Of a DNA stretch of 49,746 nt, positions 1-49,746 are shown one piece after another (position 1 is the stretch's first letter; the number at the start of each line of letters is the position of its first letter). The position numbers and the translations under genes are program-made. The stretch comes from Lachnospiraceae bacterium (GTDB lineage Bacteria; Bacillota; Clostridia; Lachnospirales; Lachnospiraceae): NCBI GenBank assembly GCA_016283775.1, contig JAEENL010000142.1, positions 1 to 49,746 of the forward strand, given 5' to 3'. A model generated the notes under the pieces. The model ran no database searches and had not been told where the DNA came from. It saw only the letters and a program-made list of their open reading frames with translations.

Positions 1-1018
1 CGATCTTCATCACGCCCTGAGTGGAAGAAGCCGCCCAGATATTTCCCTGATAATCGGACGTGATCATCTCGATGCCATTTGTCACCGGCAGCGAGTTCAG
101 GAGTTGTATTTCATTTTCGTTGTCATAGTAACCTATGTCATATGTCGAGCAGACCCAGATACGGCCGCAGTCGTAGGACATCCACTGGGCTTTGTCGAAC
201 GGCAACTCGGCAAGGACCTCCATCTTGTCGGCGGAGTCACCGAAATTGCCGTAATAAAGTGTTCCCGGAACGGTACACATGTAAACTTTCCCGGGATTAT
301 CCTTATCTGCCATGAGTGTCGATACAGACTCGACTCCGAGATCCTTTCCCTCATAGCAGGAGGATATCTTTGCATTGTCTATCGAAAAGACTTTACCGTT
401 TCTTGTAACACCGTATACCCTTCCGGCGCTGTCCGATTCAAGTCTCAATATCCTTTCATCGTCAAGCCTTTCGTCCTCGATGAGATGGAGGTTCATGTTA
501 GGATCGACATAGCTGAGTCCGGCGGTGCTGCCCATAAAGATGTTTCCTGAGGCGTCTTCCGCAAAAGCGCGGAAGGAGGAAGAAGTAAGCCCGTCTTTGT
601 AGGTGAAGTGCCAGCTGTTTTCGCCCTGGAGGACGACCACGCCGTTATCGTTCGTTGCGACCCAGATCCTTTTCCTGCTGTCCTCAAAGATGTAGCGGCC
701 GCTCGTAAGACCGCCGGATGTGTCAAGTCTTTCAAAGCTGGAGCCATTGTATCTGATGATACCGCTGTAACCGCCGATCCAGATATATCCGTCGGATGAG
801 CCGAGAATGCAGTTTGCGTCTGATGTGGGGAGTCCGTTTGAGGCGTCAAAAAGTTCTGCGGAAAAACCTTTGCCGTCGATCTGTCCGGAAGCCGCATAGC
901 CTCCGCCGATCCGCTCGATGCCCTCCGCAGCGGCCGTCAGGGTGCCTCTTTGAATGCAGCAGGCGAAGCATATCACCGCAAGCGCCGCTGCAAAACATTT
1001 TTTCCTAATATCCTTCAT
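1..1018 (-). CDS. Two-component-regulator-type beta-propeller sensor protein (N-terminal 339 residues, cut by window edge)
   Basis: The minus strand is open from an ATG at 1018 to the left edge, so only the N-terminus is seen. Residues 1-31 form a signal peptide (basic MKDIRKK start, then an Ala/Cys-rich hydrophobic stretch). The rest is a run of short blades with signatures such as DGYIWIGGYSGIIRY, KRIWVATNDNGVVVL and GNIFMGSTAGLSYVD, typical of Reg_prop propellers. In that family the propeller is extracytoplasmic and is followed by a membrane segment and an output domain (histidine kinase, GGDEF or HD-GYP); the output part lies outside this window. The gene begins 38 nt after the HD-GYP gene stop, on the same strand, so the two probably share a transcript. 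The ligand is unknown. Confidence 0.8.
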   Translation of the reverse strand, partial: MKDIRKKCFAAALAVICFACCIQRGTLTAAAEGIERIGGGYAASGQIDGKGFSAELFDASNGLPTSDANCILGSSDGYIWIGGYSGIIRYNGSSFERLDTSGGLTSGRYIFEDSRKRIWVATNDNGVVVLQGENSWHFTYKDGLTSSSFRAFAEDASGNIFMGSTAGLSYVDPNMNLHLIEDERLDDERILRLESDSAGRVYGVTRNGKVFSIDNAKISSCYEGKDLGVESVSTLMADKDNPGKVYMCTVPGTLYYGNFGDSADKMEVLAELPFDKAQWMSYDCGRIWVCSTYDIGYYDNENEIQLLNSLPVTNGIEMITSDYQGNIWAASSTQGVMKI

Positions 1019-1056
1019 TGTACGGATACCCTCCATCAATGTATTTCAACAAGTTC

Positions 1057-3246
1057 TTATGCATTCTGATTGTATTTCTTCAATACGACCTTTACTTCAG
1101 GAAGCGAATCCATGAACACTTCCACGCATTTCGGGTCAAACTGGGTGCCGGATCCTTCCTGGATTATCGAAAGCGCTTTGTCAAGAGGAAATGCCGGCTT
1201 GTATACGCGAGGTGAAGTAAGTGCGTCAAACACGTCAGCCACAGCCATGATCCTCGCTGAGAGCGGGATCACTTCACCGTGAAGCTGCTCGGGGTATCCC
1301 TTTCCGTCCCAGCGTTCATGATGGTACGCGGCCATATTTCTGGCTTCTTTAAGGTACGTTCCTCCCTCGACGGTGCCTATGGCGTGTTCCATAAGAGCTT
1401 TTCCCGCCGTGGTGTGAGTCTTCATGATCTCATACTCCTCGTCGGTGAGTTTGCCCGGCTTGTTCAGTACTTCGTCGGGAATGTTGATCTTTCCCACATC
1501 ATGCAGAGGAGCCGATCTCACCACATCAGAAATGAATTTAGGTGTGATCTTTTCGGCATAGTAGCCCTTCTTTTTCAGGCCCTCAACGATGATCTTTACA
1601 TAAGCGGAGGTCTTTTGTACATGCGCGCCCGTATCGGAGTCACGGCTCTCGACCATGTTTGCCATGGTTATTACAAGGCCGTCCTGCATCTTAAGAGTGG
1701 CCTCGGAAAGGCGTTTTATGTCACGCACGCGCTCTGCCTGACTGAGCGTCATCCTGCAGATCGCATGGTACAGTTTTTCTATCTCGTCGTTTGTCCTTAT
1801 GTCGAGAGCGCGTATCTCCTTCACGTTCTCGTCAAGCTTGTCCTGTTTGTCGCCGGCATCCGCAAATCTGTCAACACAGGCAGCGATGCTGCTTACGGGA
1901 AATGCCGTGTAGACATCGGTCACCCACATCGCAAATGCCGTGATCAGCATGAACAATCCGGCTAGCATCAGTGTGACCTTTAAAACGAACTGCCTCATAT
2001 AATCGGCCATGTATTCGATGGAAACATCCGCTCCGACATAGCAGACGCAGTTTCCTGAAGCATCTGTCACGGGCGAATATACTGTGAGGAGCCATCCCCA
2101 TGTATCGGTGCTCTCTATCGGGCCGACCTCTTTTCCGGCATAAAGGTCCGGAAGATAAGGCTTGAATGCCTCTTCAAATTTGACAAAGTCTCCCGGCTCG
2201 TAAGCCTCGCTTTCTTCGGCATAGTAAGGATCTTCCGTGTCCATGTCGAAAATGAACCTGCAGCCCTTTTCTTCCACCTTGAGCGCATAGAGATATGTCA
2301 CGTCGGAGGTTTCCCATATCTGGTACAGAAGATCGTATGTTTCCTTATATTCCGGCAGGTTCCATCCGGAGGCGATGAATTCGTCTATGCGCTCCGCATC
2401 GATCATCTTTGCTGCAAAACGCGCGGTCTTCATGGCGCTCTCGGCTCTGTCCTGTTTCATGTTGGTATAAAAGAGCCTGAGTCCTATCCATCCCATCGCG
2501 ACTACGAGCACAAGGGATGTTACGATCATGGTGAACGTTATCCTCTTTCGGACGGAATATCTGACCCTGTCTCCCCATTCCTTGACATGGGACACTTCCC
2601 TGTCTTCCGGAGCCCTCTGTTTCCATCCCGCGTCTTTGATGCCTTTTAAGACTTCCTTGGGCGCAAAACGGTAAAGCACAGCCGTTACACCGGTCGCTAT
2701 GCCTTTATCGATAAAATTGAAAATGATGTTTATGAAGAGGAATGCAACAAAAGGATGGATATCCGCAGCCGACGCAAAACTTTCGGCGTTGTCCGAGATA
2801 AGCGAATGCTGGGGTTCTCCGAGTATGCCCCACTGTATGAGTGAGCTTGCGACGCCACTGAATACGGCGCCTACAGATACATATAGAACAAGCCGGGGGA
2901 TCGTGATCTTTCTTTTCCTGCTGCCGGCCCACGCGGCAAAGATCGCGATGGAACCGTTGATCACGGCATAATAGAACGCATTTGAATTATAGAATATGCA
3001 AACAGCATTTGTAATGATCCCGGTGAGAATACCCGGAAAAAAACCGCAGGTCGCGGCGACCGCTATGGTCCCGACGGTATCAAGAAACAGCGGTAAGCCG
3101 AGTCTGTCCATTGCAAATGACAAAAGGACATTTACAAGGACTCCGACAAGTATAACGCTTACACGCAATATCTTATTCTTATCAGGTTGTTTCGAGTTGA
3201 CGGTCACGTTCGGCTCCCAAGACGATTTTGATAATATATCTATCAT
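1057..3246 (-). CDS. Membrane-bound HD-GYP domain protein, putative cyclic-di-GMP phosphodiesterase
   Basis: The 729-residue protein has an N-terminal multi-span membrane region (about 27-195), another membrane helix (237-259), an extracytoplasmic sensory segment (260-418, Cache-like by layout), a further helix (421-445), a HAMP-like stretch and a C-terminal HD-GYP domain (about 515-720). The HD pair is at 582-583 (LHDVGKI) and the second metal/GYP motif at 642-652 (HHERWDGKGYP), so the catalytic residues look intact. HD-GYP proteins hydrolyse cyclic-di-GMP to pGpG or GMP; the signal sensed here is unknown. The ATG at 3246 has a poor ribosome site. A GTG at 3207 preceded by GGGAG is a credible alternative start giving 716 residues. 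The truncated propeller gene follows 38 nt downstream. Confidence 0.9.
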   Translation of the reverse strand: MIDILSKSSWEPNVTVNSKQPDKNKILRVSVILVGVLVNVLLSFAMDRLGLPLFLDTVGTIAVAATCGFFPGILTGIITNAVCIFYNSNAFYYAVINGSIAIFAAWAGSRKRKITIPRLVLYVSVGAVFSGVASSLIQWGILGEPQHSLISDNAESFASAADIHPFVAFLFINIIFNFIDKGIATGVTAVLYRFAPKEVLKGIKDAGWKQRAPEDREVSHVKEWGDRVRYSVRKRITFTMIVTSLVLVVAMGWIGLRLFYTNMKQDRAESAMKTARFAAKMIDAERIDEFIASGWNLPEYKETYDLLYQIWETSDVTYLYALKVEEKGCRFIFDMDTEDPYYAEESEAYEPGDFVKFEEAFKPYLPDLYAGKEVGPIESTDTWGWLLTVYSPVTDASGNCVCYVGADVSIEYMADYMRQFVLKVTLMLAGLFMLITAFAMWVTDVYTAFPVSSIAACVDRFADAGDKQDKLDENVKEIRALDIRTNDEIEKLYHAICRMTLSQAERVRDIKRLSEATLKMQDGLVITMANMVESRDSDTGAHVQKTSAYVKIIVEGLKKKGYYAEKITPKFISDVVRSAPLHDVGKINIPDEVLNKPGKLTDEEYEIMKTHTTAGKALMEHAIGTVEGGTYLKEARNMAAYHHERWDGKGYPEQLHGEVIPLSARIMAVADVFDALTSPRVYKPAFPLDKALSIIQEGSGTQFDPKCVEVFMDSLPEVKVVLKKYNQNA

Positions 3247-3328
3247 ATCTTATGCCCCGAGCCCCACAGAATCAATGTATTTTGTATCATAAAAATCTAA
3301 AATTTTAGTATATTATTTCTTGCAAAAG

Positions 3329-3337
3329 TGTTATAAT
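3329..3337 (+). promoter_or_regulatory. Extended -10 promoter element of the GH13 gene
   Basis: TGTTATAAT at 3329-3337 is a TGn-TATAAT extended -10. No good -35 is present 17 bp upstream, which is usual for extended -10 promoters. It would start transcription about 25 nt before the ATG at 3370, which has the ribosome site GAGG. The 123-bp gap to the divergent HD-GYP gene is AT rich. Confidence 0.6.
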
Positions 3338-3369
3338 TTCACCATAAACGTTAGTTACGAGGAAAACGC

Positions 3370-5385
3370 ATGGATCCATTAAAGGCTTTCTTTTCGGACG
3401 AGACTGCGGTCTTCAGAGACCCCGTCTTCGTAAAGCCAAACGACATGATCACGATCAGACTGCGTGCTCCGCTCGGTCTTCGGATAGCGCCCGTTTTGCT
3501 GAACGAATATTCTGAGATAACCATGGACCTTGAGAGTGAAAACTCAAGGTTTTCCTACTATGTCTGCAAAATGCGCGTGCCCGAGCACAACACGCACTAT
3601 GGCTTTAAGGTCGTTTTTGACGACCGCGTATATTACTATACCCGCACAGGTGTAAAAGACTTCTACGACTGGGGAGACTGTTTCGATATCCTTCCCGGTT
3701 TTTCCATACCCGACTGGGCCTGGGGTTCCATCATGTACCAGATCTTCCCGGACCGTTTCTGCAACGGCGGAAAAATGAACGACGTGGTGAACGCCGAATA
3801 TTACTATGCCGGCCGCAGCGTCGAGCATGTCTACGACTGGAATGCTCCGGTCGCAAACCTTGACGTGGCGCGTTTTTACGGCGGCGATATCCCGGGCATC
3901 ATGAAAAAACTGGACTATCTCCAGGATCTCGGTGTTGAGACCATCTATCTCAATCCGATCTTTGTTTCCCCGTCAAATCACAAATACGACTGCCAGGACT
4001 ATGACCACATCGATCCGCATCTCACAGTGATCGCAAAAGATGTGGGAGCCCCCGGCGTATTTGGTAACAACCGCTATGTTATCCGCACCACTCTCCCCGA
4101 AAATCTCGAGGCGAGCGATGCGTATTTTGCTTCCTTCTGCGAGGAAGTGCACAGAAGAGGGATGCACATCATCCTTGACGGCGTGTTCAATCACTGCGGT
4201 TCTTTCAACAAATGGATGGACCGTGAGGGTTACTATTCGGCAAACACCGCGGAAGAATCGGGAGCCTACAATTCTCCCGACAGCAAATACCGTGACTTTT
4301 TCCGTTTTGCCAATCCTTCGGATCCGAATTCTTACGAAGGCTGGTGGGGCTTTGATACACTTCCGAAGCTCAACTACGAGGGTTCGGAGGAGCTTTGTGA
4401 ATATATCTGCCGCATAGGCGCAAAATGGGTGTCAGCGCCTTACAATGTCGACGGATGGCGTCTTGACGTGGCTGCCGACCTGGGGCACTCCTCCGAGTTC
4501 AATCACAAATTCTGGAAGCGTTTCAGAAAAGCCGTAAAAGAGGCAAATCCGAATGCGATAATCCTTGCCGAACACTATGGCGATCCCACATCGTGGCTCA
4601 TGGGCGACGAATGGGATTCCATCATGAATTACGACGCTTTCATGGAGCCGATCACGTGGTTTCTCACGGGAATGGATAAGCACAGCGACGAATACAAGGA
4701 TTTCATGCTGAACAACACCGACGCGCTGATGGGAGGCCTTTTCTCATCCATGAGACGTTTTTCCATCGGGTCTCTGTACTCTGCAATGAACGAATTGTCA
4801 AATCACGACCATTCGCGCTTCCTGACACGTACGAACCACTATGTGGGCCGTGTAGCACAACTCGGCGCGGATGCAGCGTCAAGGGACATCCATCCTGAAG
4901 TCTTTGCGGAAGCGGTCGTTTTCCAGATGACCTGGCCGGGCTGTCCCACCATCTACTACGGTGACGAAGCGGGACTCTGCGGTTTCACTGACCCCGACAA
5001 CAGGCGCACATATCCATGGGGCCGCGAAAACAAGACCTTGCTCACGCTCCACAAGGAGCTCTGCATCATCCGGAAGCACAATCCGTTCCTCCGCACAGGT
5101 TCGCTCATGCCGCTCGTTCAGGAATACGGGCTTTTCGGCTTTGCAAGGTTTGACAGGAGCAATGTGATTGTTACATTGATCAACAACAACGACAGCGATA
5201 AAGATGTGCATGTATCGCTTGAAGAGATAGACATCGACGTTCCCGCAATGGTGCCGCTTATCTCGACACACATGTACGGAATCTCGTTTGAGGCGACGAT
5301 ATATCACGTGGTGGATCATTCGTTTGACATAAGGATGACCGCCCATTCGTCGGTGATACTTAAGAGTTTCATGAGAGGAAAATAG
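3370..5385 (+). CDS. GH13 alpha-glucosidase-type enzyme (neopullulanase / cyclomaltodextrinase-like)
   Basis: The 671-residue protein has no signal peptide and should act in the cytoplasm on imported malto-oligosaccharides, cyclodextrins or short pullulan fragments. Residues 1-110 form an N-terminal beta domain like the CBM34/N-domain of neopullulanases. The catalytic barrel has all four GH13 regions: DGVFNH (270-275), GWRLDVA with nucleophile D366, AEHYGD with acid/base E401, and NHD (478-480) for the transition-state aspartate. GDEAGLCGFTDPDNRRTYPWG-type sequence after the barrel matches the cyclomaltodextrinase/neopullulanase branch. It stands alone, with its own promoter and two terminators behind it. 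Exact substrate preference (cyclodextrin, pullulan or maltotriose) cannot be told from sequence alone. Confidence 0.9.
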   Translation: MDPLKAFFSDETAVFRDPVFVKPNDMITIRLRAPLGLRIAPVLLNEYSEITMDLESENSRFSYYVCKMRVPEHNTHYGFKVVFDDRVYYYTRTGVKDFYDWGDCFDILPGFSIPDWAWGSIMYQIFPDRFCNGGKMNDVVNAEYYYAGRSVEHVYDWNAPVANLDVARFYGGDIPGIMKKLDYLQDLGVETIYLNPIFVSPSNHKYDCQDYDHIDPHLTVIAKDVGAPGVFGNNRYVIRTTLPENLEASDAYFASFCEEVHRRGMHIILDGVFNHCGSFNKWMDREGYYSANTAEESGAYNSPDSKYRDFFRFANPSDPNSYEGWWGFDTLPKLNYEGSEELCEYICRIGAKWVSAPYNVDGWRLDVAADLGHSSEFNHKFWKRFRKAVKEANPNAIILAEHYGDPTSWLMGDEWDSIMNYDAFMEPITWFLTGMDKHSDEYKDFMLNNTDALMGGLFSSMRRFSIGSLYSAMNELSNHDHSRFLTRTNHYVGRVAQLGADAASRDIHPEVFAEAVVFQMTWPGCPTIYYGDEAGLCGFTDPDNRRTYPWGRENKTLLTLHKELCIIRKHNPFLRTGSLMPLVQEYGLFGFARFDRSNVIVTLINNNDSDKDVHVSLEEIDIDVPAMVPLISTHMYGISFEATIYHVVDHSFDIRMTAHSSVILKSFMRGK

Positions 5386-5408
5386 AAAATAAATACCCGG
5401 CAAACCGG

Positions 5409-5435
5409 CCGCTCCTCTGGGGCGGTCTTTTTGTC
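5409..5435 (+). terminator. Rho-independent terminator after GH13 gene
   Basis: A GC-rich hairpin (CCGCTCC / GGGGCGG arms, loop TCT) is followed by TCTTTTT, 25 nt beyond the GH13 stop codon. Confidence 0.7.
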
Positions 5436-5447
5436 GGGCAGAAAGTG

Positions 5448-5475
5448 AAAAAGCTGACCGGGACGTCAGCTTTTT
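5448..5475. terminator. Bidirectional terminator between convergent GH13 and ftsH
   Basis: A perfect 11-bp stem, AAAAAGCTGAC (5448-5458) with GTCAGCTTTTT (5465-5475) and a 6-nt loop, carries A and T tracts on both sides and can work in either direction. The rest of the 5386-5625 gap is AT rich; another hairpin (GCACAAAA 5585-5592 / TTTTGTGC 5604-5611) lies just behind the ftsH stop and may be its own terminator. I see no gene in this gap. Confidence 0.75.
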
Positions 5476-5625
5476 CTGGAGAAGGTATTTTTGTTACTTA
5501 TGGGGTTGTAGCAAAAACTATATAATGTATTGGGGTTTACGAGTGTTATTATACAAGGTTTTTCGAATAAGTGTTCACAAACTTGCACAAAATTTTTCGA
5601 AACTTTTGTGCATTTTTACCAATAG

Positions 5626-7443
5626 TTATCCGAACAAAGCTTCAAACTCGTCGCGATTGATGCGTTCCTTCTCAAGCAGGAGTTCTGCGCTCTTGTGCAG
5701 TACATCCATGTGCTCTTTCAGCATATCCTTGGCCTTTTCGTAGCAGTCCTCCACAATGGACCTAATCTCGGAATCGATGGAATTTGCCGTTGTGTCGGAA
5801 TATGCCTTGGTATGTCCGTAATCGCGGCCTATGAACACCTCTTCATCATCAGAGGAATAGTTCACAAGACCTACCGCAGAAGAAAAGCCGTATTTCGTGA
5901 CCATGCTCTTTGCAACCGCGGTCGCATGTTTGATATCCGCCGAAGCGCCAGTCGTTATGTCATCAAAGATCAGTTCCTCGGCAGCTCTTCCGCCAAGGCT
6001 CACTATGATATCCTGCAAAAGCCTTCCGCGTGTGATGTACATCTCATCCTTTTCGGGAAGCGGCATGGTGTATCCGCCCGCATCGCCTGTGGGGATTATC
6101 GAAACTGTGTAGACAGGGCCGACATCAGGCAAGAGGTGGAAGAGTATCGCATGTCCCGATTCATGGTATGCCGTGATCTTTCTCTCATTCTCAGTGAGCA
6201 CTCTGCTCTTCTTTTCAACACCTATACCGACCTTGATAAAGGCCTTCTTTATATCATCACTCCTGATGAACTTTTCACCGGCCGCTGCCGCGTTGATCGC
6301 CGATTCGTTGAGGAGATTTTCAAGATCCGCTCCGGTAAAGCCCGCAGTGGTAAGCGCTATCTCATGAAGATCCACATCGTCCGCAAGAGGCTTGTTCTTT
6401 GCATGCACTTTCAGGATATCTTCACGTCCCTTGACATCGGGGCGGTTTACAAACACTTTTCTGTCAAAACGGCCCGGACGCATGATGGCGGGATCGAGGA
6501 TGTCCACTCTGTTGGTCGCTGCCATCACGATAATGCCTTCGTTTACGGAGAAACCGTCCATCTCTACAAGGAGCTGGTTGAGCGTCTGCTCTCTCTCGTC
6601 GTGTCCGCCGCCCATTCCGGCGCCTCTGCGTCTCGCAACGGCGTCGATCTCATCGATGAACACTATGCACGGTGAATGCCTCTTTGCGTCGGCAAACATG
6701 TCACGCACACGGGATGCACCGACACCGACGAACATTTCCACAAAATCCGAACCGGATATGGAGAAAAACGGAACGCCCGCTTCTCCGGCAACTGCCTTTG
6801 CAAGGAGAGTCTTACCGGTTCCGGGAGGGCCCACAAGGATGATCCCCTTGGGTATCCTTGCGCCTATCTCTATGTATTTCTTGGGGTTCTTGAGGAAATC
6901 GACTATCTCCTCAAGCTCATCCTTTTCCTCTTCAACACCGGCGACGTCTTTAAACGTGGTGCCCTGACCATCGTTGTTCAGGATCATCCGCGCTTTGCTC
7001 CTGCCGAAATTCATCATCTTTGAGTTGTTCCCGCCCGACTGTGCGGAAAGTGATGACATCAGGATAAAGAACAGGGCAAACATAATGACATAAGGCAGGA
7101 TGGTCGTAAGGAAAATGCTTGGCCTCGACACATCCTTTATGTACGGATCCAGTCCGTAAAGATAAGCCGCTTCCCATGCCGATTCAGTGTTTACCACGTA
7201 AAACCGTTTTGAGGTGGAATCGCTCAGGACCACGTTCACCACGCCTGTGGGAGTTTCCTGATTCTGTGTTATCGTAACACTTAAGACCTTGCCTGCGGCA
7301 AGGTCCTCAACGTATTGTCTGTAATTGTAGCTTGTATCCCTTGAAGCAAAATGCTCAACTATCCAGAAAACGCCGAGCAGAAGCAGGAACAGCGCTATAT
7401 AGAGGCCAAAGCCTCCGAATTGAAATCTTCTGTTATTCTCCAA
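5626..7443 (-). CDS. ftsH: ATP-dependent zinc metalloprotease FtsH
   Basis: A 605-residue membrane-anchored AAA+ protease that degrades misfolded membrane proteins and some regulators. Two membrane helices (about 11-32 and 108-131) flank a short extracytoplasmic domain. The AAA module has Walker A GPPGTGKT (205-212), Walker B VFIDEID (261-267) and the arginine-finger region MRPGRFDRK (321-329). The M41 protease zinc site is HESGH (427-431), a conservative variant of the commoner HEAGH. Length and architecture are normal. It is the last gene of the rqcP-ftsB-tilS-hpt-ftsH operon and starts 3 nt after the hpt stop; hpt-ftsH linkage is conserved in Firmicutes. Confidence 0.97.
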
Positions 7444-7446
7444 AGC

Positions 7447-7977
7447 TTAATCCTCGTTAAGATGCAGCACGCCCACATAAGGCAGATTTCTGTAATGCTG
7501 CTTGTAATCCAGTCCGTAGCCCACAACAAAGGCATCGGGAATGGTAAATCCCACATAATCCACTTTTACATCGATCTCACGTCTGTCGGGCTTGTCGAGC
7601 AGCGTGCAGAGCTTGATGCTGTGGGGCTTCCTTACTTCAAGGAGCCTCAAAAGATGATCGAGCGTGCGGCCCGAATCGATGATGTCCTCGATCACGATGA
7701 CATCCTTGCCCTCTATGGAGTCGTCAAGATCCTTTATGATCTTTACCCTTCCCGATGAGACAGTGGCATCTCCGTAACTCGATACCGACATGAAATCAAA
7801 AGTCACAGGCACCGACATATGCTTTGCGAGCGCTGTGGTGAAAAAGATGCTGCCCTTTAAGATGCATACAAAGAGCACTTCTTTGCCCGCATAGTCACGG
7901 CTTATCTCTCCTGCGAGTTCCGTTATCCTTTTTTCCACATCCTCTTCGGAAATGAGGACCGTTACTTTACCTTCCAT
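7447..7977 (-). CDS. hpt: Hypoxanthine(-guanine) phosphoribosyltransferase
   Basis: A 176-residue cytoplasmic purine salvage enzyme that makes IMP and GMP from hypoxanthine or guanine and PRPP. The PRPP-binding motif is VIVIEDIIDSGRTL (93-106) with its paired acidic residues; the early LKGSIFF segment (40-46) forms the conserved PPi loop, and DFMSVSSYG (61-69) the flexible catalytic loop. The gene is packed between tilS (1 nt upstream) and ftsH (3 nt downstream), the usual Firmicute arrangement, implying co-transcription. Confidence 0.96.
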   Translation of the reverse strand: MEGKVTVLISEEDVEKRITELAGEISRDYAGKEVLFVCILKGSIFFTTALAKHMSVPVTFDFMSVSSYGDATVSSGRVKIIKDLDDSIEGKDVIVIEDIIDSGRTLDHLLRLLEVRKPHSIKLCTLLDKPDRREIDVKVDYVGFTIPDAFVVGYGLDYKQHYRNLPYVGVLHLNED

Positions 7978-7978
7978 T

Positions 7979-9421
7979 CTATTCCTCCCGATTTGTGAGA
8001 GTGAGCTTCATGATCTGTATCGTTTCTTCATGCACCCTGCAGGTCTCCGATGTACGGATCCCGGGGATTATGAGCACTTCTGAGCCCACAGCCACAACTT
8101 TGATATTTTGCCTGTCGTCCTCGGGGATCTTTGCGTCAGAGAGCACTTCCACAACGCGCTTTCTTCTTCCGTCCTCAAACACAACGATGTAGTCGTCGGA
8201 AGCGACGTTCCTCAGTTCCATCACATAATGGGCACCGAAATGTTCCACAAAGTCCTCCTTGTCGAACAAACGGCTTCTGAGGTCCCTCGGGAATCCTCCG
8301 ATACGGTATACGTATTCCAGACCGTCGATGCCCTCGGGAACGTCATATTCCTCGATCACAAAATTATTACAGTTTGCATTCGAATTGTCAATCGAATCTT
8401 TTCCGGTATATCTTCCGAGGGACCTTAAGCTCTTTCTGGTGAAAATGAGCTTGCTGTAAGATCTTTTCACCATAAGCCCGTATTTCAGGTCTATGCTCCT
8501 CCCCGACTGCTTGTCAAGGAGTGCGAGGCACGATTCCACGGCTTCGCTCGTGATGTCTTTCTTTCTTCCCGCCACTTTGCATATGACCTTATAGATCACT
8601 ATTTCGGAAAGGAAATACTCACCGTTCTTCAGCATATTGATGTTTATGTCTATATGCGCGGGCGCTTCTCCCATAAAGTCGTCAACGCACAGTTCGTACA
8701 ATTTTTCTGCCTGCTTGTCCACATAGTCCGTGACACGCGCAAGATAATCAGCGGTGGACGTGATGTGTTCAAGAGCGCGCGGCTGCAGCTCCTCCGCCGA
8801 AGGAAGTATCTTGTTCCTTATGAAGTTTCTCGAATATTGCAGGGACTGGTTTGTGGAATCGACCACGTAGCCCTGCCTTTTTCCGCTTAAATACTGCTCT
8901 ATCTCTTTTCTCGTGAGCTGAAGGATCGGACGTATGATCCTGCCGTTCATGGGGCGTATTCCGGAAAGTCCTGTCAGTCTGCTCCCGCGGAAAAGCTGGA
9001 ACATGAACGTCTCCGCGACGTCATTTCTGTTGTGCGCCACAGCGATCTTGTTTGCGCCGATGACATCGGCATAGATATTGTATTCCTCATAGCGGATGTT
9101 ACGGCCCGCTTCCTCAATGCTCTCGCCTCTCTGTTCGGCAATAGCCGGCACATCGACCTTTACGCATTTGAAAGGCACCTTGTAAGTATGGCAGAGTTCG
9201 CGGCAAAAATCCTCGTCACGCTGCGCTTCATCGCCTCTTATCCCGTGATTAACATGTATCGCGCTGACCTCAAGGTCAAGCTCCTTTTTCATGTCAAGCA
9301 GGATAAAAAGAAGACACACGGAATCGGCGCCTCCGGAAAGTCCCACAACGACGCTGTCTCCTGTGTCCAATAATCCTTTTGTTAAACAGAATTCTCTTAC
9401 CTTTTCTTCAATCTTCGTCAT
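7979..9421 (-). CDS. tilS: tRNA(Ile)-lysidine synthetase
   Basis: A 480-residue ATP pyrophosphatase that converts C34 of the CAU-anticodon tRNA-Ile to lysidine, allowing AUA decoding. The PP-loop VVGLSGGADSVCLL is near residue 25-38, followed by the family motifs NHGIRGDEAQRDE and AHNRNDVAETFMFQLFRGS. A C-terminal ferredoxin-like region (about 400-475) matches the long form found in Firmicutes. Its ATG overlaps the end of the ftsB/divIC gene by 14 nt, suggesting translational coupling; the ribosome site (AGGGC) is weak. It is essential in most bacteria. Confidence 0.95.
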   Translation of the reverse strand: MTKIEEKVREFCLTKGLLDTGDSVVVGLSGGADSVCLLFILLDMKKELDLEVSAIHVNHGIRGDEAQRDEDFCRELCHTYKVPFKCVKVDVPAIAEQRGESIEEAGRNIRYEEYNIYADVIGANKIAVAHNRNDVAETFMFQLFRGSRLTGLSGIRPMNGRIIRPILQLTRKEIEQYLSGKRQGYVVDSTNQSLQYSRNFIRNKILPSAEELQPRALEHITSTADYLARVTDYVDKQAEKLYELCVDDFMGEAPAHIDININMLKNGEYFLSEIVIYKVICKVAGRKKDITSEAVESCLALLDKQSGRSIDLKYGLMVKRSYSKLIFTRKSLRSLGRYTGKDSIDNSNANCNNFVIEEYDVPEGIDGLEYVYRIGGFPRDLRSRLFDKEDFVEHFGAHYVMELRNVASDDYIVVFEDGRRKRVVEVLSDAKIPEDDRQNIKVVAVGSEVLIIPGIRTSETCRVHEETIQIMKLTLTNREE

Positions 9422-9716
9422 CTTCGGCCCTGTAGATTATCTCATCCTCATACACAAGACCGAGCTTTTCCCTGGCAACATCTTCAACATAGCGGACTGT
9501 CTGCATGTACGCCTGTTTGGACTGAAGTTCTGCAGTCTCGTGTGCTTCGTTTTCGATTGCTTCGCTAATCTCGGCAGCCTGTTTTTCAAGCTCCCTTTTT
9601 TCCCTAAGCAGGTCACGTTCGCTGTAAACGATGAGTCCGCAAAGAAGCAGCACCGCCGCTGCTATCACAAAAAGTCCTGTTCTTCTTTTTGTCTTTCTTC
9701 TGCTCATTTTCACCAC
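9408..9716 (-). CDS. FtsB/DivIC-family septum formation initiator
   Basis: A 102-residue bitopic membrane protein. A short basic cytoplasmic tail (SRRKTKRR) precedes one membrane helix (about 14-31), then a charged coiled coil (about 32-75) and a tail with YVEDVAREKLGLVYEDE, the FtsB/DivIC signature. These proteins join the FtsL-FtsQ/DivIB complex that licenses septal wall synthesis. It lies immediately after rqcP (no gap) and overlaps tilS. In Bacillus and Clostridium the equivalent position holds divIC, with the sporulation genes yabP and yabQ between rqcP and divIC; they are missing here. Confidence 0.88.
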   Translation of the reverse strand: MVKMSRRKTKRRTGLFVIAAAVLLLCGLIVYSERDLLREKRELEKQAAEISEAIENEAHETAELQSKQAYMQTVRYVEDVAREKLGLVYEDEIIYRAEDDED

Positions 9717-9956
9717 CTACAGATAACGGAAAAGTTCCTTCGCGTCGTCCTTTCTTGTTGTCTCTTCTATAGCAAGCACTTCGGCTTTAACGCTCTTTGT
9801 CCCGAATGCGATCTCGATCACATCCCCGACCTTTACCTCGGCAGACGCACGCGCAACCTTGCCGTTTATCATGACTCTGCCGTTGTCGCACGCCTCATTG
9901 GCAACCGTCCTTCTTTTGATGATCCTGGACACTTTTAAATACTTATCAAGTCGCAT
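9717..9956 (-). CDS. rqcP: S4-domain RNA-binding protein RqcP (YabO family)
   Basis: A 79-residue protein made almost entirely of one S4 RNA-binding domain: MRLDKYLKVSRIIKRRTVANEACDNGRV is the classic S4 start, with VMINGKVA and KVGDVIEIAFG completing the fold. RqcP works with RqcH in ribosome quality control, helping add alanine tails to nascent chains on obstructed 50S subunits. The ATG at 9956 has a GAGGA ribosome site. It is the first gene of the operon, with a promoter at 9992-10020. Identification rests on size, S4 motif and synteny. Confidence 0.9.
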   Translation of the reverse strand: MRLDKYLKVSRIIKRRTVANEACDNGRVMINGKVARASAEVKVGDVIEIAFGTKSVKAEVLAIEETTRKDDAKELFRYL

Positions 9957-9991
9957 TGTAAAATCCTCATTTAACTAACTGCTGTCGCTTT

Positions 9992-10020
9992 ATTATAATA
10001 TCACTTTAAACAAAAAGCAA
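9992..10020 (-). promoter_or_regulatory. Promoter of the rqcP-ftsB-tilS-hpt-ftsH operon
   Basis: Read on the minus strand, TTGCTT (10020-10015) and TATAAT (9997-9992) are separated by 17 bp, a good vegetative sigma-A promoter. The predicted start leaves about 30 nt of leader before rqcP. Confidence 0.65.
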
Positions 10021-10062
10021 ACGATTTTATAAACATTTAAGAAAGCACTCAAATACGATAGA

Positions 10063-10107
10063 ATTGGGCAAAGCAAAACGAGGCGCCGCGATCTGCGAGG
10101 CCTCGTT
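10063..10107 (-). terminator. Probable terminator of hup
   Basis: An 8-bp stem (AACGAGGC at 10077-10084 with GCCTCGTT at 10100-10107) lies 40 nt behind the hup stop. On the minus strand the stem is followed by a broken T-rich stretch, so termination strength is uncertain. Confidence 0.5.
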
Positions 10108-10145
10108 CTGTATATTAATGTTTAGATCTCGTTAAGAATGAAGAA

Positions 10146-10442
10146 TTATTTCTTCTTGGTAGCCTTCTTAGCGTTAACGGCATCCTTTAAGCCCTTACCA
10201 GCCTTGAACTTAGGAGCTGTAGATGCAGGGATCTTGATAGCTGCCTTAGTCTGAGGATTTCTACCTGTTCTTGCAGGTCTCTTAACGGTCTCGAATGTAC
10301 CGAAACCAACGAGCTGGATCTTCTCACCCTTCTTGAGCTCAGCTGTTGTTACATCGATGAATGCGTTGAGAGCTTCTGCGGAAGCCTTCTTGGAAAGACC
10401 ACTCTTCTCAGCGATTGCTGCAACTAATTCTGTCTTGTTCAT
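10146..10442 (-). CDS. hup: HU family DNA-binding protein
   Basis: A small histone-like nucleoid protein that bends DNA as a dimer. The start is taken at the ATG at 10442 (MNKTELVAAIAEKSG), giving 98 residues: AGGAGG sits 7 nt before it, whereas the ATG at 10448 is only 1 nt from that site. HU signatures are GFGTFETVKRPARTGRNPQT (beta arm) and the C-terminal IPASTAPKFKAGKGLKDAV. A lysine-rich tail (KKATKKK) ends it. The codon use and AT content are those of a highly expressed gene. It has its own strong promoter at 10538-10566 and an unusually long leader. Confidence 0.96.
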   Translation of the reverse strand: MNKTELVAAIAEKSGLSKKASAEALNAFIDVTTAELKKGEKIQLVGFGTFETVKRPARTGRNPQTKAAIKIPASTAPKFKAGKGLKDAVNAKKATKKK

Positions 10443-10537
10443 TATCATTCCTCCTCTGGGATTGTATAATAGTGACCGACATCCTTCGACACTAAGGATA
10501 CGGTGGGTTTGCCGCGATATCCGCGGTTCCTGTAATA

Positions 10538-10566
10538 CTTATACGCTTGTTGTCTGTATTTGTCAA
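10538..10566 (-). promoter_or_regulatory. Strong promoter of hup
   Basis: On the minus strand a perfect -35 TTGACA (10566-10561), a 17-bp spacer and -10 TATAAG (10543-10538). The leader to the start codon is about 90 nt and contains two small inverted repeats (CCGCG-5 nt-CGCGG near 10512-10526, and ATCCTT/AAGGAT near 10480-10500), which could influence hup translation. Confidence 0.8.
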
Positions 10567-10612
10567 GCAATAATTTGCCGAAACGATTGATTTTTATGGC
10601 TTTTTAAGAATT

Positions 10613-11746
10613 TCAAACTCCTATAATCAAAGAAACAAGTCGGAACGGGACACAGGACCTGTCACCCTCCGTGACCGTGATCTTTACCCGGTGCTTGCCC
10701 GCAGGGCCGTGAAACTTAAGGATACTGATGTCCAGCTTGTCGCCCCAGGTCTCATCAAAATTACCGTCAAGGACCACCGCATTGTCTTCGTCACCGTCCA
10801 CCACCGCAGTCGCGACGCACGCCGGATGCTTTACGTATCTCACGAACTGGGCCGCGATCTCCGTTCCCGTGACTTCAAAAACGGCATAGTCGCCTTTTTC
10901 ATAGCCCGTAAAAGCAGACTGAACGCCATATGGGTCAGAAACGTTGTCTGATGCCACTTTTACGCCCTCCTTGTCTTCGGACGGACATTTTCCCACGTAC
11001 ACCTCTTCCACGCTCTTAAAAATGCGTTCTGCGCGCTCATAGCGGTTCTCTGTGATCGGAGTGGGAAGTATCTCAGATCCCGAAAGTCCGAAACCGTCTC
11101 CGAACCCCCCCGCTGCCGCCTTTTCCATAAATGATGTAAGGAGCTCCGACACCAGCCTGTGTCCCTCGTCATTCGGATGCAGGCCGTCAGGTGTGATGTC
11201 TGCCGCTTTTATCTTTCCGCTCATGATGTCACGATAGATCGATGACTTTCCGGAAACGCAGGGCACATTATAGTGCTTTCCGACCGCAAGATGCTGGTCT
11301 TCCGCGCTTGTACCGTTTGAATACATGATATTGTGAAGGATCATCACCGCGGGCGTGCTCCTCCACTTAAGTATCCTTCTTATAAGGCCCTCATAGGTTT
11401 CTCTGTAAAATGCAGTGTTCTCGTCATTTACGGAAAACTCCGCGACAACAAGGTCGGGATCGGCATACAAAAGATCATTCTCCGCCCTCGCAACGCCGTA
11501 GTGCGACGTTGTTCCTCCGATACCTGCGTTGATATATGTAAACTCCGCTTTCGGATATTTTTCTCCAAGCCATCGCACCGTGCGTGCTGCATAGCATCTT
11601 TCATGCACCGATGCGAGAGAGCCGTTCGTTATCGACCCTCCTATAAATCCCACAGTGAGCTTTTCTCCGGCCTCAGCCCTTTTCAAAAATGAGCGGAGCC
11701 GTGAAACATCTCCTGTGTTGACATAAGCCTCATTGATGTTGTCCAT
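10613..11746 (-). CDS. SGNH/GDSL esterase with C-terminal beta domain (CE17-like acetyl-mannan esterase)
   Basis: The 377-residue protein has an N-terminal SGNH hydrolase domain (about 30-215) and a C-terminal beta-rich domain (about 240-377). The catalytic triad is visible as S38 in GFIGGSIT, and D187 and H190 in DGLHP; block II/III residues are G74/G77 (NAGIGGTT) and N108 (FSVND). There is no signal peptide, so it should act in the cytoplasm after uptake. This SGNH-then-CBM35-like order matches CE17 acetyl-mannan esterases described from Roseburia mannan loci, and it sits at the end of a mannan operon. Removing acetyl groups would let the phosphorylases process oligosaccharides. The CE17 assignment is inference from architecture and context; a different acyl esterase is possible. 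Confidence 0.8.
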   Translation of the reverse strand: MDNINEAYVNTGDVSRLRSFLKRAEAGEKLTVGFIGGSITNGSLASVHERCYAARTVRWLGEKYPKAEFTYINAGIGGTTSHYGVARAENDLLYADPDLVVAEFSVNDENTAFYRETYEGLIRRILKWRSTPAVMILHNIMYSNGTSAEDQHLAVGKHYNVPCVSGKSSIYRDIMSGKIKAADITPDGLHPNDEGHRLVSELLTSFMEKAAAGGFGDGFGLSGSEILPTPITENRYERAERIFKSVEEVYVGKCPSEDKEGVKVASDNVSDPYGVQSAFTGYEKGDYAVFEVTGTEIAAQFVRYVKHPACVATAVVDGDEDNAVVLDGNFDETWGDKLDISILKFHGPAGKHRVKITVTEGDRSCVPFRLVSLIIGV

Positions 11747-11761
11747 ATATATATCTCCTTT

Positions 11762-11785
11762 GGAGTCGATGGGGAGTCGATGGGG
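11762..11785. repeat. Short overlapping direct repeat beside the palindrome
   Basis: GGAGTCGATGGGG occurs at 11762-11774 and again at 11773-11785, an 11-nt period tandem duplication of the outer arm of the adjacent palindrome. Confidence 0.8.
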
Positions 11786-11841
11786 ACGGTTCTTTTTGAC
11801 TCATCTGATGATGAGTCAAAAAGAACCGTCCCCATCGACTC
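11774..11841. repeat. 68-nt perfect palindrome (REP-like hairpin element)
   Basis: A 32-nt left arm (11774-11805) is exactly complementary to the right arm (11810-11841), with a 4-nt loop TGAT. The arms contain GGGGACGGTTCTTTTTGACTC. It lies between the second GH130 gene and the esterase gene, in an otherwise tightly packed operon. There is no T tract behind the stem in the direction of transcription, so it is not a standard terminator. From memory, GGGGACGGTTCT-type palindromes recur in Firmicute genomes and resemble REP elements mobilised by Y1 transposases; no transposase gene is seen in this window. Confidence 0.9.
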
Positions 11842-11868
11842 TTTCGACTCTGTTTCGACTGTGTGTCT

Positions 11869-12894
11869 TTATCTTCTTCCGAGATCGGTATCATCCCATC
11901 TGGTAACGGAATGATCCTTTATGTATTTTACGATCTCATCAAAATAGCAGAATGCGAGACCTACATAGCTGTCTGCGCAGCCATAGTAGATCGCGATCTT
12001 TCCGCTCTCGGGATCGTGGAGCGTTGCGCAAGGGAAGCAAACGTTGGGAACGAAGCCTCTCTCCTCGTACCACTCTGTGGGAGTGAGAAGGAAATTCTCG
12101 CATCTGTAAAGTACCTTTGAAGGCTCGTCGAGGTCAAGGATTGCGCCACCTATGGAATAAACATAGCCGTTGCAGGTCTGTGATACCCCGTGATAGAACA
12201 TGAGCCAGCCCTCGCTTGTCTCAATGGGTGCAGCGCCTCCGCCGATCTTTAAGGACTCCCACCATTCAGAGGAACGTCCCATCACGTGACGGTGCTTGCC
12301 CCAGTAAACAAGGTCGGGGGATTCGGAGATAAAGATATCTCCGAAGGGTGTGTGTCCGCTGTCGGAAGGACGTGAAAGCATCATGTACTTTCCGTTTATC
12401 TTCCTCGGGAACAACACGGCATTTCTGTTGAAAGGAAGGAAAGGATTTTCCAGCCTTGTAAATGTCTTGAAATCGGTGGTCTTTGCGAGACCGATGGCAG
12501 CTCCGTACATATCCTGGCACCACATGATGTAATACGTATCCTCGATCTTTACAAGTCTGGGATCGTATGCATAGATGGGCTGGAAATCTTTGCCGTCCTC
12601 ATCCACGAAATGTATCTTCTCTTCTTCAAACGTCCAATGGATCGCGTCCTTTGAATGTCCGAGATAGATCATCGATACACCGTTTGTCTGCTCGCCTCTG
12701 AAAACACCTATAAATTCGCCGTTATAGGGCATTACCGCAGAATTGAATATTCTGGCAACCTCTTTGGTAGGGTAACGACCGATTATGGGATTGTCGTTAT
12801 AACGCCACACGGGGGCGTGGTTAAACGCCTCCGCGGGCTTTTCCTGCCATGGAATGTTGGGCAACGCCGGGGCGATCATCTTGATATCGCTCAT
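11869..12894 (-). CDS. GH130 beta-1,4-mannooligosaccharide phosphorylase (GH130_2 type)
   Basis: A 341-residue cytoplasmic phosphorylase with the five-bladed GH130 propeller. It should release mannose-1-phosphate from the non-reducing end of beta-1,4-manno-oligosaccharides using inorganic phosphate. The general acid is the aspartate of AYDPRL (D111). FRGEQTNGVS, NRNAVLFPRKINGKYMMLSRPSD and the phosphate-binding region with GGGAAPIETSEGWLMFYHGV are all present. Its length and N-terminus fit the RaMP2-like subfamily, whereas the gene at 29725-30903 fits the mannosylglucose phosphorylase subfamily; a mannan locus commonly carries one of each. It follows the lipoprotein binding-protein gene by 24 nt. 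Subfamily assignment is by reading, not by tree. Confidence 0.9.
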   Translation of the reverse strand: MSDIKMIAPALPNIPWQEKPAEAFNHAPVWRYNDNPIIGRYPTKEVARIFNSAVMPYNGEFIGVFRGEQTNGVSMIYLGHSKDAIHWTFEEEKIHFVDEDGKDFQPIYAYDPRLVKIEDTYYIMWCQDMYGAAIGLAKTTDFKTFTRLENPFLPFNRNAVLFPRKINGKYMMLSRPSDSGHTPFGDIFISESPDLVYWGKHRHVMGRSSEWWESLKIGGGAAPIETSEGWLMFYHGVSQTCNGYVYSIGGAILDLDEPSKVLYRCENFLLTPTEWYEERGFVPNVCFPCATLHDPESGKIAIYYGCADSYVGLAFCYFDEIVKYIKDHSVTRWDDTDLGRR

Positions 12895-12918
12895 TTGTCT
12901 GTCCTCATTCTGTGCTGC

Positions 12919-14442
12919 TTATTTTCCGAATACTGCGTCAAGAGCGTCCTGAACTTCCTGCTTGTGCATCTCCTGAAGCTGAGCGGGAGTTACGGTACCG
13001 TCCATGAGTGACCAGAGGTCATAGTTTACGCCGAGAGAGTTCCAAAGATCCACTGTGGACTTGGAGTTGATCTCGGTCTGAACCTTCCAGTTCTCCTGAC
13101 GGAGCTCGTCCGTCTTTGCGGTAGCATCGATCCACCAGTTGAAGGTAGCGGGATCGTCACGAAGTGTTGTGTCGCCGTCATACCAGTTCCACATATCGTA
13201 AAGAACGTTGAATACTGTAAGAGGATCCTCTACGCCTGCAGGGATGATATAAAGCTCACCGCCGACATTGTTGAGCTGAGGGTCGGTATCCTGATTTCCG
13301 GAAGGACCTACAGGCCAATGGCAGTATGCGATGTCGAAAGGAAGTGTGTATCCGAGAGTGCCGTCCCAGTCATAGTCGGAACCGTTGGTCTGGCTTACCC
13401 AAACGTTGCCCCACCAGAAACCGATGTTACCGTTCCTGTACTTTGTACGAACATCGTTGGAATCCATGTCATAGCTTACAGGTACGCATACGTTGTAAAC
13501 ATTGTACATGTCATACATCTGCTGAAGGACTTCTGTCATAGCGTTGGAAGAAAGGCCTTCGGTTGTAGTGGATGCAATGTTTGCGCCGTTGCTGAGCATA
13601 AGCTCCTCAAAAAGGTCTGAGTCCCATCCGCACCAGCCGTACTGGTCGGTCTGTCCGTCACCGTCGGTATCCTGAGTAAGGACCTGAAGGTACTCGTTGA
13701 ACTTATCCCATGTCCACTCGCCGCGCTCCCAAAGAACTCTGGGATCCTCGAGGTTGTTCTCTTCAAGCATCTGGATATTGAATGCAAGAGGGTTGGTGTT
13801 GTTCATACCGCCCTGACGTCTTAAGATGCAAGCCTTGCCGTCACCGAGATCCAGGAATGTTATAACGGTCTGGGTTGTGAAAAGGTCATGGTCTGCAGGA
13901 AGGATGGTCCTTAAATCCGTACAGAAACCATTTGTCTGTGCAGGGATAGCCATACCTGCATCGGTAAGATAGATATCGCAGTCGGGAGCACCTGCGAGAA
14001 TGGAGGTGTTGATGGATTCCTTAACACCTGCATAGGTGAGGTTTGTCCAGAAGAACTTAAGTCCATATCTCTGCTCGATGGTCTTTACGTTTGCGAATCT
14101 TGCTTCCATCTGTGCGCGGTTAACGGCATTTGATGCCTTTGTGGCATCGTCGTCACCGTCCTTGTCCTGGTTTACTATCCAGTCAGGGCTGTCGGCAAGT
14201 TCATCGTCCGCACTGTCATAGTGCTGAGTCCACCAGGTTCCGATAAGGACGTCCTTTGTCCTCTTCTTGTTTGTATCTGTCTGGCCATTGTTCTGAGCAG
14301 CATCCCCGTTTGCTCCGACGGTTGTCTGCTGCTGGTCACCGTTAGCGAGAACCTGGGGCTGCTTCTGCTCGCCGCATGCTGCAAGACCTACGATCATAGC
14401 GGAAGTAAGAGCGACAGCCAATACTTTCTTAAAATTAAACAT
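12919..14442 (-). CDS. Lipoprotein ABC sugar-binding protein (family 1)
   Basis: An extracellular solute-binding protein of about 507 residues. The start is placed at the ATG at 14442 (MFNFKKVLAVAL): GGAGG lies 11 nt upstream, while the in-frame ATG at 14460 overlaps that ribosome site. The signal peptide ends in a lipobox, GLAAC, with C23 as the lipidated residue, followed by a Gln/Asn/Thr-rich linker. The mature part has the family 1 fold signs (LEENNLEDPRVLWERGEWTWDKFNEYLQVL near the hinge) and is rich in tryptophan and aspartate, as in binding proteins for neutral oligosaccharides. It is 33 nt downstream of the four-repeat lipoprotein and probably serves the permeases at 16860-18783. Manno-oligosaccharide binding is inferred from the locus. 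Confidence 0.88.
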   Translation of the reverse strand: MFNFKKVLAVALTSAMIVGLAACGEQKQPQVLANGDQQQTTVGANGDAAQNNGQTDTNKKRTKDVLIGTWWTQHYDSADDELADSPDWIVNQDKDGDDDATKASNAVNRAQMEARFANVKTIEQRYGLKFFWTNLTYAGVKESINTSILAGAPDCDIYLTDAGMAIPAQTNGFCTDLRTILPADHDLFTTQTVITFLDLGDGKACILRRQGGMNNTNPLAFNIQMLEENNLEDPRVLWERGEWTWDKFNEYLQVLTQDTDGDGQTDQYGWCGWDSDLFEELMLSNGANIASTTTEGLSSNAMTEVLQQMYDMYNVYNVCVPVSYDMDSNDVRTKYRNGNIGFWWGNVWVSQTNGSDYDWDGTLGYTLPFDIAYCHWPVGPSGNQDTDPQLNNVGGELYIIPAGVEDPLTVFNVLYDMWNWYDGDTTLRDDPATFNWWIDATAKTDELRQENWKVQTEINSKSTVDLWNSLGVNYDLWSLMDGTVTPAQLQEMHKQEVQDALDAVFGK

Positions 14443-14475
14443 TTTCTTTAAACCCTCCATATTATTGCTAAACTA

Positions 14476-16821
14476 TTATCTCTGGCCTATTCTTACGCTG
14501 AATACTTCCCAGTTTGTTCTTGCTTCTGCCTGAAGTGTGGTACCCCATGTGGACTTGTCTTCACCGCAAAGCGCAACTATCTGCTCGTAGGTTACAAAGC
14601 ACTTGGAACCGTCCAGCAGGATCGCACCATCGTGTCCGTTTCCGCAGAAATCTCCGTCACCTACACGGCTCCAGCCTACTGCTGCGCCGGGAAGAACGAT
14701 CCAGAGTGTTCCGTCTTCAGATGCGTAGTCAAGTTCGATAACGCTTCCGGGAACAAGTGCGTCGATCACAGCCTGAGGCATATCGAAGCCTGCCTGGCCC
14801 CAGCCGCTGCCTGTTGTTGCAAAACCGTCAAATGCTGTGAACTTGTGAAGTCTGGGAGCTGTGGGAGCTGCTTCGAGAGTTCCTACGCTTACAGAGTATA
14901 CTTCCCAGTTTGTTCTTGCCTCTGCCTGAAGCTGAGGTCCCCATGCGGTCTTGTCTTCGCCGCAGAGTGCAACGATCTGCTCATATGTTACATAGCACTT
15001 GGATTCGCCCACAAGGAGAGCGGGATCATGTCCGTTGCCGCAGAAATCTCCGTCACCCACACGGCTCCAGCCTGCTGTTGCGTTGGGAAGAACGATCCAA
15101 AGGGTTCCGTCCTCGGATGCATAGTTGAGTTCAAGGCATGTTCCGGGAACAAGCGCATCAAGTACGGCCTGAGGGAAGTCAAAACCTGCCTGGCCCCATC
15201 CGCTTCCTGTTGTTGCAAAGCCATCGAAATCAACTGCCTTCTTGTAAACCTTCTCACCAACTTCTTTGAAGGTTCCTACAGATACTGAGAATACTTCCCC
15301 GTTTGTTCTTGCCTCTGCCTGAAGCTGAGGTCCCCATGCAGTCTTGTCTTCGCCGCAAAGTGCAACGATCTGCTCATAGGTTACATAGCATTCGGATTCG
15401 TTTACAAGTGTAGCTGGATCATGTCCGTTTCCGCAGTAGTCTCCGTCGCCTACACGGCTCCAGCCTGCTGCTGCATTAGGAAGAACGATCCAAAGGGTTC
15501 CGTCCTCAGATGCATAGTTGAGTTTCAAAACACTTCCGGGAACAAGTGCGTCAAGAACTTCCTGAGGGAAGTCAAAGCCTGCCTGGCCCCATCCGCTTCC
15601 TGTTGTTGCAAAGCCGTCAAATGCAACAGTCTCGACAAACTCAGTCTCAACGGTGGGAGTTCCTACCTTGATGGAGAATACTTCCCATGCGGAAGAACCT
15701 TCACACTGAATGGTTGCGCCCCATGTGCTCTTGTCCTCACCGCAGATGGCTACAATCTGATCGTAATCGATCTGAGCCACGCCGTTTGAGTTGTTACGAT
15801 ATACTTCATCGTGCTGGTTTCCTGCCCAGTCACTGTCGCCCACACGGCTCCAACCTGCTGCGGCACCGGGGAATACGAACCAGATCTTGCCGTCTTCACT
15901 TGTGTAAGAGATCTCGATCACGGATCCGGGAACAAGTGCATCGATGAATTCCTGAGTCATATCGGCACCGGCCTGTGACCATGCTCCTGCGCTGGGATTG
16001 AATCCGTCAAGCGCTACAGTACCGCCGAGAGTAAGAAGATTCGATCTGTCGGGCTTCTCATCCTTGAAGCCTGCAGGTGCATTGAATGCAACAGCTGTAG
16101 CTGCGGGCTTGATGGTCTTTCCGTTCTTGTCAAGGAATGCGAGATCGTCAACATAAAGTGTTGCCGCACCATGCTCAGTGCCTGCGCCGAGGTCTTCCTT
16201 GAAATAGATGAGGAGAAGCGGAACATCCGCACTGAAAGTCACGCCATCGGGCATTCCTATCGTTGTCGTATAAGGGTTCTTTTTCTGCATATATACCGAC
16301 CAACTGTCATTAGCCATCTTTGACAGATTTGTATCTGTCCAGAAAAGCAACTGGCCGGATGTAGCATTGAAGGAACCGTCTGCATATGTTGTGCCGAGCG
16401 TTGCGGAAACGCTTGCAACATCTGCTGCCTTATCACCGAGAAGGCTGTATACGTCTATAGCGATAACGGGAGTCTTCTTTTCGTCAGCCTTTGTGACCTT
16501 AAGAGCCTTGCTTCCGTTAAACTCGGCTATCTCAAGCTGACTTGCATCCGCTGTGGCAAAATTGTTGAAAACCGCCACAAAATCCATGTTTCCGTCTTCA
16601 AAATCCACGCTGGGATCCACTTTGACAACCGGAACGGGTGTCGATGTGGGCGGCACCGGTGTAGATGTCGCTGTAGGCGTGGGTGTTGCTGTGATTACCG
16701 CCGGTGAGCCGGGTGTAGGTGTAGCCGTTACCGGTGCCGGTGCCTCTCCCCCTTCGCCGCAGGCAGTAAGAGCGAGTACCATTACTGCTGCCATCAAAAG
16801 AGCAAATAACCTTTTTTTCAC
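14476..16821 (-). CDS. Lipoprotein with four tandem ~120-residue repeat domains, putative mannan-capture protein
   Basis: I do not recognise this 781-residue protein as a named family. Residues 1-21 are a lipoprotein signal (LALTAC, C21), then a Thr/Pro linker (31-64). Residues 70-250 form a beta-rich module opening VDFEDG and closing YVDDLAFLD, like many carbohydrate-binding modules. Four repeats follow: 268-387, 398-516, 528-647 and 661-778. Each begins with a DGF-(8)-WGQAG-type start and contains LVPGS, YASEDGTLWIVLP, GWSRVGDGD, TYEQIVALCGEDK and a final EVFSVSVG strand. Repeats 2-4 are nearly identical; repeat 1 is diverged. Repeats 2-4 each have three cysteines at fixed spacing (15 and 11 residues). 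No catalytic signature is seen. Between permease and binding-protein genes of a mannan operon, a multivalent surface glycan-binding role is the best inference. Confidence 0.75.
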   Translation of the reverse strand: MKKRLFALLMAAVMVLALTACGEGGEAPAPVTATPTPGSPAVITATPTPTATSTPVPPTSTPVPVVKVDPSVDFEDGNMDFVAVFNNFATADASQLEIAEFNGSKALKVTKADEKKTPVIAIDVYSLLGDKAADVASVSATLGTTYADGSFNATSGQLLFWTDTNLSKMANDSWSVYMQKKNPYTTTIGMPDGVTFSADVPLLLIYFKEDLGAGTEHGAATLYVDDLAFLDKNGKTIKPAATAVAFNAPAGFKDEKPDRSNLLTLGGTVALDGFNPSAGAWSQAGADMTQEFIDALVPGSVIEISYTSEDGKIWFVFPGAAAGWSRVGDSDWAGNQHDEVYRNNSNGVAQIDYDQIVAICGEDKSTWGATIQCEGSSAWEVFSIKVGTPTVETEFVETVAFDGFATTGSGWGQAGFDFPQEVLDALVPGSVLKLNYASEDGTLWIVLPNAAAGWSRVGDGDYCGNGHDPATLVNESECYVTYEQIVALCGEDKTAWGPQLQAEARTNGEVFSVSVGTFKEVGEKVYKKAVDFDGFATTGSGWGQAGFDFPQAVLDALVPGTCLELNYASEDGTLWIVLPNATAGWSRVGDGDFCGNGHDPALLVGESKCYVTYEQIVALCGEDKTAWGPQLQAEARTNWEVYSVSVGTLEAAPTAPRLHKFTAFDGFATTGSGWGQAGFDMPQAVIDALVPGSVIELDYASEDGTLWIVLPGAAVGWSRVGDGDFCGNGHDGAILLDGSKCFVTYEQIVALCGEDKSTWGTTLQAEARTNWEVFSVRIGQR
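14488..16020 (-). repeat. Four-copy in-frame coding repeat (~393-bp period)
   Basis: Units on the minus strand: 16020-15661, 15630-15274, 15240-14881 and 14841-14488. The last three share long stretches of identical DNA (for example around CCCAGTTTGTTCTTGC, and the segment encoding TLWIVLP), pointing to recent duplication or gene conversion. Copy number may vary between strains. Confidence 0.9.
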
Positions 16822-16859
16822 TTTTTCATCCTCCTTAAAAAATGGTTGTTGTGAGCGTC

Positions 16860-17843
16860 CTATCCGACAATTCCGGATCTTTCAACGCCCTCTATAAAGT
16901 ATTTCTGAAGACTCAGATAAATGATCACCACGGGGACAATGACAAGGATTGCTCCGGCATCACGGTAGAGTTCCTGAAGAGTCAGTGACAGTATCTGATC
17001 TTCATTTGCTATGATACCCTGCAAGCTTGCTATTCTCTTACTGATGACCACATTATCCGGTATCAGAAATAACTTCGCGTAAAATACGTCATTAAACTGC
17101 CATACGATGGAGAATACAGTGACAGTAATGACAGCCGGCATCGCATTTACGAGCATTATGCGAAAATATGTGTAAAACATGCCGGCACCGTCCACAAACG
17201 CAGCCTCTTCGATCTCCTTCGGGAGACCCCTGAAGAACTGGATGAAGATGTAAATGAACAGACCTGATCTTAATCCCGCGCCCAAAAACGTCATAACGTA
17301 CATCGGTATAACGGTGCCCATAAGACCGGGCGTACCGGTGAGCATTTTTCCTATGCCGAACGGGTCAAAGCTTTTGAATGTCATGTACAGCGGAAGCATG
17401 ATCGTGTGAGAAGGTATAACGATCGTAAGGATCACACATCCGAACAGAAGCTTTTTAAGCGGGAATTCAAATCTTGCAAAGCCGTAGCCAACCATTGAGC
17501 AGATAAAAAGCTGCACAAGTGTGATGGTCACCGTGTAGACCAGTGTCCTCACCGCGGTAGTCCAATAATCCAGCCTCTTTATCGCAAGAGCGTATTTCTC
17601 CAGCGTGGGATGGGCCGGAAGAATGAACACCATCGGGTTAAACGCGTCCGCATCGGATTTTATCGAGTTTACGAACATTCCTATGACCGGAGCCAGGATG
17701 ACATAGCTTACGCCGATAAGTATCACATACTTAAAGATCGTAAGAAGTATGTTCTTAAAGTCATTGCCCACGATCCTCATCTGAAGAGGATCATTCACTG
17801 TCTTTTTTATCCTGTCAGACACTTTTTGTATTCTGTCTTTCAT
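16860..17843 (-). CDS. ABC sugar transporter permease (MalG type)
   Basis: A 327-residue inner-membrane permease of the CUT1 class with six predicted helices after an extended cytoplasmic N-terminus (about 45 residues). The EAA loop that contacts the ATPase is at roughly 220-240 (GLPKEIEEAAFVDGAGMFYTYFRI). It follows the MalF-type partner by 16 nt, and together they form one channel. No ATP-binding subunit is encoded nearby, so a shared MsmK/UgpC-type ATPase elsewhere is expected. Substrate is inferred from the locus to be a manno-oligosaccharide. The four-repeat lipoprotein gene is 38 nt downstream. Confidence 0.92.
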   Translation of the reverse strand: MKDRIQKVSDRIKKTVNDPLQMRIVGNDFKNILLTIFKYVILIGVSYVILAPVIGMFVNSIKSDADAFNPMVFILPAHPTLEKYALAIKRLDYWTTAVRTLVYTVTITLVQLFICSMVGYGFARFEFPLKKLLFGCVILTIVIPSHTIMLPLYMTFKSFDPFGIGKMLTGTPGLMGTVIPMYVMTFLGAGLRSGLFIYIFIQFFRGLPKEIEEAAFVDGAGMFYTYFRIMLVNAMPAVITVTVFSIVWQFNDVFYAKLFLIPDNVVISKRIASLQGIIANEDQILSLTLQELYRDAGAILVIVPVVIIYLSLQKYFIEGVERSGIVG

Positions 17844-17859
17844 TGAATGTCCTCCTTTC

Positions 17860-18783
17860 TCAGTTGTAATAGAATGTGCGTCTCTGTATCAGCACAACGA
17901 TGATCGCAAGTATCGAACACGTGACAACCGAGCTCACTATCGAAAATACCGAACTGAGTCCGTAGTTAAACTCCGAAAGAGCCGTCGTGTAAGCAAGATC
18001 GACCACTTCACTGTTTGTAAAGCTGTCTACGATGGTATAAACAACGTTTGTTATGATGTGCGGCATCACCATCGGGAATGTTACTTTCCAAAAGGTCTCG
18101 TATGCCGTTGCACCCTCTATCTTTGCAACCTCGTACATTGACGAAGGTATCGACTGCAGAGCCGCGATGAAAATGATTATCTGTATGCCGGAGGCCTTGA
18201 TGATGTCATTTATCCGCCCGACCGCCGATGACAGGTACTCAAGCACCGAGGACGGTATGCCGAGATTTATGAACATGTCTACGAGATACTCGATGTCAAA
18301 AGCAAGTTCACTGGTTCCGCCGGACACCTCCGCAGTTGTCGCCGAGATACCGCCGTTCATCATCGTTTCGGCAAGATCCATCATAGCGGCAATGGCACCG
18401 GAATTAAGGATGACAGGCAGGAAGAATATCGCCCTGAACACCGCTCTTCCCGGGAACTTCTTGTTCAGAAGCATCGCCATGAAAAGACTAAAGAAAGTGA
18501 TAAGCGGAACATCTATCAGCATGTTCCCGATGGATGTCGTGAGAATCTGCTTGAACGATCCGTGTTCACGGAACGCATACACAAAGTTTTTAAGTCCCAC
18601 ATACTCCAGCGAATAGCCGCCGACATTTGCATCGACCGTAAGCTTTGAAAGGCTGAACTGTCCGGTAAGGATTATGGATCTTACGTAAAATATCGCAAAT
18701 CCTACAAACCACGGCATGATAAAGATGTAACCCATTATCATCCTTTTAGTTGAAAGGGAAAGTTTACGTTTTTTCTTCTTCAT
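17860..18783 (-). CDS. ABC sugar transporter permease (MalF type)
   Basis: A 307-residue CUT1 permease with a basic cytoplasmic start (KKKKRKLSLSTKR) and six predicted membrane helices. The EAA loop reads SIPSSMYEVAKIEGATAYETF (around 210-230). The segment between helices 3 and 4 holds a longer than usual extracytoplasmic loop with GGISATTAEVSGGTSELAFD. It is directly abutted to the DUF5696 gene (stop and start adjacent), suggesting translational coupling, and pairs with the MalG-type permease downstream. Confidence 0.92.
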   Translation of the reverse strand: MKKKKRKLSLSTKRMIMGYIFIMPWFVGFAIFYVRSIILTGQFSLSKLTVDANVGGYSLEYVGLKNFVYAFREHGSFKQILTTSIGNMLIDVPLITFFSLFMAMLLNKKFPGRAVFRAIFFLPVILNSGAIAAMMDLAETMMNGGISATTAEVSGGTSELAFDIEYLVDMFINLGIPSSVLEYLSSAVGRINDIIKASGIQIIIFIAALQSIPSSMYEVAKIEGATAYETFWKVTFPMVMPHIITNVVYTIVDSFTNSEVVDLAYTTALSEFNYGLSSVFSIVSSVVTCSILAIIVVLIQRRTFYYN

Positions 18784-21141
18784 TTATTTCCCCTCCAGTC
18801 TGTAAGACTCGGCTTCTATCGTGATACCGTCCATGACCGCGGGCTCATCTCCGTAGTTTACGTAAATAGTCACGCCGTTGTCATAGGTGACGGCCCTTGC
18901 TTCGCCCTCAATCCTGTGGTCCACGATCAGAGCACCTTCGACGTTCCTTAAGACCTCATTCACATATCTGTAAGCCTCGACCGCCTCATCCGCATACACA
19001 TCAAAGGTCGTAGCGTAAAACCTGCTTAAGCCCGTGTTTTTCATAAGGCTCGACTCTTTTTCCGTGAACTGGTAGTGCGGAGCCGTGCCTGTCTCTATGA
19101 GTTCAAGAAGGTCATGACGCGAACTGTAGCTGTCGCGGTAGTTGAGCAGCTTTGAGGAATAGTCGATGCAGCCGTGGATCACCATCTGGTAGAGCGGGAT
19201 GGATCCATCACAGATAAAGAACTCGTTGTCGCCTGTGGGAACGTTGATCATATCCTGTGTATACGGGAATGCGTATGCATTTGCGGAATCAATCAGGATC
19301 GGCTTCCCGATGTCCTTTATGATATCAAGCTGTCCCAGCACCACATTCAGCGCCTGTTCCCTGTCGATGAGGTTTGTCCTCTTTTTGTCCGACTGAAGCG
19401 TGTTACCAAGGTCTCTTAAGGAAATGCCGTAAAGGTCGTATTTTCCGATCTTTTTCGCAAATTTCTCAATATATCTCGGAAGGAATCTCGGGGAAAGAAG
19501 ATCATATCTGGTCTCCATATATCCGAGCGATGCCGTGTTTCTGAGCGTTGTGGGATCGTTCTGTCCGAATGCCGCAACGTAGCCCGCTCCATAATAACGT
19601 GAAGATTCCGCGTTGTAGTTGAAATGATTGTCCGCAAAGGTCACCTTCTGGAACGCGACGTCACCGTAAAGCCTGCCGCCCAGTTCGTTCAGGGTACTGT
19701 TGAGATCTGCGAGTCCCGACTTTCCGCCGAGTTTTCCGACCACGCGGATCTTGTCGGCGGTATCGTGATAGTATCCTTCGTTGAACCACCCCTGGAGGTT
19801 CATGACCTGATTGGAGATCCCCTTGTCCTTAAGCGTCTTTGCTATGCCCGCTGCTCCCTTGAAATCGGTCATCGTGAACACATGCAGATATCCAACGCCG
19901 AGGAAGTGTCCTGTTTCTTTTACGCCTGCGATGATGTCGTAGTAAAAGGGGATATCCCCGCTCCTGCCGTTAGGCTTCAGCGCGCCCTTTGCCATCAGCT
20001 TTTCCCTGTAGTAATTTGCGATACCGGGATAGCCTTTGTATTCATCGGTGAGGAACGAATACCTTACCTGAAGGTTCAGGTCGTAGAGATTGTCCTCCAT
20101 GATGGGTGTGTCACCCTTGGAATTTCCGAACATGGAGAGGTTGTCGGTATTCCTTACGACAAAGGTTGTATATGCGTAGTTGTAGTCGTTGTATACGCCG
20201 GAAATGTTTGCCGTGATCGTTGCTGTCGTCGCGCCGCCTTCAACGGTTGCAAGCACGCTCCTGTCCTTGTAGCAGAGCCCGTAGATCGGAAGCTTTGCAT
20301 CGTCGGTCTCTTCGATCGTGGTGTAGTTGGCGACCAAAGGATCGATGCCGTAGATATACTGCGAATACTGCTGGGCGCTCGTCTTTCCGTTGTTGAAGTT
20401 GATGATCGCGCCGGAACCGTTTGGAACGACCATGTAGCCCTCATCATCATAACTTGATGCCGCCATATAGCGGAGAAGCTGTATCCTGTAGATAAATCCG
20501 GGTCCGTGCTCCTCTATCCCTTTTACCGGGATGCTCACTACGACCGAATCACCGTCAAGCCTGTATTCAAGCGGGATAACGAACCATGTCAGATCTTCTT
20601 TTCCGATGTTCTGAGGTTCACCCACGGAATAAACATAGCGGATGCCGTTGTTTATCCCTTCCCACTTGTACTGCTTTGTCTGAACGCTCTTGCTGAACGA
20701 ATCGATGTTTGCGGATGCGACTGTGGTATTGTAATACTGCAGGATGAACTGCGACTTCAGGTAGTTTTTGTTTGCCGCCTTTGCCGTCTTGTCCTGGTCC
20801 GCGTTCAAGGGATTTGTGTAGCTTATCGAGCCGTTCCTCTTGTCATATACGGCCACATTGCAGGTCGCGGTATCGGTGTAGAGTTTCAGGTATTCGTTTT
20901 CCGTGACCAGTTTAAATCCCGGAACATCGGGGTTTGCTTCGCTCTTGAATGTGAGCTCCGTGCCCTGTTCATACTCATAGTCGGTCACATATTTCTTGTG
21001 GCCGTCATAAAACTTAAATCTGACAAGGTAGTAAACAATATAGATCACACCCACTGCAGCCGCGACGATCAGCGCCGCGAGCAGTATCCTGTGAGCCAGA
21101 CTCATAGGGAGTCTGACACTTTTTTCTTTCTTGCCTTTCAT
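18784..21141 (-). CDS. DUF5696-family membrane-anchored protein
   Basis: A 785-residue protein with a short basic tail, one N-terminal membrane helix (about 17-40) and a large extracytoplasmic part. Residues about 60-370 look beta-rich (mutarotase-like sandwich by pattern); about 395-670 alternate strands and helices in a TIM-barrel-like way (for example PFYYDIIAGVKET, GISNQVMNLQGW, KPILIDSANAYAFPY); 735-785 forms a last beta unit with VTYDNGVTIYVNYGDEP. This resembles the layout of some glycoside hydrolases, but I cannot name catalytic residues, and the family is of unknown function. It is encoded between Yip1 (9 nt upstream) and a permease (0 nt downstream), so it probably belongs to the uptake machinery. 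Confidence 0.75.
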   Translation of the reverse strand: MKGKKEKSVRLPMSLAHRILLAALIVAAAVGVIYIVYYLVRFKFYDGHKKYVTDYEYEQGTELTFKSEANPDVPGFKLVTENEYLKLYTDTATCNVAVYDKRNGSISYTNPLNADQDKTAKAANKNYLKSQFILQYYNTTVASANIDSFSKSVQTKQYKWEGINNGIRYVYSVGEPQNIGKEDLTWFVIPLEYRLDGDSVVVSIPVKGIEEHGPGFIYRIQLLRYMAASSYDDEGYMVVPNGSGAIINFNNGKTSAQQYSQYIYGIDPLVANYTTIEETDDAKLPIYGLCYKDRSVLATVEGGATTATITANISGVYNDYNYAYTTFVVRNTDNLSMFGNSKGDTPIMEDNLYDLNLQVRYSFLTDEYKGYPGIANYYREKLMAKGALKPNGRSGDIPFYYDIIAGVKETGHFLGVGYLHVFTMTDFKGAAGIAKTLKDKGISNQVMNLQGWFNEGYYHDTADKIRVVGKLGGKSGLADLNSTLNELGGRLYGDVAFQKVTFADNHFNYNAESSRYYGAGYVAAFGQNDPTTLRNTASLGYMETRYDLLSPRFLPRYIEKFAKKIGKYDLYGISLRDLGNTLQSDKKRTNLIDREQALNVVLGQLDIIKDIGKPILIDSANAYAFPYTQDMINVPTGDNEFFICDGSIPLYQMVIHGCIDYSSKLLNYRDSYSSRHDLLELIETGTAPHYQFTEKESSLMKNTGLSRFYATTFDVYADEAVEAYRYVNEVLRNVEGALIVDHRIEGEARAVTYDNGVTIYVNYGDEPAVMDGITIEAESYRLEGK

Positions 21142-21150
21142 GTCGTCTCC

Positions 21151-21783
21151 TTATGTTCTGAATATCACTTCGGTATAAACACTGTGGATGAAATTGTAGA
21201 CCTTACCGATAAGGTTGCTGAGCAAAAGTATGATGAACACTATGATCAGCATTGCAAGGAAGGTGAGTATCAATGTTCCCAGAGTCTTTCCGACCGAGAA
21301 ATTGTGCACCTGCATGATGCCTATGATGATCATGATCACGCCCCATGCTATGCACACGCCCAGTATGATCGAATAGAACGCCTGTTCCTTGTCGGCAACA
21401 AAGCGACTTACGATGGTCGAAACGATAAAGCCTATGGTTATGGGCATCGTGCCGTAGCCTACCGCAGTGAGGATGTCCTTCATTCGGCCCTCACCGCCCA
21501 TGAGGCAGGTGACAGACCAGTTGCTCACGCACAGCAAAATGTAAAACGCGATGACGCCCAAAAGCTCGTAAAGCGAATCTACGGCTCTCGGATCGATATC
21601 ATTTACCACAAAGCCCGCAAGCAGACGGTTTGCCGAAAAGCTCGCGCTGAAAAGTATCACAAGGATGAACGCGATCGGAAGACTTCCTCGGTCCCCATGT
21701 CTTATCCAGTAAAATCCGTCAACGGGATGAGTCAGTGTGTAAAGGAGGTAGCTCCACTTGTCTTTTGAAAAAGCTTTAGTCAT
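21151..21783 (-). CDS. Yip1-family integral membrane protein
   Basis: A 210-residue protein with about five hydrophobic helices and the Yip1 pattern: HPVDGFYWIRHGDRGSLPIAFILV at the start, then GGEGRMKDILTAVGYGTMPITIGFIVS. The start is set at the ATG at 21783 (MTKAFSKDKW), which has an AAAGGGGG ribosome site 9 nt upstream; a longer in-frame ATG at 21822 lies inside the NHL gene. It overlaps the end of the NHL gene by 8 nt. Bacterial Yip1 proteins have no settled function. The tight coupling to NHL and DUF5696 genes suggests a membrane partner of that complex. Confidence 0.8.
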   Translation of the reverse strand: MTKAFSKDKWSYLLYTLTHPVDGFYWIRHGDRGSLPIAFILVILFSASFSANRLLAGFVVNDIDPRAVDSLYELLGVIAFYILLCVSNWSVTCLMGGEGRMKDILTAVGYGTMPITIGFIVSTIVSRFVADKEQAFYSIILGVCIAWGVIMIIIGIMQVHNFSVGKTLGTLILTFLAMLIIVFIILLLSNLIGKVYNFIHSVYTEVIFRT

Positions 21784-23266
21784 TGTCAAGCGCCCCCTTT
21801 CTCTTTTTCCGTATCCTGCCAAATACCACCGCTGCCGCTATGAGTACCGCAACGCCCGAAAGGAACCAGCTGGCGTTGTTTTTCAGTATCTCGTTTCTGT
21901 AACGCTTGAATGCGATGGAATAATATTCACGGTTCATACCGAGCTTCAGGTATTTCATGGCGTTTTCGTAATCGCCTCCGGAAAGATAAGCCTTTCCGAT
22001 ACCTGTATTTGCAAGCTCGTTGTTTTCATCAAGCTCAAGCACTCTCTGCCAGATGTCCACAGCTTCCGTCTCATCTCCGTCAAACCGGAGCGCTACGGCT
22101 TTGTTGATGCAGTCGCCGTATTCGGTGACCTTAAAGGAAATGATGGTACCGGCCGTTGCATCAAGCACACAGATGCGGTCGCCCAGTTCCTCGATGGCAA
22201 CAGGCATTTGGAAGGTTCCTGCCTGCGTGCCGAGTCCTCCGAAGATGTAGAGCAGGTTTCCTTCGTGATCGTAAGTGAATATCCTTCCGCGCTTGCGGTC
22301 AAGGCAGGAATAGATACCGTTTTTCCTGTAGACCACATCCGTAAACTGCGAAGGTCCGTAATATGCTCCGAGTCCGCTTATCTGCAGGTCACCGCCGAGG
22401 TTTTTGTTCTGTCCCTTTTTGATGACGTCCTGTCCGCTGGGATTTAAGCGTCTCACGCCCTGTATGCCGTCACTCGTGATGTTTGTCGCATAGATGAAGC
22501 CCTCGGGATCGACATCGATGCCCGTGAACTCCGTGGGGATAAAGAGCTTCTGGTTTGCTCTCTCTTCCTTTGTCGCGATCCTTCTCCAGAACTTTTCCCA
22601 GACTGAGATGTCTACGGAAATGGTCCCGAAGAAGCCTGTGAACTGTCCGTCGGTCTCAAATACCATGATGCCTTCAAACATGTTCTGCGCGATGACATAG
22701 ACACGATCGGCGTAGTCAACGGCCACTTTGTAAGGAGTGAAGACAAAGCCCGCGTCGAGAGATCTGGACTTCGGATCCGACACGATCTGGATCAGGTTGT
22801 ATTCCGGATCGAGCACCACCACTCTCTTGTTCTTTGAGTCGGCGATGTAGATGTTTCCTTTTTCCGAAACGCACACACCGTAAGGCTGGTTCAGTTTGTC
22901 CTCTTTTCCGTTGTTGTCAAAGGAAGTGATGATGTTCACCACATTCTTGAGCTTTGAGTCGAGGATCACCACTCTGTTGTTTCCGGTGTCTGCTATGAGT
23001 ACTTCACCCGAAGGCGATTTGCACATGTCCTGCGGAGTCTTGAAGTTCCCTATGGACTCTCCGTTGTAGACAAACTCTTTTCCGTAACGAAGTCCGTCGG
23101 GAATGTACGCCGCTGGAGTGAAATGAATGTATTCTCTGTAGTCGTAATTGTATGTGTCGTAAGGAACGTCGTCAGCCTTTGCGACTGTCGCGGCCTGCCC
23201 GCTCACCAGCAGAAGGATCGCAGACAGGAGGGCTGTTACGCGTATCAATTTATTCATTTTTCTCAT
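21776..23266 (-). CDS. NHL-repeat beta-propeller protein with TPR segment and C-terminal membrane anchor
   Basis: A 496-residue exported protein. Signal peptide at 1-31 (VSGQAATVAKA). NHL blades run from about 70 to 385: MCKSPSGEVLIADTGNNRVVILD, VCVSEKGNIYIADSKNKRVVVLD, IDVDPEGFIYATN and further degenerate blades. Residues about 395-455 look like two TPR units (EAVDIWQRVLELDENNELANTGIGKAYLSGGDYENAMKYL split across the two). A membrane helix (about 467-484) and a basic tail (RIRKKRK) anchor it with the propeller outside. A binding or scaffold role is likely; no active site is evident. It is 28 nt downstream of the permease gene and overlaps yip1. Confidence 0.82.
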   Translation of the reverse strand: MRKMNKLIRVTALLSAILLLVSGQAATVAKADDVPYDTYNYDYREYIHFTPAAYIPDGLRYGKEFVYNGESIGNFKTPQDMCKSPSGEVLIADTGNNRVVILDSKLKNVVNIITSFDNNGKEDKLNQPYGVCVSEKGNIYIADSKNKRVVVLDPEYNLIQIVSDPKSRSLDAGFVFTPYKVAVDYADRVYVIAQNMFEGIMVFETDGQFTGFFGTISVDISVWEKFWRRIATKEERANQKLFIPTEFTGIDVDPEGFIYATNITSDGIQGVRRLNPSGQDVIKKGQNKNLGGDLQISGLGAYYGPSQFTDVVYRKNGIYSCLDRKRGRIFTYDHEGNLLYIFGGLGTQAGTFQMPVAIEELGDRICVLDATAGTIISFKVTEYGDCINKAVALRFDGDETEAVDIWQRVLELDENNELANTGIGKAYLSGGDYENAMKYLKLGMNREYYSIAFKRYRNEILKNNASWFLSGVAVLIAAAVVFGRIRKKRKGALDND

Positions 23267-23294
23267 AAATAAATCTCCTAAGTTCTGCGATTCA

Positions 23295-24200
23295 TCAATC
23301 CTTCATACCAGATGTGGTCATGGTCTCCAGTACGTTCTTCTGACAGATCAGGAAGAATGTGATGGGAACCGCGGCGACGATGAAGGTTACCGCCGCACCC
23401 GCGCCCGCTCTTGCCGCGCCGCCCGCTGCGATCTGGTTTAAGGAATACTGCAGGGGCTTCAACTGCTCGTCACGAAGGAAGGTGCTTCCGGTGTTGCCCC
23501 ACATCTGCTGGAACTGGAAGATCGCCAGAGTCAGCCATGCGGGTTTTACGTTGGGCATCACTATCGACCAGAAAATCCTGTATTCACTGGCGCCGTCGAG
23601 CCTTGCGGATTCCATGAGGGAATCGGGGATCTGCTCCATGAACTGCTTCATGAGGTAGAGCCCCATACCGAAGGAACATGCGGGAAGTATGAGTGCCCAG
23701 TATGAGTTGTTTATGTGCAGCCATGAGATGATCATGTACTGCGGCGTCTGGGTTACCTGCCATGAGAACATCATGGACATTACAACAAACGCAAAGAGGA
23801 TCTTTTTCCCGGGGAAATCATGCTTTGCAAGCGGATAAGCAGCCATGGAAGCTATGATAACGTGCCCTATCATACCGCCGCCCGTGATGATCACGGTGTT
23901 CAGCATGTATCTTGAAAAAGGCACCCAGGAATCATTTACCAGTACAAAGAGGTCCGAGAAATTCTCCAGGGTTGGGTTTCTCACAAAGATCTTGGGCGGG
24001 AACTGGAAAAGTTCGTCAAGGGGCTTCAGGCAGTTGTTGATGATCATTACCAGAGGCATTACCATCGCAACTCCGCAGAGAGCCATGATGAAGAAAAGTA
24101 TCGCGTTTCCGGCCGCAGAACGGTTGAGTTTTTTCTCGCGCCGTTTAAAGATACCGAGTATCTTTCCGGTCTTTTTCTTTTTAATCTTTTTGCTCATCAT
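23295..24200 (-). CDS. ABC sugar transporter permease (MalG type)
   Basis: A 301-residue CUT1 permease with a strongly basic N-terminal tail (KKIKKKKTGK...RREKK), six predicted helices and an EAA loop QIPDSLMESARLDGASEYRIF (around 200-220). Its ATG overlaps the stop of the MalF-type gene by 4 nt (ATGA), showing a coupled pair. This pair lies next to the giant CBM-fused binding protein and presumably works with it. No ATPase gene is adjacent. Confidence 0.92.
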   Translation of the reverse strand: MMSKKIKKKKTGKILGIFKRREKKLNRSAAGNAILFFIMALCGVAMVMPLVMIINNCLKPLDELFQFPPKIFVRNPTLENFSDLFVLVNDSWVPFSRYMLNTVIITGGGMIGHVIIASMAAYPLAKHDFPGKKILFAFVVMSMMFSWQVTQTPQYMIISWLHINNSYWALILPACSFGMGLYLMKQFMEQIPDSLMESARLDGASEYRIFWSIVMPNVKPAWLTLAIFQFQQMWGNTGSTFLRDEQLKPLQYSLNQIAAGGAARAGAGAAVTFIVAAVPITFFLICQKNVLETMTTSGMKD

Positions 24201-25150
24201 GCACCAACCCTTCCCAGAAGCTTCTGAACAAGTTTATTGGTGCCTACCATGAGCAGGAACAGCACTGTTGCTATCGCTGAAGCGTAGCCCATCTCAAAAC
24301 GCACGGTACCGTAGTCGAGAAGGTGTGTGACAACGGTCGCGCCGGCGTAGTTTACCGAAGGGTTTCCGGCGAGAGCTATCGAAACGTCGCAGATCGCGAA
24401 GGACGATGTTATCTGCATTACCGCGCCGAAAAGGAGCTGGGGCTTCATGGAAGGAAGTGTGACATACCACAGTTCCTGCCAGCGGTTCTTGATGCCGTCG
24501 AGCGCCGCCGCCTCGTACAAGGTCTTGTCTACCGTCTGGAGACCTGCGATGAATGAAAGGAAACCGGTTCCAAGTGACAGCCAGAGCTGAACGATCACAA
24601 GTATCGGAAGCACGTATTTCTCCGTTTTCATCCACTGCACTGCTTCATCGAGGATGCCGAGTTTCAAAAGGATACCGTTTAAATAGCCGTATCTGTCGCC
24701 CGAAAGGATGAGGTTCCATACAACGTACGCGTTACCGCATATCGAGGGCGCGTAGAATATCAAAGTGAGGAAGGCTCTGAGCCATCCGGTGAACTCGTTG
24801 ATGATCCATGCGAAAAGGAGGCACAGGATATAGGATACGGGGCCTGTGATGACCGCGAGGATCAGCGTGTTCTTTAAGGAGATCAGGAAAATGTCGTCCT
24901 CAAGGAAAAGCTTGATGTAGTTTCTCCAGCCTATGAACTGCGGAAGTTCCAGCATGTTGTAATAGGTGAAGCTTAAGCCCATCGACATGGCGACGGGAAT
25001 GATGGTAAAAAACGTAAACAGGATGAAGTAAGGAGCGAGCATCACGTAGCTTGCCCTGTTCTTCTTTAAGCGGTAGGAAAGCTTGTTCTGCTGCGACGCT
25101 ATGATGTATGCACTGTTTTCGTTTTGTGCGGTGTTCTTCTTGTCCGACAA
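24197..25150 (-). CDS. ABC sugar transporter permease (MalF type)
   Basis: A 317-residue CUT1 permease with six predicted helices after a 30-residue polar N-terminus. The EAA loop is TVDKTLYEAAALDGIKNRW (about 216-234). It begins 15 nt after the binding-protein stop and overlaps the partner permease by 4 nt. Together with the 994-residue binding protein it forms the first of two importers in this locus. Confidence 0.92.
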   Translation of the reverse strand: MSDKKNTAQNENSAYIIASQQNKLSYRLKKNRASYVMLAPYFILFTFFTIIPVAMSMGLSFTYYNMLELPQFIGWRNYIKLFLEDDIFLISLKNTLILAVITGPVSYILCLLFAWIINEFTGWLRAFLTLIFYAPSICGNAYVVWNLILSGDRYGYLNGILLKLGILDEAVQWMKTEKYVLPILVIVQLWLSLGTGFLSFIAGLQTVDKTLYEAAALDGIKNRWQELWYVTLPSMKPQLLFGAVMQITSSFAICDVSIALAGNPSVNYAGATVVTHLLDYGTVRFEMGYASAIATVLFLLMVGTNKLVQKLLGRVGA

Positions 25151-25165
25151 GGCTTTTCCTCCTTT

Positions 25166-28150
25166 CTATTCCTGTACTGTGATGCCGAGCTCGTCCATCT
25201 TGTAGCGTATCTCGGCATTTATGTAGATAACTTTGTCCATCAGTTCCTCACGCGGTGAGGAAGTGTCGATGTTCGTAACAACCGAGTAAAATGCGTTGTT
25301 CACGTTTCTCCAGGTGTAATATCCGCCGGGCACCTGAGGAATGCCGTGCACGCACTGCATCGAATCTTTAAGTGCGTTGAAGTCGGATACAGGCCAGGAC
25401 ATATTTGTGAAGGCCTCGTAATTTGCGGTGGGAACACGCGCCGAAGAACCCATGAGCGATTCCATCTCGCGCCCGTAGAGTGTCTGGATTTCTGCGCTGG
25501 TCCACCATTTGATGAATTCCCATGAAGCGTTGGCATATTTAGTCGAAGCCATGATCATCGAGGCAAGTCCCGTGCAGGCCACAGTGTGGTCCACATCACC
25601 GTTGCTCTTTACTGTCCCTGGTATCTGTGTGAAGGTCCAGAGACCTGCGATATCCGGCGCGGAAACAGCGAGATTGTTGTAGGTGGTGTAGTCATCGATG
25701 ATGATCGGGCACTCACCGGTACGGAAACGCTCCTGTACGGAGGTCTCACGGTCAAGCTTGTAATCCGTGTAATAGTTACAGAAAAGCTTAAATACTTCGA
25801 CTGCGGTGTCAGAATCAAGATCCGATGCCGTGCCGCTTGCGTTGTAATACTGTCCGCCGTTCTGGAAAAGGAGGGATGCGAAAAGCTGTTCGTTCGGCAT
25901 CATTCCAAATTCCATCTGGTTCTTTGCGAGCACCGTCATCGCGACCTTTACATCATCCCAGGTCTTGGGAACGTCGAGCCCTATCTCCGCAAGGATGTCC
26001 TTACGATAAAACATAACGGGGAAGGTGATGGTCTCGGGCAGCGCATATGCGGCGTTTCCGTATGTGAACTGTGTGGTGACTGCTTCGGGGAAGCTCTTTA
26101 TCACCTCGTTGTAATCGGGGAACTGTGTAAGGTCGAGCACCGCATTTCTCACACCGTAGTTTACGGGAGTGTCGTTTCCTGTATAAAGGACGGAACCCGC
26201 AGGAGTGTTTGTGCTTGCGACCTGTATCGCCACATCGGGGCCTTCGCCAACAAGCGAAGCCTTGAGGAGTGTGTTCATATCGACGAGCTGCACGTTTACC
26301 GATACTCCGGTGTCGGGAGTGAAGCTTTCATCGATCAGCTGCTTTATTACGTTTGCCTGGTCACGGCCGGAACCGATCCAGAGCGTTATCGTCGTTGTGT
26401 TTTTGTCGGTCGATACGTTTCCGATCTGGTTGTAATCGATGACGAAGGAATAGAACAGTCTTTTTACTTCATGTCCGAGCTTTGTGAAAAATCCGGTCTT
26501 CTTCAGTCCCGAAGCCGTTCCCGCGGAATGCACGACTATCGCATCGATCGCGAGAGGCTGTGCGATAACGTTGGTAATCCATGTTCCGAGGGCTCTGATG
26601 TTTGACTTGAAGGACCCGAGCACTCTTACGACGTAGTCGTTGTCGCGGATGAGCTTTTCAAGCTGGTCGCTCATCGTGATGAGAACCGTCTTTTTGTCTG
26701 AGTTTTTGCCGGCTACGATCTCAAGCTTTGCAAGAGCTTCATCAAGGAGCGCCTTGGCGTCTGTAAGTTCCTGTGTGAGATCTGTAAGCGAAGCCTCTAT
26801 CTCGTAGTCTCTGTATGTATCAGGCGAAACGCCCGTGATCTTTATTATCTCTCTGTAGATGGAGTTCAGCTGCTGGAGGGCTTCCTGAACAAGTCCCACG
26901 ATCTCGGCAAAATCACCGAGGACCACTTCCATGCGGATCGTGTGTGTGCCTTTTTCAAGGTAGAACTTGTAAGGAACACCGTTGTCATCGGAGATGGTGT
27001 CGATGCGCCAGTCCTGTGAATAACCAAAGCCATAAGCGTTGAGCTCCGCAAAAGGAACCGCGCCGTCTATGGTGATACGCCTTGAAACTTCAAGACCTCT
27101 GGAGAAATTCTGCTTATCGCGAAGGGATATCTCGTAATATCCGCTCTCGGGCGCCGCAAACTCCCATTCGATCCACTGTCCCACAAGTCTCCAGGAATTT
27201 CCGCCGATCATGTTGTTCAGGAGTTCCTTGGGGCTTGCCGGGGAAACTTCTGACGATGCCTGATCCTGCTGGGGATAGAGCATCTGGGAAGATGTCTTGC
27301 TTGCATACTCTGCTTCAATGGTGATGACCTGTCCCGCGGTATCCTTTGCGCCGTTTGCGTCCCATGCGGCCTTTACTTCAGCATAAGTCTTTGCCTCGTC
27401 CCTGTTGTCAAAGATGAGTCCGCCGATCAGCATGGGTTCTCTTACGGAAACAAAGGTGACCGTGTGCTTTCCTGCGGTAAGGTAGACGCTTAAAGGCTCT
27501 GCGATATATCCGTCGGAATCGTAAGTGTATCTTGTCTGCCACTCAGGTATCTCAACGCTTTCGGGTTTTTCCTGGTTTCCCTGATTGTCGCTGGTCCAGT
27601 TTTTGACCTTTACACCGTTTTCGTTGACATAAGTGTCATCCACTCTGCTTTCCCATATCCTGGGGAAGGTAACGATGGAAAACTCCTTGAAGGGGAGCTC
27701 TCCGTCTATGAAAATGCTGCGCTGTATATCGGAGCTCTTGCCCTTTATGGGGTAATAAGCCACCGACATGTTGTACATACCGGTCACAGGAACATCGATC
27801 TCAAACTCGGCAAGAGAATCTTCACCGATGAGCACCGATTTTCCGGCTCTGCCGTCAAAGTTTTCGTAAAACTCAGGAGCAGTCTCACCGTCATCCTCTT
27901 CATATCTCACCAGGTTGTCCGCGGTGACCAGTATCGTTCCCGAAGGTCTTGCGGCAGAGGAATGCTCCTCTGTATACTGATTGTAGCTCTTTACCGCATC
28001 GCCGATATTGTAGGTTTCGACAAGTCTGTCATACTCGTCCCGAGTGATGTCGGTCTTTGCGGTTACTCTTGACGAAGCCGGGAAAAGTGTCGCAGCAAGC
28101 GCGAACACAAGCCCGAATGATATGATTTTCTTCGTAGTCAGTTTTTTCAT
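25166..28150 (-). CDS. Large exported protein: two CBM-like modules fused to an ABC solute-binding domain
   Basis: A 994-residue protein, more than twice the normal size of a sugar-binding protein. Residues 1-31 are a Sec signal peptide (FALAATLFPASSRVTAK) with no lipobox cysteine. Two jelly-roll-like modules follow: about 66-250 (SLAEFEIDVPVTGMYNMSVAYYP ... LYLTAGKHTV-type ending) and about 275-420 (VITIEAEY ... WIEWEFAAPESGYYEISL ... GTHTIRMEV), both like CBM35/CBM6-type domains. A helical linker (about 420-560) leads to a family 1 binding domain (about 585-990) with TITLWIGSGRDQANVIKQLIDES and PKTWDDVKVAMTVL. It presumably combines polymer binding with delivery to the permeases encoded 15 nt downstream. 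How it is retained at the cell surface is unclear. Confidence 0.85.
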   Translation of the reverse strand: MKKLTTKKIISFGLVFALAATLFPASSRVTAKTDITRDEYDRLVETYNIGDAVKSYNQYTEEHSSAARPSGTILVTADNLVRYEEDDGETAPEFYENFDGRAGKSVLIGEDSLAEFEIDVPVTGMYNMSVAYYPIKGKSSDIQRSIFIDGELPFKEFSIVTFPRIWESRVDDTYVNENGVKVKNWTSDNQGNQEKPESVEIPEWQTRYTYDSDGYIAEPLSVYLTAGKHTVTFVSVREPMLIGGLIFDNRDEAKTYAEVKAAWDANGAKDTAGQVITIEAEYASKTSSQMLYPQQDQASSEVSPASPKELLNNMIGGNSWRLVGQWIEWEFAAPESGYYEISLRDKQNFSRGLEVSRRITIDGAVPFAELNAYGFGYSQDWRIDTISDDNGVPYKFYLEKGTHTIRMEVVLGDFAEIVGLVQEALQQLNSIYREIIKITGVSPDTYRDYEIEASLTDLTQELTDAKALLDEALAKLEIVAGKNSDKKTVLITMSDQLEKLIRDNDYVVRVLGSFKSNIRALGTWITNVIAQPLAIDAIVVHSAGTASGLKKTGFFTKLGHEVKRLFYSFVIDYNQIGNVSTDKNTTTITLWIGSGRDQANVIKQLIDESFTPDTGVSVNVQLVDMNTLLKASLVGEGPDVAIQVASTNTPAGSVLYTGNDTPVNYGVRNAVLDLTQFPDYNEVIKSFPEAVTTQFTYGNAAYALPETITFPVMFYRKDILAEIGLDVPKTWDDVKVAMTVLAKNQMEFGMMPNEQLFASLLFQNGGQYYNASGTASDLDSDTAVEVFKLFCNYYTDYKLDRETSVQERFRTGECPIIIDDYTTYNNLAVSAPDIAGLWTFTQIPGTVKSNGDVDHTVACTGLASMIMASTKYANASWEFIKWWTSAEIQTLYGREMESLMGSSARVPTANYEAFTNMSWPVSDFNALKDSMQCVHGIPQVPGGYYTWRNVNNAFYSVVTNIDTSSPREELMDKVIYINAEIRYKMDELGITVQE

Positions 28151-28153
28151 GTC

Positions 28154-29713
28154 CTACTCCATGGGATATTTCTTCAGATCAGGTATTTCATCAAGTGTTA
28201 TCACCGTATCGCTGTCATAGGCTTTTTTCATCATATAGCCTTCCGTATACTGCTCTGAGAGTTTGATGAAGGAAGCACGCTTTACAAATTCACCCTGCCA
28301 AACGCAAAACTCGCCCCACATTGCGCCGTCTCTCACGGCAAGCTCGGGATCGAAGATGCATCCGCATTCCGAAAGGTAAACGGGCTTTTGCTTTTCCGAC
28401 CATCCCGCGACTTCAAAATATTTGGAAGCCTGCGAGGTGTAAACACGTTCGCCGGGATATATGTCGATGCCGAGGATGTCACAGTATTCGTCTCCGGGGT
28501 ACCAGTCCTTATCCTGACCGTTCCACAGCCAGATGAGATTGTTGAGCTTGTACTCATCCGTGAACATCTCGTACATCATGATGTACAGCTTTTTGTATGC
28601 TTCGGCTCCCGATGCGCCCCACCAGAACCATCCACCGCTCGCTTCGTGGAGCGGTCTGAAAAGGATCGGTATGTCGGCTTCCGCAAGTGGTTTCAAGGTT
28701 TCCGCCATGTTGCGCATGTCGGTGACCAGCATCTCATAGCCTGCGGGATCACTGCCGTTCAACGCTTTTTCAAGGTTAAAATTTGTGGATTCGGTATAAA
28801 ATGTCGAATACCAAGCCTTCGTCGTATACTTTTCCGCCGTCGTCCAGTGCCAGTGGAATTCGAGTATGCCGCCTCTTTCGTCCCAGGCTTTCGCATATTC
28901 TATGGTCTTTCCGTCTTTTCCGCCGTCCGGGCGGGAAGATGTATAATTCATGAGGTCCATGGAAAGCACTGCGGGATATTTTCCGGTGGTGTCATGTACG
29001 ACACGGATCTCCGCTCCGAGTCCGCCGTCATCGCAGACCTGTCCGGAAAGTATGTTCTTGCCGTAAATATCAACAAGATAGCTGAAAAGCCTCTTTGTGT
29101 TCTCGCTTGCGTTTTTGTTGCAAAGGACTTTGTCGATCATGTAGATCTCCTGATCTATTGGCTTTGATGTGACAAGTTCAAGATAGTCAAGGCGTATCCA
29201 GCCCCAGGATTTAGTGACCATTATCTCATGCTGCCCTTCGGAAAGGTATGCTCTCTTTACCACAGCATCCGCGGGGGTGGTGTCACTGATGTATATCTCT
29301 CCGATACGCTCGCCGTCAAGGCTCACGAAATTGGTCTTTTCTCCGCCCATGCTGCTGAGCCTGAAAACGAGATCGTAGAACCCGTCTTTTTCGATGTCAA
29401 CCTTAAAGGTGCAGGTGTCTTCGTCACCTTCAAAGCCTTCGGCGTATCCCGAGTTTGAAAAATCCTGTTTTCCTGTTGATGCATGGACCTTTCCGGTAAA
29501 TGCCGCATCCTCCGCTTCGTAATGCCCTACCGTTTCAGGAACAAAGGGCGTAGGCGTGGGTGTCGGCGTTGATGTCTGTTTCGGTGTCTCCTGTGCGGGA
29601 GATGCGGCAGGCGTCGGTGTCGGCCCGATTTTATTTTCTGCGCATCCTGCAAGAGATGCCGCAATAAGTGTCGTCATTGTGAGCATTGCAAGAGTCTTTC
29701 GATATTTCCGCAT
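28154..29713 (-). CDS. Lipoprotein CBM35-GH26 endo-beta-1,4-mannanase
   Basis: A 519-residue surface enzyme. The signal peptide ends in LAGC (C24), followed by a Thr/Pro linker (31-57), a CBM35-like module (about 62-182: HYEAEDAAF ... CTFKVDIEKDGFYDLVFRLS ... GWIRLDYLELV) and a GH26 barrel (about 190-505). The catalytic acid/base is E357 in FRPLHEASGGWFWWG and the nucleophile is E449 in YLSECG. The conserved WHW (288-290) is also present. It should cut the beta-1,4-mannan backbone into oligosaccharides for import. The gene is 3 nt upstream of the CBM-fused binding protein and 11 nt downstream of GH130_1. A GH26 with lichenase activity is possible, but the neighbours favour mannan. Confidence 0.93.
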   Translation of the reverse strand: MRKYRKTLAMLTMTTLIAASLAGCAENKIGPTPTPAASPAQETPKQTSTPTPTPTPFVPETVGHYEAEDAAFTGKVHASTGKQDFSNSGYAEGFEGDEDTCTFKVDIEKDGFYDLVFRLSSMGGEKTNFVSLDGERIGEIYISDTTPADAVVKRAYLSEGQHEIMVTKSWGWIRLDYLELVTSKPIDQEIYMIDKVLCNKNASENTKRLFSYLVDIYGKNILSGQVCDDGGLGAEIRVVHDTTGKYPAVLSMDLMNYTSSRPDGGKDGKTIEYAKAWDERGGILEFHWHWTTAEKYTTKAWYSTFYTESTNFNLEKALNGSDPAGYEMLVTDMRNMAETLKPLAEADIPILFRPLHEASGGWFWWGASGAEAYKKLYIMMYEMFTDEYKLNNLIWLWNGQDKDWYPGDEYCDILGIDIYPGERVYTSQASKYFEVAGWSEKQKPVYLSECGCIFDPELAVRDGAMWGEFCVWQGEFVKRASFIKLSEQYTEGYMMKKAYDSDTVITLDEIPDLKKYPME

Positions 29714-29724
29714 GAACTCTCCTT

Positions 29725-30903
29725 TTATTTCTCTGTCATCAGCGCCTTGAGGTTCTTTTCGATAAGGCTTACGCGCTGTTTTACGCAGTCCGGCGAACGG
29801 AGCGCGTCGGACGGAGTGTTGAATACATAATCCTTAAGTCTCTCTATGTCGGTCGAGGCCACATGGAGCCTGGTATCGCTTGATGCATAGTATATATAGA
29901 TTTTTCCGTCATCATCCGCGATCGCTCCGTTTGTGAAGGTCACGTTTGAAACGTCTCCCACACGTTCCGCCCCTCTCGGCCCTATCAGGAGTCCGCCGGG
30001 TTCCGCGATCACTTTCGAAGGATCGTCAAGCGCTGTCGCAAAAGCGTAGATAACGTATCTCAGTCCGGCAGCGGTATTTCTCACACCGTGCGCGATGTGT
30101 ATCCAGCCGCGGTCTGTCTTTATCGGAACCGCGCCTGCACCGTTCTTGACCTCGGTAATGGTGTGGTATTTTCTCAACGATGTCATCTTTTCTTCATCGA
30201 TGACGGCATGTGTGATATCGTCGCAAAGCCCGAAGCCTATGCCGCCGCCCGAGCCGGTTTCGATGAAATCGTCCATGGGTCTTGTGTAAAAAGCGTATTT
30301 TCCGTTCACAAACTCGGGATGGAGCACCACATTTCTCTGCTGAGGGGAATGAAGTGTCACAAGGTTCGGAAGCCTCTCCCATGTCATAAGATCTTTGGTC
30401 CTTACGATCCCCGCGGCAGCGACCGCAGCGGAAAGGTCGGGATTTGTCCTGTCCTTGCTCTCGGAGCAGAACACACCGTATATCCAGCCGTCCTCGTGCT
30501 GAGTGACCCTCATGTCATAAACATTTGTCTCTTCCGGGCAGGTATCCGGAAGGAGCACCGGGCAGTCGCGGAATCTGAAGCCCTCCGTGGGGCTTTCGCT
30601 CTCGGCCACCGCAAAAAAGGATTTTCTGTCGGCGCCCTCCACGCGTGCGATCAGCATGTACTTTCCGTCAAGTTTTATGGCTCCGGAGTTCATCACGGCG
30701 TTTATGCCGAGGCGCTCCATAAAATACGGATTTGTCTCTTTTTCAATGTCATAACGCCATATGACCGGCGCATGCTCTCTTGTGAGAACGGGATAAGTCC
30801 AGCGCTCGTAGATGCCGTTGTAAAAATTCTCATCCACCTGATTTTTGCGGTTTATGAGCTTTTCCTGTTTTTCCTGTTCCACATAGTATCTTTCATGGAT
30901 CAT
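29725..30903 (-). CDS. GH130 4-O-beta-D-mannosyl-D-glucose phosphorylase (GH130_1 type)
   Basis: A 392-residue cytoplasmic phosphorylase that should split mannosyl-glucose (Man-beta-1,4-Glc) into mannose-1-phosphate and glucose. It is about 50 residues longer than the other GH130 here, with the extended N-terminal helix ([14 protein letters not shown]) of the mannosylglucose phosphorylase subfamily. The general acid is D130 in VYDMRV, almost the same position as in characterised enzymes of that group. Other GH130 marks are [39 protein letters not shown] and [13 protein letters not shown]. It overlaps the upstream epimerase gene by 4 nt (ATGA), which suits the two enzymes acting in sequence on mannobiose. 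Confidence 0.93.
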
Positions 30904-32069
30904 GAGTTTGTCCTCTTCATCATCTCAATGCAGAGCCTTCCGTTGTGATACGGGCATTTCCACTGCTCCACTTCAGGTTTTTCCCTGTCAGGCTCTCCGT
31001 CCTTGTTGAGTCTCCAGAACCATTCTCCGCCGGGTCTGTGATCGGTGAGTTTTGTCTTTATGAAATCCCAGATATCAAGAGCGGCGTCTTTAAACTTTTC
31101 GTCGCCCCGCTTCTGATAGGCATTGTAAAAGCCAAGCACTGCTTCAGCCTGCACCCACCATATCCTCCACTCATTCACGACACCGTTTTCACACTCGTTT
31201 TTCAGCGAATGGCGATCGTAAGCCAAAGAAAGGATATTGTCCTCAAGTGCCGATACTATAGGCGCCATGAGCTTTTTGTAGCTCTCGTCTCCGAGAACGC
31301 AAGTCCCGCGGTCTATGAGCCATGCTGTCTCAATGTCGTGTCCGTAGGAATGGAGGTCGATCAGCGAGTTCATATCGTTGTCAAAGAACACCTCCTGGCG
31401 GCGCTTTTCGGGATTGTAGACCCTGGTGCCGATCGTGTCGAGGATGGACCTCAGACGTTCGGCGACTTCCGCTCTGCGGCTCACTCTGTAAAACTCCGTG
31501 TAGGCCTCAAAAACATGGAGAAGCGTGTTCATCGTCCTGTCTGCAAGAACACCGTTTTCGGAAAGCTTGTCATTTGCTATGGCGTAAAACTCCATGCTCT
31601 GAGCTTCCTTGTACCCGTATTCGTCCTTGCACTTGATCTCTATCAGCCTGAAAAGGTCACAAGCCAGTTTCAGCGCTTCGGGATCTTTAAACGCGTCATA
31701 ATAGGACGAAAGGGCATATATGGCAAATGCCTGATTATATGTATGTTTCGTGGTATCAAAGGGATCTCCCTTGTAGTCGAGTGACCAGAACACGCCGCCG
31801 TTCTTTTTATCCAGGCACTTATCTTTAAGGAACCTGTAGGCATGCTCCGCGTAAGGTCTTAAGGATTCGTCTTTGAGCGTCATGTAGGAATTGGAAAAGA
31901 ACCACAAAATGCGGCTGTTGAGAATGCAGCCTTTTTCGGCATCGCGGCGGACATTAAGATCAAAGTCCATATAGCCGTAAAAGCCGCCGAACTCATCGTC
32001 TTTCAATGCTTTCCAGAAAGGGATGAGCTTATCTGTAAGATGTGTTTTGAATTCGTCATAAAGAGCCAT
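30900..32069 (-). CDS. Cellobiose/mannobiose 2-epimerase (N-acylglucosamine 2-epimerase family)
   Basis: A 389-residue alpha6/alpha6-barrel enzyme. The start is the ATG at 32069 ([11 protein letters not shown]), which has GGAGGAGG 9 nt upstream; an in-frame ATG further out adds an unlikely basic extension that overlaps the promoter. It should convert the reducing-end mannose of beta-1,4-mannobiose to glucose, giving mannosyl-glucose for the phosphorylase. Family residues include the histidines in [11 protein letters not shown] and [14 protein letters not shown] and the [11 protein letters not shown] segment. It is first in the mannan operon. The AGE family also includes GlcNAc and mannose epimerases; the 4-nt overlap with a GH130_1 gene makes disaccharide epimerase by far the best call. 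Confidence 0.92.
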
Positions 32070-32144
32070 GTTTTCGTTCCTCCTCCGAAAACGATTAAGT
32101 AACGTCGTGTGAGGACCCCTCTTTTCGACTTTCGTCATACCACG

Positions 32145-32150
32145 ATTATA
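32145..32150 (-). promoter_or_regulatory. -10 element of the mannan operon
   Basis: TATAAT on the minus strand (32150-32145), about 76 nt before the epimerase ATG. There is no recognisable TTGACA-like -35 at 16-18 bp, as expected if an activator is needed. The GATATGCTTTGCAA motif lies about 45-57 bp upstream of the predicted start, where AraC-type activators commonly bind. Confidence 0.55.
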
Positions 32151-32339
32151 CCCGCTTTAAAAAATTAATCATCACCATTTATTGCAAAGCATATCCTTTT
32201 CTTGATTTTTTAAGGTCATTTGTTAACATAGTCCAATGAAACCGCCTTCCATTTGTGCATTAATGACAAAAAAGCTCCCCCTCCCTAATCGTTTAATGCA
32301 TGTTTTTAGCCTTTTAGTTACTTTTTTACTTAATTTTTC

Positions 32340-32368
32340 TTGCTAACTTTTAATCTTTATGTTATTAT
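32340..32368 (+). promoter_or_regulatory. Promoter of the divergent AraC-type gene
   Basis: TTGCTA (32340-32345), 17-bp spacer, TATTAT (32363-32368). This leaves a leader of about 100 nt before the ATG at 32477. The ATGCACTTTGCA/GATATGCAA motifs fall downstream of the start point, a place suited to autorepression. Confidence 0.5.
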
Positions 32369-32476
32369 ATATAGGATTTTTGACACTCATATCCGTTTCT
32401 TGACAATGCACTTTGCACAAAAAGCGTGATATGCAACAATGGTTTCTTATCAAACAATCAACCGAAAGGAGGAGGC

Positions 32477-33364
32477 ATGTTCACTCATACGCTTATCCAT
32501 TCGCTGAGCGAGATCCCCGCTGCGCAGGGTGCAAGGCCCATTACTTACTTTTTACCTAAAAGCATAGAGACCGATCCTGCGGCGCAGTCCGTGCTTTTGT
32601 ATCCTCTGGCATCGGGGCATGTGTCGCAGCCGTCAAAAATGAAGCTTGCCTTCAATCCCGTTCCCGCGTGGTGCATATTCTATTCCACAAAGGGACAGGG
32701 CACGGTCACCGCAAACGAAACGCAGTATGCCATGTCCTCAAGTTCCCTTCTGGTATTTGACTGCAGTTTTCCGTTCACCATTTCGGCGACAAGTGCAAGT
32801 TTTGAATATGACATAGTGTATTTTAAAGGAGCGCCCGCGCCTTATATGTGTTCACTCCTTTCGGATACCGGAGTTTTTTACCTTCCTTCAGTATCCGCGA
32901 CCGGCCTCAACACTGCGCTCCGTCCGCTCCTGCACATCGCAGATCACACAAAGCTCACGGCGCTCGCTTTTCACCGCTATCTCACCGATTTTTTCAGTGA
33001 AGCCGCGGAATTTGCTTCTGTCCCGGAGACATCCTCCTCGGATTCGGTGCCGGCTTATCTAAGGGAAGTAAAGGAATACATCGATGATAATTTCTATAAA
33101 GACATTTCTCTGGAAGAACTGGAATCGCTGTTTTTTGTCAACCGCTACAGGATCTGCAGAGAATTTTCAAAGTATTACCATTCCTCTCCGATAAAATACC
33201 TTCACAACGTAAGGATCAATCACGCAAGGCAGCTCCTTTCCGACCCCGCGTTAAAAGTCCACGAGGTCGGCTACCAGGTCGGTTATGACACAACAACGAG
33301 ATTTATAGAACAGTTCAAGAAACTGACGGGAAAAACTCCCGCGGTCTACAGGAACAGGTATTAA
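32477..33364 (+). CDS. AraC-family transcriptional regulator, probable regulator of the mannan locus
   Basis: A 295-residue regulator. The start is the ATG at 32477 (MFTHTLIHSLSE), preceded by AAAGGAGGAGG; an upstream in-frame ATG at 32426 lacks a ribosome site. The N-terminal ~180 residues form a cupin-like sensing domain (CIFYSTKGQGTVTANETQYAMSSSSLLVFDC). The C-terminal ~100 residues carry two helix-turn-helix units: ISLEELESLFFVNRYRICREFSKYY and VHEVGYQVGYDTTTRFIEQFKKLTGKTP. It is divergent from the mannan operon and alone on its strand, so it probably senses a manno-oligosaccharide and activates that operon. That role is inference from position. Confidence 0.88.
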   Translation: MFTHTLIHSLSEIPAAQGARPITYFLPKSIETDPAAQSVLLYPLASGHVSQPSKMKLAFNPVPAWCIFYSTKGQGTVTANETQYAMSSSSLLVFDCSFPFTISATSASFEYDIVYFKGAPAPYMCSLLSDTGVFYLPSVSATGLNTALRPLLHIADHTKLTALAFHRYLTDFFSEAAEFASVPETSSSDSVPAYLREVKEYIDDNFYKDISLEELESLFFVNRYRICREFSKYYHSSPIKYLHNVRINHARQLLSDPALKVHEVGYQVGYDTTTRFIEQFKKLTGKTPAVYRNRY

Positions 33365-33368
33365 AAAA

Positions 33369-33408
33369 GACGGCTTCGATGCCAAAACATCGAGGCCGTC
33401 CTGTTTTT
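33369..33408. terminator. Bidirectional terminator after the AraC-type gene
   Basis: A 13-bp stem with one G-T pair: GACGGCTTCGATG (33369-33381) and CATCGAGGCCGTC (33388-33400), 6-nt loop, followed by CTGTTTTTT; an A tract precedes it for the opposite strand. It separates the convergent AraC and carbohydrate-binding genes. Confidence 0.85.
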
Positions 33409-33414
33409 TACGTA

Positions 33415-35574
33415 TCAGCGGTGTCCTCTGCCGCCCCAGCCGCCAAAGCTCGTGGCTCCCATGGTGCCGGACTCCTGGGTCCAGATGAGCACCGCGGTGC
33501 CGTCTTTGTATAGCGTGTAGTTCGTGCCTGTCTTAAGCGATTCGCTTGCAAACCATCCGCCCTGGTATCTGTCGGAAAGTACAAAGCTCATAACAAGGTT
33601 TCCTGCGTCATCCTTCAGTTCATATGAGCCCGCTTCAAAAGTGGTATTTCCGGAAACATAGGCGTTTACCGAATCGGTGGGAGTTTCACATACGCCTCCG
33701 AAGGCCGCGATGTTTCCGCCGGTGATGTTTATCTTTCCGTCAACATCTACCGAGCCCGCAACACCGCCGCTCGCGCTTCCTCCCTTGATCAGCACAAAGC
33801 CGCCTGTCTGGGTGAAGTTTCCGTTTGAGTCTACCGCGTCGGTATCTCCCGAAGGAGTAGTTACTTCAAGGTATCCTCCGGTGATCTTTATGAGCGCCGC
33901 AGAGTTTCCTTTGCTTGCGTTCATACCGTCATCATACGCGAAAACAAATGAACTGCCGCCGTTTATGGTGATAACGTTGCCTTCAAGCCCTTCGTAGCAT
34001 TTTACGATGTTCACGGTGCCATCGTTTATGGTAAGTTCGCCGTCAGCATGCAGCGCATCGTCCGTACAGGTGACAGTGACGGTGCCGCCCGATATGGTCA
34101 CGTTTCCCGTGCCCTTTTTACCGTTTTCAAGAGTAGTGTCGTTCTTTGCGTGTACCGCGTCGTCATTGCTCATGATCGTGACGTTTCCGTTGTTGACAGA
34201 GATCTCGTTTCCCGCTTTTATGCCCTTTGCGGAATATGCAGCTTTTCCCGAGCTTCCGCCGTCCACGGAAACTGTGGAATAGTCACCGTTTATCATGGCT
34301 CCGTCGATGCTGCTTATCACATAGGCGTTCATTGACGTGTTCACGGGGCCGCCTTCGCTGAGAGCAGAAGCGAGCGAGAGATCGGGATCCGTGTTCTTTT
34401 TCATCCTCACGAGTCTCATGTTTGCATAGCCTGCCGGCATCGAAACAAGAAGCCCGTAATACCTTGTCCTTCCGGACGAGATCATTGTGTCGTATTCGGC
34501 CTTTCTCCATATGCCCTGAGAGTCGTCGTTGTAAAAATATGCGTAGTATTCATAGGTCGCGGTGAAGTACGTTGAAGAAACGACAATGTAAAACTCGGTC
34601 CCTCCGTTGTTCAGCCTGCTCTCTGAATATTCCGAGTATGTATCTGTGTATATGTTCACATTTCCGTCAGTTTCGATGACAGCCGAATAAGCCGCATCGA
34701 TGCCGTCCGTGCATGAGTAGACATCAACATTTCCGCCGAGGATGGAAACAGTGCCTCTCTGCTTTCCTTTGTTTGAAACATTGCTCTCTGTGGTCTTTAT
34801 ACCGTCTCCGCCTTTTGCGATGACGATGATGTTGCCCGATTCCACAGTCACGCTGTCGTCACCTTTAAGTCCGTTGTTTGCGGCGTTCACCTTGAGGTTT
34901 ACGTTCTTTACGGAAAGATCGCCCTTAACACGCACACCATTGTTGTAATTTCCGGTGATCACAAGTGTTCCTTTGCCGGTGAACGAAAGATCGCTCTTTG
35001 AATAGACTGCCGCATTTCCGTCAGTCTCATTTTCGGTATCGCTTTCAGATCCAGCATCTGCCGATTTTACGCGATTGTCGGTGACCTCGTTGTAAGTGCC
35101 CTCATCCGACTTGATCTTTACTTCCGAAGCGCTTGTCACGCATATCGGGGCGGCAGTGGAGCATGTGATCGTGACATTGCTCAGCACAAGGCTCACCTCA
35201 TCATTGTCCCCGACATTTACGACAACGCGTCCTTCTTCAAGAACTCCCGTGAGGATGTACTCTCCGGGCTTTGTTATCGTATAAATGCCGTTGTTTTCCG
35301 AAAAACCGTCGTTCACTGAGGCTTTTATGTTGAAATTTCCGGTCGCCTTTACGCCTGTCCCCTCGGGATCTTTTACATTGTTCTCTCCTGTTGGAGCTGC
35401 AGTGGGCGCGGCGGTCGGAGCCGCATTTGTCGCTTTCGGGGAATCTGTCGCTGCATTGGTCACAGAAGCCGCAGGGTCGGAAGAACTCTTGGGATCTGCC
35501 GAGCATGCCGTGCTTGAAAGTATCATCGCAATGCCTGCAAGGACAGATATTATCTTAATGGATGCTTTTCTCAT
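33415..35574 (-). CDS. Lipoprotein of the Cthe_2159-like carbohydrate-binding family (DUF4353)
   Basis: A 719-residue surface lipoprotein: signal peptide with lipobox STAC (C24), then an Ala/Thr/Pro linker (about 25-65). The body consists of repeating short beta segments with asparagine/glycine turns (GTLVITGNYNNGVRVKGDLSVKN, GGNVDVYSCTDGIDAA, ISGGTVTVTCTDDALHADGEL, INGGSSFVFAYDDGMNAS), the mark of a right-handed beta-helix. The repeated D-G-I/D-A-L/D-G-M-x-A pattern is typical of the Cthe_2159 family, whose prototype from Clostridium thermocellum binds cellulose and acidic polysaccharide and carries calcium. It ends in GWGGRGHR, a Gly-rich tail. It stands alone, with GGAGA as ribosome site. 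Ligand here is unknown; pectin or cellulose binding are possibilities. Confidence 0.8.
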   Translation of the reverse strand: MRKASIKIISVLAGIAMILSSTACSADPKSSSDPAASVTNAATDSPKATNAAPTAAPTAAPTGENNVKDPEGTGVKATGNFNIKASVNDGFSENNGIYTITKPGEYILTGVLEEGRVVVNVGDNDEVSLVLSNVTITCSTAAPICVTSASEVKIKSDEGTYNEVTDNRVKSADAGSESDTENETDGNAAVYSKSDLSFTGKGTLVITGNYNNGVRVKGDLSVKNVNLKVNAANNGLKGDDSVTVESGNIIVIAKGGDGIKTTESNVSNKGKQRGTVSILGGNVDVYSCTDGIDAAYSAVIETDGNVNIYTDTYSEYSESRLNNGGTEFYIVVSSTYFTATYEYYAYFYNDDSQGIWRKAEYDTMISSGRTRYYGLLVSMPAGYANMRLVRMKKNTDPDLSLASALSEGGPVNTSMNAYVISSIDGAMINGDYSTVSVDGGSSGKAAYSAKGIKAGNEISVNNGNVTIMSNDDAVHAKNDTTLENGKKGTGNVTISGGTVTVTCTDDALHADGELTINDGTVNIVKCYEGLEGNVITINGGSSFVFAYDDGMNASKGNSAALIKITGGYLEVTTPSGDTDAVDSNGNFTQTGGFVLIKGGSASGGVAGSVDVDGKINITGGNIAAFGGVCETPTDSVNAYVSGNTTFEAGSYELKDDAGNLVMSFVLSDRYQGGWFASESLKTGTNYTLYKDGTAVLIWTQESGTMGATSFGGWGGRGHR

Positions 35575-35639
35575 GATTGTCTCCGTTCCGTTTATGTGAT
35601 ATAGTATTGCACGTTGATCACAAACATTTTACCTCATAT

Positions 35640-35656
35640 GTGTTAGAGTTTAACAC
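35640..35656. promoter_or_regulatory. Inverted repeat in divergent promoter region
   Basis: GTGTTA (35640-35645) and TAACAC (35651-35656) with a 5-nt spacer, lying between the divergent lipoprotein and serine hydrolase genes. It may be an operator; no regulator can be assigned. Confidence 0.35.
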
Positions 35657-35714
35657 TAAAGATGAGGTTCAGCAAGGAATAACACAGAAAAATCACAGAA
35701 AGCAGGTAAGCAAA

Positions 35715-36887
35715 ATGAGAGAGGAAATAGAAAACACTATTAAAACCTCGGTTTCCGCAAAAGAAGTCTCAGGTGCCAACGTCCTTGTGATAAAAGACGG
35801 TAAAGAGCTGTGCTACGCTGAAGGCGGCTTAAGGGACATCGAAGGCAATGTGCCTTTTTCAAGAGATACCATCATCAGGCTCTACTCCATGTCAAAACCC
35901 GTAACATCGGCCGCGGTGATGATGCTCGTGGACAGAGGTCAGATCGACCTTTGCGAGTCTGTGGGAAGATATATAGATACCTTTTCCGGTATGACGGTGT
36001 CAAAAAACGGTGTGAAAACAAAGGCTTCACGTGACATCACCTTCCACGATCTCATGAGCATGACCTCAGGCACAGTCTATCCCGGAATGGGGTCCGACGC
36101 GGAACGTGAAAGCGCAGCGCTCTTTTCGGAGGCAGAGCACAGACTCGGCACCGACAACGAGATGTCGACAATGGAATTTGCCGAAAGGACCGGCAAAAAC
36201 ACTCTGGCCTTTGATCCCGGGGAAACCTTCAGATACGGCACATCCGCAGATATCCTGGGCGCGCTCGTCGAAAAGATCAGCGGCATGTCCTTTGGAGCTT
36301 TTCTGCAGAAAGAATTTTTCGATCCGCTTGAGATGAGGGATACGGGCTTTTATGTAAAAGACGAAAACCGCTCAAGACTTGCAAAGATCTACAGGTCGGG
36401 AAATGATTCGATCCGCGAAGACAAGACCTGCCACCTTGCGATCTCTTACAACATGGATCATGCTCCCGCATTTGAATCCGGCGGTGCCGGCCTCTGCTCC
36501 ACGCTCGATGACTATTCAAGATTTGCCGGAATGCTCATGCAGAACGGCTTTGCAAACGGCAGACGTTTTCTCTCGGAGGAAGCCGTGAAATATATGACAA
36601 ACGGCGAACTCCAGCCCTGGCAGCAGCCCGGATTTGACAACTGGACGGGGCTGCAGGGCTTTTCCTACGGAAATCTCATGCGTGTCATGAAGGAGCCCGG
36701 ACGCGCTCTGCTCTTCGGATCAAAAGGCGAATACGGCTGGGACGGCTGGCTCGGAGCCTATTTTTCAAACGATCCCGCAAATAAGCTCACCATTCTAATG
36801 GGTATGCAAAAGATCGACGCAGGTACCTGGCACCTCACAAGACGTATCAGAAACCTTGTTTATTCCCATTTGCACGATAATGAGTAA
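35715..36887 (+). CDS. Serine hydrolase of the class C beta-lactamase / esterase family
   Basis: A 390-residue protein; the start is the ATG at 35715 (MREEIENTIKTSV), because the longer frame reads through the upstream promoter region. The ribosome site is weak (AGGT). The catalytic S-x-x-K is SMSK (S58-K61) in IIRLYSMSKPVTSAAVMMLV, the second motif tyrosine is in FRYGTSADILG, and the third motif region is GSKGEYGWDGWLG. There is no signal peptide, so it is probably a cytoplasmic esterase or D-aminopeptidase-like enzyme and not a resistance beta-lactamase. It heads a three-gene plus-strand set and overlaps the HAD gene. Substrate unknown. Confidence 0.85.
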   Translation: MREEIENTIKTSVSAKEVSGANVLVIKDGKELCYAEGGLRDIEGNVPFSRDTIIRLYSMSKPVTSAAVMMLVDRGQIDLCESVGRYIDTFSGMTVSKNGVKTKASRDITFHDLMSMTSGTVYPGMGSDAERESAALFSEAEHRLGTDNEMSTMEFAERTGKNTLAFDPGETFRYGTSADILGALVEKISGMSFGAFLQKEFFDPLEMRDTGFYVKDENRSRLAKIYRSGNDSIREDKTCHLAISYNMDHAPAFESGGAGLCSTLDDYSRFAGMLMQNGFANGRRFLSEEAVKYMTNGELQPWQQPGFDNWTGLQGFSYGNLMRVMKEPGRALLFGSKGEYGWDGWLGAYFSNDPANKLTILMGMQKIDAGTWHLTRRIRNLVYSHLHDNE

Positions 36888-37719
36888 GCCTATGTATAAA
36901 TGTGTTTTTTCAGACCTTGACAGGACATTGCTCGACTTGTCAAGTGGCCTTTCGGAGCGCAGCAAAAAAGCCATCTCCTTCTTAAGATCGAACGGCATTC
37001 AGTTCATCCCCGCCACAGGCCGCGCCTATGGCTCGCTTCCGGAATGCATCCTTAAAAACAGTGACATAGACTATGTCATAACCTCAAACGGCGTTGCGGT
37101 GTATGACCTGAAAAAAGGCCGGGCATTATGGCGCACCACTCTTCCCGCGCACTTTGTTCCCGGTTTTTTCGATTTTTGTAAAAAAGAGGGGCTCATCGCC
37201 ATAGAGACCTATGTTGACGGTGTTCCCTATACCTGCAGGGAATTTTATGCCGATCCCGCGCGTTACAACCAGTCCCGCGTGGAATATGTAAAGACCACCA
37301 GAAAGCCTGTGGACTCTGTTAAAGACTTTGCCATTTCGCACAAGGACTCTCTTGACGGCCTCACCATCATATCTCCGGAGGGGCGTCTTCAGGAGCTTTA
37401 CGAGAAAGCGCGAGCACTTTTCGGAGAAACTGTATACATAACCTGTTCGGACGGGCTTTATGTGGAATTTTCCGACTTAAGATGCGGAAAGCACAACGCT
37501 CTGGTAAAGATGTGCGAGCATCTTGGCATTTCTTCTTCGGAGGCAATAGCCTTCGGCGACAACGACAACGACGTGGAAATGCTCACAGCCGCAGGTCTCG
37601 GAGTCTGTGTGGAAAACGGCACAGAAAACTGCAAAGCCGCTGCCGGCATGATCACGCATCACCACGATGATGACGGCGTGGCAAGAGCAATAGAAAAAAT
37701 ATTTGGCGTAACGCTATAA
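36880..37719 (+). CDS. Cof-type HAD-superfamily phosphatase
   Basis: A 279-residue cytoplasmic phosphatase. The start is taken at the ATG at 36880 (MSKPMYKCVFSDLDRTLLD), which overlaps the serine hydrolase stop by 8 nt and suggests coupled translation; the ATG at 36892 is an alternative. HAD motif I is SDLDRTLLD (the usual DxDGT with Arg in place of Gly), motif II is in PATGRAYG, and motif IV is FGDNDNDVEML. The Cof-type cap domain lies between. Such enzymes dephosphorylate sugar phosphates or flavin/pyridoxal phosphates; the substrate here is unknown. Confidence 0.88.
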   Translation: MSKPMYKCVFSDLDRTLLDLSSGLSERSKKAISFLRSNGIQFIPATGRAYGSLPECILKNSDIDYVITSNGVAVYDLKKGRALWRTTLPAHFVPGFFDFCKKEGLIAIETYVDGVPYTCREFYADPARYNQSRVEYVKTTRKPVDSVKDFAISHKDSLDGLTIISPEGRLQELYEKARALFGETVYITCSDGLYVEFSDLRCGKHNALVKMCEHLGISSSEAIAFGDNDNDVEMLTAAGLGVCVENGTENCKAAAGMITHHHDDDGVARAIEKIFGVTL

Positions 37720-37745
37720 AATACGCCTCCCGAAAGGAAATAACC

Positions 37746-38453
37746 ATGTACGAATATACCGAAAGGATCAGTTATTCAAAACTCGCCCCCGACGGAAACG
37801 CGTCGATCTGCACCATCCTTGATCTTTTCCAGGACTGCAGCATCTTTGATTCGGAAGAATGCGGGGTTTCTCTTAAATATATGACAGACCACAAGCTCAT
37901 CTGGGCTCTCTCATTCTGGCAGATAGTGATAGACCGTTTCCCCACGCTGAACGATGTTGTGACCGTCGGCACGGCGCCTTACGATTTCAAAGGCTTCATG
38001 GGATACAGGAGCTTTTGGCTGAAAAACAACGGCGTCACTCTCGCAAGAGCAAACTCCATCTGGAGCCTCATAAGCTCAGAGACCGGACGTCCCGTGAAGG
38101 CTTCTGAAGAAATGATCTCAATGTACCATATCGGAGAGCCTGTCGAAATGGAACTTGCCGAAAGAAAGCTCCACCTCATGGGAGAGCCGGAAGTGCTCGA
38201 GAGCTTTAAGATCATGCCCCACAACCTTGACACAAACCGTCACGTCAACAACGGCCAGTTTGTGCGGCTTGCGGCAGACTATATCCCCGACGGAACGGAA
38301 GTTTCCGAGATCCGCGCCGAATACCATATGCAGGCGCACATCGGAGACATCTTTGTGCCACATGTTTTCAGAGAAAAAAACAGCCTCGGGGTCTCTCTCA
38401 GAAACCCCGAGGGTAAAAGCTATTGCGATGTGCTGTTCTTAACCCGTTATTGA
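37746..38453 (+). CDS. Acyl-ACP thioesterase
   Basis: A 235-residue double-hotdog thioesterase of the plant FatA/FatB-related bacterial family. It releases free fatty acids from acyl-ACP. The N-terminal hotdog contains ILDLFQDCSIFDSEECG and IVIDRFPTLNDVVTVGTAPYDFKGFMGYRSFWL; the C-terminal hotdog holds the catalytic region MPHNLDTNRHVNNGQFVRLAADYIP with the conserved N-x-H-V-N-N. The ribosome site is AAAGGAAA, 26 nt after the HAD stop. The stop codon overlaps the convergent superoxide dismutase gene by 7 nt, so there is no room for a terminator between them. Confidence 0.92.
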   Translation: MYEYTERISYSKLAPDGNASICTILDLFQDCSIFDSEECGVSLKYMTDHKLIWALSFWQIVIDRFPTLNDVVTVGTAPYDFKGFMGYRSFWLKNNGVTLARANSIWSLISSETGRPVKASEEMISMYHIGEPVEMELAERKLHLMGEPEVLESFKIMPHNLDTNRHVNNGQFVRLAADYIPDGTEVSEIRAEYHMQAHIGDIFVPHVFREKNSLGVSLRNPEGKSYCDVLFLTRY

Positions 38454-39055
38454 TCGTATTTTGATGCTACCACATCCCAGTTCACAAGATTCCAGAAATT
38501 CTCGACATAGGATGCTCTCAGGTTTTTGTATCCGAGATAATATGCATGCTCCCAGACATCGATCGTAAAGATCGGTGTCTGCCCCGTGCCAAGGGAAATA
38601 GGATTGTCCTGGTTCAGCGACTTTGAAGCATACAGTTTTCCGTTCTTGTCTTTGGAAAGCCATGCCCAGCCTGAGCCAAACTGCGTGAGCGCGAGATTTG
38701 TGAGCTGCTTCTTCATTTCTTCAAAGCTGCCGAAGGCTTCGTCTATCGCCGCTTTCAGTTTTCCTGTGGGCTCTTTTGCGCCACCCGGCGTGATCTCCTC
38801 AAAATAGAGATTGTGATTGTAGAAACCTCCGCCGTTGTTCCTTATAGCGGTCCTTTTGGCTTCGTCTTTCACTTCGTCAAGTGAGGCAAGAAGCTCCTCG
38901 ATGCTCTTGTCCTGAACGCCCGCTTCCTCAGCGAGCTTGTTCAGCTGCGCCGTGTAAGCCGCATGGTGCTTTCCGTGATGTGTTTCCACAGTGAGAGCGT
39001 CGATGTACGGCTCCAATGCGTCATAACCATAGGTAAGTTCGATCTGCTTGTACAT
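38447..39055 (-). CDS. Superoxide dismutase (Fe/Mn)
   Basis: A 202-residue cytoplasmic enzyme that dismutates superoxide. Metal ligands are visible at H26 (THHGKHHAAY), in the helix around H80 (GGGFYNHNLYF) and in DVWEHAYYLGY near the C-terminus. Length and motifs are normal for the Fe/Mn family; which metal is used cannot be told from sequence. It lies 11 nt downstream of the DUF5107-TPR gene on the same strand, perhaps by readthrough. Many related strict anaerobes rely on superoxide reductase or rubrerythrin instead, so presence of a SOD suggests exposure to oxygen. Confidence 0.93.
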   Translation of the reverse strand: MYKQIELTYGYDALEPYIDALTVETHHGKHHAAYTAQLNKLAEEAGVQDKSIEELLASLDEVKDEAKRTAIRNNGGGFYNHNLYFEEITPGGAKEPTGKLKAAIDEAFGSFEEMKKQLTNLALTQFGSGWAWLSKDKNGKLYASKSLNQDNPISLGTGQTPIFTIDVWEHAYYLGYKNLRASYVENFWNLVNWDVVASKYDQ

Positions 39056-39066
39056 GCTAACCTCCT

Positions 39067-42000
39067 TTAGTCGTTTATGCCACTAAGATAGAATCTTGCG
39101 AGCTGGTGTACCGGCTCCAGTTCTATCGCCTTTCCGAACCATTTCTTTGCTTCGTTCTGCTTCCCAAGGCCAAGATTTCCAAGTCCCATGAGATAATAAC
39201 AGTGAACTTCGTTCTTTTTGTCCATATCCGTGTCAAACACCGACATATCCGGCATCGAGACCGCAAAATAGTCCATCACGAACTTGTCTCTCACATGGTG
39301 CTCGCCGTAGTCGAGGAGCTTGTAAAAGCGCTTGTTTGCCTCGGCCTTGCAGCCCAGTTTTTCATAAGAAAGTCCCTGGAAAAGGATCATGTCCGCAGGC
39401 TGATCGTAATAGTACATCATACCGGCAGGCTCCGATGTTCCGAGCACAGCCTTCTTTAAGCTGTCTTCCTTAAGCTCCGTGTCCCCCTGAGCTTCCGCTA
39501 TGAGAGCGAGCAGGTAATAGAGATTGTTGTCCTTGGTGCCTTCCAGTCTGCCCTCTCCGAGGTTCTTTGGATATGAAAGTGCTTCCGTCACATATCCCTT
39601 TGCCTTCTCTGCGTTCCCGCCGGCCAGCGCCTGTTTTGCAAGAGCATAGCATGAAAGCTTGAACTGGGCGGTTATCTTTCCTTCGGCTCCTTCCCATGTC
39701 ATGAACGAATGGGAAACCGTATTGTCATATGCTTCCTTGTAACGTCCGCAGAGATTTAAGAGTGTCACGTATTCGGTATAGAGATCGTCCCTCTTAAAGA
39801 TAAGTTCCTTGTTCTCCTCATAGCGCACAAGCCTCGATCTGTCATCAAGCCCCAGTCTCTGGTAGAGCTGGTCGAGTTCAAGAAATACCCTTGCGTCTGA
39901 ACGGTCGAGTTCAAACGCTCTTTCAATGCATATCCTTGCGGCCTGCTTATCACCTTTCTTGTTGTAATATGCTATGGAAAGGTTTCTGAGGAGCGTGGGG
40001 AAGGTGTCATCAAGTTCCTTTGACTTTTCCCAGAGAGATATCGCTTTGTCAAAACCGAGCTTGTCATAATAGAGACATCCCAGATAATAATATGCCTTTG
40101 AGCCGTCCGGGTCAAGAGCGATCGCATTTTCAAGCACGGCGATGTCCTCGAGCTTGTTCGGGAAAACGCAGGTGGGATCGCATTTCTGGGCTTCCTTAAG
40201 GCAATATAGCGCGTCTTCGCGCCTTCCGCACTTTTCAAGGTAATACGCCTTGTAATAAGCCACCATGGGATCATCATCATGATAAGCCGAGAGAACGGCA
40301 AGCGCATCGTCATAAAAGCCGCTTTCCGCAAGGTCTCTCGCTGTCTGAAGATAGTTTTCAAGGCAGCCTGTCACTTTTCCGAGAGCTATGAAATCAAACG
40401 CATCTATCTCAAGGCTTTCTTTCCTGAAGTTCTCGAGAGCTTCGTTCTGCTCTGTCTTTTCAAGGAGTTTGAGTTTCAGCCCCCTTGCTTTTATATTATG
40501 TGAGTTCTTTATGAGCGCCTTTTCAATAAATCCGAGCGCGGCATCATATTCGCCCTTTCTCGCTGCTATCGCCGCAAGGTAATAGAACGAGGTCTCCTGC
40601 TGCTCGTTGCTCCAGGTCGCTTTGAAAAATGCGTCGTAAGCCTCATCAAGACGATCACGATAAAACAGTGAAAGTCCCAGATCGTAAAACGCTTCGCTGT
40701 CCGAAGGATTGGGGTTAAGAGCCGTCAGTCTCTCGATCGCCTTTCTGAAATATCTCTCCGACTCTTCTATGCGTCCTCGCCTGAAAAGCAGCATTCCGTA
40801 AGCATTGTTGATCCTTATGTCGCCGCTGTCGCGTTTAAGGCCTTCAAGATAGTATCCGTCAGGAAGCCATGTCGCGTGGCGGTACTGTTCAATGTGACGT
40901 CCCGTAAGAAGCAGTTCTTCGTTCGTCATGATCTCTTCAGGCTTCTTTGCGGCGCGCGCAGGCTCGGCAAGCTTTGGGATCCCCTGATCCACAGGCTTGT
41001 AGGAAACCAGCTCGCGGCCGTTGTGCTCCACTGTGATCTTTACCTTGTACTGATCTATGTGGTCCGCAGTGAGCGATACGGAATATGCCTTTTCCGGCGA
41101 AAGAGTCGTGATCTCCTCGAAGCACTTGTCGTTTCCGTCAAATATCCTGATGACCGCGTTCTCATATCTCGAAGTGGCATATACCTTTGCCTCTATCGTC
41201 TTTTCAGTGACCTCGAGGTTCACCGCAGCTTCGGTCGTCGCGTTTTTTACCATCCCGACGCCCTTGTAAGGCATGAAATACTGCTTGAAGCTCTTTTCCT
41301 CAAAGGGCTTGAGCCACGAAAAATCAGGCTGGTTGTCGCAGTATACGCCTGTCATGAGCTCGATGTACGGGCCGTCTTCATCCGTGAGGTTTCTGTCCCA
41401 CGCCTGCCCGAAATCGCCGCAGCCCCAGGTCCACTGCTTTTTTCCCGGAGAAACATGGTGATCCGCAACGTGCAGAAGTCCTGCTCCAACGCCGTAGTCG
41501 TATCCGCCCACGAAATCATAGTCGGAGTGCTCCGCCATGTAGGAAGTGGGAACAGGGATGTTTTTGTAACGCGAGATATCAACACCCTCACTGTAATCGT
41601 GCTTGTAATATTCTCCCGTTGCTATGGGGAAACGGGAAACTGCGCGTTTTCCGTGGTCATAAACGCTGTGCACGTCAGGCGGGAAGACCGACTGAGTGTT
41701 GTCGTTCACGGAGACTGCGGGATTTGCCCACCAGAGGAACGTCTGTGCCATCGGAGTCCTGTTGTAAAGCTGTCCTCCGATCTCAATATATGCTTTGTCG
41801 GGATATAGAGTGATCGAAGTGATCACCTTTGTGCCGTACATCCTGTCCACATCGCCGAGAAGGAGCGACTTGCTGCCATCTTCGTTTTCACGTATCTCAA
41901 CGTCTACAGGCATATAGGTCGTGGGCCTGTGGTGCTGGGGCCAGTTGAATTCTATGCCTCCGGATATCCAGGGTCCTGTGAGTCCCACGAGCGCGGGCTT

Positions 42001-42297
42001 TATCACCTGATTGTAATAAACAAAATCGTAGCCGTTGGTCTTGTCGTAAGCGCGCTGTATCCTGCCTCCAAGCTCAGGCAGGACCATCACTTTGATATAG
42101 CGGTTCTCAAGAAAGACCGCGTTCCATTTCTTGTCTTTTTTCTCTCTGCTGATAGTCTGTGTTGCGGGATAGGGATATATCTTTCCCGAGCTTCCCTGAT
42201 AGACTCTCTTTTCCAGAAACATCGGGTTTCTGTCGGGTGCTCCCGTCTCATAGGTAGGGATCGTGACTTCTTCTTTCCAGATCTTTACTTCGTCCAT
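39067..42297 (-). CDS. DUF5107 domain protein with long TPR array
   Basis: A 1076-residue cytoplasmic protein (no signal peptide). Residues about 1-360 form the DUF5107 domain, with a mutarotase-like beta-sandwich look (NRYIKVMVLPELGGRIQRAYDKTNGYDFVYYN, GGIEFNWPQHHRP, FLWWANPAVSVNDNTQSVFP, GCGDFGQAWDRNLTDEDGPYIELMTG). Residues about 440-1076 are at least eight TPR-type helix pairs (for example YYLGCLYYDKLGFDKAISLWEKSKELD and YYLMGLGNLGLGKQNEAKKWFGKAIELEP). The family function is unknown; it tends to occur with carbohydrate genes. The ATG at 42297 has a strong AAAGGAG site. A divergent AraC gene shares its promoter region, so it is probably carbohydrate regulated. Confidence 0.82.
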   Translation of the reverse strand: MDEVKIWKEEVTIPTYETGAPDRNPMFLEKRVYQGSSGKIYPYPATQTISREKKDKKWNAVFLENRYIKVMVLPELGGRIQRAYDKTNGYDFVYYNQVIKPALVGLTGPWISGGIEFNWPQHHRPTTYMPVDVEIRENEDGSKSLLLGDVDRMYGTKVITSITLYPDKAYIEIGGQLYNRTPMAQTFLWWANPAVSVNDNTQSVFPPDVHSVYDHGKRAVSRFPIATGEYYKHDYSEGVDISRYKNIPVPTSYMAEHSDYDFVGGYDYGVGAGLLHVADHHVSPGKKQWTWGCGDFGQAWDRNLTDEDGPYIELMTGVYCDNQPDFSWLKPFEEKSFKQYFMPYKGVGMVKNATTEAAVNLEVTEKTIEAKVYATSRYENAVIRIFDGNDKCFEEITTLSPEKAYSVSLTADHIDQYKVKITVEHNGRELVSYKPVDQGIPKLAEPARAAKKPEEIMTNEELLLTGRHIEQYRHATWLPDGYYLEGLKRDSGDIRINNAYGMLLFRRGRIEESERYFRKAIERLTALNPNPSDSEAFYDLGLSLFYRDRLDEAYDAFFKATWSNEQQETSFYYLAAIAARKGEYDAALGFIEKALIKNSHNIKARGLKLKLLEKTEQNEALENFRKESLEIDAFDFIALGKVTGCLENYLQTARDLAESGFYDDALAVLSAYHDDDPMVAYYKAYYLEKCGRREDALYCLKEAQKCDPTCVFPNKLEDIAVLENAIALDPDGSKAYYYLGCLYYDKLGFDKAISLWEKSKELDDTFPTLLRNLSIAYYNKKGDKQAARICIERAFELDRSDARVFLELDQLYQRLGLDDRSRLVRYEENKELIFKRDDLYTEYVTLLNLCGRYKEAYDNTVSHSFMTWEGAEGKITAQFKLSCYALAKQALAGGNAEKAKGYVTEALSYPKNLGEGRLEGTKDNNLYYLLALIAEAQGDTELKEDSLKKAVLGTSEPAGMMYYYDQPADMILFQGLSYEKLGCKAEANKRFYKLLDYGEHHVRDKFVMDYFAVSMPDMSVFDTDMDKKNEVHCYYLMGLGNLGLGKQNEAKKWFGKAIELEPVHQLARFYLSGIND

Positions 42298-42356
42298 ATC
42301 TGATCTCCTTTGCTTCCTGCGGCAAGCTGCGCTTCCCGTAATAATCCTTCGGTATC

Positions 42357-42385
42357 AGCATACATCCGTGCGCACGACTTGACAA
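42357..42385 (-). promoter_or_regulatory. Promoter of the DUF5107-TPR gene
   Basis: Minus strand TTGTCA (42385-42380), 17-bp spacer, TATGCT (42362-42357). Its -35 shares bases with the -35 of the divergent AraC promoter, so the two promoters should compete. Confidence 0.5.
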
Positions 42386-42406
42386 CCTGTAATCATGCTT
42401 TATAAT
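42379..42406 (+). promoter_or_regulatory. Promoter of the AraC-type gene at 42436
   Basis: TTGACA (42379-42384), 16-bp spacer, TATAAT (42401-42406), giving a leader of about 23 nt with GGAGG 6 nt before the ATG. Confidence 0.75.
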
Positions 42407-42435
42407 ATAAAAAAATTGCTCTTTTCGGAGGTCAC

Positions 42436-43272
42436 ATGAAAAGTCGTGAGAAATATGTCTCCCGTTCCTCGGAATACTATCCGAACACTCCGGGCGACAC
42501 CGCAAAAGCCCTGTTTTTCTACCCAACGGTCATCGGAGGCTTTGATTATCGCAAAGGATACGATCTTTTCAGAAATCACTTTGACAGTTTTCTCCTGATA
42601 CTCATAGAATCAGGAAATATAAAAATCATGCTCAATAATAAAGAACTCACCGCCACTGCGGGAAACGCGGTGCTGATAGACTGTTACAAGCCGCACGGCT
42701 ATACTGCCGTTGAAGACACCCGCGCACTCTGGCTCCACTTTGACGGACCTGTCGCACGAGCCTATTACGAGCACATCGAGCACGAAAACGGAAATGTCAT
42801 CACTCCGTCCGATTTCAAGGAGCTCTGGCAAAAGATGTACAGGCTTTTTATGTCTTTCAGATCCGGAGAATATATCGACGAAGCAAAGACCTCGCTCACG
42901 ATCACGGAAATGCTGCATGTCCTGCTGAACAAAAGCGGCGGAGCGCCGGTTTCCGAAGGTGTAAAAAAAGCCGCGGCCTTCATCTCCAAGCACTATCCTG
43001 AAAAGATAGGCCTGAAAGAGATAGCCGCGGAAGCAGGCTTCAGCCCGTTTTATTTTTCACGTATCTTTAAAGAAGAGACCGGCCTCACGCCGCATCAGTA
43101 TATCATCTCGGCCCGCATTTCGGCCGCAAGATATGAGCTCTCGGCAACACGCCTCTCAGTCGCTGAGATAGCGTCTTCGTGCGGTTTCACCGATGCAAGC
43201 GCCTTCTGTCTGAGCTTCAGACAGTATGAAGGCGTGACGCCATCCGAATTCAGAAGGATGGGGAACGTCTGA
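42436..43272 (+). CDS. AraC-family transcriptional regulator
   Basis: A 278-residue regulator with an N-terminal cupin sensing domain (about 30-110: ESGNIKIMLNNKELTATAGNAVLIDCYKPHGY) and a C-terminal double helix-turn-helix (about 180-275: IGLKEIAAEAGFSPFYFSRIFKEETGLTPHQYI and LSVAEIASSCGFTDASAFCLSFRQYEGVTPSEFRR). It is divergent from the DUF5107-TPR gene with overlapping promoters and probably controls it. The effector is likely a sugar but cannot be named. It converges on pta with a 2-nt gap. Confidence 0.9.
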   Translation: MKSREKYVSRSSEYYPNTPGDTAKALFFYPTVIGGFDYRKGYDLFRNHFDSFLLILIESGNIKIMLNNKELTATAGNAVLIDCYKPHGYTAVEDTRALWLHFDGPVARAYYEHIEHENGNVITPSDFKELWQKMYRLFMSFRSGEYIDEAKTSLTITEMLHVLLNKSGGAPVSEGVKKAAAFISKHYPEKIGLKEIAAEAGFSPFYFSRIFKEETGLTPHQYIISARISAARYELSATRLSVAEIASSCGFTDASAFCLSFRQYEGVTPSEFRRMGNV

Positions 43273-43274
43273 AT

Positions 43275-44273
43275 TTACATTCCCTGGGCCTGGACCACAG
43301 TGATCGCGATAACGCCCACGATGTCTTCCCAGAAGCAACCCCTCGAAAGGTCGTTCACAGGCGCCGCAAGGCCCTGAAGAAGGCTGTATGCCTCTGCTTT
43401 TGCGAGGCGCTGGATGAGTTTGTATCCAATGTTTCCGGCTTCGATGTTTGGGAAGATTATGACATTTGCGTGCCCCGCTACAGGCGATCCCGGTGCTTTC
43501 GATGCCGCGACCTCAGGCACTATCGCCGCGTCAAGCTGCAATTCTCCGTCAAGGTCCACATCGGGATATTTCTCTTTTGCGATCTTTACCGCAGTCTGCA
43601 CTTTATCCACAAACGGATGCTTTGCGGAGCCCTTGGTGGAGTGGCAGAGGAACGCCACTTTTGCGTGCTTTCCCACAAGCTGTTCAAATGTCTCAGCCGT
43701 ATCGGCGCCGATCTCGGCAAGCTGTTCGGGATCGGGATCCTGTGTAAGCGCGCAGTCCGCTGCCGCGATTATCCCGTTCTCGCCGAACTCACAGTCGGGT
43801 ATGTCAAAGATGAACACCGCCGATGCAAGCTTTTTCCCCGGAGCGGTCTTTATTATCTGCAGTGCCGGGCGAAGTGTGTTCGCGGTGGAATGGCACGCGC
43901 CGGACACCAGGCCGTCGGCATCCTTCATCTTGACCATCATGACACCGAATGTCGTCCTGTCGTTCAAAAGCGCTTCACGCGCGGCTTCGGGAGTCATCCC
44001 CTTTGCTTTTCTGAGTTCGTAAAGATTTTCGACGTATTCTTCAAGCTTCTCCGATTTTTCCGGATCCACGATCTTTACTCCGGAAATATCGAGCCCAAGC
44101 TTTGCGGCGTCATTCTTTATGACATCCTCGTTTCCGAGAAGGATAAGGTCCGCCGTTTTAAGCTCCATCACGCGGGCTGCCGCTCTTAATGTCCTTTCGT
44201 CCTCGGATTCCGGAAGTACTATGGTCTTTCTGTTCGCTCTTGCCTTTTCGTTTATGGTGTCTATGAATGACAT
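43275..44273 (-). CDS. pta: Phosphate acetyltransferase
   Basis: A 332-residue cytoplasmic enzyme that interconverts acetyl-CoA and acetyl phosphate. Family marks: MSFIDTINEKARANRKTIVLPE at the start, SGACHSTANTLRPALQIIKT, and the C-terminal PTA signature NVIIFPNIEAGNIGYKLIQRLAKAEAYS. These are closer to phosphate acetyltransferase than to phosphate butyryltransferase. It is the last gene of the operon, 33 nt behind butyrate kinase. The usual partner, acetate kinase, is not in this window. Both acetyl and butyryl transfer should be considered because of the neighbour. Confidence 0.9.
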   Translation of the reverse strand: MSFIDTINEKARANRKTIVLPESEDERTLRAAARVMELKTADLILLGNEDVIKNDAAKLGLDISGVKIVDPEKSEKLEEYVENLYELRKAKGMTPEAAREALLNDRTTFGVMMVKMKDADGLVSGACHSTANTLRPALQIIKTAPGKKLASAVFIFDIPDCEFGENGIIAAADCALTQDPDPEQLAEIGADTAETFEQLVGKHAKVAFLCHSTKGSAKHPFVDKVQTAVKIAKEKYPDVDLDGELQLDAAIVPEVAASKAPGSPVAGHANVIIFPNIEAGNIGYKLIQRLAKAEAYSLLQGLAAPVNDLSRGCFWEDIVGVIAITVVQAQGM

Positions 44274-44306
44274 GTTCCGCCTCCTTGTGCTCTCTTTATG
44301 CAGCTG

Positions 44307-45419
44307 TTAAAAGTCAAAGCCCGAAAAAACAGGCTTTCCCGTGTATTCAAGCGCTTTTTCTTCGCCCCTTAAGACTCGTAACGCGCCGTCTCTCATCGCT
44401 TCGTGCTCCAGTTCTCCGGGATATGCCGACACAGGCGCTATCCATCCGCAGTTTTCACGCACTGTCTCAATGATATCGTCAAACCTCACAAGTCCGCCGG
44501 TGAGAAGTATCCCGTCCACCTTGCCTTTAAGGACGCATGCCATTGCGCCGATGTTCTTTGTGATCTGGTAGGACATCGCGTTCCAGATAAGAGTCGCCTT
44601 TTTGTCGCCCGCTTCCACCATTTCGTGGATCGTGTCGGCGTTTGACGTGCCAAACCAGGATGAGAGCCCGCCCGTAACGGAACAGAGCTTTTTCATTTCT
44701 TCTTTCGGTGTGTCAAAAAGAAGTCTCACAACATCCGTTATCGCCATAGTTCCCATTCTGGTGGGAGTCATCGGACCGTCTCCGCCGCTTCCGTCGTTTC
44801 CGTCGATCATCCTCCCGTGGTCATGCGCGGTGATGGTCATTCCGCCGTCGATATGACACACGATGAGGTTAAGGTCTTCGTATTTTTTCCCGAGCTTTGC
44901 CGCATGAAGTCTTGCGGTCGCCTTCTGGTTAAGCGCATGTGTGGCGCTTGTCCTGTATATGCCTTTGACGCCGGTTATCCTTGCCACATCCTGAAGTTCA
45001 TCCACCACAATGGGATCCACCACAAACAAGCGGCCGCCGTATTCCTTTGCGAAGCATTCGGCCATCTGGACTCCGAGCATGCTTGAGTGATATACGCCGC
45101 CCTTTGCGGCTTTTGTGTCGCGGATCAAAAGGTCGTTTACCTCATAGGTACCGCCCGGCACGGAAAAGCTCGCACCTCCGCGTCCAACTATCGCGTCTAC
45201 GCCCGTGAGCACCACGCCGTTGTCTGCGAGCCACTTTTTGACCACTCCCATACGATAGTCGAGCTGGTCGTTTATGGTCGGGAAATTCATGAGTATCGTG
45301 GAATCGTGAAAAACATTGGCTTTCACGATGCTCTTTTCGTTTTCAAAATACTCCACCTTTGTGGATGTGCTTCCGGGGTTTATAACAAATATCCTGTATA
45401 TCCTGTCCATGTCGCTCAT
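44307..45419 (-). CDS. buk: Butyrate kinase
   Basis: A 370-residue ASKHA-fold kinase that makes butyrate and ATP from butyryl phosphate. The phosphate-1 motif is VINPGSTSTKVEYF near residue 13-26; HIDGGMTITAHDHGRMIDGNDG is the phosphate-2 region, with GDGPMTPTRMG, and LTGGLVRFDDI is the adenosine motif. The match is to butyrate kinase rather than acetate kinase, although GSGGDGP replaces the more usual ALDGEGP-type sequence. The ATG at 45419 has GGGAG 8 nt upstream and overlaps the phosphatase stop by 4 nt. It may also act on branched-chain acyl phosphates. Confidence 0.9.
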   Translation of the reverse strand: MSDMDRIYRIFVINPGSTSTKVEYFENEKSIVKANVFHDSTILMNFPTINDQLDYRMGVVKKWLADNGVVLTGVDAIVGRGGASFSVPGGTYEVNDLLIRDTKAAKGGVYHSSMLGVQMAECFAKEYGGRLFVVDPIVVDELQDVARITGVKGIYRTSATHALNQKATARLHAAKLGKKYEDLNLIVCHIDGGMTITAHDHGRMIDGNDGSGGDGPMTPTRMGTMAITDVVRLLFDTPKEEMKKLCSVTGGLSSWFGTSNADTIHEMVEAGDKKATLIWNAMSYQITKNIGAMACVLKGKVDGILLTGGLVRFDDIIETVRENCGWIAPVSAYPGELEHEAMRDGALRVLRGEEKALEYTGKPVFSGFDF

Positions 45420-46603
45420 TGGTCCGCTCCCGCAGACTCACCGCCCTCCTCAAGTAAAATATTTCTTATCGCGTCTATCTCTTCCTGCGTAACACCAATG
45501 TCAAGCAGGTATTTTTCCGTTCTGTCCGCAAGGTACCTTCCGGGAAATCCGTTTATCACCCTGAGGTATTTGTCCTGGATCTCCGAGGCTTTTCTGAGTG
45601 AACTTATGTGGCCGAAATTTGAAAAGACATAGTCAAGATAAAGGTCATCCTCGGGTACTCCCAGAAGCGAGTTTATCAGGAAGCACACAAGTCCTGTCCT
45701 GTCCGTGCCGACGGAGCAGTGCACAGCGATCGGATAATTTTCTTCTTTTGCAAATACGCCTATTATCTCTCTCAGTTTCGCGTCGTAATCTCTGATCTTG
45801 CTCACGATGGTACCGGAGACCGGGATGTTGATATAAGTGACGCCGGAGCCGAGAGCGCTTTCGGTGCGGATCTCATCACGGCGAAGGTCAAGCTCGGTCT
45901 TTATCCCTAAAGTATTTACCATCGTGTCGATGCCTTTTTCCGTGATATTCAGCGATTCTTTTCCGTCATCATTGTATCTTGCGGACCTTATTACCATGCC
46001 CTGACGTACTCTATGCCCGTCAGCGGTGGTCCATCCGCCCAGATCCCTGCAGTTTGTGACTCCGTCAACATACAGCACGCGGGGAGTCCTGTCGCTCGTG
46101 GTATATTCCGTTATCCTGCTCGTCGCTTCGCTGCCGTCCGAAAACCTTGCGGTGACGGTCCAGTAATATTTCGTGCCGAGTTTCAGGTTGTAAATGTCAC
46201 AGTACGGTTCAGTCACCTCGTACACTTTCGCTCCCGCCATGTCGGGGCTTTCGCTGAGCTTCATCTCAAAGCTTACCGGATCTCCTTTTTTCCGGCTCGT
46301 TATCGTCCATGTGTGCTTCACAGGTTCGGGGATGCTCCACTCCTTTGTGCCTGTCGCATATTTATTCACATTTTCATAACCATCTGCTATCGCGCCGAGC
46401 ATTTTCTCGGTAAGTCCGCTTGCTCCGTCAAGATCGCACAGTTCAAATCTGACACCGTTTTCCGTATATGCACCGCCGTTCTTTCCGTCGTTGCAGCTTC
46501 TGTAAATCAGCACTACGGCCACGGCGAGGACTATGGTCATGATATTGATCAGAGTCTTATAGGAGCCCTGTTTTCTGTATGCCGATTCAAAATTATCGTC
46601 CAT
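45416..46603 (-). CDS. Membrane-anchored tyrosine-phosphatase-like protein
   Basis: A 395-residue protein; the start is the ATG at 46603 (MDDNFESAYRKQGS), with AAAGGTG 7 nt upstream; the longer frame runs back over the promoter. One membrane helix (about 21-39) is followed by an extracytoplasmic part: a fibronectin-III-like sandwich (about 95-175) and a phosphatase domain (about 185-375) with the active-site loop AVHCSVGTDRTGLVCF (HCx5RT) and the preceding NCRDLGGW motif of the Y_phosphatase3 family. These enzymes remove phosphate from phosphotyrosine, lipids or inositol phosphates. Its coupling to buk and pta by a 4-nt overlap is unexpected. Substrate unknown. Confidence 0.87.
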   Translation of the reverse strand: MDDNFESAYRKQGSYKTLINIMTIVLAVAVVLIYRSCNDGKNGGAYTENGVRFELCDLDGASGLTEKMLGAIADGYENVNKYATGTKEWSIPEPVKHTWTITSRKKGDPVSFEMKLSESPDMAGAKVYEVTEPYCDIYNLKLGTKYYWTVTARFSDGSEATSRITEYTTSDRTPRVLYVDGVTNCRDLGGWTTADGHRVRQGMVIRSARYNDDGKESLNITEKGIDTMVNTLGIKTELDLRRDEIRTESALGSGVTYINIPVSGTIVSKIRDYDAKLREIIGVFAKEENYPIAVHCSVGTDRTGLVCFLINSLLGVPEDDLYLDYVFSNFGHISSLRKASEIQDKYLRVINGFPGRYLADRTEKYLLDIGVTQEEIDAIRNILLEEGGESAGADQ

Positions 46604-46669
46604 TTTAACACCTTTTTGAAAAATACGTATACAAAATAAAATGTAAACGCCATTGCTTACACCAAGGTC

Positions 46670-46699
46670 ATTATATCGCCGGAAGCCTTGAAATGTCAA
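46670..46699 (-). promoter_or_regulatory. Promoter of the phosphatase-buk-pta operon
   Basis: Minus strand TTGACA (46699-46694), 18-bp spacer, TATAAT (46675-46670). The leader is about 60 nt and contains GTATAC at 46627-46632. Confidence 0.75.
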
Positions 46700-46785
46700 C
46701 ATCTTTTTGGATTTTTGATCCTTTCTTCTCTCCCCTCGTTACCCATGTTTCGCAAAAAAAATTTATAAATATTTAAAAAAAATCC

Positions 46786-46814
46786 TTGCATTATTCGACC
46801 AAACAGTATATATT
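46786..46814 (+). promoter_or_regulatory. Promoter of gdhA
   Basis: TTGCAT (46786-46791), 17-bp spacer, TATATT (46809-46814). The leader of about 68 nt contains TTGTATACAA (46830-46839), similar to the motif in the divergent operon leader, and ends in a strong AGGAGG site. Nothing else is seen in the 285-nt gap. Confidence 0.65.
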
Positions 46815-46864
46815 TTTTCTCGACGCAGATTGTATACAAAAATACAAAAAATGCATAACTTTAA

Positions 46865-48223
<1,359 letters not shown>

Positions 48224-48271
48224 GCGTAGCATAAATACGTTTTCATATTAATCCTTCTCCATATATTACAA

Positions 48272-48303
48272 AAAGGCGGCCACCCTGCGGCAGCCGCTTT
48301 TTT
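48272..48303. terminator. Bidirectional terminator between gdhA and GNAT gene
   Basis: GCGGC (48276-48280) pairs with GCCGC (48293-48297), flanked by an A tract on one side and TTTTTT on the other. It serves the two convergent genes and touches the GNAT stop codon. Confidence 0.7.
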
Positions 48304-48851
48304 CATATCACCTCATGCTCCCCTATGAACTTCTCCATCCAGATCATGCTGTACCAGCGGCCGAATTTATAGCCGCACTTATGAAACTCTCCGACCTTTA
48401 CATAGCCCATGTGTGCATGAAAATCAGGACTGTTGCGATTAAGATATTCGTCCTCTTTGTCCGGCCATGAAATACAGGCGTAGAGATTGAGAATTCCTAT
48501 GGCTTTAAGCCTTTCCTCCAGAGCTTCGTAAAGTTTGCGCCCCATCCCACATTTTTGCGAAGAAGGATCGAGATAGATCGTGACCTCGCAGGATCTGTCA
48601 TAGGCCGCTCTGTCCTTAAACACGCCTGCATAGGCATATCCCATCACCCTGCCGTTCTTTTCCGCCACAAGGTACGGATAGCGCTTTTTTATGCGTAGCA
48701 TCCGTTCCGTAAATTCCTCCGGCGTAGGAGTTACATATTCAAAGGTTATGGCGGTTTTCACAACATAGTGGTCGTAGATCTCCAAAAGGCGTTTTACATC
48801 CTCAGGCCCCGCATCGCGTATCATTATCCTGTCTTTTTCAAGCGTTTCCAT
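48303..48851 (-). CDS. GNAT acetyltransferase (phosphinothricin-acetyltransferase-like)
   Basis: A 182-residue cytoplasmic N-acetyltransferase. The start is the ATG at 48851 (METLEKDRIMIRDAG), with AAGGAGG 8 nt upstream. It shows the PAT/Bar-type pattern: IRDAGPEDVKRLLEIYDHYVVKTAITFEY, GRVMGYAYAGVFKDRAAYD, and the acetyl-CoA site EVTIYLDPSSQKCGMGRKLYEAL, then HMGYVKVGEFHKCGYKFGRWYSMIWME. In this group the acceptor may be phosphinothricin, methionine sulfoximine or another amino acid analogue; the natural substrate is not known. It is a single gene, divergent from hpf. Confidence 0.88.
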   Translation of the reverse strand: METLEKDRIMIRDAGPEDVKRLLEIYDHYVVKTAITFEYVTPTPEEFTERMLRIKKRYPYLVAEKNGRVMGYAYAGVFKDRAAYDRSCEVTIYLDPSSQKCGMGRKLYEALEERLKAIGILNLYACISWPDKEDEYLNRNSPDFHAHMGYVKVGEFHKCGYKFGRWYSMIWMEKFIGEHEVI

Positions 48852-48960
48852 ATTCCGTCCCTCCTTGATGGTCAGTCTGATTTTACATACTTTACCCTCA
48901 AGTTTCAACAGCAAATATCGAGTCACCGGACAGGCAATATTTTCTTAATATTCTTTAAAC

Positions 48961-48989
48961 TTGTTATTTATGTATCGTTATGTTATACT
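48961..48989 (+). promoter_or_regulatory. Promoter of hpf
   Basis: TTGTTA (48961-48966), 17-bp spacer, TATACT (48984-48989) with an upstream TG (extended -10). The leader holds a small inverted repeat, ATGTAC / GTACAT, around 48996-49017. Confidence 0.7.
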
Positions 48990-49044
48990 TTATGCATGTA
49001 CAGGAAGACCGTACATAACAATCAAACAACAAGGGAGTGATTTC

Positions 49045-49572
49045 ATGAGGATTAACACCTACGGAAAGAACATTGATGTAACGAGAGGCCTCAAAGCGGC
49101 AGTCGAGGAAAAGCTGGGCAAGCTTGAGTGCTATTTCACCCCTGACACTGAGATTCACGTAACTTTCAGTGTGGAGAACGGCTCACAGAAGGTCGAAGTC
49201 ACCATTCCGATGAAGGGCACCACGATCCGTGCGGAAGAAGAAAGTGAGGACATGTACGCATCGATCGACATGATCGAGGATACGATCGAAAGACAGCTCA
49301 AGAAATACAAGCACAAACTCATTGACAAGAAACAGAACGCGATAAGCCTCTCCCAGGCATTTATCGAAGAAGAAGATCCTTACGACGATGATATCAGGAT
49401 CATCAGGAACAAGAAATTTGACATGAAGCCGATGGATGTCGAAGAGGCATGCATCCAGATGGAGCTCCTCGGACATAACTTCTTCGTTTTCAGAAACGCG
49501 GAAACAGAAGAGATCAATGTTGTTTACAAGCGTAAAGGAAACACCTACGGTCTCATCGAACCCGAAGCATGA
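49045..49572 (+). CDS. hpf: Ribosome hibernation promoting factor, long form
   Basis: A 175-residue protein that dimerises 70S ribosomes into inactive 100S particles in stationary phase. The start is the ATG at 49045 (MRINTYGKNIDVTRGL) with GGGAG upstream; the longer frame reads through the promoter. The N-terminal YfiA-like domain (about 1-100) contains EKLGKLECYFTPDTEIHVTFSVENGSQKVEVTIP; a charged linker (about 100-125) leads to the C-terminal dimerisation domain (about 125-175) with KFDMKPMDVEEACIQMELLGHNFFVFRN and VVYKRKGNTYGLIEP. The presence of the C-terminal domain marks the long form typical of Firmicutes. Confidence 0.96.
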   Translation: MRINTYGKNIDVTRGLKAAVEEKLGKLECYFTPDTEIHVTFSVENGSQKVEVTIPMKGTTIRAEEESEDMYASIDMIEDTIERQLKKYKHKLIDKKQNAISLSQAFIEEEDPYDDDIRIIRNKKFDMKPMDVEEACIQMELLGHNFFVFRNAETEEINVVYKRKGNTYGLIEPEA

Positions 49573-49609
49573 CACGCATGTCCTGCATATAAAACCGCAT
49601 AAAAACAGC

Positions 49610-49642
49610 ATCCCGGCAGTTTTTCGCTGCCGGGATCTTTTT
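49610..49642. terminator. Terminator after hpf
   Basis: A perfect 10-bp stem, ATCCCGGCAG (49610-49619) with CTGCCGGGAT (49627-49636), 7-nt loop, followed by CTTTTTT. Confidence 0.9.
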
Positions 49643-49714
49643 TACGTATTTTTATTTTTTCTCTGCCATCGGTGCCGTTTCTATCCTGACCTTCGGCAGT
49701 TTCTTGACCGTTGT

Positions 49715-49746
49715 CTAGGAATTAAGGAAATCGTCGCCCTTATCGA
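49715..49746 (-). CDS. Last codons of a minus-strand gene at the window edge
   Basis: The minus strand reads DKGDDFLNS then TAG (stop at 49717-49715). Only about nine residues are visible, so no family can be named. Behind the TAG the same frame continues for another 20 sense codons (TTVKKLPKVRIETAPMAEKK) to a TAA at about 49652, just before the hpf terminator, so the original C-terminus may have been longer. This is a weak call. Confidence 0.35.
   Translation of the reverse strand, partial: DKGDDFLNS

Follow-up and report, generated by a model that had tools for sequence, protein, structure and literature searches.

A putative surface glycan-binding lipoprotein with four predicted CBM65 repeats in a Lachnospiraceae beta-mannan operon

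The lipoprotein gene and its operon

We analyzed a 49,746-nucleotide stretch of Lachnospiraceae DNA (contig JAEENL010000142.1), hereafter called the window, and focused on a minus-strand lipoprotein gene within it (Table 1). The original prediction had read from the letters a lipobox with its cysteine at position 21, a Thr/Pro linker, one beta-rich module and four repeats of about 120 residues with a period of about 131. This layout was recovered in the 781-aa reading frame: the LTAC motif lies at that site, the linker runs to about residue 66, and the four repeats are about 123 aa long with anchors spaced 130, 131 and 132 aa apart. The repeats had also been called nearly identical from the second onward, which fits repeats 2 and 3 (86% amino acid and 87% nucleotide identity) but is loose for repeat 4 (78% and 81–82% with either of them). 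Repeat 1 is 50–57% identical to the other three in amino acids and 65–66% in nucleotides. Each repeat scored 219–242 bits against the repeat profile, a likeness far above chance.

The lipoprotein carries a lipid anchor motif and no recognizable catalytic domain, CBM65 being its sole credible Pfam match. The secondary Pfam matches HTH_36 and DUF7374 and the NCBIfam matches were rejected as score inflation caused by near-identical repeats or by signal and linker composition. Opposite-strand reading frames overlapping the gene (e.g., 14632–15288) were taken as antisense shadows, not genes.

The gene belongs to a minus-strand run extending from 32138 to 10613, in which the spacing of neighboring genes is −4 to 38 bp with two exceptions. 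The esterase gene is preceded by 122 bp, and a Yip1-domain gene is encoded in the 634 bp separating the DUF5696 and NHL/TPR genes. This run is a beta-mannan operon. GH26-CBM35, two types of GH130, an epimerase and a GDSL esterase all lie in it, which bears out the earlier placement of the lipoprotein inside a mannan locus. For the downstream GH130, the top PDB match was TM1225, a protein without a name, and the 5ayd-type phosphorylase was among the next named relatives. The closest PDB entry to the esterase, 6hfz, is annotated only as a "GDSL-like protein"; we take it to be the Roseburia intestinalis CE17 mannan esterase. The relationship of the window esterase to 6hfz suggests an acetylated substrate, and together with the two GH130 types it assigns the operon to (acetylated) glucomannan. 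SBP1, the solute-binding lipoprotein encoded next to the array gene, is a distant relative of an arabino-oligosaccharide-binding protein.

Two further observations concern the surroundings. The first ~600 residues of the 994-aa solute-binding protein of the second importer gave no Pfam match, and its orthologues are of similar length (996–1003 aa in operons L037 and L054). A gene for a Cthe_2159-type carbohydrate-binding protein lies just outside the operon.

Table 1. Positions of the lipoprotein, its parts and the neighboring genes in the window
Feature	Coordinates	Strand	Remarks
Mannobiose/cellobiose 2-epimerase-like enzyme	30900..32138	minus	
GH130	29725..30903	minus	best PDB relative 4-O-beta-D-mannosyl-D-glucose phosphorylase (E 3.6e-191)
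GH26 with CBM35	28154..29713	minus	predicted beta-mannanase
Second importer (perm2b, perm2a, 994-aa solute-binding protein)	23295..28150	minus	solute-binding protein at 25166-28150
NHL/TPR-type protein	21776..23266	minus	
Yip1-domain membrane protein	21151..21822	minus	in the 634-bp DUF5696–NHL/TPR interval
DUF5696 protein	18784..21141	minus	
ABC permeases perm1a and perm1b	16860..18783	minus	perm1a 17860-18783, perm1b 16860-17843; directly upstream of the lipoprotein
CBM65-array lipoprotein gene	14476..16821	minus	781 aa; GTG start; AAGGAGG upstream
Signal peptide and lipobox	16759..16821	minus	LTAC, lipidated C21 (from sequence)
Thr/Pro-rich linker	16624..16758	minus	aa 22-66
N-terminal module, beta-rich	16036..16623	minus	aa 67-262 (approximate); no Pfam match
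CBM65 repeat 1	15655..16026	minus	aa 266-389
CBM65 repeat 2	15268..15636	minus	aa 396-518
CBM65 repeat 3	14875..15243	minus	aa 527-649
CBM65 repeat 4	14479..14847	minus	aa 659-781
SBP1, solute-binding lipoprotein	12919..14460	minus	directly downstream of the array gene; 15-bp gap
GH130	11869..12894	minus	named PDB relative beta-1,4-mannooligosaccharide phosphorylase (5ayd, E 3.1e-117)
GDSL acetyl esterase	10613..11746	minus	closest PDB entry 6hfz
Cthe_2159-type carbohydrate-binding protein	33415-35574		outside the operon

CBM65 assignment and distribution of the repeats

An hmmscan search of Pfam matched CBM65_1 (PF18259) to all four repeats (E 1.8e-81, 270 bits, cut-off 25). CBM65 is familiar from a few GH5 cellulases, where it binds xyloglucan and beta-glucan. 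In the genome search, each window repeat scored 67.7–80.5 bits on its own against the same cut-off, and repeats of other lipoproteins reached 107 bits. An AlphaFold model of repeat 2, built with 15 homologous repeats (pLDDT 73.6), ranked six CBM65 entries of EcCel5A from Eubacterium cellulosolvens in places 1–6, with Z 8.1–9.2 and rmsd 2.8–3.0 over 102–106 residues. The next fold, chains of Bacteroides ovatus SGBP-B, followed at Z 6.4. The lead of CBM65 is thus 1.7–2.8 Z units, a Z near 8–9 being modest by itself, and Foldseek likewise placed the CBM65 entry 5afe on top, albeit at E 0.0099. By Pfam profile and predicted fold, the lipoprotein repeats are assigned to CBM65.

This assignment displaces the central claim of the original prediction, namely a previously undescribed CBM-like family whose motif fits no known one; the identity had been missed because a profile search was needed to see it, while the proposed fold search of a single repeat led to CBM65 as well. 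The case for a new family would draw on the 10–14% identity of repeat 2 to the solved Ec CBM65s in structural alignment and on PDB searches that returned no CBM65 chain, whether queried with one sequence or with a profile of the four repeats. The latter result reflects divergence only, and CBM65 chains do appear when an enzyme CBM65 (from genome G084) is the query. Set against four separate Pfam matches, the still higher scores of related lipoproteins and the leading fold rank, a family distinct from CBM65 is very improbable, and we rejected it on profile and fold unless CAZy were to split CBM65.

Among 397 Lachnospiraceae genomes, 28 encode CBM65, and in 21 of these it occurs on this lipoprotein, which carries 61 of the 75 CBM65 domain matches listed. 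The remaining matches fall on other proteins, some of them GH5-type enzymes, or on further reading frames. Genome G000 illustrates such an enzyme: it encodes what appears by eye to be a GH5-type enzyme whose C-terminal CBM65 match is weak, at 24.8 bits (G000:C65:18633-18935; L044).

We fetched 34 other operons for comparison with the window. All 34 have the lipoprotein gene in the slot between perm1b and SBP1, although in three of them (L087, L097 and L106) unassigned reading frames of at least 330 aa, all on the other strand, are also listed between these two genes. A GH130 gene falls within the fetched stretch in 26 of the 34, and GH26 is often present. Lipobox and low-complexity linker are present in every listed lipoprotein. 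Three CBM65 repeats are found in most of them, four in the window and in L006, and five in L041. The 1019-aa lipoprotein of L088 (G331) continues beyond its three CBM65 repeats for ~380 aa, which contain at least two more repeats of another type (ITFADANWWTQKDLT... / VTFADTSWWTERELT...).

Co-occurrence was examined in 60 genomes of the family. A GH26 match was found in 9 of 10 genomes with the N-module lipoprotein and in 3 of 50 without it (p=1.4e-7). When the genus of the window was collapsed to one, the counts were 5/6 and 3/48 (p=1e-4), phylogeny being otherwise uncorrected. Genome G008 encodes the lipoprotein but yielded no GH26 match. In the same 60-genome sample of relatives, all 10 genomes with a close DUF5696 relative also have the lipoprotein. 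The lipoprotein is a conserved, non-enzymatic part of the mannan-uptake operon in Lachnospiraceae.

DUF5696 and NHL/TPR genes accompany both importers in nearly all fetched operons, and the ~600-bp interval between them, occupied by the Yip1 gene in the window, is conserved. No description of DUF5696 was found in the open-licence papers searched.

The binding-site signature and the probable ligand

Binding-site residues were compared in an alignment of 96 lipoprotein repeats and seven enzyme CBM65s. We inferred the Ec residue numbers from the offset of the PDB chains (index + 36), using fragments of the Ec sequences; this offset puts Trp and Gln where PMC4954948 names them. Multiple sequence alignment demonstrated that the tryptophans at Ec W60 and W108 are each kept in 95 of the 96 lipoprotein repeats, including all four of the window, and in all seven enzyme CBM65s. 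A Gln two residues past the first Trp (91/96) and a lipoprotein-specific Trp, W49, in the motif L-W-I/V (93/96) are nearly as constant. Ec Q110 is replaced by Arg in 91 of 96 repeats and by Lys in the non-Ec enzyme CBM65s, and Ec W55, W99 and Q106 are not kept in the lipoprotein repeats. The window repeats have P or T at W55, A or V at Q106 and R at Q110. The resulting lipoprotein signature is W-x-Q, LW and W-x-R. In a phylogenetic tree, a branch with low support (32) separates the CBM65s of lipoproteins from those of enzymes, and one repeat, L106_R2, falls nearest the enzyme modules.

W55, Q106 and Q110 mark the specificity of EcCBM65 and do not define the family, because the Ruminococcus albus CBM65 (Ra2535), which lacks W55 and Q106 and has Lys at Q110, still binds glucans (PMC4954948). 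What the Ec modules bind is therefore no safe guide to the specificity of the lipoprotein repeats, and xyloglucan specificity cannot be assumed for modules that have this signature and are missing W55 and Q106. The changes at W55, Q106 and Q110 leave it uncertain how strongly the repeats would bind a particular glycan.

The ligands of the characterized CBM65s are beta-glucans and xyloglucan (PMC4954948, PMC10992016). EcCBM65A/B bind xyloglucan with about tenfold higher affinity than linear beta-glucan (PMC10992016), and the R. albus module binds cellulose, xyloglucan and lichenin strongly but mannan and konjac glucomannan weakly (PMC4954948). These preferences speak against mannan capture and raise the alternative that the array binds beta-glucan, xyloglucan or cellulose and anchors the cell to the plant wall, where mannan is embedded, acting through proximity. 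The altered Ec positions argue against this, W49 suggests a remodeled site, and those glycan enzymes that can be recognized in the operon are of mannan-active types; we consider the alternative rather unlikely. The gene context instead points to mannan as the ligand. The array would bind a plant polysaccharide with a beta-1,4-linked backbone. The most probable candidates are glucomannan and acetylated galactoglucomannan, with mannose as well as glucose in the chain.

The N-terminal module, the proposed role and known systems

The N-terminal module is the only unclassified part of the lipoprotein, and it had been mentioned but not singled out in the original prediction. Profile search gave it no Pfam match. 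It occurs in 28 of the 397 genomes, as a single copy in each of the 28, and in every fetched case it is located in this operon. Its AlphaFold model, built from five rows, is of low confidence (pLDDT 58), and the nearest structures are beta-sandwich CBMs and related domains, among them CBM27, CBM22, CBM4, CBM11 and a mannanase CBM, tied at Z 8.7–10.3. With such tied neighbors at this pLDDT no CBM family was named, and the module is described, with low confidence, as a CBM-like beta-sandwich.

The module is kept in two operons whose array consists of unrelated repeats. In a congener (L056:2768-5125; G001:C66), the same slot encodes the N-module followed by four near-identical repeats of 126–131 aa (KVEATYAGDWSSTKAIPAAYF...), which gave no credible Pfam match and for which hhalign found no relation to CBM65 or to the N-module, the profile from four near-identical copies being weak. 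In the other operon (L102:7242-8900, minus strand; G354:C10), a DUF5620 pair takes the place of CBM65. That the module stays the same while the array is exchanged suggests that it acts as an adaptor or docking element, or that it provides an unchanging site for mannan. More tentatively, and with clear doubt, the N-module may found a family of its own that is so far unclassified. In this view it would be an adaptor (or a module binding mannan) specific to this operon, and would couple exchangeable tandem CBM arrays, mostly CBM65 and elsewhere the DUF5620 pair or the unmatched fourfold repeat, to the mannan ABC importer. The result would be a Gram-positive equivalent of the SGBP/SusD scaffold known from Bacteroidota.

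The invariant slot between perm1b and SBP1, retained even where the array differs, and the exclusive association of the N-module with this operon in the sample would also fit an accessory importer subunit that captures oligosaccharides and hands them to SBP1 with no tethering of polymer. Polymers are, against this, the usual targets of tandem CBM arrays, and we regard such a subunit as quite unlikely.

Our preferred reading, to which we assign a probability of roughly 0.65, is that the lipoprotein is a putative surface glycan-binding protein of the beta-mannan operon that holds beta-mannan or glucomannan near the importer. The lipid anchor, the lack of a recognizable catalytic domain and the conserved slot beside the importer, all read from sequence, are consistent with such capture. 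Four CBM65 sites would provide avidity, the N-module would orient or dock the array, and polymer would be retained at the membrane for GH26 to cut beside the importers. For a lipoprotein in a Gram-positive wall, large polymers may be beyond reach, and it may act only on fragments. The earlier picture of a multivalent CBM lipoprotein thus survives, on operon and CBM65 match, as a predicted surface-anchored, non-catalytic, multivalent protein linked to mannan import, but without the new family. The lipoprotein is a candidate for mannan holding by Gram-positive gut and rumen bacteria whose mannanase lacks CBM27 and CBM23.

The nearest structural reference is the EcCel5A CBM65 (4afm, 4afd, 4aem, 4ba6, 5afe, 2ypj), which shares CBM65_1, the predicted fold, W60 and W108 with the window repeats; these differ from it in the positions described above and in the extra conserved Trp. 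In EcCel5A the modules flank GH5 cellulase domains, whereas the window encodes a stand-alone, lipid-anchored tandem array without an enzyme. Ra2535 (PMC4954948) resembles the window repeats in its divergence and its basic residue at Q110 and has a wide specificity, but is a single module on a GH5 enzyme. In the sampled Lachnospiraceae, most CBM65 domains belong to a non-catalytic lipoprotein encoded in a mannan-importer operon and have a different binding-site signature, which makes the specificity of the family a testable question. The family itself is known, but no CBM65 lipoprotein in this architecture and gene context was found described in the open-licence papers searched.

The MULL/MULS system of R. 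intestinalis (PMC6385246) also serves beta-mannan use in a member of the Lachnospiraceae and includes GH26, two GH130 enzymes, an epimerase, esterases and an ABC importer. There, polymer is captured by CBM27 and CBM23 on the RiGH26 mannanase, whereas in the window a separate non-catalytic polypeptide would do so, and the components named in the accessible text include no separate CBM lipoprotein, DUF5696 protein, NHL protein or second importer. CBM27, CBM22, CBM4 and CBM11 are tied fold neighbors of the low-confidence N-module model but gave no sequence match to the module. SGBP-B of the B. ovatus MLGUL (6e57, 6e9b) is also a multi-domain, non-catalytic glycan binder of a utilization locus, and one of its domains supplied the next fold match to repeat 2. 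Bacteroidota SGBPs belong to the outer-membrane SusC/D system, and no common sequence family with the window lipoprotein was shown; by analogy, they are its functional counterpart.
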